Below, piece by piece: positions 1 through 64,000 of a stretch of DNA of 64,000 bases. The translations under genes were made by a program, and so were the position numbers. The notes beneath the pieces were generated by a model, which did no database searches, was not told the DNA's origin, and worked only from the letters and a program-made list of their open reading frames with translations. Source of the DNA: Pseudomonadota bacterium (GTDB lineage Bacteria > Myxococcota_A > UBA796 > SXON01); the NCBI GenBank assembly GCA_005778355.1, contig SXON01000145.1, positions 1 through 64,000 of the forward strand, read 5' to 3'. Numbering within the stretch: the first letter of the stretch is position 1; the number at the start of each line of letters is the position of its first letter.

Positions 1-718
1 AGGTGTCGAGGCCGATGAAGTCGGCGAGCGTGAGTGGCCCCATGGGCACGTTGGTGCCGAGCTTCATCGCGGTGTCGATGTCTTCCACGCTGCCGATGCC
101 CTCGTAGAGCGCGTAGACCGCCTCGTTGATGTAGGGCATCAGCACGCGGTTGACGATGAAGCCGGGCATGTCGCGACCGAGGACGGTGGTCTTGCCCATC
201 TTCTCGGCGGCGAACTTCACCTCGCCGTAGGTCTCGTCGGTCGTCGCGAGACCGCGGATGATCTCCACGAGCTGCATGAGCGGAACGGGATTCATGAAGT
301 GCATGCCGATCACCCGGTCGGGACGGTCGGTGTGCGCCGCGATCGCGGTGATGCTAATCGACGAGGTGTTGCTGGCCAGGATCGCGCCGCTCTTGGCGTT
401 CTTGCTCAGTGACTCGAAGATCCTGAACTTCAGGTCGACGTTCTCCGTGGCGGCCTCCACCACCATGTCGCTCTCGCCGTGGGCAACGATGTCTGTGCTC
501 CACGTGATGCGACGCGCGATGGCATCGGCCTCGGCGGCGGCGAGCTTCTCCTTCTTGACCAGGCGACCGAGCGAGTCGGCAACGGTGCGTTGCCCGCGTT
601 CGATCGCGGCCTCGCTCACGTCGGTGCAAGTGACGAAGTAGTGCGCGGCGGCGGCCACCTGCGCGATGCCGTTGCCCATCTGGCCGGCGCCCACGACGCC
701 GATTCGGGAGATGCTCAC
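1..718 (-). CDS. 3-hydroxybutyryl-CoA dehydrogenase (C-terminal end outside window)
   Basis: This enzyme would oxidise 3-hydroxyacyl-CoA (3-hydroxybutyryl-CoA) with NAD(P) in fatty-acid or butyrate/PHB metabolism in the cytosol. The GTG start at 718 gives an N-terminal Rossmann motif GVVGAGQMGNGIAQ, with GGAG a few bases upstream. Further in come the family signatures SNTSSISITAIAA and GMHFMNPVPLMQLVEIIRG, then PGFIVNRVLMPYINEAV. This order is typical of the roughly 283-residue Hbd/PaaH family. The 239 residues visible here cover the NAD-binding domain and the start of the helical domain, and the stop codon lies left of base 1. A GATAGGC element (748-742, minus strand) inside the end of the upstream gene could be its own promoter. 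The family is clear; which acyl chain it uses is not. Confidence 0.93.
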   Translation of the reverse strand, partial: MSISRIGVVGAGQMGNGIAQVAAAAHYFVTCTDVSEAAIERGQRTVADSLGRLVKKEKLAAAEADAIARRITWSTDIVAHGESDMVVEAATENVDLKFRIFESLSKNAKSGAILASNTSSISITAIAAHTDRPDRVIGMHFMNPVPLMQLVEIIRGLATTDETYGEVKFAAEKMGKTTVLGRDMPGFIVNRVLMPYINEAVYALYEGIGSVEDIDTAMKLGTNVPMGPLTLADFIGLDT

Positions 719-743
719 GAGTGCTCCGAGGAAGGCCGCGGGC

Positions 744-1715
744 CTATCCCGCCGCGCGGCCCGCGAGGTAGGTCCGGAGCCCGACGGCCAGGCACTCGCC
801 GAAGCCCGCCGCGCGCTCGCGCTGGTCGAGACGCAGCTCCACCACGACGGCCGCGGTCGATCCCGCCCGAGCGAAGGCGTCGGCCCAGTCGTTGCCCTCG
901 TCGGCGCTCCAGTCGTTCACCCTGGCGCCGAACTCGCTGGCGCCAGGGAGATCGAGCCAGGCCGGGTTGAGCGGATCGCCCCAGGCGGCGTCTTGTAGTC
1001 GCGACGCTGTGTCTGCGGGCAAGAGCCCCTGCTCACCCGCCCAGCGGAAGAAGCGCCCCGCCACGAACCGGGAGGACACCGCCCAGGGCGAGCGCGAGGG
1101 GTAGGGGCTCGGGCCGGGGACAAATGCCGGGAATACCGAGTCGAGCACGGCGAGGTCGAGGTCGGCCCGTTGGCCGGAGAGGGATCCCGGCAGGAGACGC
1201 TCCAAACCATGGAGCTGCGACAGGTCGGAGGTGTTCCACGGACTCCCGGGGATGAGCGCGCACTCGGGGCGCCGGGTGGGTCGACGGGAGCTCGAGGCCT
1301 GGTCGTAGCTCGATCCTTTCTTCCCGTACTCGTGGACCTCCACCATCACCATGCTGTCGCGACTCGCTTCGCGGATCACTGCCAACCGCGCGTAGTAGCG
1401 AGCACGCAGCTCGGCCGCCCCGCCGTCGACGAGCCGTGAACGGCTCCACTTGTCCACCGCGCTCTTGCCGAAAAGTGTCTCGACCTCGGGCGGGCGCTCC
1501 AGGAAGGGGCGGCCGAGATCGAGAACGTCGCGGGGCAGTTCCGCGGCGAGCACGTCGATGCCGAGCGCGCGGGCGCAGGCGGCGGCGGCGACTTCGGCAC
1601 CGCGCTCGTACCAGTCGTCGAAGCGGTCGGGAAGCTCGGCGTGGCACTCGGGACCGTAGAAGCGGTAGCCCGACTCGGGCAAGGCGCCGGCGTGGGGGGT
1701 GACGAGGGTCAGCAT
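744..1715 (-). CDS. N-formylglutamate amidohydrolase-fold protein
   Basis: A protein of about 323 residues whose motif order resembles N-formylglutamate amidohydrolases: TPHAG near the N-terminus, PRDVLDLGRP, an AELRARYYARL helix, then MVEVHEYG where the family has its metal-binding D/E-x-H. Family members are zinc-type hydrolases that remove formyl or acyl groups from amino acids in the cytosol. Similarity in the C-terminal half is weak, so the substrate is unknown. The start is taken at ATG 1715. An upstream in-frame start would run into the divergent gene, and a GATAGGC element lies 9 nt before 1715. The gene is head-to-head with the HEPN-helicase gene, 62 bp apart, so the two probably share a promoter region. 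Its stop codon overlaps the putative promoter of the next gene. Confidence 0.6.
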   Translation of the reverse strand: MLTLVTPHAGALPESGYRFYGPECHAELPDRFDDWYERGAEVAAAACARALGIDVLAAELPRDVLDLGRPFLERPPEVETLFGKSAVDKWSRSRLVDGGAAELRARYYARLAVIREASRDSMVMVEVHEYGKKGSSYDQASSSRRPTRRPECALIPGSPWNTSDLSQLHGLERLLPGSLSGQRADLDLAVLDSVFPAFVPGPSPYPSRSPWAVSSRFVAGRFFRWAGEQGLLPADTASRLQDAAWGDPLNPAWLDLPGASEFGARVNDWSADEGNDWADAFARAGSTAAVVVELRLDQRERAAGFGECLAVGLRTYLAGRAAG

Positions 1716-1764
1716 TGCCGCTCGGCCTATCCGACCCGGGGCCTCCCGCTCCTGCCAGAAGCGG

Positions 1765-1770
1765 TACACT
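1765..1770 (+). promoter_or_regulatory. -10-like TACACT 7 nt before the helicase start
   Basis: TACACT matches TAnnnT and ends 7 nt before GTG 1778. No purine-rich ribosome binding site lies between them, so the mRNA would be leaderless or nearly so. The divergent gene has GATAGGC at 1731-1725 on the other strand, which makes this a compact two-way promoter region. Confidence 0.4.
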
Positions 1771-1777
1771 CCCGACC

Positions 1778-4700
1778 GTGAACCTGTCGCAGCTCCGAGT
1801 GTCGGCCAGGACGAGTCTCGCCGAGTTCGAGCGCAGCCTTGGCCGCGACCACCCGAGCCAGGTCATCAAGGCGGCGGCGCCCGTCCTCGAGGGCTGGATG
1901 CGCGCGGTCTGCCGCATCGTTGCCGACAGCCTCCCGGCCGGTAGCGACCGAGACCGACTGAACACCGCCCTGACCGTGGAGGGGCACGGGAAACCGTTGA
2001 TCGATCTCGGTCTCGGCGAGTTGGTGAACGTGTGGGAGAAGGCCCGGATCGAGGACTCGTGGAAACTGCTCGACAAGCAGGTGACGGCGCCCGCCTTCGC
2101 GCAGCTCAAGGCGCTGCGCCACACCGCGATCCACGACCGTGACAACCTGCGGCCCCTCGACGCCTACCTTTTCGTCGCCAACCTCCGCTACTTCGCGGAG
2201 CGGCTGGTGTTGGTACTGCCGGACGAAAACGGCGAAGCCCCTCGTCTCGCGGGCGAGTCCCCGGCTCTTCCCCGGGAGCCCGCCCGCCCATGGCGCGCCG
2301 TAGACAGCGCCTTCCTCGACAGCCTCTCGTTGCTCCCGGGCGACGAGCTCGTGCGCTACTTCGACGGTGCCGACCCCGCCTTCGCCATCGGCGTAGACCC
2401 TCGGGTGCCGATGTTGCCGGTGGGACAGCGCGTGCTCGACGCGCTTCGCGCTGCTAACGGCGTCACCATCGACCTCCTTGCCGCGCCCACCGGCGAGGGA
2501 AAGTCAACCCTCCTCGTGCAGCTGGCGGCACGACTCGCACGGGAGCCCGACACGCGTGTGTACTGGCTCGACCCCGGGGCCGGCGGCTTCGACGTGGCGG
2601 CCACCCGGGCGCTGGTCGCGACCACAGGACGCACGGTGTTCGTGATCGACCAGCTCGACGAGCACGTGGATGGCATCGTGGGCCTCGTCCGCGGCCAGCG
2701 CGAGGTGATCCTCGGCTCTGCCGCGAGCGTGCATATCGTGGGCGCCTCACGACGCTACCGGTGGGAAGCGGCCGCCCCGAGGATCAAGGGCATCGGGAGT
2801 GCGTGTCAGACACGGCGCTACGACAGCGCCGGCATCGACCTCGCGAGCGCCCAGGCCATCGTTACCGCATGGGCAGGACAGGGGCGAGAGGGGCTGCGGA
2901 AACTCCACGACGTGCCGGAGCCTGCACGCGCTGAGCACCTGCTCGAGGCGGTGAGGGCCCGGCACGACAGCAAAGACGGGCTCTTTGGCGGGCTGCTCAA
3001 CGTGCGCTTCGGGCCCGAGGAGCTCCGGGCACACCTGGTCTCGCTCATTGGCGACCAGGTCCGCGCCGACAACCAGGTGCACCTCGCTTACCTGTCCATC
3101 GCCTGCGCCGACGCCCTCGCCGTCGATGGGCTCGACGAGCGGGTCTTGTGCCAGGCGCTCGGCGTCAGCGAGCCGGACTTCCGGTCGCAGATCCGCCCGT
3201 CCCTTCGCGGCGAGGCCGTCGGTCCGACGAGGGGCGACGCGGGTGCAGCGTGGCAGGCGCGGCACGCCGACATCGCGCGCGCGGCGGTGGCGGTGGCGGT
3301 CGACACTCTCGGGGCCGCCACCGTTGGTCGCACCATCGCCGCCCTGGTGAAAGCGGCCGTCCGTCACCAGACGGCGCTCTACATCCCCATCCACGATCAC
3401 GCGACCCTGACACACGTCGCGGTGTGGCTCGAGCGCCGCATCGGCGAGCAGCTGGGCGAGGCCGACGTGACGCACGACATCGCGGTGGAGGTGGCCCGCG
3501 CCGCCTGGTCCGCCGAGGCGCGAGCGGACTACCTCGCCGTGTACCTCTCGCGATTGCGTCGTGCGCGTCGACACCAGGAGGCCGCGAGCGTGGCCCGCGA
3601 ACACTGGGACCCAGTGTGCGGGCAGGCGCCCTATCCGGATGCGATTCGGAGCGTGGCGATCAACTGGGCGCTCGCGGAGGAGGCCTTCCACAATCCCACC
3701 GACGCGCTGTGGCTGGCGATGCTGTCCCTCTCGGATCAACTCCGCCGACCCGGCGTGGAAGTGCCCGACCCGCTGAGCCCCCTCGATCTCAAGAAGGGGC
3801 TCTTGACCCTCGCCCGGCTGGCGTCGCGGGTGGGCTACGCGCAGCCCTTGTCCGACCCGCTCCGGGCCCTCGACGGCCTCGACGCCGAGCTCCCGACGGA
3901 TGGCGACCCCGATCCTCCCGAGTCCTGGGCGCCCGCCGCGCCCGTGCCGCGGGCGAGCGAGCTGGCGGAGCGTCTTGCCCTGGTCGAGGGCCGCGCCGAC
4001 GACACGCACCTGCCGGACGGCCTCAAGGCGCTCTGTCCGCTCACGTTCAACACGCTACGCACCGCCTACCAGCGCAACATCGCCTCGCGCTTCGGCCCGG
4101 CGATCCCCTTCTTGCCACCCCGCGACCAGAGTCACGACGCCACCGCCCTGTTCCTCGCCTTTTCTGAGTACCTCGCCAGCATCGGCTTCGAGCTCTTCCC
4201 GGCGCAGGCCGAGGCGGTCGAGGTGCTGGCCGAGGGGCCCAACCTGCTCTTGAACACACCCACGGGCTCGGGAAAGTCGATGGTCGGGCTATTCGCGCAC
4301 TTCGCCGCCCTCGCCCAGGGCGTGCGGAGCGTGTACACCGCCCCCACCAAGGCGCTGGTCAACGAGAAGTTCTTCTGGCTCTGCAATCACTTCGGCGCGC
4401 GGCGGGTGGGCCTCGCCACGGGAGACGCCACGGTGAATCACGAGGCGCCCGTGCTCGTGTGCACTGCCGAGGTGCTCGCGTCGATGGCGCTTGGCGACCC
4501 GGACCCGTCGCGCTTCGACTGGATCGTGATGGACGAGTTTCACTACTACGACGACGCCCAGCGGGGCCAGGCGTGGCTGCTGCCGCTGCTGGAAATGCGT
4601 CACGCGCACTTCGCCCTCTTGTCGGCGACGGTCGGCAACGCGGCGGCCCAGGCCAAGACGGTGGCGGCCCAGACGGGGCGGCCCACCCGGCTGGTCCAAT

Positions 4701-6622
4701 CCGACGTCCGCCCCGTGGCGCTGGAGTTCGAATACAAGGAACAAGTCCTGCGGCAGAGCCTCGTCGACATTCGCGACAACAAGCTTTGCCCCGCCTACGT
4801 GGTGTCGTTCACCAAGCCGGACGCGGCCGAGCGCGCCGCCGATCCTATCCGCATGGTGGTTACCGAAGGGCCCCGAGACACTGATGAACGCAAGCTCAAA
4901 CGAGCGAAGTTGCTCGAGTCTTCCCGGTTCGACACCCCCTACGGATCGACGCTCCGAAAGCTCCTCCGCGACCGCGTGGGCGTGCACCACGCTGGGCTCT
5001 TGCCACGCTATCGGCTCCTGGTCGAACGCTGCGCGCAGCAGGGGCTCCTCGACTTCGTGAGCGGCACCGACACCCTCGGCGTGGGGGTGAACCTGCCCAT
5101 CCGGACTGTCCTGATCACCCAGCTCTACAAGCGGGACAACCACGAGGTGCGCCACCTCAGTGCCCGAGAGTTCCACCAGGTGGCCGGGCGCGCGGGACGC
5201 AAGGGGCACGACGACCAGGGCACCGCCTGGGTGCAGGCACCCGAGCACGAGATGCAGAACCGTCTCGACAAGGCGCTGGGAAAGAAGAAGAAATCACCCG
5301 CCCAACCACCCGAAGGCTACAAGGGCTGGTCGCGCGACAAGTTCGAAGGGCTGGTGAAGGAGTCGGCCTCGCCGCTGACCACGCGGCTGAATGTCGACGG
5401 GGCCCTGGTCATGCGGATGCTCAGCCGGAAGGGAGGAGGTGTCAACGCGCTCCGCTCGCTCATCGACCGGGCGCAGTTGACCCGAGGGGAGACGGAACGC
5501 GCCCACGCACGTTCCCGGGAACTACTGGCGAAACTCGGCGCGACGGGGCGCGTGCAGCCCGACGCCCACGGCGCACTCCGCATCGAGTCGATCGATGATG
5601 GAGGCCGCAGCGAGCGCCCGCTGCACATCTGGCTCAAGCATGCCCTCCTCGCCGACGCCTTCGACGCGCGGCTACCGGATTTCGCCCTCCGAGTCCTGAG
5701 CTTCGTCGAGTCGGTGCTCTACGAGCCCACCAGCGTGCAACGGGCACAGCTGCGGGCCGCGCGCAGCAAGGCCAAGCAGGAAGCGTACGCGGCGCGGCGA
5801 GCGGGCGACACCGAGGCGGCCGAGGCCATCCAGGGGAAGATCGACAACGACGCGGTGACGCGGGAGTCGCCCTGCGCCGACGAGATCCGAGTGTCCTTCG
5901 AAGCCTGGCGCGTGTTGAACCCATGGTACGAGGGGCCGCCGCCGGAGCCTCGCTTCATCCTCCGCGAGATGTACGAGGGGCACTTCGGCTTCAACGACTA
6001 CATCCACGAGTACCGGCTGGGCTACGAGGAGGGCCAGCTCCTGCGCTACCTGTCGGAGGCCTACCGCGTGCTCGAGGTGGAGCTGCCGGGCTTTCAGTAC
6101 ATTCAGAATCACTTCGAGCTGCGCGAGCTCCGCGCCTGGCTCGACACCCTCGTGCGAAGCGTCGACGCCAGCCTGGTGCACGAGTGGGAGCGCTTCATGC
6201 TCGCCAGCGACGTGTCGGAGATCGAGGAAACCGCCCCGCCCCGGCCGCCGCAAACCACGCTGGACTCGCCGCAGTTCCGCCGCGAGCTGCGAACGGCGGC
6301 CTTCGGCTGGGTTCGCGCCTTCGCCCGCCTCGGCGACTCGCACCTCGAAAACGACGCTGCGGAGGCGCTCGCCGGGCCGGGCTTTGCTACCGAGTCCGCC
6401 AAGGACGCCTACCGGCAATTCCGTCGCGAGCATCAAGGCCTCATCATCGACGCCAACGCCCGGGGCCCCGAGCACTTCCAGTACGAGGGCGGCCGTGTTT
6501 TCCAGCAACTCGTCGACGAGGAAGGCGATCTGGACTGGGTGATCGAGGGCGAGGTCGATCGCGAGCTAAGCCAGCGGGAGGGCTTCGTCGTGGTGTTCGT
6601 TCGCCGCATCGGCCCGGCGTAG
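1778..6622 (+). CDS. HEPN-like / STAND-like P-loop ATPase / Ski2-like helicase fusion (1614 aa)
   Basis: A giant multidomain protein. Residues 1-150 are helical and contain R114-H-x3-H119, the R-x4-H pattern of HEPN ribonucleases. Residues 195-450 hold a P-loop ATPase: Walker A PTGEGKS (K242) and Walker B VFVIDQLDE (D291, D294-E295), as in STAND NTPases. Residues 450-780 look alpha-helical. Residues 790-1210 form a superfamily 2 helicase: motif I TPTGSGK (K833), motif II DEFH (919-922), SAT (949-951) and motif VI QVAGRAGR (1134-1141). Residues after 1210 resemble the DUF3516-type C-terminus of bacterial Ski2-like helicases, which are usually only about 850 residues long. The start is GTG 1778, because the in-frame ATG at 1715 overlaps the divergent gene. 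A role in RNA surveillance or phage defence is inferred; no homologous system is recognised. Confidence 0.85.
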   Translation: MNLSQLRVSARTSLAEFERSLGRDHPSQVIKAAAPVLEGWMRAVCRIVADSLPAGSDRDRLNTALTVEGHGKPLIDLGLGELVNVWEKARIEDSWKLLDKQVTAPAFAQLKALRHTAIHDRDNLRPLDAYLFVANLRYFAERLVLVLPDENGEAPRLAGESPALPREPARPWRAVDSAFLDSLSLLPGDELVRYFDGADPAFAIGVDPRVPMLPVGQRVLDALRAANGVTIDLLAAPTGEGKSTLLVQLAARLAREPDTRVYWLDPGAGGFDVAATRALVATTGRTVFVIDQLDEHVDGIVGLVRGQREVILGSAASVHIVGASRRYRWEAAAPRIKGIGSACQTRRYDSAGIDLASAQAIVTAWAGQGREGLRKLHDVPEPARAEHLLEAVRARHDSKDGLFGGLLNVRFGPEELRAHLVSLIGDQVRADNQVHLAYLSIACADALAVDGLDERVLCQALGVSEPDFRSQIRPSLRGEAVGPTRGDAGAAWQARHADIARAAVAVAVDTLGAATVGRTIAALVKAAVRHQTALYIPIHDHATLTHVAVWLERRIGEQLGEADVTHDIAVEVARAAWSAEARADYLAVYLSRLRRARRHQEAASVAREHWDPVCGQAPYPDAIRSVAINWALAEEAFHNPTDALWLAMLSLSDQLRRPGVEVPDPLSPLDLKKGLLTLARLASRVGYAQPLSDPLRALDGLDAELPTDGDPDPPESWAPAAPVPRASELAERLALVEGRADDTHLPDGLKALCPLTFNTLRTAYQRNIASRFGPAIPFLPPRDQSHDATALFLAFSEYLASIGFELFPAQAEAVEVLAEGPNLLLNTPTGSGKSMVGLFAHFAALAQGVRSVYTAPTKALVNEKFFWLCNHFGARRVGLATGDATVNHEAPVLVCTAEVLASMALGDPDPSRFDWIVMDEFHYYDDAQRGQAWLLPLLEMRHAHFALLSATVGNAAAQAKTVAAQTGRPTRLVQSDVRPVALEFEYKEQVLRQSLVDIRDNKLCPAYVVSFTKPDAAERAADPIRMVVTEGPRDTDERKLKRAKLLESSRFDTPYGSTLRKLLRDRVGVHHAGLLPRYRLLVERCAQQGLLDFVSGTDTLGVGVNLPIRTVLITQLYKRDNHEVRHLSAREFHQVAGRAGRKGHDDQGTAWVQAPEHEMQNRLDKALGKKKKSPAQPPEGYKGWSRDKFEGLVKESASPLTTRLNVDGALVMRMLSRKGGGVNALRSLIDRAQLTRGETERAHARSRELLAKLGATGRVQPDAHGALRIESIDDGGRSERPLHIWLKHALLADAFDARLPDFALRVLSFVESVLYEPTSVQRAQLRAARSKAKQEAYAARRAGDTEAAEAIQGKIDNDAVTRESPCADEIRVSFEAWRVLNPWYEGPPPEPRFILREMYEGHFGFNDYIHEYRLGYEEGQLLRYLSEAYRVLEVELPGFQYIQNHFELRELRAWLDTLVRSVDASLVHEWERFMLASDVSEIEETAPPRPPQTTLDSPQFRRELRTAAFGWVRAFARLGDSHLENDAAEALAGPGFATESAKDAYRQFRREHQGLIIDANARGPEHFQYEGGRVFQQLVDEEGDLDWVIEGEVDRELSQREGFVVVFVRRIGPA

Positions 6623-6630
6623 CCTCACGG

Positions 6631-6637
6631 GATAGCC
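6631..6637 (+). promoter_or_regulatory. GATAGCC element before the SDR gene
   Basis: GATAGCC lies 8 nt before ATG 6646, with only C/G-rich sequence between and no Shine-Dalgarno motif. The same heptamer precedes the LpxH-like gene, and GATAGGC precedes the genes at 1715 (minus) and 60117 (minus). A -10 role is inferred. Confidence 0.35.
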
Positions 6638-6645
6638 GGCCCCCC

Positions 6646-7491
6646 ATGTTCCAGACCGACCTCCTCTCCTCGCAGACCATCCTCGTCACCGGCGGCGGCT
6701 CGGGCCTCGGCCGCGCCATGGCCGAACGTTTCGGCGCGCTCGGCGCCCGTGTCGGCGTACTCGGCCGCCGGGTGGAGCCCCTCGAAGAGACCGTCGCCGC
6801 CATCCGTGCCGCCGGGGGCACTGCGGCCTGCGCCAGCGCCGACGTGCGCGACCCGCACGGGGTGCACCTCGCCATCGACGCGATCGAGGCCGAGCTTGGC
6901 CCGGTCAACGGGCTGGTGAACAACGCGGCCGGCAACTTCCTCTCGGCCGCGGAAGACCTCTCGCCCAACGCCTTCGACAGCGTCGTGCGCATCGTGCTCC
7001 ACGGCACTTTCCACACCACTCAGGACGTGGGCAAGCGCATGATCGAGCGCGGGACGGGCGGCACGATGTTGTCGATCGTCACCACCTACGCCTGGATGGG
7101 CTCGGCCTTCGTCCTGCCGAGCGCCTGCGCCAAGGCCGGCGTGCTCGCCATGACGCGGTCGCTGGCCGTCGAGTGGGCCTGCTACGGCATTCGTAACAAC
7201 GCCATTGCCCCGGGCCCTTTCCCCACCGAGGGCGCCTTCTCGCGACTCATGGCAGGCGACATCGAGGAGCAGGCCAAGAAGCAGATCCCGCTCGGCCGCT
7301 TCGGCGAGCCCGGCGAGCTCGCCAATCTTGCCGCCTATATGATGTCGCCCGGGGCCGCCTACATGACCGGCGAGTGCGTGGTGCTCGACGGCGGCGAGTG
7401 GCTGCGCGCCGGCCAGGAATTCAGCCGCTACACCGAGTATCCGCGAGAGGCGGTGAAGCAGGTCTTCGGGGCGATGCGCCCGCGGAAGTAG
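6646..7491 (+). CDS. SDR oxidoreductase, 2,4-dienoyl-CoA reductase type
   Basis: A 281-residue short-chain dehydrogenase that probably reduces 2,4-dienoyl-CoA or a related enoyl-CoA with NADPH during unsaturated fatty-acid oxidation. It has the cofactor motif TGGGSGLG (15-22) and NNAAGNF starting at N92. The usual active-site YxxxK is replaced by S159-A-C-A-K163. That change, with the following KAGVLAMTRSLAVEW, is typical of the DECR/FadH-like SDR branch, where the catalytic Tyr lies elsewhere. IAPGPFPTEGAFSR and YMTGECVVLDGGEWL complete the family pattern. It starts 23 nt after the helicase stop, behind a GATAGCC element, so it probably has its own promoter. Confidence 0.85.
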   Translation: MFQTDLLSSQTILVTGGGSGLGRAMAERFGALGARVGVLGRRVEPLEETVAAIRAAGGTAACASADVRDPHGVHLAIDAIEAELGPVNGLVNNAAGNFLSAAEDLSPNAFDSVVRIVLHGTFHTTQDVGKRMIERGTGGTMLSIVTTYAWMGSAFVLPSACAKAGVLAMTRSLAVEWACYGIRNNAIAPGPFPTEGAFSRLMAGDIEEQAKKQIPLGRFGEPGELANLAAYMMSPGAAYMTGECVVLDGGEWLRAGQEFSRYTEYPREAVKQVFGAMRPRK

Positions 7492-7502
7492 CTGGGGCGT
7501 CT

Positions 7503-7534
7503 CACACAGGTGATCGTGTGTGTCCCTGCACACA
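7503..7534 (+). promoter_or_regulatory. Overlapping TGTG/CACA inverted repeats upstream of usp
   Basis: CACACA (7503-7508), eight bases, then TGTGTG (7517-7522) form one inverted repeat. TGTG (7517-7520), eight bases, then CACA (7529-7532) form a second with the spacing of a CRP/FNR-family operator (TGTGn8CACA). It lies about 80 bp upstream of the usp operon and downstream of the SDR stop, so it could also be a structure at the end of that message. A regulator-binding role is inferred. Confidence 0.3.
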
Positions 7535-7615
7535 TGCGCGACTCAATCCGAGTTCAAGCTCCCATTCCGCGTGGCACGCTTCCTGCTCCGCCCCTGTGCG
7601 ATCCGGAGCATGCCC

Positions 7616-8068
7616 ATGCCTTTCAAACACATCGTCGTCCCCGTCGACTTCTCCAAGCCCTCCCTGCACGCCCTGCGGATGGCCATCAACCTCGCCCGCC
7701 ACGGCAAGGCCCGGCTCACGCTGATCCACGTGATCCTGCCCCACGTCTCGGCGCTCGCGGCCGATGTCCCGGGCTGGGCGGCCTTCGACCCCGAGCTCAT
7801 CCTCCGCTACCAGCAGGAGCTCGAAACCGAGGCTCGTCACGGGCTCGAGCGCACCGCCAAGGAAGAGGTTCCGGAAGATGTTCCCTACGAGATCGTCGTG
7901 GTGACCGGCCCCATCGCCGACAGCCTCAACGACGAGGTGAAGTCGCGACAGGCCGACCTCATCTGCATCGGCACCACCGGCCGCACGGGCCTGCCTCACC
8001 TGCTGCTCGGCAGCGTGGCGGAGCGCCTCGTGGCCCGCTCCTCCGTCCCGGTGCTGGTGGCCCATTGA
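7616..8068 (+). CDS. Universal stress protein (UspA family)
   Basis: A 150-residue single-domain Usp protein of the cytosol. It begins MPFKHIVVPVDFSKPS, has the central VVVTGPIADSL strand, and ends with the ATP-binding-type loop GTTGRTGLPHLLLGSVAERLV followed by SSVPVLVAH, the usual C-terminus. ATG 7616 is preferred because GGAG (7605-7608) is 7 nt away; ATG 7610 would be only 1 nt from it. It is the first gene of a coupled operon: its TGA stop overlaps the TTG start of the CoA-transferase. Usp members at the head of metabolic operons often respond to redox or starvation state; that role here is inferred. Confidence 0.92.
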   Translation: MPFKHIVVPVDFSKPSLHALRMAINLARHGKARLTLIHVILPHVSALAADVPGWAAFDPELILRYQQELETEARHGLERTAKEEVPEDVPYEIVVVTGPIADSLNDEVKSRQADLICIGTTGRTGLPHLLLGSVAERLVARSSVPVLVAH

Positions 8069-9333
8069 GCCCCGAGCAGGCGGTCGCTCTCCTCCCAGAC
8101 TCCGGACGCGTGGCCATTGGTGCCAATGCCGGTGAGCCACGCGATCTGGTGCGCGCGCTGGGCGAGGCCGGTCCACGTTTCACTGGACTGGAGGTGGTGC
8201 AGGTGCTCTCCTTCGGCAGCGAGGCGCTGGTGCGGCCGGAGCTCGCGGGCCACCTCAGGGTCAACGCGCTCTTCATCGGCCCGGCCGTCCGCCAGGCCGT
8301 CGCCGAGCAACGTGCCGATTACACCCCGGTGTTTCTCTCGGAGGTCCCCGCGCTTTTCCTGCCGGGTGGTCCCCTCCCCCTTCACGCAGCGCTCGTCCAG
8401 GTGTCGCCCCCCGACGCCCGCGGCTGGTGCTCGATGGGCGTGACGGTCGACGTGATGCGCTCGGCGGTCGACAACGCGCCCCTGGTGATCGCCGAGGTGA
8501 ACCCTCGCATGCCGCGCACCTTCGGCGACAGCTTCATCCACGTGTCGCGACTGCACGCCATGGTTCCCGTCGACCATCCCCTGCCCTCGCACGCCCCCGA
8601 GGTCGACGAGCCCACCGTGGTGGCGCGCATCGCTGATCACGTCGCCTCGCTGGTCGACGATGGCAGCACCATCCAGGCCGGCATCGGCGCCATCCCCGAC
8701 GCCGTCTTGCGACGCCTCACCGACCGCCGCAACCTCGGCATCCACACCGAGCTGCTCGGCGACGGACTCGTCGATCTCATCGAGCGTGGCGTGGCCAACG
8801 GCACGCAGAAACCCTGGTGGCCCCGCAAGGCCGTCACCAGCTTCGTGCTCGGCACCCAGCGGGCCTACGACTTCGTCGACCAGAACCCGGCCGTGGAGAT
8901 GCAACCCTCCGACGTGGTGAACGACCCGGCGGTGATCGCGCGCCACCCCAAGATGGTGGCGGTGAACAGCGCCCTGTCCATCGACCTGACCGGGCAGGTG
9001 AACGCCGACAGCATCGGTACGCGTTTCTACTCGGGCATCGGGGGACAGGTGGACTTCCTCCGGGGCGCCGCGCGCTCAGTGGGGGGCCGTCCGATCGTCG
9101 CGTTGCCGTCGACCGCCAAGGGTGGGACAATCTCGCGCATCGTGCCTACCCTCGCCCCGGGCGCCGGCGTCGTCACCAGCCGGGGCGACGTGCGTTTCGT
9201 GGCTACCGAGTTTGGCTGCGTCGATCTGCACGGCAAGAGCGTGCGCGACCGCTCCCGGGCGCTCATCAGCATCGCCCACCCCAACTTCCGCGACGCCCTG
9301 ACCGAACGAGCGAGGAACCTCGGCTATGTCTGA
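8065..9333 (+). CDS. Acetyl-CoA hydrolase/CoA-transferase family protein
   Basis: A 422-residue family I CoA-transferase (acetyl-CoA hydrolase / 4-hydroxybutyrate CoA-transferase group) that moves CoA between carboxylic acids. It shows SMGVTVDVMRSAVDNAP, the glycine-rich IQAGIGAIPDAVL loop, and NLGIHTELLGDG, in which E229 matches the glutamate that forms the covalent CoA-thioester. GVVTSRGDVRFVATEFG near the C-terminus is also typical. No ATG or SD fits. The TTG at 8065 overlaps the usp stop (TTGA) and gives a normal-length N-terminus SPEQAVALLPDSGRVAIG. Its end overlaps the next gene by 8 nt. Sitting beside an NAD-formate dehydrogenase, it may feed or drain an acyl-CoA linked to formate, but the substrate cannot be read from the sequence. 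Confidence 0.88.
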   Translation: MSPEQAVALLPDSGRVAIGANAGEPRDLVRALGEAGPRFTGLEVVQVLSFGSEALVRPELAGHLRVNALFIGPAVRQAVAEQRADYTPVFLSEVPALFLPGGPLPLHAALVQVSPPDARGWCSMGVTVDVMRSAVDNAPLVIAEVNPRMPRTFGDSFIHVSRLHAMVPVDHPLPSHAPEVDEPTVVARIADHVASLVDDGSTIQAGIGAIPDAVLRRLTDRRNLGIHTELLGDGLVDLIERGVANGTQKPWWPRKAVTSFVLGTQRAYDFVDQNPAVEMQPSDVVNDPAVIARHPKMVAVNSALSIDLTGQVNADSIGTRFYSGIGGQVDFLRGAARSVGGRPIVALPSTAKGGTISRIVPTLAPGAGVVTSRGDVRFVATEFGCVDLHGKSVRDRSRALISIAHPNFRDALTERARNLGYV

Positions 9334-10678
9334 CGCCCTGCGCGCCCTTTTCCGTCGCGCTCACGGGCAGCTACCGCCCGCGCCCCAGCACGGCGTCGAG
9401 AGCTTCTATGCACTCGGCCACGAGCTCGACGTGGTGTGCGACGGCACCGCCTGCCACTTCGCGGGCGGACCGGGGATCGACCCGCAGCTGCCTCGCGTTC
9501 GCTGCGTGGGCCACTGCTACGAAGCCCCGTCGCGTCTCACGGGGCCTTCGGTCGCGACCGGCAACGGCCACCCTGCCCTCTTGAAGAACCTCGCCAGCAC
9601 GCCCGTGGTGCTGCGTCACCTCCTCACCGACAGTCGCGGCGAGGCTGATCACGACGACCTCCCTTCGGGCGACGACATCCTCGCTGTCATCGAGGGCGTG
9701 GGCCTGCGCGGGCGGGGCGGCGCCGCCTACCCCACCGCCGCGAAGTGGAAGGTGGCAAAGGCTCAGCCCTCCGCCGAGAAATGGGTGGTGGCCAACGGCG
9801 ACGAGGGCGACCCCGGCTCGTGGATCGACCGTTTGTTACTGGAACGTTCCCCGCACGCGGTGCTCGCGGGGATGCGCGCCTGCGGTCGCGCCATCGGCGC
9901 CAATCGGGGCGTGGTGTACATTCGCGGCGAGTACCCCCGGGCCCGCGCGGCGGTCGAGGCGGCGCTCGCCGAGGAACGTTTCGACGACATGCGCATCCAC
10001 GTGGTGGGTGGGCATGGCAGCTACGTGGTGGGCGAGGAGACGGCGCTACTCAACGCCATCGAGGGACAGCGCGGCGAGCCCCGCCCGAAGCCCCCCTACC
10101 CGGCGGTGTCGGGGCTCTTCGGCAAGCCAACCGTGGTGCAGAACGTGGAGACGCTGTCGATCATCCCGCACATCGTCCGGGCCAACTCGGGAGCCAGCCA
10201 CAAGGCGATCTGCGTGGCGGGCGCGGTGCGCGAGCCGGCCTGCGTGGAGGTGACCCTCGGCACGCCCTTGCGACGCGTGCTCAACGAGGCCTGCGGTGGT
10301 CCGCGCGAGGGCAGCCGGTGGACGATGGCGCTGGTGGGCGGCCCGCTCGGCCGGGTGATCCCGGCCGCGGCCTTCGACGTGGAGCTGGCGTACGACGCGC
10401 TCCCGGGCCTCGGGCATGGCGGCGTGGTGGTCTTCGACGCCTCGGTCAGCCCCGGGGCGCTCTTCCGCCACCTCGCCGAGTTCGCTCGCTCGGAGTCCTG
10501 CGGCAGTTGCACGCCGTGCCGGGTGGGCTCGGCCCGCATCGCCGACATGCGCGATACCCCCTCGCTCGACCGCCTGCTCACCACCATGGAGATGGGGAGC
10601 CTCTGCGGCTTCGGCCAGGGGGTGCCGCGACCGATTCGCGACCTGGTGGAACTCTGCGGCGAGCGGGTGCTCGGATGA
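9326..10678 (+). CDS. NAD-dependent formate dehydrogenase, NuoEF/HoxF-like beta subunit
   Basis: A 450-residue diaphorase subunit that passes electrons from formate oxidation to NAD+. A short N-terminal thioredoxin-like domain has four Cys for a 2Fe-2S cluster (CDGTAC near residue 35 and CVGHC near residue 57). The NuoF-like core follows: FMN loop GLRGRGGAAYPTAAKW, VANGDEGDPGSW, the nucleotide site VGGHGSYVVGEETALLNAIEG, and the C-terminal 4Fe-4S ligands ESCGSCTPC with a later Cys in SLCGFG. In FdsGBA enzymes the NuoE-like part is usually a separate FdsG protein; here it is shortened and fused. It overlaps the CoA-transferase by 8 nt and the alpha subunit by ATGA. Confidence 0.9.
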   Translation: MSDALRALFRRAHGQLPPAPQHGVESFYALGHELDVVCDGTACHFAGGPGIDPQLPRVRCVGHCYEAPSRLTGPSVATGNGHPALLKNLASTPVVLRHLLTDSRGEADHDDLPSGDDILAVIEGVGLRGRGGAAYPTAAKWKVAKAQPSAEKWVVANGDEGDPGSWIDRLLLERSPHAVLAGMRACGRAIGANRGVVYIRGEYPRARAAVEAALAEERFDDMRIHVVGGHGSYVVGEETALLNAIEGQRGEPRPKPPYPAVSGLFGKPTVVQNVETLSIIPHIVRANSGASHKAICVAGAVREPACVEVTLGTPLRRVLNEACGGPREGSRWTMALVGGPLGRVIPAAAFDVELAYDALPGLGHGGVVVFDASVSPGALFRHLAEFARSESCGSCTPCRVGSARIADMRDTPSLDRLLTTMEMGSLCGFGQGVPRPIRDLVELCGERVLG

Positions 10679-13200
10679 TCACGATCGACGGACAGGCGGT
10701 GGTCGCCCGGGGTTCCTTGCTCGACGTGGCGCGCGCCGCCGGGCGACCCCTCCCCACCCTGTGTCACGACCCCCGATTGCCACCCGGCGGGCACTGCCGC
10801 GCCTGCCTCGTCGAGATTGACGGCAAGCACGTGGCCGCCTGTACCACGCCCGCTCGAGAGGGCGCCGTGGTGCGCACCGACACCCCCGAGCTCCTGGCGT
10901 ATCGGCGCGACCTCGCCGAGCTGGTGCTGGCCGAGGCCGGTCCGGCTGGCGAGGCGGCGCACACCCTCCACACGATGGGCGCCACCGGCGAGCGATACCG
11001 TCACCAGCGGCACGGTTTGCACGACACGAGCCACCCCGTCATCAAGATCGGGCTGTCCGCCTGCATTCTTTGCCGTCGCTGCGTGTCGGCCTGCGAGAGC
11101 GTGCAAGGGGAGTTCGTGCTCGCGGTGGCCGGACGCGGCGCGGGCGCGCGCTTGTACTGGGACGACGAGTTCGCCCACAGCGGCTGCGTGAGCTGCGGTG
11201 CCTGTGCCGCCACCTGTCCCACCGGGGCGATCACCGACTGTCACAGCCACAGCGGCGAGGTCGTCCGCACCACCTGCGGCTACTGCGGCGTGGGCTGCCA
11301 GCTCGACGTGCACGTTGCCGGGGGAAAGGACGGCCACGAGGCTCACATCACCCGGGTCGACGGCGCGAACGTGGCGCCGAACCGCGGCCACCTCTGCGTG
11401 AAGGGCCGCTACGCCTACGCCCACGCCCGCCACGGGGATCGGCTGACGACACCGCTCATTCGCGACGCCAGCGGCGTGCTCGTCCCCGCCACCTGGGCGG
11501 AGGCCATCGAGCGGGTGGCCAATGGGCTGCGCCCCGGCGGCGTGGCCGGGCTCTCCTCGGCCCGGTGCACCAACGAGGAGAACTACCTCTTCCAGAAGTG
11601 GATCCGCCAGGGCTTTGGCACCAACGACGTGGACTGTTGTGCGCGCGTGTGTCACGCCCCCTCCGCCGCAGGCCTGCGCGCTGCCTTCGGCACCGGCGCC
11701 GCCACCAACAGCTTCGACGACATCGAGCGCGCCGACCTCCTGGTGGTCATCGGCGCCAACCCCACCGAGGCCCACCCCATCGTGGGGGCCCGCATCCGGC
11801 AGGCGGTGCTCCGGGGGGCGAAGCTCATCGTCATCGACCCGCGCGCCACCGCGCTCACGCACGTCGCCGACGTTCACCTCCAGGTGCACCCCGGGGCCAA
11901 CGTGCCGCTTTTCAACTCGCTGGCCAATGTGCTCGTGTCGCTCGGCAAGACCGCGCCCAGCGCCACGGGCTGGGACGAGTACGCCGCGGCCATCGTGGCC
12001 GACACCCCCGAGCGCTGGGCGAGCACCACCGGCGTTCCGGCTGCGGTCCTGCGGCAGGCGGGGCGGCTCTGGGCCGAGGCCAAGTCGCCGATGATGGTGC
12101 ACGGACTCGGCGTCACCGAGCACCTCCAGGGCGCCGAGTCGGTCACGCTCCTCTGCAACCTGGCCGTGCTCACCGGCGCGTTGGGGCGCCCCGGCGTGGG
12201 CGTCAACCCGTTGCGCGGCCAGACCAACGTCCAGGGCGCGGCCGACATGGGCTGCCAGCCCGACTTCGGCGCCGGCTACCAGCCGGTGGGCGGGGCGCCC
12301 GGACGCCGGCTCCCCGATATCTACGAGGCGGCGCGCCGCTCGGAGATCCGCGCCCTCTACATCATCGGGGAAGACGTGATCGTCACCGACCCCGAGCCCG
12401 AGAAGGTGGCGGCGGCGCTCGACAACCTCGACTTCATGGTCGTGCAAGAGCTCTTCCTCACCCGCACCGCCGCCATGGCCGACGTCGTCCTCCCAGGAGC
12501 GAGTTTCCTCGAGAAAGACGGGACATTCACCAGCGGCGAGCGCCGCGTGCAGCGGGTTCGCAAGGTGCTCGATCCCCCGGGCCAGGCGCGCGCCGACTGG
12601 GAGATCCTCCTCGACCTGATGCACGCCACCGGTTGTCCCCAGCCCTTCACCTCGCCCGGCGAGGTGATGGAGGAGGTGAGCCGGGTGGCCCCGCAGTTCG
12701 CGGGCGTGTCGTACTCGCGGATCGAGCAGCTCGGCAGCATCCAGTGGCCCGCCCCGGCCGAGGGACACCCCGGCACCGCGATCCTCCACACGGCCGAGAC
12801 CTTCCAGCCGAAGCTCCACGTCGTGAGCTGGAGCGCGTCGCCGGCCTTCCGAGGCGCGGGCCTCACCCTGATAACGGGCCGCCGTCTCGAGCACTACAAC
12901 GCCGGGAGCATGACGCGGCGGGGCGTACCCGGGAAGATCGTCACCCACGACGAGCTCGAGATCCACCCCGCTGACGCCGCCGACCGTGGCATCCGCGATG
13001 GGGAGCGGGTGTGCATCCGCAACGAGCACGGCGAGGCCCAGGCGGTGGCGCAGGTGACCGACCGCGTGCGCGAGGGCGAGTGTTTCCTCACCTTCCACTT
13101 CCCCGAGACGGGGACGAACCGCCTCGTGGGCGGCGTGCAGGATCGCTGGACGAGCTGCCCCGAGTACAAGGTAGGACGGGTGGAGGTTTCCCGGGCCTAG
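10675..13200 (+). CDS. NAD-dependent formate dehydrogenase, molybdopterin alpha subunit
   Basis: An 841-residue catalytic subunit that oxidises formate to CO2 at a Mo/W bis-MGD site in the cytosol. Domains in order: a 2Fe-2S ferredoxin domain (CHDPRLPPGGHCRACLVE), two 4Fe-4S motifs (CILCRRCVSAC and CVSCGACAATCPTG), the CGYCGVGCQL cluster of the molybdopterin domain, the active site CARVCHAPS with C326 as metal ligand, and a C-terminal MGD domain (GRRLEHYNAGSMTRR). The active-site codon is TGT, so this is a Cys enzyme and not a selenoprotein. It is coupled by ATGA to the beta subunit. No fdhD-type accessory gene is in the window. Its TAG stop lies in the palindrome CTAG, which also provides the stop of the convergent lipoprotein gene. 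Confidence 0.95.
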   Translation: MITIDGQAVVARGSLLDVARAAGRPLPTLCHDPRLPPGGHCRACLVEIDGKHVAACTTPAREGAVVRTDTPELLAYRRDLAELVLAEAGPAGEAAHTLHTMGATGERYRHQRHGLHDTSHPVIKIGLSACILCRRCVSACESVQGEFVLAVAGRGAGARLYWDDEFAHSGCVSCGACAATCPTGAITDCHSHSGEVVRTTCGYCGVGCQLDVHVAGGKDGHEAHITRVDGANVAPNRGHLCVKGRYAYAHARHGDRLTTPLIRDASGVLVPATWAEAIERVANGLRPGGVAGLSSARCTNEENYLFQKWIRQGFGTNDVDCCARVCHAPSAAGLRAAFGTGAATNSFDDIERADLLVVIGANPTEAHPIVGARIRQAVLRGAKLIVIDPRATALTHVADVHLQVHPGANVPLFNSLANVLVSLGKTAPSATGWDEYAAAIVADTPERWASTTGVPAAVLRQAGRLWAEAKSPMMVHGLGVTEHLQGAESVTLLCNLAVLTGALGRPGVGVNPLRGQTNVQGAADMGCQPDFGAGYQPVGGAPGRRLPDIYEAARRSEIRALYIIGEDVIVTDPEPEKVAAALDNLDFMVVQELFLTRTAAMADVVLPGASFLEKDGTFTSGERRVQRVRKVLDPPGQARADWEILLDLMHATGCPQPFTSPGEVMEEVSRVAPQFAGVSYSRIEQLGSIQWPAPAEGHPGTAILHTAETFQPKLHVVSWSASPAFRGAGLTLITGRRLEHYNAGSMTRRGVPGKIVTHDELEIHPADAADRGIRDGERVCIRNEHGEAQAVAQVTDRVREGECFLTFHFPETGTNRLVGGVQDRWTSCPEYKVGRVEVSRA

Positions 13201-16200
13201 TACCCCGGAAGCACAAACACCTGGCCGCCGTTGGTGGCGCTCTCGTCGGCATAGGGCGCGGACACCGCGAAGTCCTCGGTGCCGTCGCCATCGAGGTCGG
13301 TGAGGCCCGCCACCCGCGCGCCGAAGTAGCTACTGGCCGAGGGACCGGACCACGAGGCGTACTGGTCGGACGGCAGTGTGTAGGCACCGGACGCCTGGCC
13401 GCCCTGGAGGAGGTAGAGAATCCCCTCCCCGCTGGAACCACCCGTCGGCGCGCCCACCAGGAGGTCGTCGACACCATCGGCGCTCGCGTCGCCGAGCACC
13501 AGCGCGTAGCCCAGGTAGCTGCCCGAGGACTCGGCCGACGCCACCCAGTCGGCGGTGGCGAAGGTCTCGCTCCCGGACAAGGAGCCGCCCGCCCAGATGG
13601 AGACCGCACCGTAACCGTACGCGCCGAGGGCGAGGTCGTCCACCCCGTCGTCGTCGAAGTCGCCCACCGCCAGCGCGCCGTGGGTGCCGCCCAGGTAGGC
13701 GCTGGCCGCCGGCCCGGTGACCATCGTGTCGTAGGCCGACGACACCGTGGTGTCCGATTCACTCGGTGAGGACTCGCCCCCGTCGATCCAGCAGGTGCCC
13801 GCGTCGGTGCCACCGTCGTCGTCGCCCGGAGAGCAGCTGACGATGTCGTCGTAGCCGTCGTCGTCGAAGTCGCCGAAAACCACACCGGTACCAAGGTAGT
13901 CGGAGTTGCTGACACCCCGGACGTAGTAGCTCGCCTCGTCGGCGTCCATGCTCCCGGAGTCGTAGCCGTCGCCGTTGAGCGCCACGTACACGCGGCCGCG
14001 CGCGCTGGACGCGGACGGCGCCCCCATGGCGAGGTCGGCGCCGCCGTCGCCGTCCATGTCGCCAAAGGCCAGCGCCGAACCGAGGTAGCCGTTGTCGGAC
14101 ACGCCGATGATCGTCCCCTCGTCGATGCTCGAGGTCGAGTCGGTACCGGACTCGCCGTAGATGTCGAAAACGTACACCGAGCCGGCGTAGGTGCCGTCGC
14201 CCGCGTCGTAAGGTGCACCCACCGCCACCTCGCTGTAGCTGCCACCGTCGGCGTTGCCGAGCGCCAGCGCCGCGCCCGCCATGTCGGTGCTACCGCCATA
14301 AACGTCGAGGTAGCCGTCCTCGGCGTCGGCCGGGGTGTCGGCGTTGTCCTGGTCGTGGAAGCCCACGAGGCCCACGCTACTGTAGGTGTACCAGTAGTAG
14401 TCGTAGTCGTAGTAGGGCGAGCCGATGATCAGCTCGTCGTCGCCGTCGCTGTTGAGGTCGTCGCTCACGAGGAGCGCGCCGCTGCCGACGTAGTCTGAGC
14501 TGTTGCCGCCGGTCACGTACCAGTCACTCCAGTCCTCCGCCGCCATGTCGTCTTGGATGCCGCTGCAATCGTTGTCGGCGGCGTCGTAGCCCACCTCGGC
14601 CTCGCCGGGGTTCACGCTCGCGTCGCTGTCGTCACAGTCGGTGGCGTCCGTCACGTAGCCGCTCGGCGCGGTGCAGGAGACGGTGGTGCTCGACACGTCG
14701 CCGTAGCCGTCGCCGTCGCTGTCGGCGTAGTAGCTCGTGCTGCCGGCCAGGCCCTCGTCGACGGTACCATCGCAGTCGTCGTCCACGCCGTTGCAGGCCT
14801 CGGTCGCGGCTGGGCTCACACTCGCGGTCGTGTCGTCGCAGTCGGTGCTGTTGGCCACGTAGCCGGTGGGGGCCGAGCAGGCGTCGCGGTGGGTGGCGCT
14901 CTTTCCGTAGCCATCGCTGTCGGCGTCGCGGTAGTAGCGGGTGGCCACGCCCTCGTCGGTGTAGCCGTCGCAGTCGTTGTCGACCGAGTCGCAGGACTCG
15001 CTCGCGGCCGGGCTGATGGCGGCGTCGGCGTCGTTGCAGTCGTCGCCCGTGGCGAGGTAGCCAGCCGGGGCACTGCATGCCTCGCCCGCCGCAGTCTCGC
15101 CTCCGTAGCCGTCGCCATCGGTGTCGCTGTAGTAGGGCGTCATCGCGCCCTCGTCGATGCTGCCGTCGCAGTCCTCGTCGATCCCGTCGCAGGTCTCCGT
15201 GGCACCGGTGTTGACGGCGGCGCTGGTGTCGTCGCAATCGGTGCCGCCGTAGGCGCTGTCGTCCTCGCCGTCGCCGTCCTGGTCGAAGTCGCTCCCGCCG
15301 TCGCAGTCCTGGTCGATGCCGTCGTACCAGATCTCGGTCGCGCCGTTGTTGATGCTGGCGTCGGTGTCGTCGCAGTCCTGGCCGCCGTAGTCGCTGCTCT
15401 CGGAGCCGTCGCCGTCCTGGTCGTAGTCGCTGGCACCGTCGCAGTCCTGGTCGAAGCCGTCGTACCAGGTCTCCGGGGCCGAGGGGCTCACCGTCACGTC
15501 GGCGTCGTCGCAATCGTCGCCGCCGTAGGTGGCGTCGTCGTGGCCGTCGCCGTCCTGGTCGTAGTCGGACAGGCCGTCGCAGTTACTGTCGACGCCGTCG
15601 TAGTAGGTCTCGCCGGCGGCCGGGCTCACCGCGGCGTCCGCGTCGTTACAGTCGCCAGTCACCTCGCTGTAGCCGTCGCCGTCGCGGTCTTCCGTGCTCC
15701 GGGCCTCGTCCACCTCGCCGTCACAGTCGTCGTCCACCCCGTTGCCCTCGGTCTCGAAAACCCCGGGACTCACCGTCGCGTCGGTGTCGTTGCAGTCGCT
15801 TCCGCCGTAGCTGGCGGCGTCGTAGCCATCGCCGTCCTGGTCGTAGTCAGAGCGGCTGTCACAGTCGCCATCGACCCCGTCGTACCAGGTTTCCGCTGCG
15901 GACGGATTCACGCTCGCGTCGGTGTCGTTGCAGTCGTCGCCGCCGTAGGTGGCGTCGTCGTGACCGTCGGCGTCCTGGTCGTAGTCCGACAGGCCGTCGC
16001 AGTCCTGGTCGATGCCGTCGTACCAGACCTCGTCCGCGCCGCCGTTGATCGCCGGGTCGTCGGGGTCGCAGTCCTCGCTGTCAACGTAGCCGTCGCCGTC
16101 GCTGTCGAGCTCGGCCGTGCCCGCGAGGGCCACCACCACCGAGGGCTCGTCGGGGTCGTCGGAGCTGATGGTGAGCGCGCCGGTGTACTCGCCCACGTCG

Positions 16201-16556
16201 GAGGGCGAGAAGGTGACCGAGAGCTCGGTGCTGTCGCCGGGAACGAGGTAGGCGCCGGTGCTGTTCACCCGGAAGGGGGGCGAGCCGGTGGTGATGGTGA
16301 TCGAGGCCGTGAGCGGCAGCGTGCCGACGTTTTGCACGGTCACCGTGCCCGTCGACACCTCGCCCACCGCCAGGAGCCCGAGGTCAAGCTCCAGTGGCGA
16401 CACGTCGATGTCGGCCGCGTCGACCACGCCGGTGTCGCCGCTGTCGGTATCGGTATCGGTGTCATCGACTCCGCCCTCGGTGTCGCCGGTCTCCTTCGCG
16501 TCGTCGATCTCGTCGCGGCAGGCCAGGAGGAAGAGTGCAAGAGGAAGCAGGCGCAT
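13197..16556 (-). CDS. Lipoprotein with ASH-like domain, ten MopE-type repeats and FG-GAP repeats
   Basis: A 1119-residue surface or periplasmic lipoprotein. The signal peptide ends in lipobox LLAC (C13). A Thr/Asp-rich linker (DTDTDTDSGDTG) follows, then an ASH/choice-of-anchor-D-like domain (about 50-150) with VTVQNVGTLPLTASI and SSDDPDEPSVVVALAGTA. Ten repeats of the form DCnDtDasvnPsa-E-wyDgvDqDCDG..DyDqDGDG follow; these are acidic metal-binding repeats of the MopE/thrombospondin-3 kind and probably bind calcium. The last 420 or so residues are FG-GAP repeats (LAFGDMDGDGGADLAMGAP, VVFGDFDDDGYDDIVSC), as in beta-propeller adhesins. A role in surface adhesion or binding is inferred. It lies in tandem with a second protein of the same plan. 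Confidence 0.88.
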   Translation of the reverse strand: MRLLPLALFLLACRDEIDDAKETGDTEGGVDDTDTDTDSGDTGVVDAADIDVSPLELDLGLLAVGEVSTGTVTVQNVGTLPLTASITITTGSPPFRVNSTGAYLVPGDSTELSVTFSPSDVGEYTGALTISSDDPDEPSVVVALAGTAELDSDGDGYVDSEDCDPDDPAINGGADEVWYDGIDQDCDGLSDYDQDADGHDDATYGGDDCNDTDASVNPSAAETWYDGVDGDCDSRSDYDQDGDGYDAASYGGSDCNDTDATVSPGVFETEGNGVDDDCDGEVDEARSTEDRDGDGYSEVTGDCNDADAAVSPAAGETYYDGVDSNCDGLSDYDQDGDGHDDATYGGDDCDDADVTVSPSAPETWYDGFDQDCDGASDYDQDGDGSESSDYGGQDCDDTDASINNGATEIWYDGIDQDCDGGSDFDQDGDGEDDSAYGGTDCDDTSAAVNTGATETCDGIDEDCDGSIDEGAMTPYYSDTDGDGYGGETAAGEACSAPAGYLATGDDCNDADAAISPAASESCDSVDNDCDGYTDEGVATRYYRDADSDGYGKSATHRDACSAPTGYVANSTDCDDTTASVSPAATEACNGVDDDCDGTVDEGLAGSTSYYADSDGDGYGDVSSTTVSCTAPSGYVTDATDCDDSDASVNPGEAEVGYDAADNDCSGIQDDMAAEDWSDWYVTGGNSSDYVGSGALLVSDDLNSDGDDELIIGSPYYDYDYYWYTYSSVGLVGFHDQDNADTPADAEDGYLDVYGGSTDMAGAALALGNADGGSYSEVAVGAPYDAGDGTYAGSVYVFDIYGESGTDSTSSIDEGTIIGVSDNGYLGSALAFGDMDGDGGADLAMGAPSASSARGRVYVALNGDGYDSGSMDADEASYYVRGVSNSDYLGTGVVFGDFDDDGYDDIVSCSPGDDDGGTDAGTCWIDGGESSPSESDTTVSSAYDTMVTGPAASAYLGGTHGALAVGDFDDDGVDDLALGAYGYGAVSIWAGGSLSGSETFATADWVASAESSGSYLGYALVLGDASADGVDDLLVGAPTGGSSGEGILYLLQGGQASGAYTLPSDQYASWSGPSASSYFGARVAGLTDLDGDGTEDFAVSAPYADESATNGGQVFVLPGY

Positions 16557-16601
16557 GGGGGGATCCGGGGACTCACGCGCGTGGTGCCCGGACGAGGCCT
16601 A

Positions 16602-19997
<3,396 letters not shown>

Positions 19998-20072
19998 GCC
20001 TCCGTGTCGGACACGGTCGGCGGGACTTGAGCGACCGTTTCTGTGGACGCGTCAAGAGCTATCTCTTAACTC

Positions 20073-20573
20073 TTAACCTCCGGCACCTTGGCCCAGGGGG
20101 GTGCCGTCGGCGAGCACGCCGAGATGCATGGCGGCCACGCAGTTTTCGACGGGGTCGAGCCAGGGGCTGCCAGAGTCGCCCGGCGCGGTGCGTAGGCCCG
20201 GGGCGAGGAGCAGGCCGACCGGCGACACGAGCAGAGGCGCGCGCTGGGTGGGGTCGCGGGGGAGGACCACCTCGGCGGGGAGCCGAGTGCAGGCGCGGAG
20301 CGGCGCGAGGCTGATCGGGGACGGCAGGCGCAACCAGGCACGATCCGCCAGCCAGCGGGCGTCGCCCATGGAGAGCGAGAACGCGGGGTCCACCTCGACG
20401 ATGGCCTCGATCTCGGGACCGCCTGCGAAACGGAGCCAGGCGTGGGCGAGCACGTCGCCCCCGCGCCACGCGCAATGCGCGGCGGTGCGCGCGCGCTCAG
20501 GCTCCACGAGATGAGCCGTGCACCGCTCCTCGTGACCGCTCTCGAAGCGCGCCACGAGCGAGGCAATCACCAA
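20073..20573 (-). CDS. Miniature trypsin-like serine protease
   Basis: A 166-residue chymotrypsin-fold protease domain. The catalytic triad is visible: H33 in RTAAHC, D77 in ADRAWLRL (matching the family's D-I-A-L-L-R-L) and S134 in APGDSGSPW. C18 and C34 are 16 residues apart, like the conserved Cys42-Cys58 pair of chymotrypsin, which implies an oxidising compartment. The protein has no signal peptide and no IVGG-type activation N-terminus. Its TTG (20573) or GTG (20570) start lies 12 nt after the upstream gene's TAG, in the same reading frame. It may therefore be the C-terminal part of a protein split by a nonsense codon, or be made by readthrough. The domain is smaller than the usual 220 residues. 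Confidence 0.72.
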   Translation of the reverse strand: MVIASLVARFESGHEERCTAHLVEPERARTAAHCAWRGGDVLAHAWLRFAGGPEIEAIVEVDPAFSLSMGDARWLADRAWLRLPSPISLAPLRACTRLPAEVVLPRDPTQRAPLLVSPVGLLLAPGLRTAPGDSGSPWLDPVENCVAAMHLGVLADGTPLGQGAGG

Positions 20574-20585
20574 CGATTGCAGCGG

Positions 20586-21437
20586 CTAGTTCCGCTTGGC
20601 GTTGTACTTCACCGTCGAGTAGCCGCCGCAGCTGGCCGAGGCGACCGTCTCCACCGTCCACGAGGCCTTCCAGCGCTCGCTTCCCGCGCTGTACTGCGTG
20701 CCGTCGGCCTTGTAGGCCTGCTTGATGCCGGGCCAGACAAAGTCGGCCTCGTAGCAGAACTCGTCGACGAAGGTGTTGCTCACCGGCTGGTCCTGGGCGT
20801 CGACCGCCTGGCGAACTGTCCAGTAGGCGGTCTTGTTTTCCCAGGTCGACCCGGTCTTCGCGCGGGAGGTGATCTTGTACACCTGGCCGGGACGCACGTC
20901 GCGCCAGCCCAGGTTGGTGTCGGTCGGCGCGCTCGGGAGCGTGTTCTTCCAGCAAGTCGCCGTCTGGCTGAAGTCAGTGCTGTTGCTGCCGGTGCAGAGC
21001 TGCGACTCCACCCGGCGCGACTGCTTCCAGCCTCCGGCTTTCCCGCCGGTGTGGATGCTCGAGTCGTAGGTCTCGCCGTTGCAGGCGAGGTCGGAGCTGC
21101 CGTCCCGCATCGGCGTGATCAGCCACACCACCGGAGAGCTGAAGTAGGCGGTGAGCGGGCCGCCGCCGTCGGGGTCGGTCGCGGGCTCAGGGAAGTAGAA
21201 GTCGAAGTTGCCGCTCGAGGTGTCGTCGTCGAAGCAGAGCCACTCGGTGTGGGCGGAGGTGGGCCCACTCCCCTTCACCGACCAGAGCGCGACCGGCGCC
21301 GAGTCGCTGCCGCCGCGCGCGTACAGGGCACGGACCCCGAAGGTGCCGTCCCAGATCTCGGCTGCCTGCGGGACCGCGCCCTCAGTGAGCGGCACTTCCT
21401 CGGCAAAAGAATAAGCAATAGTCAGCATGACGAACAT
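20586..21437 (-). CDS. Secreted protein of unknown function, six cysteines
   Basis: A 283-residue protein not assigned to a family. ATG 21437 follows a clear GGAGG (5 nt spacing). The first residues MFVMLTIAYSFA-EE form a short hydrophobic export signal with an AxA-like cleavage end. The mature part is rich in Trp, Tyr, Ser and Thr and has six Cys (WLCFDD, LACNGE, QLCTGS, ATCWKN, EFCYEA, ASCGGY), which suggests three disulfides and an extracytoplasmic location. The start region uses AT-rich codons. It lies 30 nt after the Ser/Thr kinase gene on the same strand and directly before the protease-domain ORF. The two are in the same frame and separated only by a TAG codon and a few sense codons. 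Confidence 0.7.
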   Translation of the reverse strand: MFVMLTIAYSFAEEVPLTEGAVPQAAEIWDGTFGVRALYARGGSDSAPVALWSVKGSGPTSAHTEWLCFDDDTSSGNFDFYFPEPATDPDGGGPLTAYFSSPVVWLITPMRDGSSDLACNGETYDSSIHTGGKAGGWKQSRRVESQLCTGSNSTDFSQTATCWKNTLPSAPTDTNLGWRDVRPGQVYKITSRAKTGSTWENKTAYWTVRQAVDAQDQPVSNTFVDEFCYEADFVWPGIKQAYKADGTQYSAGSERWKASWTVETVASASCGGYSTVKYNAKRN

Positions 21438-21467
21438 TCGCGCCTCCGTGGTGAGCGCGCGATGGTA

Positions 21468-24419
21468 CTACACCACCTCGGCGGGAGCCAAGAGCACCCG
21501 ACGAATTGTTCGGCTCGCGGGCCGCTCGCGGCCCCAGGCGAGCACCCGCTCATTCTCCTCGGGGGTGAGCTCGCGGCCGCACAGGCGCAGGACGGCCAGG
21601 GCCTCGCTGATCGAGTCGGCCGGACCCGTGGCCAGGGCCAGCACCCGCCGCAGGTCGGCCTCGGCATCCACACCACACAAGAGCGCTGCCCCGTGGGCGA
21701 GCGCGTTGACCGCGAGGTGGCTGGGAGGCCGTTTCACCCGAGCCGCCTCCAGCGCCCAGCGCAGCCCGAGCTCGCGCTGGTCAGTGCGCCAGGCCAAGCC
21801 GGCCTCCAGCGTGAGAGCGAGGCCGTGGGACCACGCGTCGTTCACCAGCCGCGACGCCTCGATCCACTCCGGATCGGGCCGGACGACACGACCCAGGGCG
21901 TTCTCGCAGATACGACAGGTGGTCAGCACCTTCGCGAGCCGGCCGCACAGCCGACGCGCGTCGAGCGCCTCGACCAGCGGCGCCGCCGCCGCGAGGGAGT
22001 CGGCGGGGCGGAGCCCATCGGAGAGCGACAGCGACAGATTCGCGATGGCTATCGTGCGCTCGAAGAAGTCCGGCGCGCGGTCGAGCGCGGCCTGGAAGAT
22101 CATCGACGCCTCGTGGAAGCGCATCGCCTGGTAGGCCTCGAGACCCCGCCAGATCGCGACGCGGCACCCGAAGGCCGCGTCGTCGCGAGCGGCCGCAGCC
22201 GCCTCGTCGAGCAGCGACTCTACGCGCTCCACCCCGCCGAGAATCGCGTTGCGCACGCGGAGGCTGTAGTAGGCGCGCTGCAGGAACCGATTCGGGATCG
22301 GGCCGAGGAGCGCGAGGCGCCCCGCGGACGCGGCGTAGGCCGAGTCGAGGGATTCCAGGTAGGCGCGCAGCAGGTCTTCCGCGTCGGCGTCTCCGCCTCC
22401 GGGCAGCGCCTCGATCAGCCCGTGGGCGTGATCCACGGCGGCGCGGGAGCCGTCCGTCAGCGCCGCCGTCACCACGTCGTCGAGAATCTCTCGGCAAAGC
22501 TCCGCCTGCCCGGCGAGGCGCGCGGCCGACCAGGCCGCCGTCAAGAGCCCGAGCGCGTGACCGGCTCGCCCGTCGGCCAAGAGGAGCCGCGCCGCGATGG
22601 CCGCCTCCTCTGCCGCCTGCCCCACCCGCCCCGCGGCGAGGAGCTGCCGGACGCGGGCGTCGCTGCCACCCGGGAGCACCGACGCGATCGCCGCGTGCAT
22701 CGCCGAGCGCTCGCTCTCCTCCAGGGCATGGAGCCGCGACGGCGCCAGGCGGGCACGGAGCTTGCCCAGCGCCGACACCTCGATGGCGCCCAGGTTGCGG
22801 AGCGCCTCGATCTCCACCTCGAGCTCCCAGCCCGGCAGTCGGGTGGCGCCACCCAGCGACTCGGCGTCGAGTTGTCCGTCGCCGAGCACGATCCAGCCGA
22901 GCAACTCCTCGAGTGGGCCGGAGATCGCCGCCGCCAGCTGGACGGTCCACACCGGGGCCGATCCGGCCGCAACCCCGCCTTCAAGCTGCGCGAGCGCGTT
23001 GCGGTCTATCCGGACTCGCCCGTCGTCCCAGCGCGCGAGACCGGCGGCTACCCAGGCATCCAGCTCCATCACCAGGCGTCGGGCAAGTCCCGTCGAGCGT
23101 CGGACCAGCTCGCGGGCGCTGTCCTCGCGGAGGTGCAGCACCACGTCGGGACCATGGAACAGGTCCCGCAACTCCTCGTTCCCGAGCTCCGCGATTCGGA
23201 CCGCGTCCGGGGTGTCCAGCACGCGGATGACGCAGGCCTCCGTGCGCACCACCTCCAGTAGTCCCGCGGTCCAGGGATCGAGCCGCGCGGCGTCGTCGGC
23301 GAGCAGGACCACTCGGCGGGAAAGTCGAGCCCGCATGGCGCTCTCCCAGGCGCTGCCGCTGCCGTCGCCCGGCGTTTCGTGGATCAAGGTCCTCATCGAC
23401 TCGAACGGACGACCACCCGGTTGAACGCGGAGGACCTCGATCCCGTCTGCCTCCAATCGCACCCGTAGCTCGCCGAGCAGGCGCGAGCGTCCGCTTCCCG
23501 CGGGCCCGGCCACGGCGATGGACCGGCCCGAGCGCGCCGCGGCCAGAAGCGCACGGATCTCCCGCTCCCGGCCGACGAAGGGGATCGCGTGCGGGCGGAC
23601 GATGGCCTGATCGCTGGCGATCGCCTGGAGCCGCTGCACCACCGAGAGCGTGGTGGCGGGGCGCAAACCCGGGTCGATCGCGAGCAAGGCATCGACCAGG
23701 AGGGCCAGCGCGGGCGGCAGGTCGCGAGCGCGGTCGGCAATGCGAGGGACCGGCGGCGTGTTGCGATCGAACATCCGACGAGAACCATCGTGCTCCGCGA
23801 ACGGCCGCCGCCCGCTGAGCGCCTCGTACATCATCACGCCGAGCGAGAAGAGATCGGCACGCGCATCCACCGCCTCCCCGGCGAGGTGCTCCGGGGCCAC
23901 GTACTGCGGCGTGCCTGCGACGCCGTCGGGGCCGGTGCCCCCGCCCAGTGCCGCGCCACAGGCGATGCCGAAGTCCACCAGCGTGACCCGCCCCTCGCCG
24001 TCGACCAGCACGTTGTCTGGCTTGATGTCGCGGTGAATGATGCCCGCCGCGTGCACCCCCGCGAGCACGCTGCTGAGGGCCAGAGCCCGTGCCGTGACCA
24101 GCGGCCACGAGCCGCGTGCCCCATCACCGGGGAAGGGTGAGCCCTCGGCCAGCTCCATCACGATGAAGTAGTCGCCCAGTTCGTCGACACCGGCGTCGAG
24201 CAGCCGCGCCACGCCGGGGAGGTCGAGCAGGCGCAGCGCCGTGATCTCTCTCTGTACCGGGGCGCGCTTCGCGGTGTCCGACACCTCCACCAGCTTGATG
24301 GCCACCGGTCGCTGCGTGGCGCGATCGAGCGCTCGGAACACCCGGCCGCCGCCGCCCGCTCCGAGCAGGTCGAGGCAAGCGTACCGGCCATCGACCAGCC
24401 TCAGCACATCGGTATCCAC
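21468..24419 (-). CDS. Serine/threonine protein kinase with ATPase-like and helical C-terminal region
   Basis: A 983-residue cytosolic signalling protein. Residues 11-270 are a Hanks-type kinase: glycine loop LGAGGGGRVF, VAIKLVEV lysine, catalytic HRDIKPDN (D131), DFG (D149), GTPQYVAPEHL and DLFSLGVMMYEALSG. After a VGREREI motif near residue 290 comes an AAA_16-like region with a Walker-A-like GPAGSGRS, in which the usual lysine is R311, and a Walker-B-like VVLLADDAARLD. The last 450 residues are Ala/Leu/Arg-rich helices that resemble TPR-type repeats. This is the architecture of myxobacterial PknK-like regulators. The GTG start at 24419 lies 8 nt after the stop of the LpxH-like gene, so the two are probably co-transcribed. 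Substrates are unknown. Confidence 0.88.
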   Translation of the reverse strand: MDTDVLRLVDGRYACLDLLGAGGGGRVFRALDRATQRPVAIKLVEVSDTAKRAPVQREITALRLLDLPGVARLLDAGVDELGDYFIVMELAEGSPFPGDGARGSWPLVTARALALSSVLAGVHAAGIIHRDIKPDNVLVDGEGRVTLVDFGIACGAALGGGTGPDGVAGTPQYVAPEHLAGEAVDARADLFSLGVMMYEALSGRRPFAEHDGSRRMFDRNTPPVPRIADRARDLPPALALLVDALLAIDPGLRPATTLSVVQRLQAIASDQAIVRPHAIPFVGREREIRALLAAARSGRSIAVAGPAGSGRSRLLGELRVRLEADGIEVLRVQPGGRPFESMRTLIHETPGDGSGSAWESAMRARLSRRVVLLADDAARLDPWTAGLLEVVRTEACVIRVLDTPDAVRIAELGNEELRDLFHGPDVVLHLREDSARELVRRSTGLARRLVMELDAWVAAGLARWDDGRVRIDRNALAQLEGGVAAGSAPVWTVQLAAAISGPLEELLGWIVLGDGQLDAESLGGATRLPGWELEVEIEALRNLGAIEVSALGKLRARLAPSRLHALEESERSAMHAAIASVLPGGSDARVRQLLAAGRVGQAAEEAAIAARLLLADGRAGHALGLLTAAWSAARLAGQAELCREILDDVVTAALTDGSRAAVDHAHGLIEALPGGGDADAEDLLRAYLESLDSAYAASAGRLALLGPIPNRFLQRAYYSLRVRNAILGGVERVESLLDEAAAAARDDAAFGCRVAIWRGLEAYQAMRFHEASMIFQAALDRAPDFFERTIAIANLSLSLSDGLRPADSLAAAAPLVEALDARRLCGRLAKVLTTCRICENALGRVVRPDPEWIEASRLVNDAWSHGLALTLEAGLAWRTDQRELGLRWALEAARVKRPPSHLAVNALAHGAALLCGVDAEADLRRVLALATGPADSISEALAVLRLCGRELTPEENERVLAWGRERPASRTIRRVLLAPAEVV

Positions 24420-24427
24420 GCGCGCCG

Positions 24428-25111
24428 CTAACCGTCGAAGCGTGAGAGCGTCACGACGTCGCCTGTCACCGTCGCGTAACTGCGATGACTGACCCAGTCT
24501 CCCGTGTTGACAAAATAGCCTTCAACCCTATGTAAGAGGCGTGGCCCATGCGTGTGACCCATCGCGACGAGCGCCTCGGGACGCGCCGCTGCGAGCGAAA
24601 GCTGGACCTCCTCCAGCGACGCGTCGGGCATGCCGTGGGGGTTCCCGGCAAGGCGATGCAGGAACGCCCAGGCCCTTTCAGGTGACATCGCGTCCACCAT
24701 CAGGCGAAAGGCGGGGCCGCGCAGAATCGCGTGCAGCGCCCGGTAGCCCAGCGAAGTATCGGCCTCGTCGCCGTGTGAAAGGCAGGCGTCGAGCAGCCCC
24801 AGGCGCACGCTGACCAGCGCCCCGGGCCGGGATTCGGTCGGTACGGTGGCGCCGCGGGCACCGAAATAGCCGATCGCGTGGAAATCGTGATTTCCAGGCA
24901 AGTAGACCAGGTCGAAGTCGAGTAGTGCCCTGGCCACGGGCGCGTACTGCGGAAACGGGGCCTCGCCGTGATGCCACCAGGCCTGGAACGCATCGCCGAG
25001 CACACACAGCCGGGTGGACGGGGGTAGCCCGCCGAGAAAACGGAGGAAGTCCGCCTGCGCCGGGTGACCGGGGCCATCGAGGTGCAGGTCGCTGACGAGG
25101 ACGGCGTCCAC
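24428..25111 (-). CDS. LpxH-like calcineurin-type metallophosphoesterase
   Basis: A 227-residue phosphoesterase close to UDP-2,3-diacylglucosamine pyrophosphatases, which cleave UDP-diacylglucosamine to lipid X in lipid A synthesis. The five metal-site motifs are in order: SDLHLDG (D8, H10), GDAFQAWW, GNHDFH, SHGDEAD and GHTHGPRL, followed by VNTGDWVSH. Length and motif spacing fit the LpxH family. No other lipid A gene is nearby, so another phosphodiester substrate is possible. The GTG start at 25111 follows GATAGCC (25125-25119, minus) by 7 nt, with no SD. It is divergent from rarA, 24 bp apart. Confidence 0.8.
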   Translation of the reverse strand: MDAVLVSDLHLDGPGHPAQADFLRFLGGLPPSTRLCVLGDAFQAWWHHGEAPFPQYAPVARALLDFDLVYLPGNHDFHAIGYFGARGATVPTESRPGALVSVRLGLLDACLSHGDEADTSLGYRALHAILRGPAFRLMVDAMSPERAWAFLHRLAGNPHGMPDASLEEVQLSLAAARPEALVAMGHTHGPRLLHRVEGYFVNTGDWVSHRSYATVTGDVVTLSRFDG

Positions 25112-25118
25112 CGGGCCG

Positions 25119-25127
25119 GGCTATCAA
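25119..25127. promoter_or_regulatory. Shared divergent -10-like element
   Basis: Read rightwards, TATCAA (25122-25127) is 8 nt before ATG 25136 of rarA. Read leftwards, GATAGCC (25125-25119) is 7 nt before GTG 25111 of the LpxH-like gene. One nine-base site therefore serves as the -10-like element for two near-leaderless transcripts. It also sits in the small inverted repeat GGGCT-ATCA-AGCCC. Confidence 0.35.
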
Positions 25128-25135
25128 GCCCCGCG

Positions 25136-26374
25136 ATGGCCGCGCCCCTCGCCGACCGACTCCGACCTCGCACCCTCGACGAGATCCTGGGCCAGGACCA
25201 CCTGCTCGCGCCCGGAGCACCCTTCCGCCGTGCCGTGGAAGCCGGCCGACTCCGCTCCGTGCTCCTCTGGGGCCCGCCCGGCTGCGGCAAGACCACGCTC
25301 GCCCGCTGCCTCGCCGAGGCAGCCGGCTACCGCATGGTCGCGCTCTCGGCGGTGCTCGCGGGTGTCAAGGAGCTCAAGGAAGTCATCGAGCAGCGACCCG
25401 CCATGGAGACGCGAGCGCTGATGCTCTTCGTGGACGAGATTCACCGGTGGAACAAGGCCCAGCAAGACGCGCTCTTGCCTCACGTGGAGTCGGGTGCGCT
25501 CACGCTCGTAGGCGCAACCACCGAGAACCCCGCTTTCCAGCTCGTCCCGGCCTTGCGCTCTCGCTGCGAGCTCCTCGTGCTCCGACCGGTGGAACCCGCC
25601 GCGGTCCGCGCCCTGCTCGACCGCGCCTGCGCCCACGAGACGATCGTGGCCGAGACCGACGCGCTCGACGCCATCGCGGGCGGTTGCGACGGCGACGCCC
25701 GTCGCGCGCTGTCGATGCTCGAGCGCCTGCACGACCGGGGCGAGGTCACGCTGGAGGCACTGCGGTCCCTGGGCAACGCGATCTTCCACGACCGCGACGG
25801 CGACGCCCACTACGACGTCGTCTCCGCCTTCATCAAGTCCTTGCGGGGTTCCGATCCCGACGCCGCGCTCTACTGGATGGCACGGATGCTGGAGGGCGGC
25901 GAAGACGCGATGTTCGTGGCCCGGCGCATGGTGATCTTCGCCAGTGAAGACGTGGGCAACGCCGAGCCGAGAGGGCTCACGCTCGCGGTGTCGGCCATGG
26001 AGGCGGTCGCTCGCATTGGCATGCCGGAGGCGCGGATCATCCTCGGCCAGGCGTGCACCTTCCTCGCCACCGCACCGAAGTCCAATGCCAGCTACAAGGG
26101 CATCGACGCCGCCATCGCCGAGGTGCGGCGGAGCGGTGCGCGTCCGGTGCCGGCCCACCTGCGCAACGCGCCGACCGCCCTGGCGAAGTCGCTCGGGCAC
26201 GGGGAGGGCTACCAGTACCCCCACGACTTTCCGGATCACTTCGTCGAGCAAGACTACCTGCCAGACGGCGTCGACGGCGGGTTCTACCGGCCAACGGGGC
26301 TCGGCAACGAGAAGACCATCAACGAGCGGATGGCGTGGTGGAAGCGGAGATCCTCGGAGCGGAAGCCGCGCTGA
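25136..26374 (+). CDS. rarA: Replication-associated recombination protein A (RarA/MgsA) AAA+ ATPase
   Basis: A 412-residue AAA+ clamp-loader-like ATPase that acts at stalled replication forks. It begins MAAPLADRLRPRTLDEILGQDHLL and has Walker A GPPGCGKTT (K52), Walker B FVDEIHRWNK (D100-E101), the family signature IHRWNKAQQDALLP, sensor 1 GATTENPAF, sensor 2 GDARRALSML, and the tetramerisation region FASEDVGNAEPRGL with GYQYPHDF near the C-terminus. Length is typical (about 430). ATG 25136 is chosen over the upstream ATG at 25064, which overlaps the divergent gene; TATCAA lies 8 nt before it. Convergent with the DUF2214 gene: the stops are 1 nt apart. Confidence 0.95.
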   Translation: MAAPLADRLRPRTLDEILGQDHLLAPGAPFRRAVEAGRLRSVLLWGPPGCGKTTLARCLAEAAGYRMVALSAVLAGVKELKEVIEQRPAMETRALMLFVDEIHRWNKAQQDALLPHVESGALTLVGATTENPAFQLVPALRSRCELLVLRPVEPAAVRALLDRACAHETIVAETDALDAIAGGCDGDARRALSMLERLHDRGEVTLEALRSLGNAIFHDRDGDAHYDVVSAFIKSLRGSDPDAALYWMARMLEGGEDAMFVARRMVIFASEDVGNAEPRGLTLAVSAMEAVARIGMPEARIILGQACTFLATAPKSNASYKGIDAAIAEVRRSGARPVPAHLRNAPTALAKSLGHGEGYQYPHDFPDHFVEQDYLPDGVDGGFYRPTGLGNEKTINERMAWWKRRSSERKPR

Positions 26375-26375
26375 C

Positions 26376-26819
26376 CTACATCCAGAGGCCCCGGGCCATC
26401 CCGGCGGCCACGATGGGGATGACGCACACCAGGGCCACCTCGAGCTGCGAGAGGCGTCGCAAGGTGGGCGCGCGCGACAAGTCGAGGGGTTGCCCCTTCT
26501 GGAGGCGAACGCGCCAGACGATGAAGGTATACATCGGCCAGAGCTCGAGCAGGCTGGCCACGCCGTACAGCGACATCTTCACCCAGAACAGGTTGTTCGC
26601 CAGGTAGAAGGCAGTTCCTTTCTCCAGTCCGCCGAAGGCACGGGCCAGGCCAGAGGCGATCCAGAGCACCGCCGCGACGCCCCACCAGTTGTCCGCCCGA
26701 AGCACCGCCTCCACGTCGACCGGGTGTTTCAACCCACGCTGCCGCGCGAAAATCGCACCCAGCCCCACCCCCAGGGCGAGCACGTGCACGGCGCTGGCAA
26801 GGGCAGTGAGGAAGGGCAC
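26376..26819 (-). CDS. DUF2214-family integral membrane protein
   Basis: A 147-residue inner-membrane protein with four hydrophobic segments: VHVLALGVGLGAIFA, WWGVAAVLWIASGLA, LFWVKMSLYGVASLLELW and ALVCVIPIVAAGMA. The pattern, with an internal YLANNLFWVKM and a RLSQLEVALVCVIPIVAAGMARG end, matches the DUF2214 group of predicted membrane proteins, whose function is not known. It has a GTG start 4 nt after the stop of the upstream lipoprotein gene on the same strand, so the two are likely co-translated. Confidence 0.7.
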   Translation of the reverse strand: MPFLTALASAVHVLALGVGLGAIFARQRGLKHPVDVEAVLRADNWWGVAAVLWIASGLARAFGGLEKGTAFYLANNLFWVKMSLYGVASLLELWPMYTFIVWRVRLQKGQPLDLSRAPTLRRLSQLEVALVCVIPIVAAGMARGLWM

Positions 26820-26823
26820 GCGG

Positions 26824-27573
26824 CTAGAAGCTGTACTCCACCGAGTATCCGCCCACGTTCACGATCACTGTGCCGCTGCCCCCGTAAGCGTCGATGTAGG
26901 CCGCGCGCAGGGGGTCGAGGTCGACCGTCACCACCTCGCTCATCCAGCCGTCGCATGCGTCGGGCTCGTCGCTCCAGTGGGACAGCTCGAGGCTGGCCTG
27001 GACCGGCGAGGACTCGGCGAAGGCCTGGTCGGGCCAGCAGGTGGCGAAGAAGTGCTCGGCGCAACCGCCGCCGTAGCTGACGCCGACGAGCAGCGAGTCA
27101 CCGTCGAGCTCAACGCTGTCGACCGTGGTGGCGAGCCCTGTCCCCGACTCGCAGGCCGGGTAGGCGGTGTAGGCGTCGGGGTAGGCCCAGGTGCACACCT
27201 GGTCGACGCAGTCGTAGCCCGTGACCTCGGGGCAGTCGCAGGTCGACTCGGTGCCCAGCTCGCAGCCGGCCGTGCCACCCTCCCCGAGCAAGGCGTAGAA
27301 CTCGGTGGTATCGGCGTCGGCGCGGGCCACCCAGTTGCGCGTGCAGCCGCAGCTGGTGCCGGTGAGCTCGATGCCGCAGTCGCTGGCTTGCTCGCAGGCG
27401 CGAATCTTGTCGGTCTCGGCGGCGAACTCGGCCTCGATGTCGTCGCAGGTGCGATCCGTCGAGGTGTCGGCGGTGTCGGCGGTGTCGGCGCTATCGGCCG
27501 TGTCGGCGGGGTGGCCCGTGTCGGCGGAGTCCTTGGGATCGGCGGGACAGGCGGCCAGGAGGAAGAGGATCAT
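26824..27573 (-). CDS. Cys-rich lipoprotein with Asp-Thr-Ala linker
   Basis: A 249-residue lipoprotein of unknown function. The signal peptide is extremely short, MILFLLAAC, placing the lipobox Cys at residue 9. A low-complexity Asp-Thr/Ser-Ala linker (ADTADSADTADTADT) runs to about residue 40. The mature domain has 14 Cys, including CEQASDCGI, GTSCGCTRNW, STCDCPEV and DQVCTW, implying several disulfides, and ends in a beta-rich VTVDL...GTVIVNVGGYSVEYSF. It is divergent from the secreted protein at 27659 and followed after 4 nt by the DUF2214 membrane protein gene. Confidence 0.72.
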   Translation of the reverse strand: MILFLLAACPADPKDSADTGHPADTADSADTADTADTSTDRTCDDIEAEFAAETDKIRACEQASDCGIELTGTSCGCTRNWVARADADTTEFYALLGEGGTAGCELGTESTCDCPEVTGYDCVDQVCTWAYPDAYTAYPACESGTGLATTVDSVELDGDSLLVGVSYGGGCAEHFFATCWPDQAFAESSPVQASLELSHWSDEPDACDGWMSEVVTVDLDPLRAAYIDAYGGSGTVIVNVGGYSVEYSF

Positions 27574-27643
27574 GTGCGCTCCGAGAGACTCACGGTAGCT
27601 GCAAGTTGCGTGCCGCCGCTAGCGGAGCGTCGGGAGCGTGGAG

Positions 27644-27649
27644 TAGGGT
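27644..27649 (+). promoter_or_regulatory. -10-like TAGGGT before 27659
   Basis: TAGGGT (TAnnnT) ends 9 nt before ATG 27659, with no SD sequence in between. A leaderless or very short-leader message is inferred. Confidence 0.3.
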
Positions 27650-27658
27650 CCACCTGCG

Positions 27659-28282
27659 ATGCGGCGCCATCTTCACCTCGTAGTGATCTTGGTCGCGGCG
27701 GGGGCGAGCGTGGGGACGAGCACGCCCCAGCAGGTCATGGCGGGACCGCACTGGGAGGCCACGGCCACCCTCACCCACGCCGAGGCGCTCGGCGTGGGCG
27801 AGACGTGGGCGGCCAAGATCCGTTTCTCCCTACGTCCACCGGAGCGCGGGTTGATGTCAGGGCACGTGACCATCTCGCTGGACGAGATTGACGACATCAA
27901 CGACTACCACTCGTTGCGGGTGGACAACGCCTCGGGCGAGCAGCTGGGCCTGCTCACCTCGCCGCCGGGTGACGCGGCGAGGCAGTTGACGCTGGACGCC
28001 TTCGATGACTGTTCGCTCGGCAGGCCCTGCGAGGCGACCTACCGCGTGGTAATGACGAACGTCCGCGGCGCATCGGCCCCCCGGTTCACAGCCGTCGCCG
28101 AGGTGACTCACTCGGGCGGTCGCCGCGTGAATGGCGACGGCCAAACCATCGAGGCGTCGCTCGAGGAGATTGATCCCGCCCCCGTGGACGATGACACCGG
28201 TGCCCCGGTGGACAGTGGGAACGCCGACGACACCGGCGGGTCCAGCGACACCGGCGACCCGTCCGACACCGGCGGCCAGTGA
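27659..28282 (+). CDS. Secreted protein with C-terminal DTG-rich tail
   Basis: A 207-residue exported protein of unknown function. The N-terminus MRRHLHLVVILVAAGASVGTSTPQ is a classical signal peptide with a positive n-region. The mature region is beta-rich (VTISLDEIDDIND, ATYRVVMTNVRG) with two Cys. The last 35 residues are acidic and repetitive, with units DDTG, VDSG, SDTG and DPSDTGG. In the other proteins of this window the DTG linker follows a lipobox; here it is at the C-terminus, so it may serve as a surface or stalk segment. The final codons overlap the next gene (GTGA). Confidence 0.65.
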   Translation: MRRHLHLVVILVAAGASVGTSTPQQVMAGPHWEATATLTHAEALGVGETWAAKIRFSLRPPERGLMSGHVTISLDEIDDINDYHSLRVDNASGEQLGLLTSPPGDAARQLTLDAFDDCSLGRPCEATYRVVMTNVRGASAPRFTAVAEVTHSGGRRVNGDGQTIEASLEEIDPAPVDDDTGAPVDSGNADDTGGSSDTGDPSDTGGQ

Positions 28283-28761
28283 GCGACCCCGTCCCGGAGG
28301 CGGCCGCCGCTCCCGCGCGCACCTCCCGCGCGAACGACGGCCGGGCGCGAGGGCTCCTCCACCCCGGCGCCCTCGTGGCCATCGCCACCCTGGTGGTGAA
28401 CGACCACTTCCTGAAGCACCGCGTCCCGGGCCTCTTGACCGGGAAACTGTCCGACTTCGCCGGCCTTGCCTTCTTCCCCCTTTTCCTGCAGGCACTGGCC
28501 GAGCTTGCCGGCGCGCGCGTGTCGCGAGCTTGGCTCGCTGGGTGCACGGTCGCGACAGGCCTACTACTCGCCGCCGTGAAGACCCTGCCATGGGCCAACG
28601 CCGCCTATGTGTGGCTGGCCGGCTGGCTCCTCGCGCCCTGGGCGTGGGCGCGCGGCGCCAACTGGCCACCCGAGGTCGTGCTGCACCAGGACGCGACCGA
28701 CCTCTGGGCGTTGGCGGCGCTCTGGCTGCCCTGGGCGTGGGGTCGGGACCGGCGCGGGTAG
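28279..28761 (+). CDS. Integral membrane protein of unknown function
   Basis: A 160-residue protein with a polar N-terminus and four likely membrane segments (GALVAIATLVVNDHFL, DFAGLAFFPLFLQALAEL, WLAGCTVATGLLLAAV, YVWLAGWLLAPWAW). The segment NDHFLKHRVPGLLTGKLSDFAG looks conserved in kind but I cannot name the family. It starts at GTG 28279, which overlaps the TGA stop of the secreted protein gene, so translation is coupled. The function is unknown. Confidence 0.62.
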   Translation: MSDPVPEAAAAPARTSRANDGRARGLLHPGALVAIATLVVNDHFLKHRVPGLLTGKLSDFAGLAFFPLFLQALAELAGARVSRAWLAGCTVATGLLLAAVKTLPWANAAYVWLAGWLLAPWAWARGANWPPEVVLHQDATDLWALAALWLPWAWGRDRRG

Positions 28762-28771
28762 CGCGACGGGC

Positions 28772-29422
28772 CTAGCGCGGTGCCACCCAGCCGTCGGGCA
28801 GGTCCCGCTCGAAGTACTGCTCCATGTCGTCCTTGAAGGTCGGAGAGTACTCGAGATCGAGGGGATCCTGGCCGGCCCGCACCATCAGGTACCCCTGCCC
28901 GGTCACAGGCAGGCGCGATTGCTCGACCCCGCCCCTCCGCACCGCCACGTCCACCACGTCGGGGCCCGCGTACTCGGTGGCCGCGCCAAGCGCGATCCCC
29001 GCCTGCTGAGCGTCGTTGGAGTAGTAGGTCCAGTCGTCGCTCGTGCAGTAGTCGTCGGCGTGGACAACCAGGAGGCGCCAGTCGTCGACGGTGACGTCGA
29101 TGACCAGGGTTTCGCGGGGTGGCGGGCCCGAGAGGTACCGGTGGGCGGCCTCGGTGCCGCCGAGGCCACAGGCGTGGCGGGAGAGGATCACCCTGCGGGC
29201 GGGATCACGGTACTCGGGGTGCGCAAGGAAGAAGGAACGCAGCTCCGCGGCGCGGTGGCCATCGTCCTCGTCGCCCGTCGTGCCCGGCATGATCTCCCAC
29301 ACCAGAGCCTCGCCGACCGCTCCGTCCACCCACTCGGAGTCGGCGAGCGGTGCGGCGACCGGCCCAGGCACCGCCAGCGGCCTGGCAGCCGGGCAAGCTA
29401 GCTGACTCATCGCCAGGATCAT
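28772..29422 (-). CDS. Hypothetical exported protein
   Basis: A 216-residue protein not recognised. The N-terminus MILAMSQLACPA is short and hydrophobic with a Cys at residue 10, which may be a shortened lipoprotein signal like those elsewhere in the window, although Gln at -3 is not a standard lipobox residue. The mature part contains VIDVTVDDWRLLVVHADDYCTSDDWTYY and GQGYLMVRAGQDPLDLEY, and three further Cys. It is convergent with the membrane protein gene at 28761 and is followed upstream by the tRNA gene. Confidence 0.5.
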   Translation of the reverse strand: MILAMSQLACPAARPLAVPGPVAAPLADSEWVDGAVGEALVWEIMPGTTGDEDDGHRAAELRSFFLAHPEYRDPARRVILSRHACGLGGTEAAHRYLSGPPPRETLVIDVTVDDWRLLVVHADDYCTSDDWTYYSNDAQQAGIALGAATEYAGPDVVDVAVRRGGVEQSRLPVTGQGYLMVRAGQDPLDLEYSPTFKDDMEQYFERDLPDGWVAPR

Positions 29423-29450
29423 CGCGCCCTTCTCCGCGAGTCAAACCAAG

Positions 29451-29525
29451 TGGAGCCGAAGATGGGAATTGAACCCACGACCTGCTGATTACGAATCAGC
29501 TGCTCTACCCCTGAGCTACTTCGGC
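29451..29525 (-). tRNA. tRNA-Thr (anticodon CGT)
   Basis: A complete 75-nt cloverleaf on the minus strand. The acceptor stem pairs GCCGAAG (5') with CTTCGGC (3'), the D-stem is GCTC/GAGC, the anticodon stem GCTGA/TCAGC encloses the loop TTCGTAA with anticodon CGT, and the T-loop is TTCAATT. The 3' CCA is encoded. It decodes ACG threonine codons. Confidence 0.95.
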
Positions 29526-29578
29526 GAGCGCCCGGCTTCTATGACCGAGGTTCCACACCGTCAAGAGCCGCGGCCCGC

Positions 29579-30862
29579 CTACCTGAGCACGAAGTCGGTG
29601 AGCGACGCGCTGCCGTCGTCGTCGATCACCGGCGGTTCCACGTGGCGGCGGTACAGTTCCTTGAAGGGCACGTTCCCCGCGGCGAGTCCGTCGAGGTAGG
29701 CGATCTCCGCCTCGCCATCGACCGGCGCAAAGAGCCCAGCGCGGCCAACCGGGATGACCTTCCGCTCCATGAGGCCCAGGTGGTACTGCCGCACCCGCGC
29801 TGCGGTGGTGTACGTCCACACCGGGTGGTGATTGGCCAGGCGGTTGACCACGGCGCCGCCGCCGTCGATGTCGTCGAGGTGCAAGGCGCGCAGGCCGTCC
29901 ACGCACTCCGCGACGAGGGTATCGTCGCGACCCGTCCACGCCGGGGTGCCGTCCTCGACCGCCATCTGCACGCTCACCTGGCCGGCAAGCGCGGGGTTGC
30001 CCGGGACCAGCCCGTGCCGCACGAGCCGGTAGGCCGCGAGGGGGCCACCGGCGACGTGCGCGACGAAGGGCAGCGCATGCCCCCCCCGCAGCGTGACCTC
30101 GAGGGCATGGCGACAGCGCAGTCGCGACACCTCGTTGGCGAGACCGCCTGGGGAGCGCTCACCGAGGAGCTCCACCACGCGACGCGGGGGAAGGTCGACG
30201 TACACCTCGCCCTCCACGTCGCCCATGGCGGTCGACACCACGCCGGTATCGAGACCGCGGATCTCCGCCCCCAGGACGACCTCCACCCCCTCGAGGTCGT
30301 GAGCGAGACGCGCGGCCGGCCCGGCCTCGTGCGCGTACCAGCGCGTGTCGCGACGGAAGCCGTGGTGAAACCGGGCGACGTTGACCGTCACCTCGTCGGG
30401 CTCACCGAAACGACGGCGGCAGTACGGCGCGTACAGCGCCTCGTGCACCGGCTCGCCGAAGTGCTGCACCACCCAGTCGCGGTAGGTACGCGTTTCCTTG
30501 CCGCCGCCGAGCAGGCGAGCGAGTTCGACCGCGCCTCGCGCCCGACCCCACGCCGAGAGCGCGGCCGGGAGGGCCGTCCCGTCGAAAAGCGAGGGCAAGA
30601 CGGCACGCGAGAGCGGCAGCGCGTGCACACAGTCGCAGTCGCGACCGGCCACGAGCCCCGACCCGAGGCCGCGGACCTCGCGCCAGCCTGGCGCCCTCTG
30701 GGCGAACTCCTCGATCCCGAGCCCCACGGGGACGGACGGCGCCGTCACGCCGCCCGGATTCGGCCCTTCTTGCACGAGAACCACGCGCCGACCCGCGCGA
30801 CGCAGCGCGCCCGCCGCCCGCACCGCACCAAGACCACCACCAACTACGACCACGTCTGCCAT
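29579..30862 (-). CDS. FAD-dependent oxidoreductase, protoporphyrinogen-oxidase/amine-oxidase-like
   Basis: A 427-residue flavoprotein. The N-terminus ADVVVVGGGLGAVRAAGALRRAGRRVVLVQEG is a dinucleotide-binding beta-alpha-beta unit with the GxGxxG pattern and the acidic residue that binds FAD ribose. The rest has the layout of the NAD(P)-binding Rossmann / amine oxidase superfamily (FGEPVHEALYAPYCRRRFG, later a VIPVGRAGLFAPVDGEAEIAYLDGL C-terminal FAD segment). Members include PpoX-like and UDP-galactopyranose mutase-like enzymes; the substrate is not clear. It is divergent from the NUDIX gene, 41 bp apart. Confidence 0.7.
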   Translation of the reverse strand: MADVVVVGGGLGAVRAAGALRRAGRRVVLVQEGPNPGGVTAPSVPVGLGIEEFAQRAPGWREVRGLGSGLVAGRDCDCVHALPLSRAVLPSLFDGTALPAALSAWGRARGAVELARLLGGGKETRTYRDWVVQHFGEPVHEALYAPYCRRRFGEPDEVTVNVARFHHGFRRDTRWYAHEAGPAARLAHDLEGVEVVLGAEIRGLDTGVVSTAMGDVEGEVYVDLPPRRVVELLGERSPGGLANEVSRLRCRHALEVTLRGGHALPFVAHVAGGPLAAYRLVRHGLVPGNPALAGQVSVQMAVEDGTPAWTGRDDTLVAECVDGLRALHLDDIDGGGAVVNRLANHHPVWTYTTAARVRQYHLGLMERKVIPVGRAGLFAPVDGEAEIAYLDGLAAGNVPFKELYRRHVEPPVIDDDGSASLTDFVLR

Positions 30863-30903
30863 TCGCGACTCCGCTCCAACACGCCGCGCGATACGGGCGA
30901 GGA

Positions 30904-31320
30904 ATGACCGGCCCCGCGGCGACCGCCGACGTAATCATCGAGCGCGAGGGGCGCATCGTTCTCGTTCGCCGCAAGTGGCCCCCGCCGGGGTGGGCGCTAC
31001 CGGGCGGCTTCGTCGATGCGGGCGAGCGGGTGGGCGAGGCCGCCGTCCGCGAAGCCAAGGAAGAAACCGGGATGAACGTGCGTCTCACGGCGCTGTTACA
31101 CGTGTACTCCGACCCGGTCCGCGACCCCCGGCGCGCGACGCTGTCAGCGGTATTCCTGGCCGAGAGCGACGACGCCCCCGAAGGTGGCGACGATGCCGCC
31201 GAGGCCCATTGGTTCAGCCTGGACGATCTGCCCTCCCCGCTAGCCTTCGACCACGCCCAGATCATCGAGGACTACCGGCGCTTCCGAGCCACCGGCGAAC
31301 GACCGCCGCCGCTGAGGTGA
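30904..31320 (+). CDS. NUDIX hydrolase
   Basis: A 138-residue enzyme that hydrolyses nucleoside-diphosphate-X compounds. The complete Nudix box GGFVDAGE...REAKEETGM (G-x5-E-x7-REUxEExGU) is at about residues 36-58, and residues WALPGG precede it. The small size is typical of housecleaning or ADP-ribose/NADH pyrophosphatases. GAGGA lies just before ATG 30904. The substrate is unknown. It is convergent with rsmD, separated by a repeat element. Confidence 0.88.
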   Translation: MTGPAATADVIIEREGRIVLVRRKWPPPGWALPGGFVDAGERVGEAAVREAKEETGMNVRLTALLHVYSDPVRDPRRATLSAVFLAESDDAPEGGDDAAEAHWFSLDDLPSPLAFDHAQIIEDYRRFRATGERPPPLR

Positions 31321-31328
31321 AGGCTCTG

Positions 31329-31500
31329 GGCTGGAGGCTGCAGGCTGGAGGCACGTTCCCGAAGAGTCGACCGCCCTGCCTCCCCCTCCCCCGGAGGCAC
31401 AACGCACACCACCGTGGCCACACGTCGGCTCCGGGAGGCGTGGCAGTTGCCGTATGACCGCCGCTCGCTGCCTACAGCCTAGCCCCGCGAGCCTCCAGCC
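31329..31500. repeat. 172-bp element bounded by inverted GGCTGGAGGC repeats
   Basis: GGCTGGAGGC occurs twice at the left end (31329-31338 and 31343-31352). Its exact reverse complement GCCTCCAGCC is at the right end (31491-31500) and a one-mismatch copy GCCTACAGCC is at 31470-31479. The element fills the space between the convergent NUDIX and rsmD stops. It could be a REP/MITE-like element or a two-way terminator. No ORF inside is credible. Confidence 0.5.
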
Positions 31501-32007
31501 TCATCGATACACCGCCAGCTGCGTGTCGCCGTAGGTGTACACCTTGTCCAGCAGCAGGGAACCGGCCGTCGCGGGCACCGTGGCACCCGCCCGTGACTCG
31601 GCGATCAGCACCTGTCGCGACATCGAACCAACCTGGGCGATCCATGCCGCGATGTCGTCGGCGAAGGGAGGGTCGAGGTACACGATGTCGGCGGCGACGC
31701 TGGCCCGCGTGACATCCGAAGCAAGAATATCGAGTGACGCACCAAGCGCGTCGCTGTTACGACGAATCGCGGCAAGAGACCGCGGCGCACGGTCGATCGC
31801 CGTCACCGGGCGGGCACCGCGCGACCAGGCTTCGAGGGCCATCAGGCCCGAGCCCGAGAAGCAGTCCAAGAAGGAGAGCCCTTCGAGGTCCTGTCCCAGG
31901 ATGGAGAAGACCGCGGCGCGCGCGCGCGAAGAAGTGGGCCGCACGCCCTCCGGCACCGGCGCCGGCAGCACACGACCCCGCAAACTCCCACCTGTGACCT
32001 TGATCAT
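31501..32007 (-). CDS. rsmD: 16S rRNA (guanine966-N2)-methyltransferase RsmD
   Basis: A 168-residue SAM-dependent methyltransferase that methylates G966 in 16S rRNA of the small subunit. It begins MIKVTGGSLRGRVLPAPVPEGVRPTSSRARAAVFSIL, the standard RsmD N-terminus (GG..RGR...RPT..RvReA.FniL). SAM motif I is FLDCFSGSGLMALEAWSRGA, and the N2-methyltransferase catalytic motif is DPPF. It is slightly shorter than the usual 180-200 residues. It is 3 nt after the thioredoxin-TPR gene, so they are probably one transcript. Confidence 0.9.
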   Translation of the reverse strand: MIKVTGGSLRGRVLPAPVPEGVRPTSSRARAAVFSILGQDLEGLSFLDCFSGSGLMALEAWSRGARPVTAIDRAPRSLAAIRRNSDALGASLDILASDVTRASVAADIVYLDPPFADDIAAWIAQVGSMSRQVLIAESRAGATVPATAGSLLLDKVYTYGDTQLAVYR

Positions 32008-32010
32008 GGG

Positions 32011-32646
32011 CTACTTGAACAGCTCCGTCGAGAGCATGCGGCGCCACTGGTCGGCGAGGCGGCTGTCGGCCGGAAGGGCGTCGAAAACCTCGAGCATCGC
32101 CTTCCGGCCCGCGTCGGCCTGGTAGGCGCGATCACGCTGGACGACGTGAAAGAACTTGCCAAGCGCGGCGTCCCACTGGCCCGCAGCGGCCAGCGAACGG
32201 CCGAGCGCGTAGGTCGTGGCCACCGATTCCTCGTGGTCGAAGTGGGCCTGCGCCTCCGCGAGCGGCAACGCGTCCCGAGCGAAGCGACCGCGCACGTCGT
32301 TCTCCCGTTTCCGGGGGTCTTCCGGGACCAGCTTGGCGAGGAATTGCTTCACCTGCGGCTCCGGTTGGGCACCGACGAACTCGGCGACGACCTTGCCATC
32401 GACGAAGGCCTTCACCGCCGGGATTCCCCGGATCTCGAAGCGCTGGGAGAGTCCCTGGTTCTCGTCGGTGTTCACCTTCACCAGTTCCCATTGGCCTTGA
32501 GCTTGGCCCTCGAGGCGCTCCAGGACCGGTCCCAACGTGCGACACGGACCACACCATGGAGCCCAGAAATCCACGACCACAGGTACACTTTTGGAACGCT
32601 CGATGACCTCGGTCTGAAACGTACTCGCACTCACATCGTGGGACAC
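32011..32646 (-). CDS. Thioredoxin-TPR protein (CnoX/YbbN-like)
   Basis: A 211-residue protein. Residues 1-110 are a thioredoxin domain with a full redox site WAPWCGPC and the cis-Pro loop RGIPAVKAF. Residues 120-211 are helical (SVATTYALGRSLAAAGQWDAALGKFFHVVQRD) and TPR-like, as in CnoX/YbbN, which holds oxidatively damaged proteins and works with chaperones. E. coli CnoX lacks the second Cys; here both Cys are present, so reductase activity is possible. The start is GTG 32646. It is divergent from the 63-residue ORF at 32704. Confidence 0.85.
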   Translation of the reverse strand: MSHDVSASTFQTEVIERSKSVPVVVDFWAPWCGPCRTLGPVLERLEGQAQGQWELVKVNTDENQGLSQRFEIRGIPAVKAFVDGKVVAEFVGAQPEPQVKQFLAKLVPEDPRKRENDVRGRFARDALPLAEAQAHFDHEESVATTYALGRSLAAAGQWDAALGKFFHVVQRDRAYQADAGRKAMLEVFDALPADSRLADQWRRMLSTELFK

Positions 32647-32703
32647 CTAGAACCTCCGGCGCGGCCTGCGCGCGATAGCTCACAGCTAGGCACGAGGCCC
32701 TGG

Positions 32704-32895
32704 ATGTACAAGCTCGACGCGACTTCGGCAGCTGAGATCATCGCCGAGGAAGCCGCGCTCGCGACGCTTCGCCAGTACTCTATCGAGAAGGTTCTCGAAC
32801 AAGTCCCGGATATCGAGCAGATCAGCGACGAGGAAGCCGCTTTCAACGCGTTGATGGAAGCGATGTACCGCTTGCGACCGGTCGGCTACCTCTAG
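32704..32895 (+). CDS. Small acidic helical protein (63 aa)
   Basis: ATG 32704 has GAGG 6 nt upstream. The product is mostly helical and acidic (EIIAEEAALATLRQYSIEKVLEQVPDIEQISDEEAAFNALMEAMYRLR) with no signal peptide or Cys. Codon choice is like that of neighbouring genes, with G/C at most third positions, which supports it as real. A GATAGCT element about 30 nt upstream may be its promoter. I do not recognise the family and cannot infer a function. Confidence 0.5.
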   Translation: MYKLDATSAAEIIAEEAALATLRQYSIEKVLEQVPDIEQISDEEAAFNALMEAMYRLRPVGYL

Positions 32896-32918
32896 GCGTG
32901 GGGCGGCGCCCAGCACCG

Positions 32919-32932
32919 GTGTGATCTCACAC
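32919..32932. promoter_or_regulatory. Palindrome GTGTGA-TC-TCACAC
   Basis: A near-perfect 14-bp inverted repeat with arms GTGTGA/TCACAC lies 65 bp upstream of the cytochrome c lipoprotein gene and 24 bp after the small ORF. The arms resemble CRP/FNR-family half-sites but the 2-nt centre is shorter than usual. It could equally be a small terminator hairpin. Confidence 0.3.
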
Positions 32933-32997
32933 AGCAAACGCCCGGTGGCAGCCGCCGAGGCGACCGGGTAGACGCGCCGCGCTCACCGAGAGGTCAA

Positions 32998-33510
32998 ATG
33001 CACGCCCTTGTCGTCCTGTTCACGATCGCCGCCTGTGGTGGCGAGGAAACGAAGCCCGTCGAAGCCGCGAAGCCGCCCGAGGCCCCCAAGGCCGTCGAGC
33101 CCGCGCCGCCGCCTCCGGCCCCCGCGCCTGCCGCCGCCGCCGGGCCCTACACCCCGGACGACCTCGCCAAGGCGGCCTACGAGAAAGCCAAGGCCGCTGG
33201 CGCCGACAGCCAGGAGAACCCGAAGCAGGGCAAGCCCGAGGCGATCGCGGCCGGCAAGACGGAGTACGAGACCAAGTGCGTGTCCTGCCACGGCGCCAAG
33301 GGCGACGGAATGGGCATCGCCGGCGCGGCCCTGCCGCAGAAGCCCGCCCAGTTCGCCTGGAAGGAACGGTGGGACGCCACCTCCATCGGCGTGAAGCACT
33401 GGACCATCATGAACGGCATCCAGGGCACGGCGATGGCGCCGCTCGGCCTCACCGACGACCAGGCCTGGGACGCGCTCGCGTACCTCGAGAGCGAGTTCCA
33501 GAAGCAGTAG
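32998..33510 (+). CDS. Monoheme cytochrome c lipoprotein
   Basis: A 170-residue membrane-anchored electron carrier outside the cytoplasm. The signal is MHALVVLFTIAAC, with lipobox Cys at 13. A Pro/Ala/Lys-rich flexible linker (about 20-55) follows, then a class I cytochrome c fold with heme site CVSCH (C94, C97, H98), KGDGMGIAG, and a probable Met ligand in GTAMAPLGL. It lies just before the alternative complex III operon and may accept electrons from that complex or pass them to a terminal oxidase; this is inferred from position. Confidence 0.85.
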   Translation: MHALVVLFTIAACGGEETKPVEAAKPPEAPKAVEPAPPPPAPAPAAAAGPYTPDDLAKAAYEKAKAAGADSQENPKQGKPEAIAAGKTEYETKCVSCHGAKGDGMGIAGAALPQKPAQFAWKERWDATSIGVKHWTIMNGIQGTAMAPLGLTDDQAWDALAYLESEFQKQ

Positions 33511-33557
33511 GTAGCTTCCCCGCCGCTGGTCACGAGATGTCGCGGCGATCCCTACCC

Positions 33558-33590
33558 AGGGCCGCCACGCTGGATTAGGCTGGCGGCCCT
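33558..33590 (+). terminator. 10-bp hairpin between cytochrome gene and act operon
   Basis: AGGGCCGCCA (33558-33567) pairs perfectly with TGGCGGCCCT (33581-33590) across a 13-nt loop. No T-run follows. The loop and right arm contain GGATTAGGCT, close to the GATAGGCT -10-like element seen elsewhere. The site may therefore be the act promoter with an operator or attenuator as well as, or instead of, a terminator. Confidence 0.4.
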
Positions 33591-33639
33591 CTAGACCCCC
33601 CTCCCCCAACTCCACCTGCCGTCCCTGGCTGGAGGAATG

Positions 33640-34317
33640 ATGCGACAGCTCTCCCGGGCCACCGTGGCGCTCGCGCTCAGTGTCAGCGCGGCCGCGGGGC
33701 TGGCCGTTTCCAACGGCCTCCTCGGGTGCGCGACCGAAGCCAACGCCGAGGCCACGCAAGACGCGGAAACGTTCACCATCGGGAGCAAGAACCTGCTTCC
33801 GCCGGAGTTGTTCGACCGCAACCTCGTGGTCACGGTGGGCGAGCCCCCGGCCGACGCCATCGAGCAGCCGATTGCCTTCACCCACACGCTGCACGTCAAG
33901 CAGCTCGGCGTCGATTGCAACTACTGCCACAGCAACGCCCGAAAGGGGCTCCACGCCGGCGTGCCCGCCACGAGCGTTTGCATGGGCTGCCACGCCCTGG
34001 TCGACGCGACGGGCCGCCCCGAGCTGGAGAAGCTCAAGGGCTACTGGGAGCGGGGCGAGGTCATCCCATGGAACAAGGTCCACGACCTTCCTGACTACGT
34101 CTACTTCTCGCACAAACGTCACATCTCCGGCGGTCTGCAGTGCCAGGAGTGCCACGGCGAGGTGCAGGAGATGACCGTCAACGAACGCGTTGCCAGCCTC
34201 AAGATGGGCTGGTGTCTCGACTGCCACGCGCAGCACGAAAGCATCGATGAGAATTACGGCACCAAGGCAGAACTTCGGCGCGCTGAGCTGAAGGACTGCT
34301 GGACTTGCCACAAGTAG
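33640..34317 (+). CDS. actA: Alternative complex III subunit ActA, pentaheme cytochrome c
   Basis: A 225-residue periplasmic multiheme cytochrome of the quinol:cytochrome c oxidoreductase ACIII. After an N-terminal hydrophobic signal/anchor (TVALALSVSAAAGLAVSNGLLGC) there are five heme sites: CNYCH, CMGCH, CQECH, CLDCH and CWTCH at the C-terminus, as in ActA. ATG 33640 is favoured because GGAGG (33631-33635) is 4 nt away; the adjacent ATG 33637 is only 1 nt from it. It heads a six-gene operon with short gaps or overlaps. Confidence 0.93.
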   Translation: MRQLSRATVALALSVSAAAGLAVSNGLLGCATEANAEATQDAETFTIGSKNLLPPELFDRNLVVTVGEPPADAIEQPIAFTHTLHVKQLGVDCNYCHSNARKGLHAGVPATSVCMGCHALVDATGRPELEKLKGYWERGEVIPWNKVHDLPDYVYFSHKRHISGGLQCQECHGEVQEMTVNERVASLKMGWCLDCHAQHESIDENYGTKAELRRAELKDCWTCHK

Positions 34318-34325
34318 GAGCCGAG

Positions 34326-37300
34326 ATGGAAGGATTCAACCGTCGCGACTTCCTCCGGGCTGGCGCCGTCGCGTCTACTGCGGCTGCGGCCGCGTGCACG
34401 TACGACTACAAGGTGCCCGCCGAGAAGGTCCTCCCCTACGTCGCCAACCCGGAGAACGTGCAGCCTGGCCTAGCCAGCTACTACGCCGGATTGTGCAACG
34501 GCTGCGCCACCGCCTGCGGCCTCGTGGCCCGCAACAAGGACGGTCGCGTGGTGCACGTCGAGGGCAACCCCGACCACCCCACCGGTCCCGGCCTCTGCGC
34601 CCGAGGGCACTTCGACTTCGTCGCGGCCTACGGCCCCGACCGGATCGAGGGGCCGATGCTCGGCAACGACAAGCTGAGCTGGAACGACGCCAGCGCCAAG
34701 CTGCTCGAGGCTTGGAACGGCGCCATTGCCGCGGGTAAGGGCGTGGCGTGGCTCGGCCAGTACCGCACCGGCAGCGTGGCCAGTTTGCTTGGCGCGCTCG
34801 CCTCGGCGGGCCTGCGTCGCGTGCACTACGAACCGGTAGGCGTGGAGTCACTCCTCGCCGCCAGCCGCCAGGCCTTCGGGCTCGACGAGCTCCCCGTCTA
34901 CGAGCTGGCCGACGCACGCACCATCGTCAGCTTCGGCATGGACTTCCTCGGTACCGCCTTCGGCTCGATGGCGATGACCAAGGGCTGGGCCCGCGCCAAG
35001 GATCCAGCCGACGGCCACTTCGTGGCCCGCACGGTGGCGATCACGCCGCGCGTGGGACAGAGCGAGTCCCAGGCTGATCACTGGATCGCCGCCCGGCCGG
35101 GCAGTGAAGCCAAGGTGGCGTTCGCCCTCGCCAAGCTCGCGGGCGAGGCCAAGGGCTACGCGGGCCCAGCCGCCGGCCTGCTCGCCGGCATCGACGTGGC
35201 CGCCGCGGCCAGCGCGAGCGACGTCTCGGAAGACAAGCTCCGCGAGATCGCGGGATGGCTGGCCGGCGCGGAGCCCAGTGTGGTGCTCCCGGGCGGCAAC
35301 GCCAACGCGGGCGCCGATGCAACCGCGCTCGCGATCGCGACGCTCCTCTGCAACGAGGTCCTCGGCAACGTGGGTCGCACCGTGGTGTTCCGCGGCAGCC
35401 GCCCCGGTCAGGTGAGCAGCTACGCCGACGCCAAGGCCCTGCTCGACGACTGCAAGGCCGGGAAGATCGGCCTCCTGCTGATCGACGGCCTCGACCCGGC
35501 GCACGGGTTCCCGGCCGACGCCGACGCCGTCGGGGCCCTGGCCGCCGTGGACCGAGTGGTCCAGATCGCCGACAGCGGCAATGACAGCACCAACGACAAG
35601 ACGCTGATTCTTCCCACGGGCTCGGGCCTCGAGCAGTGGACCGACGCGAACGTGGAGCGTGGTCTCTACGTGCTTGGCCAGCCGGCCATGCTGCCGCTGA
35701 AAGACACGCGCGGCCTCGGCGACGTGCTCCTGGGGTTGGCGAAGGCGGTCGTTGTGGCCGTGCCCGCCGACCCGGCCGCCGACCCGGCAATGGCTGTGGC
35801 CGCGCCGCTCCATGCGAGCGCCGCGAACTTCGCCGAGTACATCCGGCAGCGCTGGGCCGCCGAGGTGTGGCCACTGGTCCGCGGCTTCGACAGCGAGGCG
35901 GTCTGGTGGCACGACGTGCAGGCCAAGGGCGTGGCTCGTTCCGCGGCCCCCGCCTCTGATTCGGGCTGGATCGCCACGAGCCTCCCGGTGGCCGGCGAGG
36001 CACCGAGCGGGGGGGGCAAGCACACCCTCGTCGTTTACCCGTCCACGCTGCTTCACGACGGCCGCTGGGCCAACGTGCCGTGGGCGCAGGAACTGCCCGA
36101 CCCCATCTCCACCTTCTTCTGGGGCACCTGGGTGGAGATCCACCCCGACACCGCCGCCGAGATGGGACTGGGCGAGAAAGACCTCGTCGAGGTGTCCACC
36201 GGGATCGGCTCGATCAAGGTCGGCTGGTTCGGCAGCAAGGGTGTCCGCAAGGACGTCGTCGCGGTCATCGCCGGCAACGGCAAGAAGACCGGTCGCTACG
36301 CCAAGGGTCGCGGCGCCAACGCGGTGAGCCTGCTCGCGGGTACCACCGACAGCACCTCCGGGGCGTTCGCGTGGCTGTCCACTCAGGCCACGCTGAAACG
36401 CGCGGGCGGCGACAGCGGCGTCCACCCGCTCTGCGGCAACCTCGATCAGGCGGGCCGTCACCTCGCGAATAACGTCAACGTCGACGACGCGATCAACAAG
36501 CAAGAGGGCGCCGCAGCCTCGATTGTCGCCATGCATCACGTGCCCATCGACGAGCGCGTCGTTGAGAACGGCCCGGTGGACATGTTCCCCGAGCCTCAGC
36601 ACCCGACGTACCGTTTCTCCATCAACTTCGACCTCAACGCCTGCAATGGCTGCGGGGCCTGCGTGGTGGCCTGCGCCCTCGAGAACAACACGCCGTTCAT
36701 CGGGCCCGACCAGATGCGCCGGGGCCGGACCATGACCTGGATCCGCATGGACCGGTTCTGGGAAGGCGAGGGCGAAAATCAGGACGTTCGCTACCTGCCG
36801 GCCATCTGCCAGCAGTGTTCGCACGCGCCGTGCGAGGGTGTGTGTCCTGTCCTGGCGACGTACCACAACCTCGACGGTCTCAACGCGATGATCTACAACC
36901 GCTGCGTGGGCACGCGCTATTGCGCGAACAACTGCCCCTACGCGGCGCGGCGCTTCAACTACCACACGTGGGAGTGGCCGGAGAGCTACCACCTGATGCT
37001 CAACCCCGACCTCTCGGCGCGCGAGATGGGCGTCATGGAGAAGTGCACCTTCTGCGCACACCGACTGCGCAACGCGAAGGACAGCTGGCGCGACGTCAAA
37101 GAAACGGTCCCGGACAGCGCGCTGCAGAAGATCACGGCCTGCGCCGCGGCTTGCCCGAGCAACGCCATCGTCTTCGGCAACTGGAAGGATTCCGACGGCG
37201 CGGTGCGCAAGAAGGGCGAGAGCCCGCGTAGCTACACGCTCCTCGGCGAGCTCAACACCAAGCCCGGTGTTCGCTACGGCGCTCGCGTCAGCTACCACCA

Positions 37301-37463
37301 GGCCGCCTTCGGCGGCCACGGGGGGGGGCATGGCGGAGGGGCTCACAAAGGCGACGCGGCTCATGGCGACGCCGGTCATGGCGACGCACCCGCCGCAAAG
37401 GGCGCCGAACATGGCGGCGCCGCCAACGAAGCCGGGCATGGCGCGGCTGAAGGAGGCCACTAA
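34326..37463 (+). CDS. actB: Alternative complex III subunit ActB, iron-sulfur/molybdopterin-type
   Basis: A 1045-residue periplasmic subunit. The Tat signal NRRDFLRAG near the start shows export in folded form. Residues 50-720 are a molybdopterin-oxidoreductase-like domain with a cluster motif CNGCATAC and a later CARG; ACIII ActB is known to lack the molybdenum cofactor. Residues from 770 form a four-cluster ferredoxin region: CNGCGACVVAC, CQQCSHAPCEGVC, CVGTRYCANNCPY and CTFCAHR with CAAACPSNA. The final 50 residues are a His/Gly/Ala tail (GGHGGGHGGGAH, HGDAGHGDA, AGHGAAEGGH), which is an unusual addition. It starts 8 nt after actA and its stop overlaps actC (TAATG). Confidence 0.93.
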   Translation: MEGFNRRDFLRAGAVASTAAAAACTYDYKVPAEKVLPYVANPENVQPGLASYYAGLCNGCATACGLVARNKDGRVVHVEGNPDHPTGPGLCARGHFDFVAAYGPDRIEGPMLGNDKLSWNDASAKLLEAWNGAIAAGKGVAWLGQYRTGSVASLLGALASAGLRRVHYEPVGVESLLAASRQAFGLDELPVYELADARTIVSFGMDFLGTAFGSMAMTKGWARAKDPADGHFVARTVAITPRVGQSESQADHWIAARPGSEAKVAFALAKLAGEAKGYAGPAAGLLAGIDVAAAASASDVSEDKLREIAGWLAGAEPSVVLPGGNANAGADATALAIATLLCNEVLGNVGRTVVFRGSRPGQVSSYADAKALLDDCKAGKIGLLLIDGLDPAHGFPADADAVGALAAVDRVVQIADSGNDSTNDKTLILPTGSGLEQWTDANVERGLYVLGQPAMLPLKDTRGLGDVLLGLAKAVVVAVPADPAADPAMAVAAPLHASAANFAEYIRQRWAAEVWPLVRGFDSEAVWWHDVQAKGVARSAAPASDSGWIATSLPVAGEAPSGGGKHTLVVYPSTLLHDGRWANVPWAQELPDPISTFFWGTWVEIHPDTAAEMGLGEKDLVEVSTGIGSIKVGWFGSKGVRKDVVAVIAGNGKKTGRYAKGRGANAVSLLAGTTDSTSGAFAWLSTQATLKRAGGDSGVHPLCGNLDQAGRHLANNVNVDDAINKQEGAAASIVAMHHVPIDERVVENGPVDMFPEPQHPTYRFSINFDLNACNGCGACVVACALENNTPFIGPDQMRRGRTMTWIRMDRFWEGEGENQDVRYLPAICQQCSHAPCEGVCPVLATYHNLDGLNAMIYNRCVGTRYCANNCPYAARRFNYHTWEWPESYHLMLNPDLSAREMGVMEKCTFCAHRLRNAKDSWRDVKETVPDSALQKITACAAACPSNAIVFGNWKDSDGAVRKKGESPRSYTLLGELNTKPGVRYGARVSYHQAAFGGHGGGHGGGAHKGDAAHGDAGHGDAPAAKGAEHGGAANEAGHGAAEGGH

Positions 37464-38797
37464 TGTCGAGTGAACTCACCTACTCGCGGGTCAACCGCGA
37501 CGTCATGCGTCCCCTGTTCGACATGGGGATGCACTGGTATGGCCTGATGGGCCTCGTCACGCTGGGCCTCGCCTGGGGTGGCTACTGCTGGGGTGTCCAG
37601 CTCGTGAAGGGCCTCGGCGTGGCTGGCTACCACCCGCCGGTGTTCTGGGGCGTTTACATCACGACGTTCGTGTTCTGGATCGGTATCGGCCACGCCGGCA
37701 CACTGATCAGCGCGATCCTCTTCCTCACGCGTTCGCGCTGGCGCACCGGTATCTACCGGGCCGCCGAGGCGATGACCATCTTCGCCGTCATGACCGCCGC
37801 GTTGTTCCCGGCGATTCACGTCGGGCGCGCTTGGCAGGCCTACTGGCTGTTCCCCTACCCCAACCAGCGGCAGCTGTGGCAGAACTTCAAGTCGCCGCTG
37901 ATGTGGGACGTGTTCGCGGTGAGCACCTACTTCACGGTGTCGACCGTCTTCTTCTTCATCGGGCTCATCCCCGACATCGCCGCTGTTCGCGACACCACCA
38001 AGGGCATCACCCACAAGCTCTACACGGCGATGTCGCTCGGCTGGCGCGGCACTGATCGCCAGTGGCGCCACTACATGGCCGCCTACGGCTTCTTCGCCGC
38101 CCTCGCCACGCCGCTGGTGCTCTCGGTGCACAGCGTGGTGTCCTGGGACTTCGCCATGGCCGACACCCCGGGCTGGCACAGCACGCTTTTTCCGCCCTAC
38201 TTCGTCGCCGGCGCGATCTTCTCGGGCTGCGCGATGGTCATCACGCTGATGTTGCCCCTCGCCAAGCTGTTCAAGCTCGAGGAGTACATCCACGTGTGGC
38301 ACTTCGAGCATCTCGCCAAGCTCTGCATGTTCACCGGCGGGATCCTCACCTACGCCTACGGCACCGAGTACTTCGTGGCCTGGTACTCCGACAATCCCTA
38401 CGAGTGGGACGTCTTCGTCGACCGCGTGGTCGGCAAGTACTGGTGGGTCTTCCTCACGATGGCCCTGTGCAACTGCACCATCCCGCTTCTCTGGTGGTTC
38501 AAGAAGATCCGCACGTCGATGATCGGCCTCTTCGCCATCAGCATCGTGATCAACATCGGGATGTGGTTCGAGCGGTTCAACATCATCGCCAGCTCGCTCG
38601 CCCACAGTTTCGATCCGGGCGCCTGGGTCTACTACACCCCCACCTACATCGAGTGGGGCATCATGATCGGGTCCTTCGCCTGGTTCTTCCTCTGGTTCCT
38701 TCTGTTCGTCAAGATCATGCCGAGCGTGGCGATCGCCGAGGTCAAGGAAACCCTGCGTCCGCCCTTGAAGCATGAAGAGGAGCACGCCGCCAAATGA
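37463..38797 (+). CDS. actC: Alternative complex III subunit ActC, NrfD-like quinol-binding membrane protein
   Basis: A 444-residue polytopic membrane protein of the NrfD/PsrC family with about ten transmembrane segments (for example LMGLVTLGLAWGGYCWGVQLV, IGIGHAGTLISAILFLT, YFTVSTVFFFIGLIPDI). GIGHAGTLISA and YPNQRQLWQNFKSPLMWD are characteristic of the ACIII subunit that contributes a quinol site near the FeS subunit. Its ATG overlaps the actB TAA, and its TGA overlaps the actD ATG (ATGA), so production is coupled and stoichiometric. Confidence 0.93.
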   Translation: MSSELTYSRVNRDVMRPLFDMGMHWYGLMGLVTLGLAWGGYCWGVQLVKGLGVAGYHPPVFWGVYITTFVFWIGIGHAGTLISAILFLTRSRWRTGIYRAAEAMTIFAVMTAALFPAIHVGRAWQAYWLFPYPNQRQLWQNFKSPLMWDVFAVSTYFTVSTVFFFIGLIPDIAAVRDTTKGITHKLYTAMSLGWRGTDRQWRHYMAAYGFFAALATPLVLSVHSVVSWDFAMADTPGWHSTLFPPYFVAGAIFSGCAMVITLMLPLAKLFKLEEYIHVWHFEHLAKLCMFTGGILTYAYGTEYFVAWYSDNPYEWDVFVDRVVGKYWWVFLTMALCNCTIPLLWWFKKIRTSMIGLFAISIVINIGMWFERFNIIASSLAHSFDPGAWVYYTPTYIEWGIMIGSFAWFFLWFLLFVKIMPSVAIAEVKETLRPPLKHEEEHAAK

Positions 38798-39390
38798 CAC
38801 ACGAGCATTCGCACGGTCACGACCAAGCCGCGCCGGTCGACACTGAGCCGCTGAACGAGCCGATCAAGGCGGTGTACAAGCACCTTGACTGCCTGCTCGA
38901 GGGCATCACCGGTCTGAAAAAGGCGGGGATCAGCGACTTCACCGTCCTGAGCCCGATTCCCCGCCACGAGATCGAGCAGGAGATCTACCAGGGCGAGCCG
39001 AGCCCGGTTCGCTGGTTCACCCTGTTGGGCGGCATCTTCGGTGCCACGGCCATCTTCTCGCTGGCTTCGCTCACCCACGCAAACTGGCCGATGATCATCC
39101 CCGGCGGGAAGCCGCTGGTGTCGATCCCACCGTTCCTCGTCGTCACCTTCGAGGGCACGATCCTCTGGGGCTCTTTGATGACGCTGGTGGGCCTCGTGCT
39201 CAACTGTCGGCTCCCCGCCTTCGACCTACCCAAGGCGATGCACGACCCGCGGTTCACCAACGACTCTTTCGGCATCGTCCTCGAGCGCACCAGCGGTCGC
39301 GACGAGGCCGAGATCAAGCACATCCTCGAGCACTCCGGGGCCATCGAGGTCACCGGCGGCGACGGCAACGGGGGAGCCCACCATGGTTGA
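38794..39390 (+). CDS. actD: Alternative complex III subunit ActD (DUF3341)
   Basis: A 198-residue subunit with a cytoplasmic N-terminal domain (YKHLDCLLEGITGLKKAGISDFTVLSPIPRHEIE) and two membrane helices (WFTLLGGIFGATAIFSLASL and VVTFEGTILWGSLMTLVGLVL), as in the DUF3341 family found only in ACIII operons. DPRFTNDSFGIVLE matches the family's C-terminal part. Both ends carry His clusters (THEHSHGHD at the start, GGAHHG at the end). It overlaps actC by 4 nt and actE by 8 nt. Confidence 0.92.
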   Translation: MTHEHSHGHDQAAPVDTEPLNEPIKAVYKHLDCLLEGITGLKKAGISDFTVLSPIPRHEIEQEIYQGEPSPVRWFTLLGGIFGATAIFSLASLTHANWPMIIPGGKPLVSIPPFLVVTFEGTILWGSLMTLVGLVLNCRLPAFDLPKAMHDPRFTNDSFGIVLERTSGRDEAEIKHILEHSGAIEVTGGDGNGGAHHG

Positions 39391-40066
39391 TCTGAAGAAA
39401 GGTGCTCGCCTCGCCCTCCTCGGGCTTGGCGTCGCCGGCGTGGCCTACGCCTCGCCCTGGGACATCGACATGATCGATGGCGTCAACTTCAAGACCTACG
39501 AGTGGGCCATGCGACCGCAGCCTGCGGGCGCGGTGTCGCGCCTCTCGCTCGCCGAGCCCAAGGCCCGGGCCCCTGGTTACTACCAAAACGGTGAGGTCGA
39601 CGCGGTCAACCGCGTGAACCTCGACGCCACCAACGCGCTGGCCAACCCCTACGCAGCCGACCCGAACCTCGTCGCCACCGGCACGCGCCTGTTCAAGGTG
39701 AACTGCGCCCCCTGCCACGGGCTCGAGGGCGAGGGCGGTGGCCCGGTAACGGTGAACGACAAGGGCGCCGGCATCAACCGCTTCCTCATGGCGGCACCGG
39801 CGGTCGCGGGCCAAGACACCCGAGTCGATACCCTGAGCGACGGCTTCGTGTACGCCACTATCCGCAACGGCGGCGCGGGCAGCGCGGGCGCCTCTGCGGA
39901 GCGTCCCGCCTTCGCGGCGGCCATCGGCGCGGGCATGCCGGCCTACGGTCCCCTCCTCACCGACTATGAACGCTGGTCGATCGTCGCGTACATGCGCACG
40001 CTCCCCGGCGCGTCCTACACACCGCCGGCCCCACCGGCGGAGACCCTCCCGACGGAGAACCCCTAG
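39383..40066 (+). CDS. actE: Alternative complex III subunit ActE, monoheme cytochrome c
   Basis: A 227-residue periplasmic cytochrome c anchored by an N-terminal hydrophobic segment (ARLALLGLGVAGVAYA). The heme site is CAPCH in LFKVNCAPCHGLEGEGGG and the probable axial Met is in GAGMPAYGPLL, the class I cytochrome arrangement. ActE passes electrons within or out of ACIII. It overlaps actD by 8 nt; actF starts at the base right after its stop. Confidence 0.92.
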   Translation: MVDLKKGARLALLGLGVAGVAYASPWDIDMIDGVNFKTYEWAMRPQPAGAVSRLSLAEPKARAPGYYQNGEVDAVNRVNLDATNALANPYAADPNLVATGTRLFKVNCAPCHGLEGEGGGPVTVNDKGAGINRFLMAAPAVAGQDTRVDTLSDGFVYATIRNGGAGSAGASAERPAFAAAIGAGMPAYGPLLTDYERWSIVAYMRTLPGASYTPPAPPAETLPTENP

Positions 40067-41410
40067 ATGAGCGCCGTCGATATCCTCGCCGCAACGCGGC
40101 GCGTCGTGGGTCACGGCCCCGACGTCGCGGAGACCGTCCGCACCACCCCTCGCGAAGTGCCCGCCGGGGTGAAGACCTTCGGCATGGTGGGCATGGCCAT
40201 CGGCCTCGCCTCGCTGGGCTACGGACTCTACACCGAGAGCCACCGCACCCTGGGCGCCTTGCTCGTGTGCATCGTGTACTTCATGGCGGTGGCCCAGGGC
40301 GGCGTCATGTTCGCGGTGGTGCAGACCATCACGCTCGGCCGCTGGGGACGTCCGTTCAAGCGCATCGCCGAGTCCTTCTGGTTTTTCATGCCGATCAACT
40401 ACGCGATCTGGATCGTGTTCCTGATCGCCGGCGGCCTCGACCTCTACCCGTGGACCCACGAGGAGATGCCGGCGCACAAGGCGGTCTGGCTGCAGCCTGG
40501 GTTCTTCATCGCTCGCCAGGTGGTGATGCTCGGCATCCTCATGGCGCTCGACTTCTTCTTCATCCGCAACAGCCTGCGCGCGGACATGGGCGTGGCGGCG
40601 GAAACGCTTGGTAGCCGCGCCCCGGCCTTCTGGGCCAATTTCACTACGGGCTGGCGCGGTCGCGACGCCGAAGTGGAAGACACCTACCAGAAGAACATCC
40701 GGCTCGCGCCGGTGATCGTGGTGCTCTACGCCATCTTCTTCAGCCTTTTCGCGGTCGACGCGGTCATGTCGCTGGCACCTCATTGGTACGCCAACATGTT
40801 CCCGGGCTGGCAGTTCGTGTCGAGCTTCTGGCTCGCGCTCAACTGGATCTGCATCATCTCGGTGAGCTTCCGCAGCTGGCTCCGCATCGAGCACCTCGCC
40901 GCCCCGGCTCGCTACCACGACCTCGGCAAGCTGATGTTCGCGTTGTGCGTCTTCTGGACGTACAACCTCTTCGCGCACATCTTGCCCATCTGGTACGGCA
41001 ACATGCCCGAGGAAACCTGGTACCTCATCCTGCGCATGTACATGGAACCGTGGTCGGGCCTCGCCAAGGTGGTGGGCGCCATGTGCTTCCTCATCCCCTT
41101 CACCGTGCTGCTCAGCCGCGGCATCAAGAAGACCCCAAACGCCCTCATCGCCATCGCCATCGTCATCGCGATCGGCGTGTGGCTCGAGCGCTTCATCCTC
41201 ATCATGCCTCAGGTGTGGATGCGGGACTCGTTGCCCCTCGGCCCCGTGGAGATCGGTCTCGCCGTCGGCTACGCCGCCGCCTTCGTGACCGTGGTGGCCA
41301 ACGTACTGGCACGCGTGCCAGCGGTCCCAGTGAGCGACCCCTTCATGAACGCCCACCCCGACGACATCCACGTCCACGCTGTCAGCCACGGCGGCGGGCA
41401 CGGGCACTAG
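40067..41410 (+). CDS. actF: Alternative complex III subunit ActF, NrfD-like membrane protein
   Basis: A 447-residue polytopic membrane subunit, paralogous in fold to ActC, with about ten helices (TLGALLVCIVYFMAVAQGGVMFAVV, ESFWFFMPINYAIWIVFLIAGG, PVIVVLYAIFFSLFAVDAVMSL and others). DAVMSLAPHWYANMFPGW and YHDLGKLMFALCVFWTYNLFAHILPIWYGNMPEE are typical ActF segments. The C-terminus is His-rich (IHVHAVSHGGGHGH). It is the last subunit gene. No cytochrome oxidase gene follows, so the terminal oxidase must be encoded elsewhere. Confidence 0.93.
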   Translation: MSAVDILAATRRVVGHGPDVAETVRTTPREVPAGVKTFGMVGMAIGLASLGYGLYTESHRTLGALLVCIVYFMAVAQGGVMFAVVQTITLGRWGRPFKRIAESFWFFMPINYAIWIVFLIAGGLDLYPWTHEEMPAHKAVWLQPGFFIARQVVMLGILMALDFFFIRNSLRADMGVAAETLGSRAPAFWANFTTGWRGRDAEVEDTYQKNIRLAPVIVVLYAIFFSLFAVDAVMSLAPHWYANMFPGWQFVSSFWLALNWICIISVSFRSWLRIEHLAAPARYHDLGKLMFALCVFWTYNLFAHILPIWYGNMPEETWYLILRMYMEPWSGLAKVVGAMCFLIPFTVLLSRGIKKTPNALIAIAIVIAIGVWLERFILIMPQVWMRDSLPLGPVEIGLAVGYAAAFVTVVANVLARVPAVPVSDPFMNAHPDDIHVHAVSHGGGHGH

Positions 41411-41426
41411 GGACAGCAGAACGGCG

Positions 41427-41876
41427 ATGACACCAGAGGAGCTGGTCGAGCTCTGCCGACCGGCAGCGTCGCTCATCGCGCGACTGGGGACGGAAGATCC
41501 CGCCGCGCTGGAGCGTGCGCTGGCGCGACTCGACGCGGAACAGCTCGTGGCGGCCACGCTGATGGCCGCCGCAGAGGGCTGGCTCACGCCGAAGGAAGCG
41601 GGAGGCGTTCGCTTCGGCCGCCTGTCGAAGGCCTGCGAGGAGCTCGGCGGCAACTCGCTCGACGCGGTCGACATGGATGGCCCCGCCTCCGGCCCTCACA
41701 CCCACCCGCGCGGCGAGGTGGAGCTGTGCATCCCGGTGTCGGGACAGCCCCGTTTCGACGGTCGAGACAGTCGCTGGGTGGTGTACCCGCCCGGCTCGCG
41801 TCACGTGCCCACCGTCACCGGCGGCCGGATGCTGATCCTCTACTTCCTGCCCGGCGGCTTGATCACCTGGGGCTAG
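41427..41876 (+). CDS. Cupin-fold protein, DUF4863/hydroxylaminobenzoate-lyase-like
   Basis: A 149-residue protein. The N-terminal half is helical. The C-terminal half is a single cupin: GPHTHPRGEVELCIPVSG (His, His, Glu metal ligands) and later YPPGSRHVPTVTGGRMLILYFLPGG with the second-motif His. The HPxGEhxLCh...GWVVYPPGSxHVPTVTGG pattern resembles DUF4863, which includes 4-hydroxylaminobenzoate lyase. The reaction here is unknown. It starts 16 nt after actF on the same strand, so it may be read with the act operon. Confidence 0.6.
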   Translation: MTPEELVELCRPAASLIARLGTEDPAALERALARLDAEQLVAATLMAAAEGWLTPKEAGGVRFGRLSKACEELGGNSLDAVDMDGPASGPHTHPRGEVELCIPVSGQPRFDGRDSRWVVYPPGSRHVPTVTGGRMLILYFLPGGLITWG

Positions 41877-41923
41877 CCGCCCGGGAGGCTCGGCTCAGCC
41901 CACGGGTCTTGGGCCAGGACGCG

Positions 41924-43156
41924 CTACAGGCTCCGCGCCCGCACGCGTCGTCCTTTCCACTCAGTTGCCCCCCGTAGCTGGGTGATCAGCGAGGCCAACA
42001 TGGAGGCCATGCCGATGATCGCGCCCAGCGGCTGGAGCATGTAGACCAGCGGCTGTCGCGACAAGCCTGCGCCCGACACCCGGTCGCAGAGTTGCCGGTA
42101 CACGAGGAATCGTCCCGCGAAGATCGCGGCGAGTTGAGCCACCGCCATCGCGACGATGCCCGGCGTGGCAACGTGGGACGGCCGGAAACCCGCGAACCAG
42201 CCCCACCCGCCGTCCGCGGTCACCGGGTCGGCCATGCACGCGAGCACAAACACCGTCCAGGGCCAGAGCTCGGCCTGGAAAACCAGCAGGAGCGCCGCCG
42301 AGGTGAGCGTGATCGACAAGCCCTTGCGGTCGGGGTCGACCACCGCCGCGTTCTTCTTGAACCCACGCCAGAGCTGGCCGAGCCCCTGGTACATGTGGGT
42401 GGCGGTGAGCTCCGGCCCCACGCGCACCGCATAGCGACCGCCGCGACGCTTGACCTCGCGCACCAGCGCCACGTCTTCCACGATGCGGTCGCGCACGGCC
42501 TCGTGGCCCCCAGAGCGCAAGTATGCTTCACGACGGAAGGCCGCAAACTGCCCATTGCCCATCGCGTCGTCGGGCCACCGCGGATCCTCCGCGCGGGCCG
42601 GGTCGAAAAGCGACAGCAAAAGCGACCAGAAGAAGGGCTGCACGAGTCGCTCGGCCCAGCTCTCCACCCGCTGGCCGCCGAGCACCACCAGGACATCGGC
42701 GCCAAGGTCGTCCATGACCTCGGCCACGCGGCGGCAGGCGCTGGGGACATGCCAGGTGTCGGCATCGACGAAGAGCAGGATATCTCCGGACGCCGCGTCG
42801 ACCGCCTGTTTCAGCGCCCAGTTCTTGCCGAGCCAGCCCTCGGGCGGGTCAGTCCCCTCGATCACCCGGCACCGGTGTTGCCGCGCGATGCCGCCGGTGC
42901 CGTCGCTGGAGCGGTCGTCCACCACGATCACCTCGACCCCGTCGAGGTCCTGGGCGTCGAGCGAGGCGAGCAGCCGCCCGATGACGGCCGCCTCGTCACG
43001 CGCGGGGACGCAGACCGAGAGCGAGGCGCGGACCGACTTGGCCGGAGGTCCGGGCTCGATGCGCCAACGCGGCGAGAACAGCACGCGGAGCTTCACGACG
43101 GCGAGAAGCCGACCGGCGAGGCCGCCCAGCGCCCAGAGCCACAGGAGCACCGTCAT
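41924..43156 (-). CDS. Family 2 glycosyltransferase, membrane-bound
   Basis: A 410-residue glycosyltransferase. An N-terminal membrane helix is followed by a GT-A domain with SVCVPARDEAAVIGRLLASL, VIVVDDRSSDGT, GKNWALKQAVDAASGDILLFVDADTW (DxD-type metal site) and EDVALVREVKRRGG. Three to four membrane helices end the protein. The GWLGKNWA motif and topology resemble carotenoid/chlorobactene glucosyltransferases (CruC-like) and hopanoid-linked GT2 enzymes, so a lipid or terpenoid acceptor is likely but not proven. Its ATG overlaps the stop of the upstream acyltransferase gene (ATGA); it is the last gene of a four-gene operon. Confidence 0.82.
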   Translation of the reverse strand: MTVLLWLWALGGLAGRLLAVVKLRVLFSPRWRIEPGPPAKSVRASLSVCVPARDEAAVIGRLLASLDAQDLDGVEVIVVDDRSSDGTGGIARQHRCRVIEGTDPPEGWLGKNWALKQAVDAASGDILLFVDADTWHVPSACRRVAEVMDDLGADVLVVLGGQRVESWAERLVQPFFWSLLLSLFDPARAEDPRWPDDAMGNGQFAAFRREAYLRSGGHEAVRDRIVEDVALVREVKRRGGRYAVRVGPELTATHMYQGLGQLWRGFKKNAAVVDPDRKGLSITLTSAALLLVFQAELWPWTVFVLACMADPVTADGGWGWFAGFRPSHVATPGIVAMAVAQLAAIFAGRFLVYRQLCDRVSGAGLSRQPLVYMLQPLGAIIGMASMLASLITQLRGATEWKGRRVRARSL

Positions 43157-44340
43157 CCGGGCAGGATCTGACCGTTGGCCACGCGGTAGTTGCCCGGTGG
43201 CATTTCACGTGGCAGTCGCGACACAGTCCCCTCGGCCACGAGGTTCACGCCATTCGGGACAGCCCGGCCCGGCGCTAGGCTTACCCCCGCGCCAATCTTG
43301 ACGCCGTGTCCGACGGCGCAGCCGAGGAAGGGGATGCCCACGTCGCAGAGCCCGCCGTCCATCCACACCTTCACGTTTCCACGCAGGTTGAGGTCCTGGA
43401 GCGTCGCGAATGTCGATATAAATGTGTCGCGACCGATCACGCTGGCCTGGGCGCCGATGTGCCCGCAACTCGAGCGCTCACCGAGGACCGACATGTTGAA
43501 CATCGAGTAGTTCGACAGGTGCGCACCCGGACCCACGCTGGAGAGCCGCGCGGTCACGTGGTCCTCCACGATGGCCCCCTTCCCCACGTGACAGGCCTGG
43601 AGGTGGCTGAAGGCGCCGATGCTGGCGCCGTCCTCGACGATGCAACCCTCGATCGAGGCGGTGGGGTGAATCTTGCAGCCCTTGCCCACGACCGACAGGT
43701 GACGACGCAGCGGGTAGCGCAGCCAGGTCCACAACAGGGCATGCGGCCGGAGCGTGAGCCGCGTCCAGATCTCCACGCCGAGCGCAGCGAGGTGCGCCCG
43801 GAGCAGGTGAACCCAGTGACGCACCGTCACCGCCGTGCGCAGGTCGATGGCCCAGTCCACCACCTGCCCCTGGCCGAAGGGACCGGGCAGCGGACCTCGG
43901 CCGGTGAGCCCGAGCGGGGGGACCATGACCGGGCGTGTCCCCTCACCCCAGGCGAGCCCGACGCGGCGAGCCGCCTGGGCGCCGGGCGTTCCCGCGTCCA
44001 CGGGGCCACCGTCGCGGAAGAAGGTCTGCGCCTCCACCTCGATCTCGCCCACCCGTGGAGGTCGCTCGATTGTCGCGAGCTGGGTGCCCGTTGTCGCGAC
44101 CTTCAACCACGCGGCGAGCGCGCCGGGGGCGATGTCAACGTCGGCATCGAGGTAGAGCGCGTCGGCGTCGCGACCTGGCTCGTCGACCTCGCCCTCCACG
44201 CGCAGCCCCACGGCCGCGAGAGCGAGCTCCTGTCGCTCCCCCAGCGGGCGGCCAAGCACGCAGAGCGCCTCGGCGGGCTCCTCCCAGGGCGCGACCAACG
44301 CCGGGCGACGGACGCGGAAAGCGCGACGGGGCCGACTCAA
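43153..44340 (-). CDS. Left-handed beta-helix (hexapeptide) transferase
   Basis: A 395-residue protein. The N-terminal 190 residues are not recognised. From about residue 220 hexapeptide repeats form a left-handed beta helix (CKIHPTASIEGCIVEDGASIGAFSHLQACHVGKGAIVEDHVTA, then GHIGAQASVIGRDTF), as in GlmU-type acyl/nucleotidyl transferases. ASYSMFN-like SNYSMFNMSVLG and LGCAVGHGVKIGAGVSLAPGRAVPNG fit sugar-nucleotide-related proteins. The start is a TTG overlapping the upstream TGA (TTGA); no better start keeps the N-terminus. With the glycosyltransferase after it, a role in making a surface glycan or glycolipid is likely. Confidence 0.75.
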   Translation of the reverse strand: MSRPRRAFRVRRPALVAPWEEPAEALCVLGRPLGERQELALAAVGLRVEGEVDEPGRDADALYLDADVDIAPGALAAWLKVATTGTQLATIERPPRVGEIEVEAQTFFRDGGPVDAGTPGAQAARRVGLAWGEGTRPVMVPPLGLTGRGPLPGPFGQGQVVDWAIDLRTAVTVRHWVHLLRAHLAALGVEIWTRLTLRPHALLWTWLRYPLRRHLSVVGKGCKIHPTASIEGCIVEDGASIGAFSHLQACHVGKGAIVEDHVTARLSSVGPGAHLSNYSMFNMSVLGERSSCGHIGAQASVIGRDTFISTFATLQDLNLRGNVKVWMDGGLCDVGIPFLGCAVGHGVKIGAGVSLAPGRAVPNGVNLVAEGTVSRLPREMPPGNYRVANGQILPG

Positions 44341-45929
44341 GCCGGCCTCGCCGCGACCCAGGCGCCGAGCTCTACCAGCGCGCGTCGCTCGCCACCGTCG
44401 TCAGGCGGCACCGGACCGAGCTGCCCGGACCACATGCGCTCGCACTGCCGCGCCGCCCACTCCGTGAGCGGCACCAGCCGAGGCAGGCCGTCGACGCCAC
44501 GCACCACCAGCGCGGTGGCCGGACCCGGCGCAGGCCCGAAGCCCTGCAACATCGGCACCACGTCGTTTTCGGTTGCCACGAGCTCCACCCCCGGGCCCAG
44601 GCGAAGCGGGGTGTCGTCCCGCAGGTCGGGCGCGAGGGCGAGCGAGGCGAGCGGCGCGGGACCAGGGTCGGCGAGGGCCGCCTCCAGGCACGCGAGCTCC
44701 GCCAGCGCCGTGCCCGGGGGCAGGCTCTCGGCGAAACGACGCGCGAGCGGGCGCCGCAGGGCACGGTCCATCGCAAAGAAGCGGGCCTGCGCCTCATCGA
44801 GCTGGTCTTCTGCCCGCAGCGCCCCGACGGTGGCTGGGAGGGCGCTCTGGATGCCCTGCGCGACCTGCTCGAAGCCGAGCCCGAGGGTGGTCCCGGCGCC
44901 GAGCGCGTAGCCAACGGCGCACGCCACCTCTTGCGACGGCAATCCCCGGGGCGCCTCGGCGTAGGCGGAGGCCACGGCGGCCGCGGCTTCCCCGTCCCTC
45001 AGTCGCGACACGAGGCCGTCTAGGAAGTCGCGTCCCTTCTTGTTGCGCATGGCCAGGGCGCGACGAACCTGGATGAAACGCCACGCGAGGTCGGCCGCGG
45101 CGCGGTCCGCCGGGGGACACAGCGCCACCACCGGCGGCTCGCCCCCGGCAAGGTGCCCCGCGAGCGCCTCGATACCCGCCACCAGCTCGTCGAGATTGCG
45201 CCGCCAGCCACTCCCCCAGCCGCGGAAGGCCTCCATCCACCCGGCGAAAGCGACGCCTTGCAGGCGCGCGCCATGGGCGCTCGACCACGCGAGGCCGTCG
45301 GAAGCGAGGTCGATGCTGTTCCAGGGCGTCGAGACGACTCGGCCCTCGGCGAGCCCACGCAGCGCCCCGTCGATCTCGCGAGACAAGAAGGCCTTGCCCG
45401 CCTCGACCCGCACCTCGGCGTTGGGATCGTCCACCGGGCCTGCCCCCGCGAGCCGCTCGCAAGCGCGACAGAAGGGCTCGGAGAAGGCGTCGACCGCCGC
45501 GTGTTCCGGGCAACGAGCGCGCCCCGCGTCGTCGAAGAAGTACCAGAGCGCGACAGGCAGCGCCTCGGCGATCCGTGCCATCGTCGCGATCTGCAGTCGC
45601 GACATGCCTGGCCACCAGGCGAAGCCGACGAGCTGGTGACAGAGTTCATGCGCCGTCCACTTCGCGCGTTGCCCCGGGTGCAAGCTGCCGAGGGGCCGGT
45701 CGAGGCGAAAGTGGCGGAACTTCGTCTCGGGGAGCACGCCGCCGGTCCAGCCACCCATCTCGCCGAGATCGGGTCGGTCCTCCGGGCCCCAGGGATCGGG
45801 GAGCTGGACCTGGTACTCGAAGTGCGCCAGTCCCACGCCCGCCGCCTCGGCCAGCGCGAAGACTCGCGTCCCCGCCTCAGTGGCGGCGGCCTCGCTTCGC
45901 AGCGCCTCGTCGAGCCGGGCCTCGATCAC
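44337..45929 (-). CDS. HExxH protein of unknown family
   Basis: A 530-residue cytosolic protein with no family I can name. A zincin-type motif HELCH (H94, E95, H98) lies in RAKWTAHELCHQLVGFAWW. About 50 residues later come Cys/His residues that could bind a second metal (CPEHAAVDAFSEPFCRAC). The rest is helical and Ala/Arg-rich, with LVVRGVDGLPRLVPLTEW near the end. No signal peptide or membrane segment. It could be a metallopeptidase or a deaminase-linked regulator; the motif alone does not prove activity. GTG 45929 overlaps the stop of the deaminase-like gene, and its stop overlaps the TTG of the transferase gene. Confidence 0.62.
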   Translation of the reverse strand: MIEARLDEALRSEAAATEAGTRVFALAEAAGVGLAHFEYQVQLPDPWGPEDRPDLGEMGGWTGGVLPETKFRHFRLDRPLGSLHPGQRAKWTAHELCHQLVGFAWWPGMSRLQIATMARIAEALPVALWYFFDDAGRARCPEHAAVDAFSEPFCRACERLAGAGPVDDPNAEVRVEAGKAFLSREIDGALRGLAEGRVVSTPWNSIDLASDGLAWSSAHGARLQGVAFAGWMEAFRGWGSGWRRNLDELVAGIEALAGHLAGGEPPVVALCPPADRAAADLAWRFIQVRRALAMRNKKGRDFLDGLVSRLRDGEAAAAVASAYAEAPRGLPSQEVACAVGYALGAGTTLGLGFEQVAQGIQSALPATVGALRAEDQLDEAQARFFAMDRALRRPLARRFAESLPPGTALAELACLEAALADPGPAPLASLALAPDLRDDTPLRLGPGVELVATENDVVPMLQGFGPAPGPATALVVRGVDGLPRLVPLTEWAARQCERMWSGQLGPVPPDDGGERRALVELGAWVAARPA

Positions 45930-46924
45930 GCCCGCGCCATGAAACTCGCCTTGTAGGCCGCCTCGTTGCAGGCGTCGGCATCAGCGACGGTGAGGATCTC
46001 CGCGTCGATCAAGAGCTTGTATTCCCGCCGCAAGTTGGTGCGGCAGAGGTAGGTACCGTCGGTGTTGATGCTGAACGGGATCTTCCGGTCTTGCAGGGAG
46101 CCGAGGATGTACTTGAACTCCTCCAAGTGACGCACGGCGCGGGTGTGCAGGTTGGAGGTGGGGCAAATCTCCAGCAGGGTGCCCGTGTCGGCCAGGCGAC
46201 GGAGCGCCTCGTCGGAGTAGGCGGCGCGGATGCCGTGGCCGATGCGGTCGGGCTTGAGGCGCTCGATCACCGCGATCACCCCGTCGGCCCCGCTGGCGGC
46301 GGTCTCGCCGGTGTGGATCGTGGTGCCGAGCCCCGCCTCGCGGGCGTGTTGGAAGAGCTTCTCGTAGCGGGCAACCGAGTCGTCGAGCTCGATGGTGTGC
46401 GACTCGGGACCGGCCACGTCGATGCCGATGATGCCGCGCTCGCGGTAGCGGATTGCCTTCTCGAGCAGGATCTCGTTGAGGTGCGGGTCGAACTCGCGGG
46501 CGAGGCAGAAGATGAGACCCGCCTCCACGCCGTACTCCAGGCAAGCGCGGTCCATGCCGCGGATGGCGGCGTGAATGATGTGATCGAGGTCGCGCTCACC
46601 ACCGAGGTTGCGCTTCATGGGGTTGAACCGCAGTTCGATCCGGCCGACGAGGCTGCCGCGGTACTCCTTGCCGATGATCTCGTAGACGCTGCGCTCGATG
46701 GCCGAGGGCGAGGACTGGATGCGCTCCGTCCACTCGTGCATGATCCGCAGGTAGTCCTCGAGCGACTTGACCTTTTTCGGGTTCACCGTGATGAGTTCTA
46801 CGAACTCGAAGTAGTCCTTCGTCGGGAGCTTGAAGCCCTGCGAGTGAGCAATGGCCCACATGATGTGGGGGGCGACGCTGGCCCCGACGTGGATGTGGAG
46901 GTCGCAAAGGGGACGGGTGAACAT
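45926..46924 (-). CDS. Adenosine-deaminase-like amidohydrolase with altered substrate site
   Basis: A 332-residue TIM-barrel zinc deaminase. Zinc ligands and catalytic residues are present: HIH (H10, H12), IHTGE (H204 and catalytic E207), RIGHGIRAA, and D289 in INTDG. Two residues that contact the nucleoside in true adenosine deaminases differ: the D of HxHxDG is Val13, and the second D of NTDD is Gly290. The substrate is therefore probably not plain adenosine. It may be a modified purine nucleoside, or a nucleotide or futalosine-like compound. It is the first gene of a four-gene operon. Its first 58 bp are duplicated 198 bp upstream. Confidence 0.82.
   Translation of the reverse strand: MFTRPLCDLHIHVGASVAPHIMWAIAHSQGFKLPTKDYFEFVELITVNPKKVKSLEDYLRIMHEWTERIQSSPSAIERSVYEIIGKEYRGSLVGRIELRFNPMKRNLGGERDLDHIIHAAIRGMDRACLEYGVEAGLIFCLAREFDPHLNEILLEKAIRYRERGIIGIDVAGPESHTIELDDSVARYEKLFQHAREAGLGTTIHTGETAASGADGVIAVIERLKPDRIGHGIRAAYSDEALRRLADTGTLLEICPTSNLHTRAVRHLEEFKYILGSLQDRKIPFSINTDGTYLCRTNLRREYKLLIDAEILTVADADACNEAAYKASFMARA
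46867..46924 (-). repeat. 58-bp direct repeat, copy A (start of deaminase gene)
   Basis: This stretch is identical to 47065-47122. It encodes the first 19 residues of the deaminase-like protein, including the zinc motif HIH, and ends at its start codon. An inverted, internally shortened copy lies between the two at about 46932-46962. Confidence 0.85.
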
Positions 46925-47064
46925 GAGCTAGAGACCTCCACGCGAAGGCCAGCGTCGCCCCCGCGCAGGCGGCCGGTCGCGAGACTCGCAGCGACGCGCG
47001 CGGCAAGCGCGCGAGGCCGCCGGAGCCCGCCCCCGGAGCCGCGCCGCAAAGGCGCGGCGTGAGG

Positions 47065-47122
47065 GGGGGGCGACGCTGGCCCCGACGTGGATGTGGAGGT
47101 CGCAAAGGGGACGGGTGAACAT
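47065..47122 (-). repeat. 58-bp direct repeat, copy B (orphan start of deaminase gene)
   Basis: This is an exact copy of the deaminase gene start, exactly 198 bp (66 codons) upstream of copy A. It opens a 64-codon frame that stops at 46928, 4 nt before the functional ATG. The 140 bp between the copies are rich in hairpins: GCCGCGCC/GGCGCGGC (loop GCAAA), CGCGCGC/GCGCGCG (loop GGCAA) and GTCGC/GCGAC. Confidence 0.85.
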
Positions 47123-47202
47123 CGGCCCCGAACTAACCCGCAGCCCCTCAGGAACGGACCGTCCGGCTCGCGCGTTATGAGCCGCGCTTGCCCGGAGACA
47201 CC

Positions 47203-47955
47203 ATGCTCGTCGTGTTCAGCCTCGCCCTTGCCACCGAGACCGAGGGCACCGTGGGCGACATCACCTACGAGGGCGGCCTCTCGGAAACCGCCGCCAGCTA
47301 CGTCGCGACGAAGCCGGTGACCGTGAGCCACAGCGGCGGGAACATCTCGGTGCGCTGCATGGACACCGAGAAACTCTCGGCTCGCTTGCCCTACACGGTC
47401 TACGGCACCGCCGAGGCCCCCATGGAAGCCTTCGGCAGCGGCATCGGCCTCTCCGTGGGCGGCGACAGCAAGTCTGGGTGGGTCAAGACTCGGGTTCCCT
47501 CGAAGACCTCCGGCGTGACGGGGGCTGACGTCCCGCTCACGGTGAACATCCCCAAGGGCACCACCGGGTTGACGGTCACCCAGTCAGGATCGGGCTGGGT
47601 GCAGGTGACCGGCTGCTCCGGGGCGCTCAAGATCTCGAGCGGTACCGGCGGTGTCTACGCCGACGGCGCCTACACCAGCGCCGCGATGAACGCCGCTGGA
47701 GGCGACGCGAAGCTGGTGCAAGACAGCGGCGTGGTGCTCACCGGCACCACCACCGTGTCGGCGCCCGGGGGCACCGCGCGCGTGGCGCTCGCGTCGGCGC
47801 AGGGTGGCAAACTCACGGCGAAGGCCAGCGAGGTGTCGGTCCAGCAGACGGTGATGGGCACCACCAGCGGGACGCTAGTGCAAGGCGACATGGGCCTCGC
47901 TGGGCCGTCGATCACGGTGTCGGCGAAGGAGCGCGTCGAGGTTTCGAGCCAGTAG
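47203..47955 (+). CDS. Secreted beta-repeat protein of unknown function
   Basis: A 250-residue exported protein. ATG 47203 has GGAG at 7 nt, and the first residues MLVVFSLALA-TE are a very short signal peptide. The mature protein is Gly/Ser/Thr/Val-rich with alternating beta-strand patterns (VTVSHSGGNISVRC, LTVNIPKGTTGLTVTQSGSGWVQVTGCSGALKISSGTGG), resembling DUF4097-type or other beta-solenoid proteins. It has two Cys. No enzymatic motif is seen. A surface structural role is possible. Confidence 0.62.
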   Translation: MLVVFSLALATETEGTVGDITYEGGLSETAASYVATKPVTVSHSGGNISVRCMDTEKLSARLPYTVYGTAEAPMEAFGSGIGLSVGGDSKSGWVKTRVPSKTSGVTGADVPLTVNIPKGTTGLTVTQSGSGWVQVTGCSGALKISSGTGGVYADGAYTSAAMNAAGGDAKLVQDSGVVLTGTTTVSAPGGTARVALASAQGGKLTAKASEVSVQQTVMGTTSGTLVQGDMGLAGPSITVSAKERVEVSSQ

Positions 47956-47986
47956 CTGGCGCGGTTCCGTAGACGCTGCCGGCCCC

Positions 47987-48307
47987 TCACCTCACCAACC
48001 CCCGCAACATCGCCCCCACCCGCCGGAGCTTCGCCTGCTCCGCGGCGGCCTCGGCCGATCCCACCAGGTCGAGGGCGGCACAGGTTTCGGCGGCTGAGCC
48101 GGCGGCGATGCGAAAGTGGTTGCGACCGGCGTCGCCGCCGCGCGACCGCCCCTCGGCGATGTTGAGCACCACCGAGTCGGCCGCCCGTTGCAGCTGATCG
48201 CGCAGGTGCGCCCGCCCGGTGGGGATGCGCATCGCGACACAGGCGCGTGCGACCTCGAGCGCGAGCTTGTAGACATCGAGGTTCTCGTGATCGAACCGGT
48301 ACTCCAT
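47987..48307 (-). CDS. Four-helix-bundle protein, S23/intervening-sequence-protein type (bAvd-related)
   Basis: A 106-residue protein with the family pattern DHENLDVYKLALEVARACVAM...RDQLQRAADSVVLNIAEGRSRG....HFRIAAGSAAETCAALDL. Members are encoded in 23S rRNA intervening sequences of some bacteria, and relatives (bAvd) assist reverse transcriptases in diversity-generating retroelements. No rRNA and no reverse transcriptase is in this window, so this is a free-standing copy. GGAGG precedes the ATG at 48307. Directly upstream is a 68-nt imperfect hairpin, then a TCGA-rich satellite; both are listed separately. Confidence 0.85.
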   Translation of the reverse strand: MEYRFDHENLDVYKLALEVARACVAMRIPTGRAHLRDQLQRAADSVVLNIAEGRSRGGDAGRNHFRIAAGSAAETCAALDLVGSAEAAAEQAKLRRVGAMLRGLVR

Positions 48308-48320
48308 GACTGCCTCCGGA

Positions 48321-48388
48321 GGACCGCGGGTTGAGCTGAGGAGCGGCCCTCGCCTCTGGCGGGCCGCGACGAGGCCAACCCGCGGTCC
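48321..48388 (-). other. Two-tier hairpin upstream of the S23-type gene
   Basis: GGACCGCGGGTTG (48321-48333) pairs perfectly with CAACCCGCGGTCC (48376-48388). Inside, GCGGCCC (48343-48349) pairs with GGGCCGC (48361-48367) around an 11-nt loop. In the minus-strand transcript this structure ends about 13 nt before the S23-type start codon, so it may be a 5' leader RNA structure, a cruciform or the end of a mobile unit. Confidence 0.7.
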
Positions 48389-48406
48389 GCAGGAGTCCTA
48401 GGGAAG

Positions 48407-48580
48407 CGATCGACACTCGACATCCGAACTCGAACCTCGACTTCCGACACTCGACTTCCGCACTCGATTTCCGAACTCGAACCTCGACTTCCGAGACTCG
48501 AACTCGAACTCGAACTCGAACCTCGTCAGTCGAGCGTCGAGCGTCGAGCGTCGATCATCGAGCGTCGATCATCGAGCGTC
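48407..48580. repeat. TCGA-rich short tandem repeat (satellite)
   Basis: About 174 bp made of short related units: ACTCGACTTCCG-like 12-mers, four GAACTC units in a row, GTCGAGC 7-mers, and two GTCGATCATCGAGC 14-mers. There are no unique spacers, so it is not a CRISPR. It lies between the ferredoxin stop and the S23-type hairpin. Confidence 0.75.
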
Positions 48581-48588
48581 CCTCTCGT

Positions 48589-48978
48589 TCAGGTGCCCCG
48601 TGTCTGATCCATCGACCACACGCTGTAAACCTTCACCTTCGCCCCACTCCCGGTGATGCGCGCGTGGCACGCGAGGCGCTGCCCCGGCTTGCACTTTTCC
48701 TTCAGGAGCTTGGCCTCCGCCTCGGTGGGCTCCGCGAGCCCGCGCCCGTCGATCACGTCGACGCCGCAGGTGCCACAACCACCATCGGGGCAGCCGGTCG
48801 CGATGGGCGTTTCTAGTGTCTGCGACGCCATCACCAGCGTGTAGCGGGGCTCGGCGTCCACCTCGTAGGCCTGTCCATCCGGCATCACCAGAGTCACGCG
48901 CAGGCGCTCGTCCGAGTCTTGTTTCCCGCCGCGCCCCAGCGCGGACTTGATGCGGTTGCGAATTCCCCAGGGCGTCAC
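48589..48978 (-). CDS. 2Fe-2S ferredoxin
   Basis: A 129-residue plant-type ferredoxin. An N-terminal extension of about 25 residues precedes the beta-grasp fold (LRVTLVMPDGQAYEVDAEPRYTLVMA), and the cluster ligands are GCPDGGCGTCGV (three Cys) with the fourth in RLACHARI. The missing short spacing of the standard CxxxxCxxC is kept (C-x4-C-x2-C). It probably carries electrons in the cytosol. GTG 48978 overlaps the stop of the LOG-family gene (GTGA). The partner enzyme is not in the window. Confidence 0.85.
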   Translation of the reverse strand: MTPWGIRNRIKSALGRGGKQDSDERLRVTLVMPDGQAYEVDAEPRYTLVMASQTLETPIATGCPDGGCGTCGVDVIDGRGLAEPTEAEAKLLKEKCKPGQRLACHARITGSGAKVKVYSVWSMDQTRGT

Positions 48979-49778
48979 TTGGCGTGCTCCTTTTCGATGG
49001 CATCGAGGGCAGTGGTGAGAAAGTTGAAGGCGTCGTCGACCGTGTCGCTGTGGTGCATCAGCTCCCGGTCGCTCTCCGAGATCGTTCCCCAGCGGATGAG
49101 GGCCTCGATGTTGAGCACCTCGTCCCAGAACTCGCTCCCGAACAACACCATCGGCAGCTTCTTCGTGATCTTCTTCGTCTGGCGTAGCGTGAGGATCTCG
49201 GCCATCTCGTCGAGCGTCCCGTAGCCGCCGGGCATGACCACCATCGCCTTGGCCAGGTAGGCGAACCAGTACTTCCGCATGAAGAAGTAGTGGAACTCAA
49301 ACGCGAGGTCGGGATCGACCCAGCGGTTGACGTTCTCCTCGAACGGGAGCGAGATGCCCAGGCCCACGGTACGCCCGCCAGGGACGTCGGCGGCACCGCG
49401 GTTGGCCGCCTCCATGATGCCGGGACCGCCGCCCGTGCACACCAGGTATTTCCGCAACTTCGGGTCGCGACTCATGCTCCACTCGGTGAGGCGCTGAGCC
49501 AGCTCGCGGCTGTCCTCGTAGTACCGAGACAGGCGCACCGCCTGCTCCGCCTTCTTGATCGCCGCCGGGTCGCCATCGGCGCGGGCCTCGGCCAGGAGCT
49601 GGCCCGCCACGTCGCGAGGCTTCACGCGGGCCGAGCCGAAGATCACGATGGTGTCCCGCACGCCTTCCTTGTGGAAACGCTCTCGGGGCTCCTCGTACTC
49701 GCAGAGGATTCGCACGTGCCGACCGGCGGGGCTGTTGAGGAAACCTAGGTTTTTATAGGCCTTCTGAGGCTTTGGCAT
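48975..49778 (-). CDS. LOG-family protein (putative cytokinin-riboside phosphoribohydrolase / lysine-decarboxylase-like fold)
   Basis: A 267-residue protein with the defining motifs GGGPGIMEAANRGA and PGGYGTLDEMAE of the LOG/YgdH nucleotide N-glycosidase family, which splits a base from nucleoside monophosphates. ATG 49778 (MPKPQKAYKNLGF) follows GGGAG by 4 nt; a longer in-frame reading is only a GC-rich extension. The N-terminal 50 residues are longer than in small LOG proteins, closer to the larger bacterial branch. The substrate here is unknown. It is coupled to the downstream ferredoxin gene. Confidence 0.82.
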   Translation of the reverse strand: MPKPQKAYKNLGFLNSPAGRHVRILCEYEEPRERFHKEGVRDTIVIFGSARVKPRDVAGQLLAEARADGDPAAIKKAEQAVRLSRYYEDSRELAQRLTEWSMSRDPKLRKYLVCTGGGPGIMEAANRGAADVPGGRTVGLGISLPFEENVNRWVDPDLAFEFHYFFMRKYWFAYLAKAMVVMPGGYGTLDEMAEILTLRQTKKITKKLPMVLFGSEFWDEVLNIEALIRWGTISESDRELMHHSDTVDDAFNFLTTALDAIEKEHAK

Positions 49779-49908
49779 TGAACTCCCGGCACGCGGACGC
49801 AGAAATCGCCTCCTATTGCACCCGTGGCGGTAGCGCCTCCCCGGGCCTGCGGTGTCGGTAGGGCGTGCGACGGTCGCGGTTGCCAATCCCCCCAAGCCTG
49901 GAGACGCC

Positions 49909-50340
49909 ATGTTCCGCCACTTTCCCCTCGTTGCCCTCTTCGGCAGCGGCTGCATCATCTACGACGACGTCGAGCGCTGCAAGGACCACGAGTGCGAGGA
50001 GGTGGAGGGCGACACCGCCAGCCTCTCCGTGCCCGACCCCAGCTTCTCGATCGACCCCTCCGAGGTCGAGGCCGGGAGCACCTTCATCGCCACGGTGACC
50101 GCCGAGAACTTCGACCTGTCGACCGTCGAGTCGGTGGAGATCTTCGGCCCAGCCAGCCTGCTCGCCGAGCAGAATCGTGGTGAGGAGCTCATTCTCACCG
50201 TGACCGTCGATGCCACGGCACAGGTCGCCGACGAGGTCGACATCCTGCTTCACGTGGGCGCTGACGTCCTGCTCATCGAGGCGGCGATCACGGTGAACGC
50301 CGAGGCCCCCGAGACCGACCCGGACGACGACTGCGAATGA
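49909..50340 (+). CDS. Small acidic exported protein, possible lipoprotein
   Basis: A 143-residue protein. ATG 49909 has GGAG 6 nt before. The N-terminus MFRHFPLVALFGSGCIIYDD is a short hydrophobic signal with a Cys at 15, although GSGC is a weak lipobox. The mature part is acidic with a beta-sandwich look (FSIDPSEVEAGSTFIATVTAENFDLSTVESVEIFG), and three more Cys. It overlaps the ECF sigma factor gene (ATGA), so it is the first gene of the sigma/anti-sigma/caspase operon and could be a sensor or target of that circuit. That role is inferred from position only. Confidence 0.6.
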   Translation: MFRHFPLVALFGSGCIIYDDVERCKDHECEEVEGDTASLSVPDPSFSIDPSEVEAGSTFIATVTAENFDLSTVESVEIFGPASLLAEQNRGEELILTVTVDATAQVADEVDILLHVGADVLLIEAAITVNAEAPETDPDDDCE

Positions 50341-50969
50341 GCGTCAGGGTGTCGATGCCCCCCTCCCCGGCGGCCCAGCGGCCGAGTGGGGAGGCGCGCC
50401 CGGCACTGCGCCTCGTGCCGACCCCTCCCGAATCGAGGGGCAACCCGGTACGTAGCAAAGCCCCCCACGTGAACGGCGACCTCGACATCCCCGCGCTCTA
50501 CCGTCGCTACGGCGACCTCGTGCTGGGTCGCTGCCGAACCATCCTGCGTAACGATGCCGACGCCGCCGACGCGATGCAGGACATCTTCCTGAAACTGCAC
50601 CGGTTCCGCGACTCCTTTCGCGGCGACGCCTCCCCGTCCACCTTCCTCTACCGCATCACCACCACCACCTGCCTCAACCGCCTGCGCTCCCGGCGCCGCC
50701 GCCCCGAGGACCCCGTGGAGGAGCTGCCCCCGCTGCCCTCCACGGAGTCGGTGCTCGACGCGCTCGCCGTGCGCCAGCTGCTCGACGAGCTGGTTGACGG
50801 CGCCGACGAGAAGACCGTCGAGTGCCTCGTCTACCACTACGTCGATGGCATGACGCACGACGAGGCCGGCGAGATGGTCGGCCTCTCCGGCGCTGCCGTA
50901 CGCAAGCGCATCGCGACCTTTCGCGTCGCCCTTCGCGACAACCCGCCTCCCTGGATGGAGGAGACATGA
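50337..50969 (+). CDS. ECF-type RNA polymerase sigma factor
   Basis: A 210-residue extracytoplasmic-function sigma factor. After a 45-residue Pro/Arg-rich N-terminal extension comes region 2 (IPALYRRYGDLVLGRCRTILRNDADAADAMQDIFLKLHRF and SFRGDASPSTFLYRITTTTCLNRLRSRRRR) and region 4 (ECLVYHYVDGMTHDEAGEMVGLSGAAVRKRIATFR, the -35-binding helix-turn-helix). It should redirect RNA polymerase to a small set of promoters, perhaps including its own. It overlaps both neighbours by ATGA, and the next gene is its likely anti-sigma factor. Confidence 0.93.
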   Translation: MSVRVSMPPSPAAQRPSGEARPALRLVPTPPESRGNPVRSKAPHVNGDLDIPALYRRYGDLVLGRCRTILRNDADAADAMQDIFLKLHRFRDSFRGDASPSTFLYRITTTTCLNRLRSRRRRPEDPVEELPPLPSTESVLDALAVRQLLDELVDGADEKTVECLVYHYVDGMTHDEAGEMVGLSGAAVRKRIATFRVALRDNPPPWMEET

Positions 50970-51760
50970 GTCACGTCTCGACCCTGAAACTACACCAGCT
51001 GCGTCTCGGCGAGTTGCCCGGCGACGAGGCCGCGCGCTGCCAGGCCCACCTCGATGGCTGCGCGCTCTGCCAGGCGCGGCTTGGCCACCAGGCCGAGGTC
51101 CGCCGCGACTTCGAGGCCATGCCCATCCCGCTGGCGATCGCTCGTCCCCGGTGGCAGCGGATGGCCCTCGGCGTCGTCCCGCTGCTCGCGGCCGCGCTCG
51201 TGCTCTTTGCGCTCTCGCCCGGCACCCCTCCCAGGAAGGCACCGGTCGACGAGACGCCCGTCACCGAGACACCCGTTCTTGTCGGACCCATCGCCGAACC
51301 CGGCCCCGTCGCGACACCTGCGGCCCCCGTCGCCGTCGAGGTGGTCGCGCCGCTCGCCCCGAAGAAGTCGACGACGCGCACCAAGGGCGCGTCGATGCCT
51401 CGGCTCGAGGCCTGGGTGGAGGCCGGCCAGAGCGAACGCCCGGTGTATCCCGGGGAATCGCTCGGCGCCGGCGCGCGCGTCCAGTTGCGTTACGACGCGC
51501 TCGGCAAGAACTTCGTCACGCTCGCCGGTCGCGACAGTAACGGCGTCGTGGAGGTCTACGCGACCATCGCCGCCACGGCGCGTGGCCTGCAGAGCGCCCC
51601 GTTCGCGCTCACGCTCGACGACAGCAAGGGCGAGCAGGCCTTCTTCGCCCTGCTCTCCGACACGCGCCTCGACCCCGAGTCCGTGAAAATGGCGCTGACG
51701 AAGAACCCGGTGCGAATGGACGGCGCTATCGTGACGTCGCTGGTGCTACGGAAGGATTGA
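50966..51760 (+). CDS. ZAS-type membrane anti-sigma factor with extracytoplasmic domain
   Basis: A 264-residue single-pass membrane protein. The cytosolic N-terminus has the zinc anti-sigma pattern H28-x3-C32-x2-C35 in RCQAHLDGCALCQARL. One helix (MALGVVPLLAAALVLFALSPG) crosses the membrane near residue 75. A Pro/Val-rich stalk follows, then an outer domain of about 110 residues (LEAWVEAGQSERPVYPGESLGAGARVQLRYDALGKNFVTLAG, ...QAFFALLSDTRLD) resembling the DUF4384-type ligand or stress-sensing domain. It should hold the ECF sigma factor inactive until a signal outside the membrane releases it. It is coupled to the caspase-fold gene by TTGA. Confidence 0.82.
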   Translation: MSHVSTLKLHQLRLGELPGDEAARCQAHLDGCALCQARLGHQAEVRRDFEAMPIPLAIARPRWQRMALGVVPLLAAALVLFALSPGTPPRKAPVDETPVTETPVLVGPIAEPGPVATPAAPVAVEVVAPLAPKKSTTRTKGASMPRLEAWVEAGQSERPVYPGESLGAGARVQLRYDALGKNFVTLAGRDSNGVVEVYATIAATARGLQSAPFALTLDDSKGEQAFFALLSDTRLDPESVKMALTKNPVRMDGAIVTSLVLRKD

Positions 51761-53589
51761 GCTTGAGCCTACTCCTCGCCTCCCTCGCCTCCGCAGCGGT
51801 GCTCCGGCACGCCGTGGTCGTGGGTGCCAACGTGGGCGGGAGTGGGCTCGAGCCCCTGCACTACGCCGAGACCGACGCTCAGCGATTCGCCGATCTGCTC
51901 GTGGAGCTGGGCGGCTTCGACCCTGTGTACGTCACGGTGCTCTACGCGCCCTCGGAGGCGGAGCTCAAGGCGGCGCTCCACGCCCACGGCGACACGGCCG
52001 GCAACTTCGACGACGACCTTTTCTTGTTCTACTACTCGGGCCATGCCGACGCACGCGGCTTGCGCATCGGCGCAGACATCTATGATTTCGAGAACTTGCG
52101 AGGTGACATCCGAGGCATGCAGTCGGAGGTGAAGCTCGGGGTGCTCGATGCCTGCCGCTCGGGGACGATCACTCGGCTCAAGGGGGCCCAGCTCAGCCAG
52201 CCCTTCATGGTCGATGACCGCCTGGCCGCCGAGGGCGAAGCCTGGATCACTGCCGCCAGCGCCGACGAGACAGCCCAAGAATCCGACACACTTAGGGGTA
52301 GTTTCTTCACGCACTACCTGATCTCAGGATTGCGTGGCGCCGCAGACAAAGACGACGGCGCGGTGACCCTGCACGAGGCCTACGACTACGCCTACGCGCG
52401 GGTGGTCGACCACACCGGGGGCACCGACGCGGGCGCTCAGCATCCGAACTACGACTACCGCATCAACGGCACCGGCGCGCTCGCGTTGACGCGGGTGGAC
52501 AAGGGCCGCGCCAACGTGACGCTTCCCGCCGAGCTTTCCGGGCAGGTGACCGTCATTCGGTTGCCCGACCGCACGCCGGTGGCCGAGGTGGCGAAGGAGA
52601 GCGGCGCGCCGGTCACCCTCGCGCTGGCCCCCGGGCACTACAAGGTGCGCGTGATGGCGGGCAAGGAGCTACGCGAGGCCGAGGTGATGCTCGCCGACGG
52701 CGCGCGCGTACCGGTGTCGCAACTCGCGCCGATCTCCACGGAAACCGCGAAGGGCAAGGGCGCCGTCTACTTCGACGTGGCCGAGTTCCAGCGCTTCGCG
52801 AAGCAGCACCAGAGCGCCTGGGAACAAGCCGTCAACCCGCGCGATCTGCGCCACTCGCCTCTTGTCGCCGGCGGTATCTCGGCGCTGGTGCCCGGCGGCG
52901 GGCAGATGTTCAACGGCCACTGGGGCAAGGGCGCGCTCTACCTCGCCAGCACCTTCCTCCTCTTTGGCGGTAGCGTCGGCATCCCCGACGACGCCTTCTT
53001 CTCAGGCTCCATCACCGGTCCCGACCCGCTGGCTCTGGGCGCCGCCGCCCTCTACGGGGCCTCCATCGCCGACGCGACTTGGAACGCGAATCGCCTCGAA
53101 GAACGCCGTCCTCGTGGAGGTGGCACCTTCAGCACCTACGCCGGCTGGGATCCCACGGTGGGCGGCACCTCGCCCTACATCGCGGGACTATCGGGCGAGT
53201 GGCTGGTCCACCCCAACGTGGGCATCGGGGTGGATCGCCTGGGCTGGACCCGCAGCGACGAGTCCGAGGCACGCTGGAACTTCGCCAGCCGCGTGAGCTT
53301 CGGCATCAACTGGGAGAAGTTCCGCCCGGCCCTGGCGGTGAGCGCAGGCGGGAGGATCATCGACGAGGGCGCCCCCGGCGGCGAGATCACAACCACCGGG
53401 AGCGCTGGCGACGAGGAAGCAAGCCGCGCGGCCCAGAACCGGCTGGTGGGCGTGATCGGCGCCGGGCTCGAGCTCCGCTGGTACGTGACACCTCGCTACT
53501 TCGTGGAGGCCGGCTTTCGCACCGAGCTCGAGGATGCCTCGCCGCGCTTCATCGGCGGCGGCGGCATCGGCCTGCACCTGGGAGACTGA
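51757..53589 (+). CDS. Exported caspase-family protein with beta-rich C-terminal domain
   Basis: A 610-residue protein that begins with a short signal peptide (MSLSLLLASLASA). Residues 18-235 are a C14 caspase fold: AVVVGANVGG, DDLFLFYYSGHAD with catalytic H96, and LGVLDACRSG with catalytic C133. Next is a PEGA-like beta domain (VTVIRLPDRTPVAEVAKES...LALAPGHYKVRVMAG). A hydrophobic region near residue 385 (GALYLASTFLLFGGSVG) precedes a C-terminal 200 residues of alternating strands that look like an outer-membrane beta-barrel. The start is TTG 51757 within the previous stop; TTG 51763 is an alternative. It is the last gene of the sigma/anti-sigma operon, so it may be switched on by envelope stress. 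Confidence 0.83.
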   Translation: MSLSLLLASLASAAVLRHAVVVGANVGGSGLEPLHYAETDAQRFADLLVELGGFDPVYVTVLYAPSEAELKAALHAHGDTAGNFDDDLFLFYYSGHADARGLRIGADIYDFENLRGDIRGMQSEVKLGVLDACRSGTITRLKGAQLSQPFMVDDRLAAEGEAWITAASADETAQESDTLRGSFFTHYLISGLRGAADKDDGAVTLHEAYDYAYARVVDHTGGTDAGAQHPNYDYRINGTGALALTRVDKGRANVTLPAELSGQVTVIRLPDRTPVAEVAKESGAPVTLALAPGHYKVRVMAGKELREAEVMLADGARVPVSQLAPISTETAKGKGAVYFDVAEFQRFAKQHQSAWEQAVNPRDLRHSPLVAGGISALVPGGGQMFNGHWGKGALYLASTFLLFGGSVGIPDDAFFSGSITGPDPLALGAAALYGASIADATWNANRLEERRPRGGGTFSTYAGWDPTVGGTSPYIAGLSGEWLVHPNVGIGVDRLGWTRSDESEARWNFASRVSFGINWEKFRPALAVSAGGRIIDEGAPGGEITTTGSAGDEEASRAAQNRLVGVIGAGLELRWYVTPRYFVEAGFRTELEDASPRFIGGGGIGLHLGD

Positions 53590-53592
53590 GCC

Positions 53593-54240
53593 TCAGGCCA
53601 CCCGGAGCACCCAGGCCACGCCCGGGCGCGCCCGCGCCAGCTCTACCGAGAGGCCACATCGGGCCGCCATCGCCCGGGCCACCGGCAGGCCCAGCCCCGT
53701 GCCCTCGGCGCGGGTCGTGACGAAGGGCTGGAAGAGCTGAGCCTCCACCTCGGGCGCGAGGCCCGGTCCGTTGTCCTCGATCACGATGAGCTCGTCTTCC
53801 ACGCGGATCGACAAGGATGCGTCGTCGCGACCGCGCAGCGCGTCGAGCGCGTTCTGGCCGAGGTTGACGATCGCCTGCTGGAGGGCCTGGGGCGAGCCGC
53901 GGACGAGCCAGCCGCGGCCGGAGGCGAGATCAAACTGCACGCCGAGACTCTGCGCTCGGTGACGTAGCACCACGGCGGCGCCCTCCGCCGGCGCGCGGGC
54001 GTCGAAGAAGACGTCGGTGGCGCCCGGCGCTCGGGAGAGCTCGGCCCACCCATTGACCAGGGCCTCCAAGACGTCGAGCTGTTCCCGCGCGGCCAGGAGG
54101 TGTTGCGCGGCGGCGTTCGGATCCTTCTCCGCGAGTTGCACGAAGCCGCGAATGGTGAACAGCGGCTGCCGAAGCTGGTGCACCAGCTCCGCGGCCCGCT
54201 GACCGAGCTCGGCGAGGCGCCAGGTGTCGTCCTGCTTCAA
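53593..54240 (-). CDS. Minimal soluble histidine kinase
   Basis: A 215-residue kinase with only the transmitter core. The H-box ELVHQLRQPLFTIRGFVQL carries phospho-acceptor H21. The ATPase domain has the N-box QAIVNLGQNALDAL, G1 IEDNGPGLAP and F/G2 LFQPFVTTRAEGTGLGLPVARAMAARCGL. There is no sensor, PAS, HAMP or membrane segment and no response regulator next to it. The only sensible start is TTG 54240, overlapping the upstream TGA (TTGA); the longer in-frame stretch upstream is antisense-like filler inside the Ig-like gene. It is convergent with the caspase-fold gene, 3 nt apart. Confidence 0.85.
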   Translation of the reverse strand: MKQDDTWRLAELGQRAAELVHQLRQPLFTIRGFVQLAEKDPNAAAQHLLAAREQLDVLEALVNGWAELSRAPGATDVFFDARAPAEGAAVVLRHRAQSLGVQFDLASGRGWLVRGSPQALQQAIVNLGQNALDALRGRDDASLSIRVEDELIVIEDNGPGLAPEVEAQLFQPFVTTRAEGTGLGLPVARAMAARCGLSVELARARPGVAWVLRVA

Positions 54241-57200
54241 GGCGACTCCAACCGGTGGTCGACAGTGACGGTGGACGAGCACGCCGTGCCGATGTTGCCA
54301 TACGCGTCGATCGGCGAGAGGGTGACGGTGTACTCTCCGCTCGCGACGATGATGCCGCTGTCGGCACGGCCATCCCAGCTCATGTCGGGGTCTGTGCCGG
54401 GCGCCCGGTCGCTGCGAATCCTCTGCCCATCGTCGTCGTCGACCTGCAGCCACCACCAGAGCGGCGCGCCGCTGGTCACCGGCGTGATCGTGACGCTGTC
54501 CGACTCCTCGCCCACGCCGTCGTCGCCGTCGGGTCGGATGAGGGCAACGTCATAGGCGCAACCGGCCACGAGCGGGAGCGCATCGGCCACGTTGCCGAAG
54601 CTGGTGGTGAACGCCGAGGCGCTGCCGGTCCAGTCGCCGGCCAGGCGGTTCCCCGCCTCGTCGCGGAAGCCGGTGCCAAGCGCCACCGAGAACGTGCCAA
54701 GGCTGCCATCGAGGGGACTCGCGGGGGTGATCGTCAGGGTCGTTCCGGTCAGCGACTGGGTGGTGCTCTCCGTGCCGGAGGGACCGGTGAGCACCACGTC
54801 GGATGTCGCGCTCTCGAGCATGTCCTCGTCGAAGCTCACCGTGATCGCCGTCACTTCCTCGGTCGCCAAGCCCGTGGGGCTCACCGATACCACGTGCGGG
54901 CGCGCGCTGTCCTGGGTGACCGTCACCGAGCCGTCGCCGTGCCCACCCCCGCTGAAGGAGCCCACCCGCACGGTGGCCTCGCCCGTGTGCCCGGCAGGGA
55001 AGCTCCACGTGAAGCTCCGCTCCCCGCTGCCGTCGAGCGTCACCGCCAGTCCCGCCCCCGTGCTCGTCGCCGTCGTGGCCCCCAGGTCGACCCGCACGTA
55101 GAGCATTTGTCCACTCGCGACGTCACCGTTGCAATCCGTGGCGCTCGCGCTCACCGTGGTGCTCCCCGAGGTGGCCACGCTGGCATCGGCCACCGACACG
55201 CTCACGGGGCCGGTGGGCTCGCCGTCGTCCTCGCCCACCCAGGCGCGCGCCTCGGCTACGCTGCCGCAGCCGTCGGCCTCCACCACCAGGAGGTGCACGT
55301 CACGCGGGCCCGCGCCGCTCCAGGTCCTTGCCACGACAGGATCGATCCCGCGATCACGAACCCCCTCGCTGTCGGCGAAGACGTAGAGCAAGCCCGAACC
55401 CGACGAGGCGCTGCCGTCGAGATCGACGGTCACCTCGTCGCTCGAGAGGCAGGCCACGCGCTCGGCATCGCCGTCGATGACGAGGTCGGCCACGGGCCCC
55501 CCGGTGCACTCGAGGTCGACGACGTCGACCGGTGACGACGCGCCCGTTCGTCCAGCGCCGTCGACCCCACGAAACACGTCGGCGAGGGCGACATCCGTAC
55601 AATCGAATGTCGCGATGGCCTCGCCGCTACTCCAGCTGCTGAGCGTGCTCCCGTCGCACGCCCCGGCGTCGTCGGAAAGCGTGACGGTGCCGGTGTAGCT
55701 GGTGACCGTGTTGCCGAACGCGTCGATGGCGGCCACCACGACCATCCCGCCCTCGCTCACGACGATCCAGCCGCCGGGGTCGACCTCGAAGGCCGACATC
55801 GACCCCGCGCTCACCTCGATGACGGCGCTCTCGCCGAGGGCCACGCCGCCCTGACTTGCGGTGAGCGTGGTGCTTCCCGAACGGGTGACCGTGGCGCTCA
55901 CCACCGCCTCGCCGGCCGCGTCGAGGTTGGCGATGGCGAGGTCGAGGGTGCCGGTCGTGTCGGCGAGGTCGACCACCGGGTCGGACTGGACCAGGTAGGC
56001 GTTGCCGTAGGCGTCGTAGCCAGCGAGCGCGAGGGTGAAGCTCTGCCCAGCGGTGGCGCCCGCCGGCGCCGTGAGCGTGACCTCGGCCAGCGCGCCGTTA
56101 TCCACGTCGATGGGGTCGGGGGCCGCGCCAAGTAGGCTCATTCGCGGCGCAGCGGCGAGCAGCGAGTCGTCCGACGTCGCGACGGTAATGGTGCACGAGA
56201 ACGCGTGCGCCCCGTCGCCGAGCGGCCCGGTCCAGTCGCACTCGACGGTGCCGGTGTCGTCGGAGAACTCGATGGGATCGGCGCCGCCGGGCTCGATTTC
56301 GATCACGTTCGACCAGGCGTCGGTCACCTCCACGTGGACGGCGAAGGGCGCGCCGGCCACCACCGTCGTGTCGAGGGGTCGCACGGTGAGCACGGCGGGC
56401 GCGTCGGGCTGCACCACCACGGGGTCGGAGAAGCCCTCCACGCCGTCGTCGTCGTCGGTGGCGCTCACCACCACCGCCGTGCCGGCGGTGTCGAGGTAGG
56501 TGACGCAGAGCGCCTCGCCGTTGTTGAACTCCGGGCAGCTGGTGCGCGCCTGGTCGAGACCCCCGGCGCTGTCGGCCAGCGAGAAGGTGCCGGCGTAGTC
56601 GAAGAGTGTGTTCTTGAAGGCGTCGACGGCCGTCACCAGCACCAGGAGGGGCTCGCTCCCGGCCGTCACCTCGCTGGGGGTGGCCAGCACGTCGAAAGCC
56701 GCGTGCTCGGCCGGGATCACCTCGAAGGCCTCGCTCTCCACCGACAACGAGGTGTTGAGGGCGTAGAGGTGGTCGACGTCGCAAGCCCGCGTGAGCGTGA
56801 GCTCCACCTCGGCGCTGCCCACCACGTCGACCACTTCGCGCAAATCGTCGTTGCAGTCGTCGGTGAGGAGGATCCGAGCGTAGGTATCGGGGAGTTCGTT
56901 TCCGTACTGGTCGCGGAGCACCAGCCCCACGGTGAACGGCTCGCCCGCCGCCGTGCGGAAGGGAGAGAAGGGCAGCTCGATCTCGACGTCGGCGAGACCA
57001 CCGGCATCCCACGACAAGAGCGTGCTCCCGTCGTCGATCCCATCGTCACCGAGTGCGCGCACGGTGAAGGTGACGTCGTCCGGTTCAGTGCTGAAGGCGA
57101 GCACCTCGGCCGTCCCGTCGGGGTTGAGCATGCCCTCTAGCCCCACCCCTTCTTCGAGCGCGGTCACGCCTTGGAGCGTGCCGCCGTGAAAGCTCACCCC

Positions 57201-57704
57201 GCTCGCGCCGCTCGGCGAGGTGGCCACGATCTCGATGGGCATGGCCTCGGCCACGACGTTGTCCTCCGGGTCGCGGAGCGCCAACGAGAGCGTTGCTGAC
57301 TCGCCGAGGTCGTAGGCCGCGCTTCCGGTGGTCACGACGAGGTGGTCGGCCCGGGTCGACGTGACCCGGAAGGCCTCGGTGAGCATCGCCTCAGCCCCGG
57401 TGGGCGTGGTGACGAAAAGGTCGTAGACGCCTGGCTCGATGCCGGCGGGGACCGTCGCCGAGAGGGACTGGTAGTCCGAGAGCTCGATGCCGCGGAGGCG
57501 CTGGCGCGGTTCGGCCTCGATCCACGCCTCGAACTCGGTGTCCACCGGGTCGGTGGCCCCAAGGTCGAGCGCGGGAAGCAGGTGCTCGCCCGCGATGCTC
57601 ACCCGGGTGTCTTCGCCGGTCCATCCCCGGTCAGGCGTGACCGCGAGCAGCTCCGGCACGAGCCCGGAGGGCGAGCAGGCCGCGAGGATCAGGACCGCCA
57701 GCAT
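54237..57704 (-). CDS. Giant Ig-like repeat lipoprotein
   Basis: An 1155-residue surface lipoprotein. The signal is MLAVLILAAC (lipobox Cys at 10). An IPT/TIG-like domain follows (LLAVTPDRGWTGEDTRVSIAGEHLLP), then about seven filamin/Big-type repeats with FDVLATPSEVTAGSEPLLVLVTAVDAFKN-like and VTLTAPAGATAGQSFTLALAGYDAYGNAYL-like starts. An SbsA-type domain (RPHVVSVSPTGLATEEVTAITVSFDEDM) comes next, then a C-terminal FlgD-like domain (GIIVASGEYTVTLSPIDAYGNIG). It probably forms a long stalk or adhesin. The start ATG 57704 is 1 nt after the upstream TAG. It is the middle gene of a three-gene operon. Confidence 0.85.
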   Translation of the reverse strand: MLAVLILAACSPSGLVPELLAVTPDRGWTGEDTRVSIAGEHLLPALDLGATDPVDTEFEAWIEAEPRQRLRGIELSDYQSLSATVPAGIEPGVYDLFVTTPTGAEAMLTEAFRVTSTRADHLVVTTGSAAYDLGESATLSLALRDPEDNVVAEAMPIEIVATSPSGASGVSFHGGTLQGVTALEEGVGLEGMLNPDGTAEVLAFSTEPDDVTFTVRALGDDGIDDGSTLLSWDAGGLADVEIELPFSPFRTAAGEPFTVGLVLRDQYGNELPDTYARILLTDDCNDDLREVVDVVGSAEVELTLTRACDVDHLYALNTSLSVESEAFEVIPAEHAAFDVLATPSEVTAGSEPLLVLVTAVDAFKNTLFDYAGTFSLADSAGGLDQARTSCPEFNNGEALCVTYLDTAGTAVVVSATDDDDGVEGFSDPVVVQPDAPAVLTVRPLDTTVVAGAPFAVHVEVTDAWSNVIEIEPGGADPIEFSDDTGTVECDWTGPLGDGAHAFSCTITVATSDDSLLAAAPRMSLLGAAPDPIDVDNGALAEVTLTAPAGATAGQSFTLALAGYDAYGNAYLVQSDPVVDLADTTGTLDLAIANLDAAGEAVVSATVTRSGSTTLTASQGGVALGESAVIEVSAGSMSAFEVDPGGWIVVSEGGMVVVAAIDAFGNTVTSYTGTVTLSDDAGACDGSTLSSWSSGEAIATFDCTDVALADVFRGVDGAGRTGASSPVDVVDLECTGGPVADLVIDGDAERVACLSSDEVTVDLDGSASSGSGLLYVFADSEGVRDRGIDPVVARTWSGAGPRDVHLLVVEADGCGSVAEARAWVGEDDGEPTGPVSVSVADASVATSGSTTVSASATDCNGDVASGQMLYVRVDLGATTATSTGAGLAVTLDGSGERSFTWSFPAGHTGEATVRVGSFSGGGHGDGSVTVTQDSARPHVVSVSPTGLATEEVTAITVSFDEDMLESATSDVVLTGPSGTESTTQSLTGTTLTITPASPLDGSLGTFSVALGTGFRDEAGNRLAGDWTGSASAFTTSFGNVADALPLVAGCAYDVALIRPDGDDGVGEESDSVTITPVTSGAPLWWWLQVDDDDGQRIRSDRAPGTDPDMSWDGRADSGIIVASGEYTVTLSPIDAYGNIGTACSSTVTVDHRLESP

Positions 57705-57705
57705 C

Positions 57706-60117
57706 CTAGTACAGTACCCGGTAGCCAGCGGCGCCGAACAGGCCGCCGGCATTGCCCGACAATGTGACCGCACCCGCTGGGGCGGTGAAGAGCAAGTAGC
57801 CAGCCTCGAAATATAGCTCTGCCTGTCCGAGGCGATAGCCGGCCTCGCCGTGGAGGCGGGCGCCCGGCGGCGCGAGTCCAGGACCAGACAACTCGCCACC
57901 CTCACCGAAGTCGGCGCTCAGCGCGTAGGGCACCATCACCACGGAGATGCCGGCGCCGAGGTTCCACCGGCTGTCGCGCTGGGCGGCGACGACCCCCACG
58001 TCGACCGGGAAGAAGCTGAGCTCGACGGGGACGGACGACTCGCTCACCTCGTCGGTCACGCTGGTGGAGAGCCCGTAGATCCCGGCACCCACGCGCAACG
58101 CGAGGCTCGGGAAGGGGAGCCGGTGCTCCACCGCGAGCCAGGCCACCGGGCTCTCGACGGCGCCGAGATTGCTGAGGTAGCCAACCCCTGCCCCGGCCGA
58201 GCCCCGGACCGGCCGGGGGACGACGTCGAGGGTGGTGGCCACCGACGTGCCGCCCGCCGTCGCGGTGAGGCGGACCGCTCGCGCGCCCGTGCCCGGTCCC
58301 GGGGTGAACGTGGCCACCACCGTGCCGTCCGGGCGCACGGTCGCGACAGACACGGCGCCCTCGCTGGCCTCGATGACCACCGGCTCGTCGGTGACGAGCG
58401 CGCCCGCCGCGTCGAGCATGCGCACCCGCACCGTGGCGGTGGCGCCGGGTGCCAGGGCCAGCGTGGCAGGGTCGGCCTCGAGAAAGAGCTGCCGCACTCG
58501 CCCGGAGCGGATGGGCAAGGCGAGCCGCGTGGAGAGGTCGGTGGCGCCGGGAGCCGCCGCCGCGAGGCAGTCGCGGGCCGGTGCACCGGGGCCCGCCAGC
58601 GCCTCGCCCTCGGCATGGCCGCTCCGAGCGCGCACGCGCTGGCCCGCGCTGTTGGAAAGTTGGACGTGGGAAAAACCACGGGCGTCGGTGGCCTCGGGCG
58701 GGGAAAGCGAGGTCTCCGTGCCCTCCGGTCCCACGGCAGACAGGGCGACCTTCACGCCCGCCAGTGGACGGTCGCGCGCGTCGAGCACCCGCGCCACCGC
58801 GACGCCCTTTTCGCTCCCGCAAAGTGCCACGCGGTGCGGCGCGCCGTTGCCCGGGGGACGGTCCCACGTGGCCAGGATCTCGTCGCCACCGTGGGGTGCA
58901 GCGTCGCGACCGTCGTATTCTGCTCGGATGGCATCGGAGAGGAGCCGCAACTGGAGCTGTCCCCGGGCCGCGCTCAGCTTCACCTCTGCCGGGGACAGGC
59001 GCTCTCCCAGCGCGTCGGCAAGAGTCACCTGGACCTCGGCCAGGGGGAAATCGGTCGACAGGACCTCGGGGTAAACCCGCACGCCGATGGCCGTGGGCAC
59101 GGGCGCGTCCATCGGTACGCGCAGCGTCGTCGACACGTCGCCGATCGCACAGCTCACGCCCACGTCGCTGAGGCCGGGCGCCGGCACCACCGACCACGCC
59201 CAGCTCGCGCCATCCATGTCCTCGGCGGCGTGGACGAGCGCGCCGGCGCGGCAGGCGGGGGCCTCCGCCACGGCGTGTCCTCGGCTGTCCCAGGCACCGA
59301 CGAACAGCCCGCCGCGGCGGGGAATGGCCGCCAATGTGGGTCGCGACACGCTGGGGATGGGGTTGGAGAGGCGCTGGGTGTTGCCGAGGTCGTCGGACAC
59401 TGCCAGTTCGTAGGCCGTCTCGCCCGGGTAGGCGTCGAAACTCACGGTAGCGGCCCCAGAACTATCAGCGATAAACGGACCATAGTTTCGACCGCTGACC
59501 CGAATCTGGAGGCGCGAGCCGGGCTCCGCGGTCACCGTACCGCCGTGCCTCGCGCGCAGGCGGACCGCCGCCCAGGCCGGCGCGAGCCCCGGGAGGCGCT
59601 GGTCGAGCACGCCCACCGCCACCACCCGCGCCATGCGCTCCGGCCCCGGGCTCACGCGCACCACGAGCCCCGCAGCCACCCGCTCCACGCCGGTGACGGA
59701 GCCTTCCGACACGACGATCTCCACTTCGGACGGCGCCGGCGGGTTCGTGCCGCTGAACAGCACGTCGAAAGGCTGCCCGGCGGGGACCACCAGGCTGTCG
59801 GGCTCGGCGATCAGGGTGGGAACGGGCCGAGCGCGCACGCTGATCGGCAGCGCGAGCGTGGCCCGGCCGCCCTCGGTGAGCTCCAGGCGCGCCGGGCCGG
59901 GCTCGGCCGGGGCCCGCCAGAGGACCACCGTCTCGCCGCTGGCGTCGCGCGTGGGCGTGCCTGCGAGGCTGCCCGCGCTCACGCGGAAGCTCGCGCCGCC
60001 CAGCGCCCCGGCACGCACCCGCAGCTCCGCGATCTCGCCCGGGAAGGGCATCCCCCCTGGCGCGTAGACGACCGGCCAATCGTCGGCCAACGCGAGCTTC
60101 GCGGCGAACCAGAACAC
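57706..60117 (-). CDS. Outer-membrane beta-barrel protein with Ig-like repeats
   Basis: An 803-residue exported protein. GTG 60117 gives a short signal (FWFAAKLALA-DD), 9 nt after TAGGCT and with no SD, so the mRNA is probably leaderless. The next 600 residues hold Ig-like and Big_1/intimin-like domains (VVLWRAPAEPGPARLELTEGG, LSAARGQLQLRL, VKVALSAVGPEGTETSLSPPEATDARGFSHVQL). The final 190 residues are amphipathic strands ending ...GGLFGAAGYRVLY, with a C-terminal aromatic, as in outer-membrane barrels. It may anchor or export the Ig-like stalk of the next gene. It is the first gene of the operon that ends with the histidine kinase. Confidence 0.78.
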   Translation of the reverse strand: MFWFAAKLALADDWPVVYAPGGMPFPGEIAELRVRAGALGGASFRVSAGSLAGTPTRDASGETVVLWRAPAEPGPARLELTEGGRATLALPISVRARPVPTLIAEPDSLVVPAGQPFDVLFSGTNPPAPSEVEIVVSEGSVTGVERVAAGLVVRVSPGPERMARVVAVGVLDQRLPGLAPAWAAVRLRARHGGTVTAEPGSRLQIRVSGRNYGPFIADSSGAATVSFDAYPGETAYELAVSDDLGNTQRLSNPIPSVSRPTLAAIPRRGGLFVGAWDSRGHAVAEAPACRAGALVHAAEDMDGASWAWSVVPAPGLSDVGVSCAIGDVSTTLRVPMDAPVPTAIGVRVYPEVLSTDFPLAEVQVTLADALGERLSPAEVKLSAARGQLQLRLLSDAIRAEYDGRDAAPHGGDEILATWDRPPGNGAPHRVALCGSEKGVAVARVLDARDRPLAGVKVALSAVGPEGTETSLSPPEATDARGFSHVQLSNSAGQRVRARSGHAEGEALAGPGAPARDCLAAAAPGATDLSTRLALPIRSGRVRQLFLEADPATLALAPGATATVRVRMLDAAGALVTDEPVVIEASEGAVSVATVRPDGTVVATFTPGPGTGARAVRLTATAGGTSVATTLDVVPRPVRGSAGAGVGYLSNLGAVESPVAWLAVEHRLPFPSLALRVGAGIYGLSTSVTDEVSESSVPVELSFFPVDVGVVAAQRDSRWNLGAGISVVMVPYALSADFGEGGELSGPGLAPPGARLHGEAGYRLGQAELYFEAGYLLFTAPAGAVTLSGNAGGLFGAAGYRVLY

Positions 60118-60126
60118 TCGCGCCGG

Positions 60127-60134
60127 AGCCTATC
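60127..60134 (-). promoter_or_regulatory. GATAGGCT element before 60117
   Basis: Read on the minus strand, GATAGGCT ends 9 nt before GTG 60117. It fits both the GATAGSC motif and TAnnnT. A -10 role with a near-leaderless transcript is inferred. Confidence 0.35.
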
Positions 60135-60172
60135 CCCTCGCCCACACGCAGATGCCGTCGAACCAGACGGAG

Positions 60173-60367
60173 CTACGGCTTCTCGGTCCAGACGGTGTCG
60201 CCCTTGCGGGCCTGGAGCATCACATCGCCGAAGACGGCGCCCCACACGGCGGCGAGCCAGTTGCCCACGCCCGGGAGCAGCACCACGAAGCAGAGCATGA
60301 TGCCGCCGCCGCCGATGCACACCAGCGGGAGGAGCACGAAGTTGTACATCATCGAACCGGAGTGCAT
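60173..60367 (-). CDS. Small membrane protein (64 aa)
   Basis: The ATG at 60367 is preceded by GGAG 8 nt away. The product has one long or two short hydrophobic helices (NFVLLPLVCIGGGGIMLCFVVLLPGVGNWLAAVWGAVFGDVML) and a polar end (QARKGDTVWTEKP). It does not match a family I know. It lies in the gap between the mutM start (divergent) and the surface operon, and could be the first gene of that operon, since it ends 55 nt before it on the same strand. Confidence 0.5.
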   Translation of the reverse strand: MHSGSMMYNFVLLPLVCIGGGGIMLCFVVLLPGVGNWLAAVWGAVFGDVMLQARKGDTVWTEKP

Positions 60368-60419
60368 GGACAAGGCTCCTGCGGCGCCGGCAGGCTAACG
60401 CGACGCCGGGGGACGCACC

Positions 60420-61223
60420 ATGCCGGAGTTGCCTGAGGTGGAAACCTGCCGCCGGTCGCTCGACCGGTGGACCCGTGATCGACGCGTGGATCGCATCGAG
60501 TTCCTCGACCCGCGCTCCATCCGTGATCGCCGCGGGGACCGACCCTCAGCGGCGAGCGAGCGAGCTGCGGACCGGGTGCGCGAGATCGTCACCGGTCATT
60601 CGCCGGTGGCGACTCGCCGACACGGCAAGCGGCTGCTCTGGACCTGGCCGAGGGGCTGCCTGCTTCTCCACCTCGGCATGACCGGCAAGTGGACACGTCT
60701 CCCCTCGCCTTTCACCAAGCTACGCCTCCACTTGGACGACGGCAGTGCCATCAACTTCGCCGACCCTCGCCTGCTGGGCGGGGTCGTGCCCTGCACCGCG
60801 GCGGCGGGCGCAGCTTGGCTCGTCGAGGGTCTCGGCCCGGACGCCTGGGATGCTCCCCTCCCCCGCTTCACAGGCTCGAGGCCGATCAAGGTGGCCCTGA
60901 TGGACCAGGCCCGCGTGGCTGGCCTCGGCAACCTACACGCCGCCGAGGCTCTATGGCGGGCCGGGATCGACCCGCGCTGCCCGTCCGGCGATACTACGTC
61001 GCGACACGAAGCCCTCGAAGCCGGGGTGCGGGCCCAACTCGGGCTGGCCCTCGACGAGCTCGGCGAGAACGACGAGATCACCTACGTGGAGGAGGCGGGC
61101 GCCGCCAACCCTTTCCCGGTGTACCAGCGCCAGGGCGAGGCCTGTCCCCGGTGTGCAGGCGAGATCGCGCGGATGGTGCAGGCGGGGCGCTCCACCTACT
61201 GGTGCCCGGGCTGCCAGCGCTGA
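60420..61223 (+). CDS. mutM: Formamidopyrimidine-DNA glycosylase
   Basis: A 267-residue base-excision repair enzyme that removes 8-oxoguanine and formamidopyrimidines and nicks the DNA. The N-terminus is MPELPEVETCRRSL, with catalytic Pro2 and Glu3 after Met removal. RRHGKRLLW contains the family's conserved Lys; HLGMTGKW follows. The helix-two-turn-helix has GLGNLHAAEALWRAGIDPR. The C-terminal zinc finger has two Cys pairs (CPRC...CPGC). Length and motif order are normal. Confidence 0.96.
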   Translation: MPELPEVETCRRSLDRWTRDRRVDRIEFLDPRSIRDRRGDRPSAASERAADRVREIVTGHSPVATRRHGKRLLWTWPRGCLLLHLGMTGKWTRLPSPFTKLRLHLDDGSAINFADPRLLGGVVPCTAAAGAAWLVEGLGPDAWDAPLPRFTGSRPIKVALMDQARVAGLGNLHAAEALWRAGIDPRCPSGDTTSRHEALEAGVRAQLGLALDELGENDEITYVEEAGAANPFPVYQRQGEACPRCAGEIARMVQAGRSTYWCPGCQR

Positions 61224-61270
61224 CCACGACATAGGTCGTTCGCCCGATACCGGCTGACCGAAGGCACGAG

Positions 61271-61276
61271 TATCAA
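61271..61276 (+). promoter_or_regulatory. -10-like TATCAA before 61283
   Basis: TATCAA ends 6 nt before ATG 61283, with CCGGGC between and no SD. The same hexamer precedes rarA at a similar distance. A near-leaderless transcript is inferred. Confidence 0.35.
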
Positions 61277-61282
61277 CCGGGC

Positions 61283-62872
61283 ATGCTCGTGCTCCTGCTC
61301 GCGTGCCAACCTAGCGATGGTCGCGACAGCGCGACGCCGAGTGACTCCGACACGGTCGACACCGCTGGGGACTCGGCCGACAGCGGCTGGGGCGATGGGC
61401 TCCCCACCGACTTCGCGCCCTGCGGCGAAGCCGAGGCCCAGGTCGAGTACACGCTGCTCGACACCGACAGCGTGCGCTACGCCGAGCTCGACCAGGTCGT
61501 GGAGACCTGGGAGTTACGACTCACTTGCGACGGCGAGGCCTACGAGTACCCCCTCGGCGGCACGCCCACCTTCCGCGTGATCCGACCCGCCGCGCCCGAC
61601 CCGGCGCTGCCCCGGCCGCTGGCGCTCATGTTCCACCCCGGCACCGTCGACGTCGACACCGAGGCGTACCCGGAGGGCGTGTACGGCGGCGCTTGTGCCG
61701 ACGACCAGGGCCCGGAGCGGGTGGACCACTACCTGAACATGTCGGTCTTCACGCCCTACTTCGTGCACCGGGGCGGCGTGGTGGCCATCCCCGTCAACAG
61801 CTTCTGCGACCTGTGGATGGGTCTTGGCCCGGCCGACGCGGTGGACACCAAGCATGGCGGCGCGATGCTGGCGAAGCTGGTGTCGGACTGGATGGTCCAC
61901 CTCCAAGACGACGTCACCATCGACGAGTCCCACATCGTGGTCTTCGGCGCCCGCTTCGCGGAGGTCGGCGGGAGCTTCTACACCGCCGCCTTCCCCGAGG
62001 TCGACGTCTTCGTGCCGGCCGGGGGGCCAAGCGACATGGTGCGCTACTACGAGGAGGAGGGCTACTGCCAGTGGGAGCCCGAGCGCTGCACCGACACGAC
62101 GGGCCACATCTGGGGCGGGCCCCCCCACGAAGACGACGGCACCCCGAGCGCCTACTACGACCGCTATCGCGACAGTAGCCCCACCCTGGCGGTGAGCGCC
62201 GAGCGCTACGCGCTGCCGATCCTGCACCTCTACAACCGCGAAGATCTCGTGTCGCCGCTGGTGCAACACGATGATCTGGGCCCCGCGCTCGCCGCCAAGC
62301 TCGATCCTCTCGGCCTGCGCTGGGCGGAGCACGACTTCAACAACATCGACCTGCCTCACGACGGCGTGCACAACAGCCCCGCCTCGGGCTGGCTCGCCAC
62401 CTGGTTCATCAACGACCACGACGTCGCGACCGTGGAGGGCGAGGAGCGCGCGGCCATCGGCGAGGTGGGCGTTCCCGGGCGCTCGGCCCTGGGCGACGGG
62501 GCTCCGAGCGGCGCGGCCATCCTCGCGGCGGCAGCAGTCGACGGGCCTGGGACGATGTTCCGGGCCAACGCGCCCTTCGCCACCACCGCCGGGCAGGAGG
62601 TGCGCGTGGCCTTCCAGCTCAAGACAGGCACCGGCGAGGGCGCCGCGGCCCGGCTGGTGCTCACGGAAGACGGCGTGGAGGTGGCGGGGCTCGACCTCGC
62701 GCCCAGCGACCTTGTGAACGCCACCGTGGGCGACGGCATCGCCGGATTCGTGCAGAACTGGGACACGACCACGCTCAGCGCCACCTCCGGCGGGGGGCAG
62801 CTCGGCGCGCGCGTGGATGTCTACGGCACGGCCGACGTCGAGCTCGACCTCGTGCTCTTCGGGGCCCGGTGA
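61283..62872 (+). CDS. Lipoprotein with alpha/beta-hydrolase-like domain
   Basis: A 529-residue lipoprotein. The signal MLVLLLAC has its Cys at residue 8. A Ser/Asp/Thr linker follows. The middle region has an alpha/beta-hydrolase look: FRVIRPAA...PRPLALMFHPGTVD, a strand-turn-helix VVFGARFAEVGGSFYTAAFPEVDVFVPAGGP where a nucleophile elbow would be, LPILHLYNREDLVSPL, and HDGVHN as a possible His. The elbow lacks the expected GxSxG serine, so activity is doubtful. A C-terminal beta domain of about 130 residues follows (VRVAFQLKTGTGEGAAARLVL). It is coupled to the next gene by GTGA. Confidence 0.62.
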   Translation: MLVLLLACQPSDGRDSATPSDSDTVDTAGDSADSGWGDGLPTDFAPCGEAEAQVEYTLLDTDSVRYAELDQVVETWELRLTCDGEAYEYPLGGTPTFRVIRPAAPDPALPRPLALMFHPGTVDVDTEAYPEGVYGGACADDQGPERVDHYLNMSVFTPYFVHRGGVVAIPVNSFCDLWMGLGPADAVDTKHGGAMLAKLVSDWMVHLQDDVTIDESHIVVFGARFAEVGGSFYTAAFPEVDVFVPAGGPSDMVRYYEEEGYCQWEPERCTDTTGHIWGGPPHEDDGTPSAYYDRYRDSSPTLAVSAERYALPILHLYNREDLVSPLVQHDDLGPALAAKLDPLGLRWAEHDFNNIDLPHDGVHNSPASGWLATWFINDHDVATVEGEERAAIGEVGVPGRSALGDGAPSGAAILAAAAVDGPGTMFRANAPFATTAGQEVRVAFQLKTGTGEGAAARLVLTEDGVEVAGLDLAPSDLVNATVGDGIAGFVQNWDTTTLSATSGGGQLGARVDVYGTADVELDLVLFGAR

Positions 62873-64000
62873 TCGCGCTCCTCGCCAGCTGCGCCCTCGA
62901 CGGCGCCGGTGCACCCATCGAATGGGACGATCCGCCCGGGCTCGTGGAATCCGAGCCCGTGAGCTGCCCCGACCCGAGTGCTCGCGACGACGCCCCGATG
63001 GACCTCGTGGAGCTCCCCGACTGGAACGAGGTCGTCGCGCCGCGAAGCCACGGCGGCGTGGTGGCCGACGACCTCGACGGCGACGGGGAGATCGACCTCT
63101 TCACGCCGGACACGCACGGCGGCATCCTGTACATGGGCGATGGCCTCGGCGGCTTCGTGAACGAGAGCGCCGCCCGGCTCCCTTCGACCGGCTCGCCAGC
63201 CTGGTCGGCCAGCGCCGCCGACGTGGACGGCGACGGCGACCTCGACCTCTTCGTGGGCGCCAACGCCTACGACGACGAGGGGGTCGCGGGCGCGCAGGCC
63301 CTGTGGATGAACGACGGCACCGGCCACTTCCAGACCGGTCCTGCCTTGATCCCCGGGCGGGTGGTGTCGGCACGCGGCGGCGCCTGGGCCGACTTCGACG
63401 GCGACCACGTGCTCGACCTCTACGTGGCCACCTACGACGGAGAGGGACCGGTCGACGAACAGAGCCCCGAGGGGCGGCCCCCTGGGCCCGACTTCTTGCT
63501 CAAGGGTCTTGGGGCCGGAGACTTCGAGGACCAGAGTTTTCTCCTCGGCAACCCCGAGAGCGGCTACACCTACGTGGGCGCGTGGAGCGACCTCGACGGC
63601 GACACCTGGCCCGACCTGTACACCCTCAACGACTTCGGCGACGACGTGGAGCCGAACCAGGTGTTCCGCAACATGGGCCCCGGCGGCGACTTCGGCTTCA
63701 TCCAGGACGAGGGCAGCGTGCTCGCCACCGCGATGCGAGGCATGGGCCTGGGACAGGGCGACGTCAACGGCGATGGCCACGTCGACCTGCTGGTGTCTGA
63801 CTACGCCCGCGTGTGGCTCTACCTCTACGACGGCGAGAACGACTACTTCGACGCGGCGAGCGCGCTGGGTCTCCTGCCCGACATCGACGGCGGCCAGGTC
63901 GTGGCCTGGGGCGCAACGCTCGCCGACCTCGACAACGACGGGCTCCTCGACGCCTACGTGAACTTCGGGCAGTTGACCGTGGGCGACGTGGAAGGGACGC
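62869..64000 (+). CDS. FG-GAP/VCBS repeat lipoprotein (C-terminus outside window)
   Basis: At least 377 residues of a surface lipoprotein that runs off the right end. GTG 62869 overlaps the previous TGA. The signal is VIALLASC, with the lipobox Cys at residue 8. At least six FG-GAP/VCBS calcium-loop repeats are visible: VADDLDGDGEIDLF, AADVDGDGDLDLFVGAN, WADFDGDHVLDLYVATY, WSDLDGDTWPDLY, QGDVNGDGHVDLL and LADLDNDGLLDAY. These form a beta-propeller as in integrin-like and ASPIC/UnbV proteins. The partner is the hydrolase-like lipoprotein encoded just before it. Confidence 0.85.
   Translation, partial: MIALLASCALDGAGAPIEWDDPPGLVESEPVSCPDPSARDDAPMDLVELPDWNEVVAPRSHGGVVADDLDGDGEIDLFTPDTHGGILYMGDGLGGFVNESAARLPSTGSPAWSASAADVDGDGDLDLFVGANAYDDEGVAGAQALWMNDGTGHFQTGPALIPGRVVSARGGAWADFDGDHVLDLYVATYDGEGPVDEQSPEGRPPGPDFLLKGLGAGDFEDQSFLLGNPESGYTYVGAWSDLDGDTWPDLYTLNDFGDDVEPNQVFRNMGPGGDFGFIQDEGSVLATAMRGMGLGQGDVNGDGHVDLLVSDYARVWLYLYDGENDYFDAASALGLLPDIDGGQVVAWGATLADLDNDGLLDAYVNFGQLTVGDVEGT

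Follow-up and report, generated by a model that had tools for sequence, protein, structure and literature searches.

A fused gene joining an nSTAND5 ATPase to an Mtr4/Ski2-like DUF3516 helicase: a candidate STAND-type conflict protein

Known systems and the layout of the fused protein

In Avs5 (AVAST type 5; SIR2-nSTAND3-repeats) and other STAND receptors, the order of effector, STAND switch and C-terminal sensor is established; human SAMD9 has the same order and has been named as the structural relative of Avs5 (PMC12931631). HamB, the Ski2-like helicase of Hachiman, scans nucleic acid and keeps a nuclease in check before activating it; Hachiman HamAB and AbpAB both couple such a helicase sensor to a nuclease effector (PMC12278908). 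HEPN domains are combined with STAND/ORC-type ATPases in conflict systems such as HEPN-STAND-TPR-S1 (Npun_F6454 and others) and the HEPN-DUF499 ATPases (PMC3710099, PMC12839542).

The window analysed here, 64,000 nucleotides of contig SXON01000145.1 (assembly GCA_005778355.1), contains a gene of 1614 codons, which runs on the forward strand from GTG at 1778 to the stop at 6622 in a single frame without an internal stop. The original prediction had described its product as one chain carrying R114/H119, K242, D291, D294-E295, an SF2 helicase and DUF3516, and these residue numbers are right. The features are as follows.

1778..6622, + strand: complete fused gene, 1614 aa, GTG start (open reading frame and Pfam)
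1778..2272, + strand: residues 1-165, all-helical N-terminal domain at the effector position, putatively HEPN-like (predicted model, weak fold matches)
1889..1903, + strand: E38-x3-R42, which fits the upstream Ex3[KR] element of many HEPN families (definition in PMC3710099)
2117..2134, + strand: R114-H115-x3-H119 motif (RHTAIH, residues 114-119) at the end of predicted helix 104-119 (definition in PMC3710099)
2354..2776, + strand: nSTAND_NTPase5 domain, residues 193-333 (PF25199, E=2.9e-22; folds SAMD9 2e-7, NLRC4 1e-3)
2486..2509, + strand: STAND Walker A, PTGEGKST (TGEGKST from residue 238; K242; read from the motif)
2636..2662, + strand: STAND Walker B, VFVIDQLDE from residue 287 (D291/D294/E295; D291 and D294 invariant among relatives)
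2777..3877, + strand: residues 334-700, helical region common to the helicase-less relatives, with the invariant R495-H496 (comparison of relatives)
4181..5257, + strand: Ski2/Mtr4-like SF2 helicase core, residues 802-1160, every motif intact (Pfam, PDB matches, motifs)
5237..6601, + strand: DUF3516 C-terminal region, residues 1154-1608 (PF12029, E=6e-69)
1719..6627, no strand: stretch of about 4.9 kb that G042 and G043, two sister genomes, lack (empty site; DNA alignment)
744..1715, - strand: flanking gene on the left, divergent, 323 aa, weakly matching FGase (identity to the sisters 87-88%)
6646..7491, + strand: flanking gene on the right, an SDR-family dehydrogenase (identity to the sisters 94-95%)

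Two Pfam families match the fused protein above their cut-offs: PF25199, with a score of 79.5 bits against a cut-off of 34, and DUF3516. A DEAD match lies at residues 808-954, and the helicase motifs are TPTGSGKS at 827 (K833), DEFHY at 919, SAT at 949 and AGRAGRKG at 1136. As sequence matches, the ATPase and helicase assignments are far above chance. The gene in the window is the only complete fused copy found so far.

The model of residues 1-745, built on four alignment rows, was confident in the STAND part (local pLDDT about 70-87). Its best match in the PDB was the human antiviral protein SAMD9 (E=2e-7), with NLRC4 lower down (E=1e-3); the global TM-scores were low (about 0.2). The Arg-His pair corresponding to R495-H496 is kept in six of six cores examined. 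By Pfam and predicted fold, the middle domain is confirmed as a STAND NTPase of the nSTAND5 type, in agreement with the STAND-style P-loop ATPase read from the motifs at the outset.

The helicase part is closest in the PDB to yeast Mtr4/Dob1 (E about 6e-46), followed by Ski2 and Hel308. PADLOC matches to HamB were obtained for this part, and identity with Hachiman was rejected on this account: the matches reflect likeness of the helicase core only, and Mtr4/Dob1 scores better. The fused protein further differs from Hachiman in being one chain with a STAND switch in between and no HamA, and the adjacent 323-aa gene has no PADLOC match. It resembles Avs5 and SAMD9 in order, and SAMD9 also in the STAND fold, whereas it differs from Avs5 in having nSTAND5 instead of nSTAND3 and a helicase at the sensor position; the best 25 of the 40 PADLOC hits at E<1 included no Avs model. 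HEPN-STAND-TPR-S1 and HEPN-DUF499 proteins lack the Ski2/DUF3516 helicase, and the Swt1-type HEPN profile fails on residues 1-165. Neither DUF3516 nor nSTAND5, searched by family name, led to a paper, and no description of this domain order was found in the literature searched; the original prediction had likewise recognised no described system with it.

The N-terminal domain

HEPN domains are defined by R-x4-6-H with a polar residue after the arginine, and many families have an Ex3[KR] element upstream (PMC3710099). The window protein agrees with this description in both respects: R114-H115-x3-H119 places histidine, one of the permitted residues (N, D, H), after R114, and E38-x3-R42 lies upstream. 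The motif alone proves little, because R-x4-H arises in 31% of cases when residues 1-165 are shuffled; R-[polar]-x3-H, the stricter form, arises in 9%.

The single-sequence model of residues 1-174 was all helical, with seven predicted helices and a pLDDT of 55. In a fold search with this weak model, the HEPN protein 2hsb (TM 0.43/0.56) and the HepT chain of the toxin-antitoxin complex 7bxo (TM 0.41/0.50) were found at E of about 2. These two had the highest target-length-normalised TM-scores (0.56 and 0.50) among the matches listed, and none of the matches was significant, all E-values being above 0.6. Residues 1-165 had no match in Pfam; of the HEPN profiles made from same-phylum sets, DUF4145 aligned out of register and Swt1 was not above chance. 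For residues 1-161, no relative at a convincing E-value was found in 284 genomes, plasmids and viral contigs, and the other fused copies (G065, G069 and G050) all begin inside the gene at contig ends, so that their N-termini are absent. In other words, the motifs and the weak fold matches stand on the side of the HEPN-like domain originally proposed, while profiles, Pfam and E-values give it no backing. That residues 1-165 form a HEPN domain is considered to be a fair guess with slightly favourable odds, rather than a finding.

Relatives and genomic setting

DUF3516 is present in 253 of 379 genomes of the phylum, nearly always in one copy and mostly in open frames of 840-900 codons, and DUF3516 helicases are also present in Corynebacterium glutamicum and other actinobacteria. 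These standalone helicases (about 850 aa; mostly 830-900 aa in the phylum) bear out the earlier remark that such proteins are normally half the length of the fused one. They share a homologous helicase and DUF3516 with it, at about 39% identity, which is also the value against same-genus standalone copies, whereas they lack residues 1-780 and fall in a separate clade. In the source genome, the fused protein is the sole DUF3516 match. The same holds for G065, G069 and G050, of the same class as the window, where the sole match is a divergent helicase with 43-46% identity to the window protein over helicase and linker. The helicases of G065 and G069 run upstream into the helical region, and that of G065 also into the STAND domain; in G050 the linker is visible before the contig ends. 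This linker, LTFxxLRxAYQRxIxxRFGP, is common to the fused forms, and none of the standalone proteins inspected begins with it.

In a tree of 63 rows, the four fused helicases formed one clade (SH-aLRT 98) spread over three families, whereas the standalone helicases of the class formed their own supported clade, broadly tracking taxonomy. This clade, together with the low identity to own-genus copies, means that the fused helicase is a separate lineage and not an orthologue of the household helicase. No match to the fused helicase, the core or the N-terminus was found in viral contigs, and the fused form was absent from phage and plasmid tblastn searches. In the fused copy of G065 C260 (L012), the Walker A lysine of the STAND domain is lost (GGGATT) and the helicase motifs are intact; this STAND ATPase may be inactive, judging from the motif. 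Inactive STAND modules have been proposed as nucleic-acid receptors (PMC8195603).

Two long frames were rejected as further fusions. In G058 the helicase starts at the usual start and the upstream frame resembles antisense read-through; the frame of G056 was judged alike from its sequence and from having no PF25199 match above the cut-off. In L117 (G058 C355), frameshifts, real or due to assembly, break a standalone DUF3516 helicase.

Strong, near-full-length matches to PF25199 occur in only five of 379 genomes of the phylum. The helicase is missing from the nSTAND5 proteins of G369, G065 C803, G356 and G284. Those of G065 C803, G356 and G369 share the PF25199 ATPase, the helical arm and an N-terminal effector with the fused protein, and differ in lacking the helicase and in having other effector domains. 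HD-CE precedes nSTAND5 in G369 (Polyangium sp. y55x31), a partial SIR2_2-like match below the cut-off does so in G065 C803, and SIR2, read in two frames with one half above and the other at the Pfam cut-off, does so in G356; the N-terminus in G284 has no assigned domain. Identity of the proteins of G369 and G065 C803 to the window core (ATPase and helical arm) is 26-28%, and a contig profile search with the core alignment, a single narrow pattern, returned only G065 and G369 again.

Some of these relatives have defence genes as neighbours. The G356 gene directly adjoins the class 1 DISARM genes DrmMI (E=0) and DrmD (1e-301), the G065 C803 gene adjoins SLFN_AlbA_2, DUF4365 and an IS66 transposase, and a NOV_C protein is close to the G369 gene. 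In L046 (G356, 8061-18256), a frameshift lies between the SIR2 halves of the SIR2-nSTAND5 gene beside DrmMI and DrmD.

Around the window gene, in contrast, the neighbours are metabolic (fatty-acid, formate and stress genes), and the defence island that the original prediction had proposed to look for is not found there; that expectation holds for some helicase-less relatives (G356, G065) and fails for the window gene. PADLOC gave only a generic kinase, 15 kb away, among the neighbours tested. This Ser/Thr kinase-type protein (window 21468-24419, - strand) matches PD-T4-6 through its kinase domain, and the match is probably generic.

The 323-aa gene and the SDR dehydrogenase are also present in the sisters G042 and G043, with 87-95% protein identity, and there the start codons of the two flank genes are about 35 bp apart. 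The DNA is colinear up to window position 1718 and resumes at 6628 (G043) or 6644 (G042), the intervening 4.9 kb being the fused gene. Since it is cleanly missing at the same 35-bp gap in two sister genomes, the fused gene is accessory; whether it was gained in the window lineage or lost in the sisters, it is dispensable either way. The pattern that would have spoken against the prediction, homologues confined to housekeeping genes of fixed synteny, was not what was found. No repeat longer than 7 bp exists at the ends of the insert, which means that there is no transposon signature, and the host-like codon usage gives no sign of recent import. The N-terminal/STAND part was not found in the other same-genus genomes searched. 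A DUF3516 match is absent from both sisters, which are 90-91% complete, although most same-genus genomes have one. The 323-aa protein itself (window 744-1715, - strand) has its weak FGase match at E=0.05, and in the family it is found only in the two sister genomes.

Proposed mode of action and alternative readings

A modular reading, and with it the logic of effector, NTPase switch and motor first suggested for this protein, is backed by the SIR2 or HD-CE domains that fill the N-terminal slot of relatives and by the patchy presence or absence of the gene as a single unit. At the level of sequence, this supports the nSTAND5 core as belonging to conflict proteins made of effector, switch and sensor modules, the helicase here taking the place of the sensor. 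The best explanation is that the fused gene is accessory and encodes, on its own, a STAND-type conflict protein, most probably directed against phages; to this reading we give a probability of roughly one half (0.48).

In such a protein, the Mtr4/Ski2-like helicase with its DUF3516 tail would act as the sensor by binding to, or tracking along, RNA or DNA that is aberrant or foreign, by analogy with HamB of Hachiman. The nSTAND5 ATPase and the helical arm might relay the signal by an ATP-dependent change of state or by oligomerisation. The first 165 residues, which probably form a HEPN RNase of divergent sequence with R114, H119 and perhaps E38, would then be released or dimerised so as to cut RNA, and this cleavage would halt phage growth or the cell. 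All these steps, from sensing and switching to the cleavage of RNA and protection from phages, are inferred. In its most specific form, the protein would be a single-chain immune receptor in which an Mtr4-like DUF3516-family helicase is the sensor, the STAND domain the switch and a HEPN domain the RNase, and it would perhaps have displaced the standalone helicase; this whole combination is tentative and seems somewhat unlikely to hold in every part. If true, its logic would parallel, in a bacterium, that of a RIG-I-type helicase sensor linked to a SAMD9-type STAND effector.

A real alternative is that the fused protein has displaced the household helicase, because standalone DUF3516 was found in none of the four carriers and in 44 of 67 other genomes of the class (hypergeometric probability about 0.02, calculated by hand with kinship ignored). 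The fused protein would then have taken over a job in RNA surveillance or processing, surveillance being the alternative that the original prediction had named, and its STAND and N-terminal parts would act as regulators or adaptors. In two genera, the standalone form is kept in G066 or G068, and the congener G065 or G069 has the fused form only; the exosome helicases Mtr4/Dob1 are the closest solved relatives, and the metabolic neighbours and host-like codon usage point in the same direction. Standalone copies could, on the other hand, have been missed, because the carrier assemblies are 72-95% complete. The sisters G042 and G043 and other genomes of the class have neither form, so the function is dispensable here. 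The fused clade is, moreover, divergent and scattered across families, and the STAND core bears conflict effectors elsewhere. This explanation is judged clearly less likely than the conflict protein.

Slightly less probable again is a conflict protein whose N-terminal domain is not a nuclease, being a dead HEPN, a helical adaptor or an oligomerisation domain, with the helicase or a partner as the effector. The frequency of R-x4-H in the domain shuffles, the failure of the DUF4145 and Swt1 profiles to align in register, and fold matches at E above 0.6 all agree with it, but R-H-x3-H and E-x3-R fit the HEPN pattern, lie in helices and are in a plausible order, and enzymatic effectors occupy this slot in the relatives. 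A STAND-type regulator, in signalling or transcription, that uses its helicase to remodel a nucleic-acid target and has no role in defence would suit a gene outside any defence island, and regulators exist among bacterial STAND proteins. This seems very improbable, however: a DNA-binding output domain was not found in the fused protein, and the relatives bear SIR2 or HD-CE and adjoin defence genes.

Sensing by STAND immune proteins usually occurs through repeat domains. The conflict protein preferred here would be a variant made of known parts in a new order, with a helicase, unusually, in the sensor slot. An exosome-type helicase at this position would mean that a household nucleic-acid motor could serve a STAND receptor, and that helicase sensors and STAND switches, two lines of immunity, could be joined in one easily moved gene.

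It should be mentioned that the window also encodes a caspase-like Peptidase_C14 protein (51757-53589, + strand; E=2.6e-15) with an apparent signal peptide, and a four-helix protein of the 23S rRNA intervening-sequence type (PF05635; 47987-48307, - strand).

Follow-up and report, generated by a model that had tools for sequence, protein, structure and literature searches.

An operon in which an exported caspase homologue may activate an ECF sigma factor by cutting its anti-sigma factor

A four-gene operon in a 64,000-nucleotide stretch of DNA, the whole of which we call the window, begins with the gene of a lipoprotein-like protein, followed by those of an ECF sigma factor, its class I (zinc) anti-sigma factor and a caspase-fold protein. 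Comparison of these sequences with those of relatives leads us to favor, at somewhat better than even odds, a self-amplifying envelope-to-gene signalling operon in which the caspase would activate the sigma factor by cutting the anti-sigma factor. The caspase would activate and free itself and then make the first cut in the anti-sigma factor. Three sites at which a basic residue followed by Gly is almost invariant carry this proposal: the juxtamembrane linker of the anti-sigma factor (RxK-G), the p20/p10-like loop of the caspase (TRxK-G) and the linker before its barrel (K/R-G).

The four genes, P0001 (lipoprotein-like; 49909–50340), P0002 (sigma factor; 50337–50969), P0003 (anti-sigma factor; 50966–51760) and P0004 (caspase; 51757–53589), occupy positions 49909–53589 of the forward strand. 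As described in the initial annotation, start and stop codons overlap at all junctions (ATGA, ATGA and TTGA), and four overlapping reading frames on one strand bear out a single operon. The first gene was absent from that annotation, as were the promoter-like and cut-site-like motifs. A tblastn search recovered P0001 homologues from 15 of the 79 sources, the window counted among them; judged by eye, the lipobox of the window copy is degenerate.

The initial annotation had proposed a survey for sigma/anti-sigma/caspase triads and would have been refuted by a lack of conservation. Run on relatives, the survey excluded this outcome: a sigma gene lay upstream on the same strand in 72 of 85 fetched caspase homologues, and in a second sample, which overlaps the first so that the counts are not additive, both sigma and anti-sigma genes lay upstream of the caspase gene in 57 of 81 cases and downstream in 7 more. 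Relatives also occur beyond Myxococcota; within the sample, Nannocystis pusilla and N. poenicansa (L194 and L200) are cultured relatives with the operon. Overlap counts in relatives are biased, since start codons there were chosen nearest the overlap. Four of the five PF00656 proteins of the source genome lie within such triads, against 25 Sigma70_r2 matches in 6.6 Mb, and the pairing of sigma factor and caspase therefore exceeds chance. Ten of the 81 caspases had neither a sigma nor an anti-sigma gene in the fetched DNA (several with ∼ 4–5 kb of room) and kept their motifs, which counts against the proposal.

P0002 contains regions 2 and 4 only, as expected of an ECF sigma factor. It matched Sigma70_r2 above the Pfam cut-off (2e-17), Sigma70 r4_2 just below it (1.2e-5) and TIGR02937 with 71.6 bits (cut-off 42.9). 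A Gibbs motif, GGTAGCG-N16-GTGTC, has an exact match upstream of the operon (49829–49856, forward strand). Allowing at most one mismatch, this promoter-like motif lies ahead of the operon in 19 of 26 close relatives but in none of the 42 others, which suggests autoregulation; its probable reader is the sigma factor encoded by the operon. Genome-wide, the pattern with at most one mismatch occurs at 69 sites (29 forward, 40 reverse), fewer than its reversed control (44 and 46), and hence reveals no regulon. The genome holds three exact matches, one of them before P0001–P0004; the other two precede a small secreted-type ORF (C201) and a lipoprotein-like ORF (C155). That envelope stress controls the operon is a guess.

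P0003 has the features ascribed to it earlier: the zinc motif Hx3Cx2C (HLDGCALC), a predicted membrane helix (residues 62–82; 51149–51211; structure model and hydropathy) and a predicted outer beta domain of DUF4384-like/Ig-like type (residues 147–263; 51404–51754; structure model). The zf-HC2 match (E = 3.6e-4, 21.0 bits) fell just below the cut-off of 22.2 and, in the genome search, above it (23.1). A profile search matched ChrR and DdvA, and RsiW weakly. Gene overlap and conservation suggest that P0003 binds and inhibits its partner sigma factor. In the model, it is a single-pass protein with an extracytoplasmic domain, as regulated intramembrane proteolysis needs. The source genome encodes a site-2 protease of family M50, but each of the 14 control genomes does too, and its presence is uninformative.

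The outer domain of P0003 resembled Ig-like structures (best Z 9.7, rmsd 3.0, 101 aligned); since these scores are middling, we draw no function from it. Of 50 caspase-linked anti-sigma factors, 14 have a DUF4384 match in their outer part; a published table lists this domain as accessory in 23 orthocaspases of cyanobacteria (PMC8283722). In a control for DUF4384 in relatives, most readable matches were again caspase-linked anti-sigma factors; only one (L311), a number too small for a count, looked stand-alone, and it has no K/R-G motif. Several rows taken from the wrong strand were left out of this control.

The caspase fold proposed earlier for P0004, with H96 and C133 as its catalytic residues, was confirmed by PF00656 (2.6e-15) and by a structural match to metacaspase 4 (Z 23.9, rmsd 2.4, 208 aligned). 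All 150 aligned family members have His96 (52042–52044) and Cys133 (52153–52155), and all have D131 too, a residue expected in a basic-specific pocket. A PDB sequence search with P0004 alone returned nothing; a profile search found matches. The proposed signal peptide is partly borne out: a hydrophobic stretch of 13–14 residues is present and is clearer in many relatives, but in the window protein it is weak, lacks Lys and Arg and follows a TTG start. A caspase outside the cytoplasm, also part of the initial annotation, is supported by leader sequences across the family and by a C-terminal barrel, and we infer that the window copy is exported.

The structure model of P0004 contains a beta-sandwich (residues 231–319; 52447–52713), a two-helix hairpin (residues 368–445; 52858–53091), which is DUF5683-like in 21 of 27 close relatives (E up to 0.1), and an eight-strand barrel (residues 455–608; 53119–53580) that Foldseek matched to OprF, NspA and OmpA. 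Of the C-terminus described earlier, the barrel-like part thus holds, whereas the PEGA-like part has no Pfam match and is a sandwich recognised by eye. For the barrel we rely on Foldseek, because the rows of the structural-alignment (VIA) table for the caspase model span residues 12–248 only. An even-stranded C-terminal barrel is characteristic of the outer membrane, where an aromatic last residue is the BAM signal. P0004 ends in Asp, and an aromatic end occurs in 1 of 23 members of its own clade and 39 of 78 elsewhere (contig-truncated caspases left out). Because this residue is missing, an outer-membrane anchor formed by the modelled barrel is likely rather than established.

The three candidate cut sites all lie in or beside low-confidence linkers of the AlphaFold models. 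K140-G141 of the anti-sigma factor (RTK-G; 51383–51388), the candidate first cut site, is in the modelled linker. In the caspase, K142-G143 (TRLK-G; 52180–52185), a candidate self-cut in the p20/p10-like loop, adjoins a low-pLDDT segment (144–154), and K334-G335 (52756–52761), a candidate self-cut freeing the caspase from the barrel, lies within another (329–339). Caspases process themselves shortly after the catalytic Cys. Anti-sigma linkers carried K/R-G in 69 of 69 triads (L060, L091 and L115 left out for a bad anti-sigma call), and among 92 non-redundant sites the P1 residue was K 84 times and R five times, and P3 was R in 62; the rest of the linker contains 1.4% K and 5.2% R. In an alignment of 50 anti-sigma sequences, G141 is the only invariant column. 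The main statistic was a shuffle test on anti-sigma linkers, which keeps composition but not relatedness and gave an expectation of about a third. All 150 aligned family members have K-G in the caspase loop (in another count 93/93, 78 with R at P3), and the pre-barrel linker has K/R-G in 69 of 69 triads (91/91 in that other count; K in 48, R in 43).

Some exceptions in the anti-sigma factor speak against the proposal. K/R-G was missing from 4 of 82 linkers (L148, L152, L157 and L164; L153 and L167 left out of the set) and from that of L280, of a diverged second subfamily; in all five cases the caspase keeps its motif. The loop of this subfamily is 12 residues longer, so that the spacing from Cys increases from 9 to 21, and K-G is kept in 4 of 4. 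Among unrelated caspases, 5 of 14 have R-G at C+7 or C+8, and the loop motif may therefore be a general C14 feature.

Controls for the anti-sigma motif are weak, being few and mixed. Of 7 candidates in a first script, 2 were usable and neither had K/R-G. A second script gave 11 anti-sigma factors without a caspase nearby, and K/R-G occurred in 6 of them. Five of the 11 (L108, L112, L173, L183 and L197) go with caspases that have their sigma pair downstream, and each of these five carries the motif; 1 of the remaining 6, among which one is partly masked, has it. Among partners of non-caspase sigma factors in the source genome that have a helix and an outer part, R-G occurred within 64 residues of the helix in two (L287 and L303) and was missing there in four (L288, L294, L307 and L309). 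Metacaspases that have been characterised cut after Arg or Lys. C14 enzymes other than caspases prefer Arg or Lys at P1, and the p20/p10 linker is the self-processing site of caspases (PMC5756287). Among the roles offered in the initial annotation, the shared K/R-G motif favors cleavage of the anti-sigma factor.

In the mechanism we propose, the caspase would, after export, be anchored to the outer membrane through its C-terminal barrel, presumably as a zymogen. An envelope signal would let it make two self-cuts, one after K142 that separates the p20-like from the p10-like part and one after K334 that frees it from the barrel. The caspase would then cut the inner-membrane anti-sigma factor after K140, between membrane helix and outer domain. 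Regulated intramembrane proteolysis by the M50 site-2 protease would follow and release the ECF sigma factor, which would then transcribe its own operon more strongly from GGTAGCG-N16-GTGTC. Barrel insertion, cleavage, the order of events, the signal and promoter recognition by the operon's sigma factor are steps that we infer. A more tentative extension makes the caspase an outer-membrane sentinel: outer-membrane trouble would allow the caspase to sever its tether, cross the periplasm and cut the anti-sigma factor at the same K-G motif. It would dock on the outer domain, whose DUF4384-like type occurs in cyanobacteria as a fusion to caspases. This would be a bacterial caspase cascade with transcription as output, spanning both membranes and found not only in Myxococcota but in several further phyla.

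In ECF operons the third gene is often a target, and the caspase gene lies downstream of a promoter-like motif fitting the sigma factor. The caspase could hence be output only: another protease would sense stress and cut the anti-sigma factor, and the sigma-induced caspase would target other envelope proteins or prey or take part in cell death. We regard this as unlikely; it leaves unexplained why anti-sigma linker and caspase loop have RxK-G in common, and none of the four operon proteins matched a Pfam family linked to death, lysis or immunity. The options of cell death and surface-protein cleavage in the initial annotation gained no evidence at the operon. A death effector was set aside as a candidate (the PADLOC 'caspase' match was weak, E = 0.0047, and the four proteins' Pfam matches include no death-domain partner) and is kept as a rival.

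The motif itself could have other meanings. A role of the K-G positions in structure or binding, instead of cleavage, would agree with an exceptionless loop motif, as for a structural residue, and with R-G near the same place in unrelated caspases; their location at low-confidence linkers and the retention of K-G despite the changed Cys spacing in the second subfamily make this quite improbable. We give still less credence to a different trypsin-like or housekeeping protease cutting all three sites, activating the caspase and inactivating the anti-sigma factor in parallel. The motif suits any protease with a basic P1 preference, and the caspase could be its substrate, but the loop site lies where caspases process themselves (PMC5756287).

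The substrates of bacterial caspase homologues are mostly unknown, one tested case being an antitoxin cut by MaOC1 (PMC7935541); here a substrate and a residue are named from sequence alone. If correct, activation of the sigma factor by the caspase would give caspases a signalling role other than death and introduce into ECF regulation a kind of site-1 protease that the operon itself encodes. It would also help to explain why several metacaspase genes are maintained next to sigma factors in myxobacteria, a fact noted in 2012 with no mechanism in the operon section of that survey (PMC3501461).

Operons of sigma-70 factors and metacaspases have been known since that survey from Myxococcus, Anaeromyxobacter, Haliangium, Sorangium, Ralstonia and Fibrobacter (PMC3501461). 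The association in myxobacteria was thus already in print. The likeness extends to the single operon and to the 4/5 M. xanthus metacaspases found there, compared with 4/5 PF00656 proteins here. The operon section of the survey names no anti-sigma factor, cut-site motif or promoter for those operons, and its treatment of extracellular location concerns metacaspases in general (PMC3501461). Caspase-clan protease genes also lie beside ECF sigma genes in the EACC2/TRADD-N caspase systems (PMC8195603) and, as CHAT proteins, with ECF54 (PMC8999054); the descriptions of these systems in the two papers include no membrane zinc anti-sigma factor with an exported protease. In the type III-E CRISPR CASP system, Csx29 cuts Csx30, the inhibitor of the ECF-like CASP-sigma (PMC10028731, which also names DegS/RseA and RsiW/RsiV as cases of regulated intramembrane proteolysis of anti-sigma factors). 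In both CASP and the proposed mechanism, a caspase-like protease relieves an ECF-type sigma factor of an anti-sigma-type inhibitor, cleavage being a proposal here; an RNA-triggered complex, a CHAT protease and a non-membrane inhibitor are CASP's own (PMC10028731). In the operon described here, the protease is instead a PF00656 caspase that has a leader sequence and a barrel, and the anti-sigma factor is a membrane protein; the Pfam matches of the four proteins include no CHAT or CRISPR family, in contrast to the CHAT protease with Cas7-11 that defines CASP. In the DegS/RseA and RsiW/RsiV systems, a single-pass anti-sigma factor with an outer domain undergoes site-1 and then site-2 cuts. The same architecture and the same expected order of cuts apply to P0003; unlike DegS or signal peptidase, the site-1 protease would here be a caspase encoded in the operon itself.

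The four genes of the operon lie on the + strand of one contig (C128) of a 6.6 Mb draft genome in 252 contigs, and each overlaps the next. P0001 (49909-50340, +) looks like a lipoprotein gene; it or a homologue was detected by tblastn in 15 of 79 sources of our first sample, the window counted, and in locus L059 a gene of this type lies 3' of the caspase. It is followed by the ECF sigma factor P0002 (50337-50969, +), the anti-sigma factor P0003 with the zinc motif HLDGCALC (50966-51760, +) and the caspase-fold protein P0004 (51757-53589, +). In a protein search, P0003 matched an anti-sigma family at 21.0 bits, slightly below the curated cut-off of 22.2. A profile of 50 relatives matched the solved anti-sigma domains of ChrR and DdvA and, weakly, that of RsiW. 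P0004 matched PF00656 (2.6e-15) and, by structure, metacaspase 4 (Z 23.9, rmsd 2.4, 208 aligned). On the - strand 3' of the operon, a histidine-kinase-like ORF (53593-54456) and a very long Ig-like repeat ORF (54237-57905, 1222 aa) were seen by eye.

P0004 matches were present in 68 of the 93 genomes searched, including our own. The survey for sigma/ZAS/caspase triads proposed in the initial annotation was run on DNA regions fetched around the best P0004 matches, and the linkage held up: an ECF sigma gene lay on the same strand at most 3.5 kb upstream of 72 of 85 caspase ORFs. Seven of the 13 others were at contig ends with < 1 kb left. Later analysis recognised a diverged sigma and anti-sigma preceding the caspase in L007; the L108 and L112 regions likewise proved to hold both a sigma and an anti-sigma gene. 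The sigma stop and anti-sigma start overlapped by four bases in 63 of 72 cases, with starts selected with the overlap in mind. A second, overlapping sample of named genome contigs (the best 80 loci of 234 relatives) contained 81 caspases: sigma and anti-sigma were both upstream of 57 and both downstream of 7, only an anti-sigma accompanied 7, and neither was found for 10. By record title, relatives in this sample extended beyond Myxococcota to Acidobacteria, Spirochaetes, Fibrobacter and Gemmatimonadaceae. Within our own genome, with 25 Sigma70_r2 matches, four of five PF00656 proteins belonged to triads. Across 53 triads, distances between caspases correlated with those between sigma factors (0.85) and between anti-sigma outer domains (0.75); none of 2000 permutations was as high in either case. 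These correlations point to joint inheritance of the partners, not contact. Caspases followed, not preceded, by the sigma/anti-sigma pair, and carrying the same motifs (see below), were noted in L173, L182, L183, L190, L196, L197 and L198, and two tandem caspase genes after a single pair in L071 (4134-7528) and likewise L143. Operons of myxobacterial type also occurred on contigs titled Klebsiella pneumoniae MAG (L128, L133, L140); these titles look wrong.

A hydrophobic stretch preceded the core in 65 of 69 caspase N-termini, but only 22 of these 65 had Lys or Arg within the first eight residues. Because the leader of the window clade is very short and uncharged, the predicted export of the window caspase rests on the family and the C-terminal barrel. 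This C-terminus was modelled as an eight-strand barrel with Foldseek matches to OprF, NspA, Ail and OmpA. An aromatic last residue, a feature of outer-membrane barrels, was present in 39 of 78 distant members versus 1 of 23 in the window clade.

A basic residue followed by glycine (K/R-G), a candidate cut site, recurs at three places. In the anti-sigma linker (K140-G141), G141 was the sole invariant column among 50 aligned sequences, and the residue before it was K in ≥ 90%; K or R then G occurred in 69 of 69 triads, a count including three sequences aligned one column off. Among 82 linkers at < 50% identity, 78 contained K/R-G, versus 28.6 expected upon shuffling each linker (maximum 47 in 200,000 draws); control anti-sigmas were few. 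K-G was found in 73 of the 82 linkers and the next commonest dipeptide in 33. In the model, the site ends a linker of pLDDT ∼ 54-71 directly before the outer domain. In the caspase, the loop pair K142-G143 was present in 150 of 150 sequences, and G335 of the pre-barrel linker (K334-G335) in 147, the other three being gaps; the residue before G335 was K (42/69) or R (27/69). K142-G143 lies beside residues 144-154 and K334-G335 within 329-339, two of the four stretches with pLDDT < 50 in the caspase model; the remaining pair falls within the barrel part. R at P3, K at P1 and G at P1' is common to the anti-sigma site (62, 84 and 89 of 92) and the caspase loop (78, 93 and 93 of 93). A second, diverged caspase subfamily (L007, L276, L280, L281), with STHG or SAHG and A[TS]CHSG, also sits after ECF sigma and anti-sigma genes; its loop has K-G at C+21 (residues counted from the catalytic Cys) versus C+9 elsewhere (4/4), and by eye three of four anti-sigma linkers have K-G.

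We lean, with some reserve, towards a mechanism in which the exported caspase, tethered by its barrel, would cut itself and then make the first cut in the anti-sigma factor; this cut would release the sigma factor, which would feed back on its own operon. The K/R-G motifs could instead be structural. R-G occurred at C+7 or C+8 in 5 of 14 unrelated caspases, so the loop motif alone may be a general trait. Four anti-sigma linkers lack K/R-G and their caspases retain their own motifs, which counts against the cut-site reading. Alternatively, a third protease could be at work, or the caspase could be output only.

In the DNA preceding 12 operons, a Gibbs search picked out the promoter-like motif GGTAGCG-N16-GTGTC, with an information of 14.3 versus 10.8-11.1 in four shuffles. 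With at most one mismatch, it preceded 19 of 26 close-clade operons, some from near-identical species, versus 0 of 42 others. Three of the seven misses had too short an upstream sequence, and L025, counted among the misses, has its match elsewhere. The window copy is at 49829-49856. Its placement fits autoregulation of the operon by its own sigma factor, which we infer. L059 and L060 carry a second, exact copy directly 3' of the caspase, before a lipoprotein or other exported-type gene, suggesting a small regulon divided between two units. In our own genome, an exact copy (G000:C201:17947-17974, L325) precedes a small secreted-type ORF that may be another target of this sigma factor.

The literature searched, which covers few subscription papers and not the central one on ECF classification, was queried for metacaspases paired with anti-sigmas, for caspases paired with site-1 proteases and anti-sigmas, and for metacaspases paired with outer membranes and beta-barrels. 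To judge from titles and abstract openings, none of the papers retrieved treats the present subject. Of the five metacaspase operons of M. xanthus, four were reported in a 2012 survey to contain sigma-70 genes, and the survey also lists sigma-70/metacaspase operons from Ralstonia, Fibrobacter and further myxobacteria (PMC3501461); unlike the operon here, those in its operon section are described with no mention of anti-sigmas. DUF4384 is listed as an accessory domain of 23 cyanobacterial orthocaspases (PMC8283722), and we detected it in 14 of 50 anti-sigmas of caspase operons, the window anti-sigma not among them, which supports a pairing of these domains. The nearest functional precedent is Csx29-Csx30-CASP-sigma, as described in PMC10028731, where the trigger is RNA.
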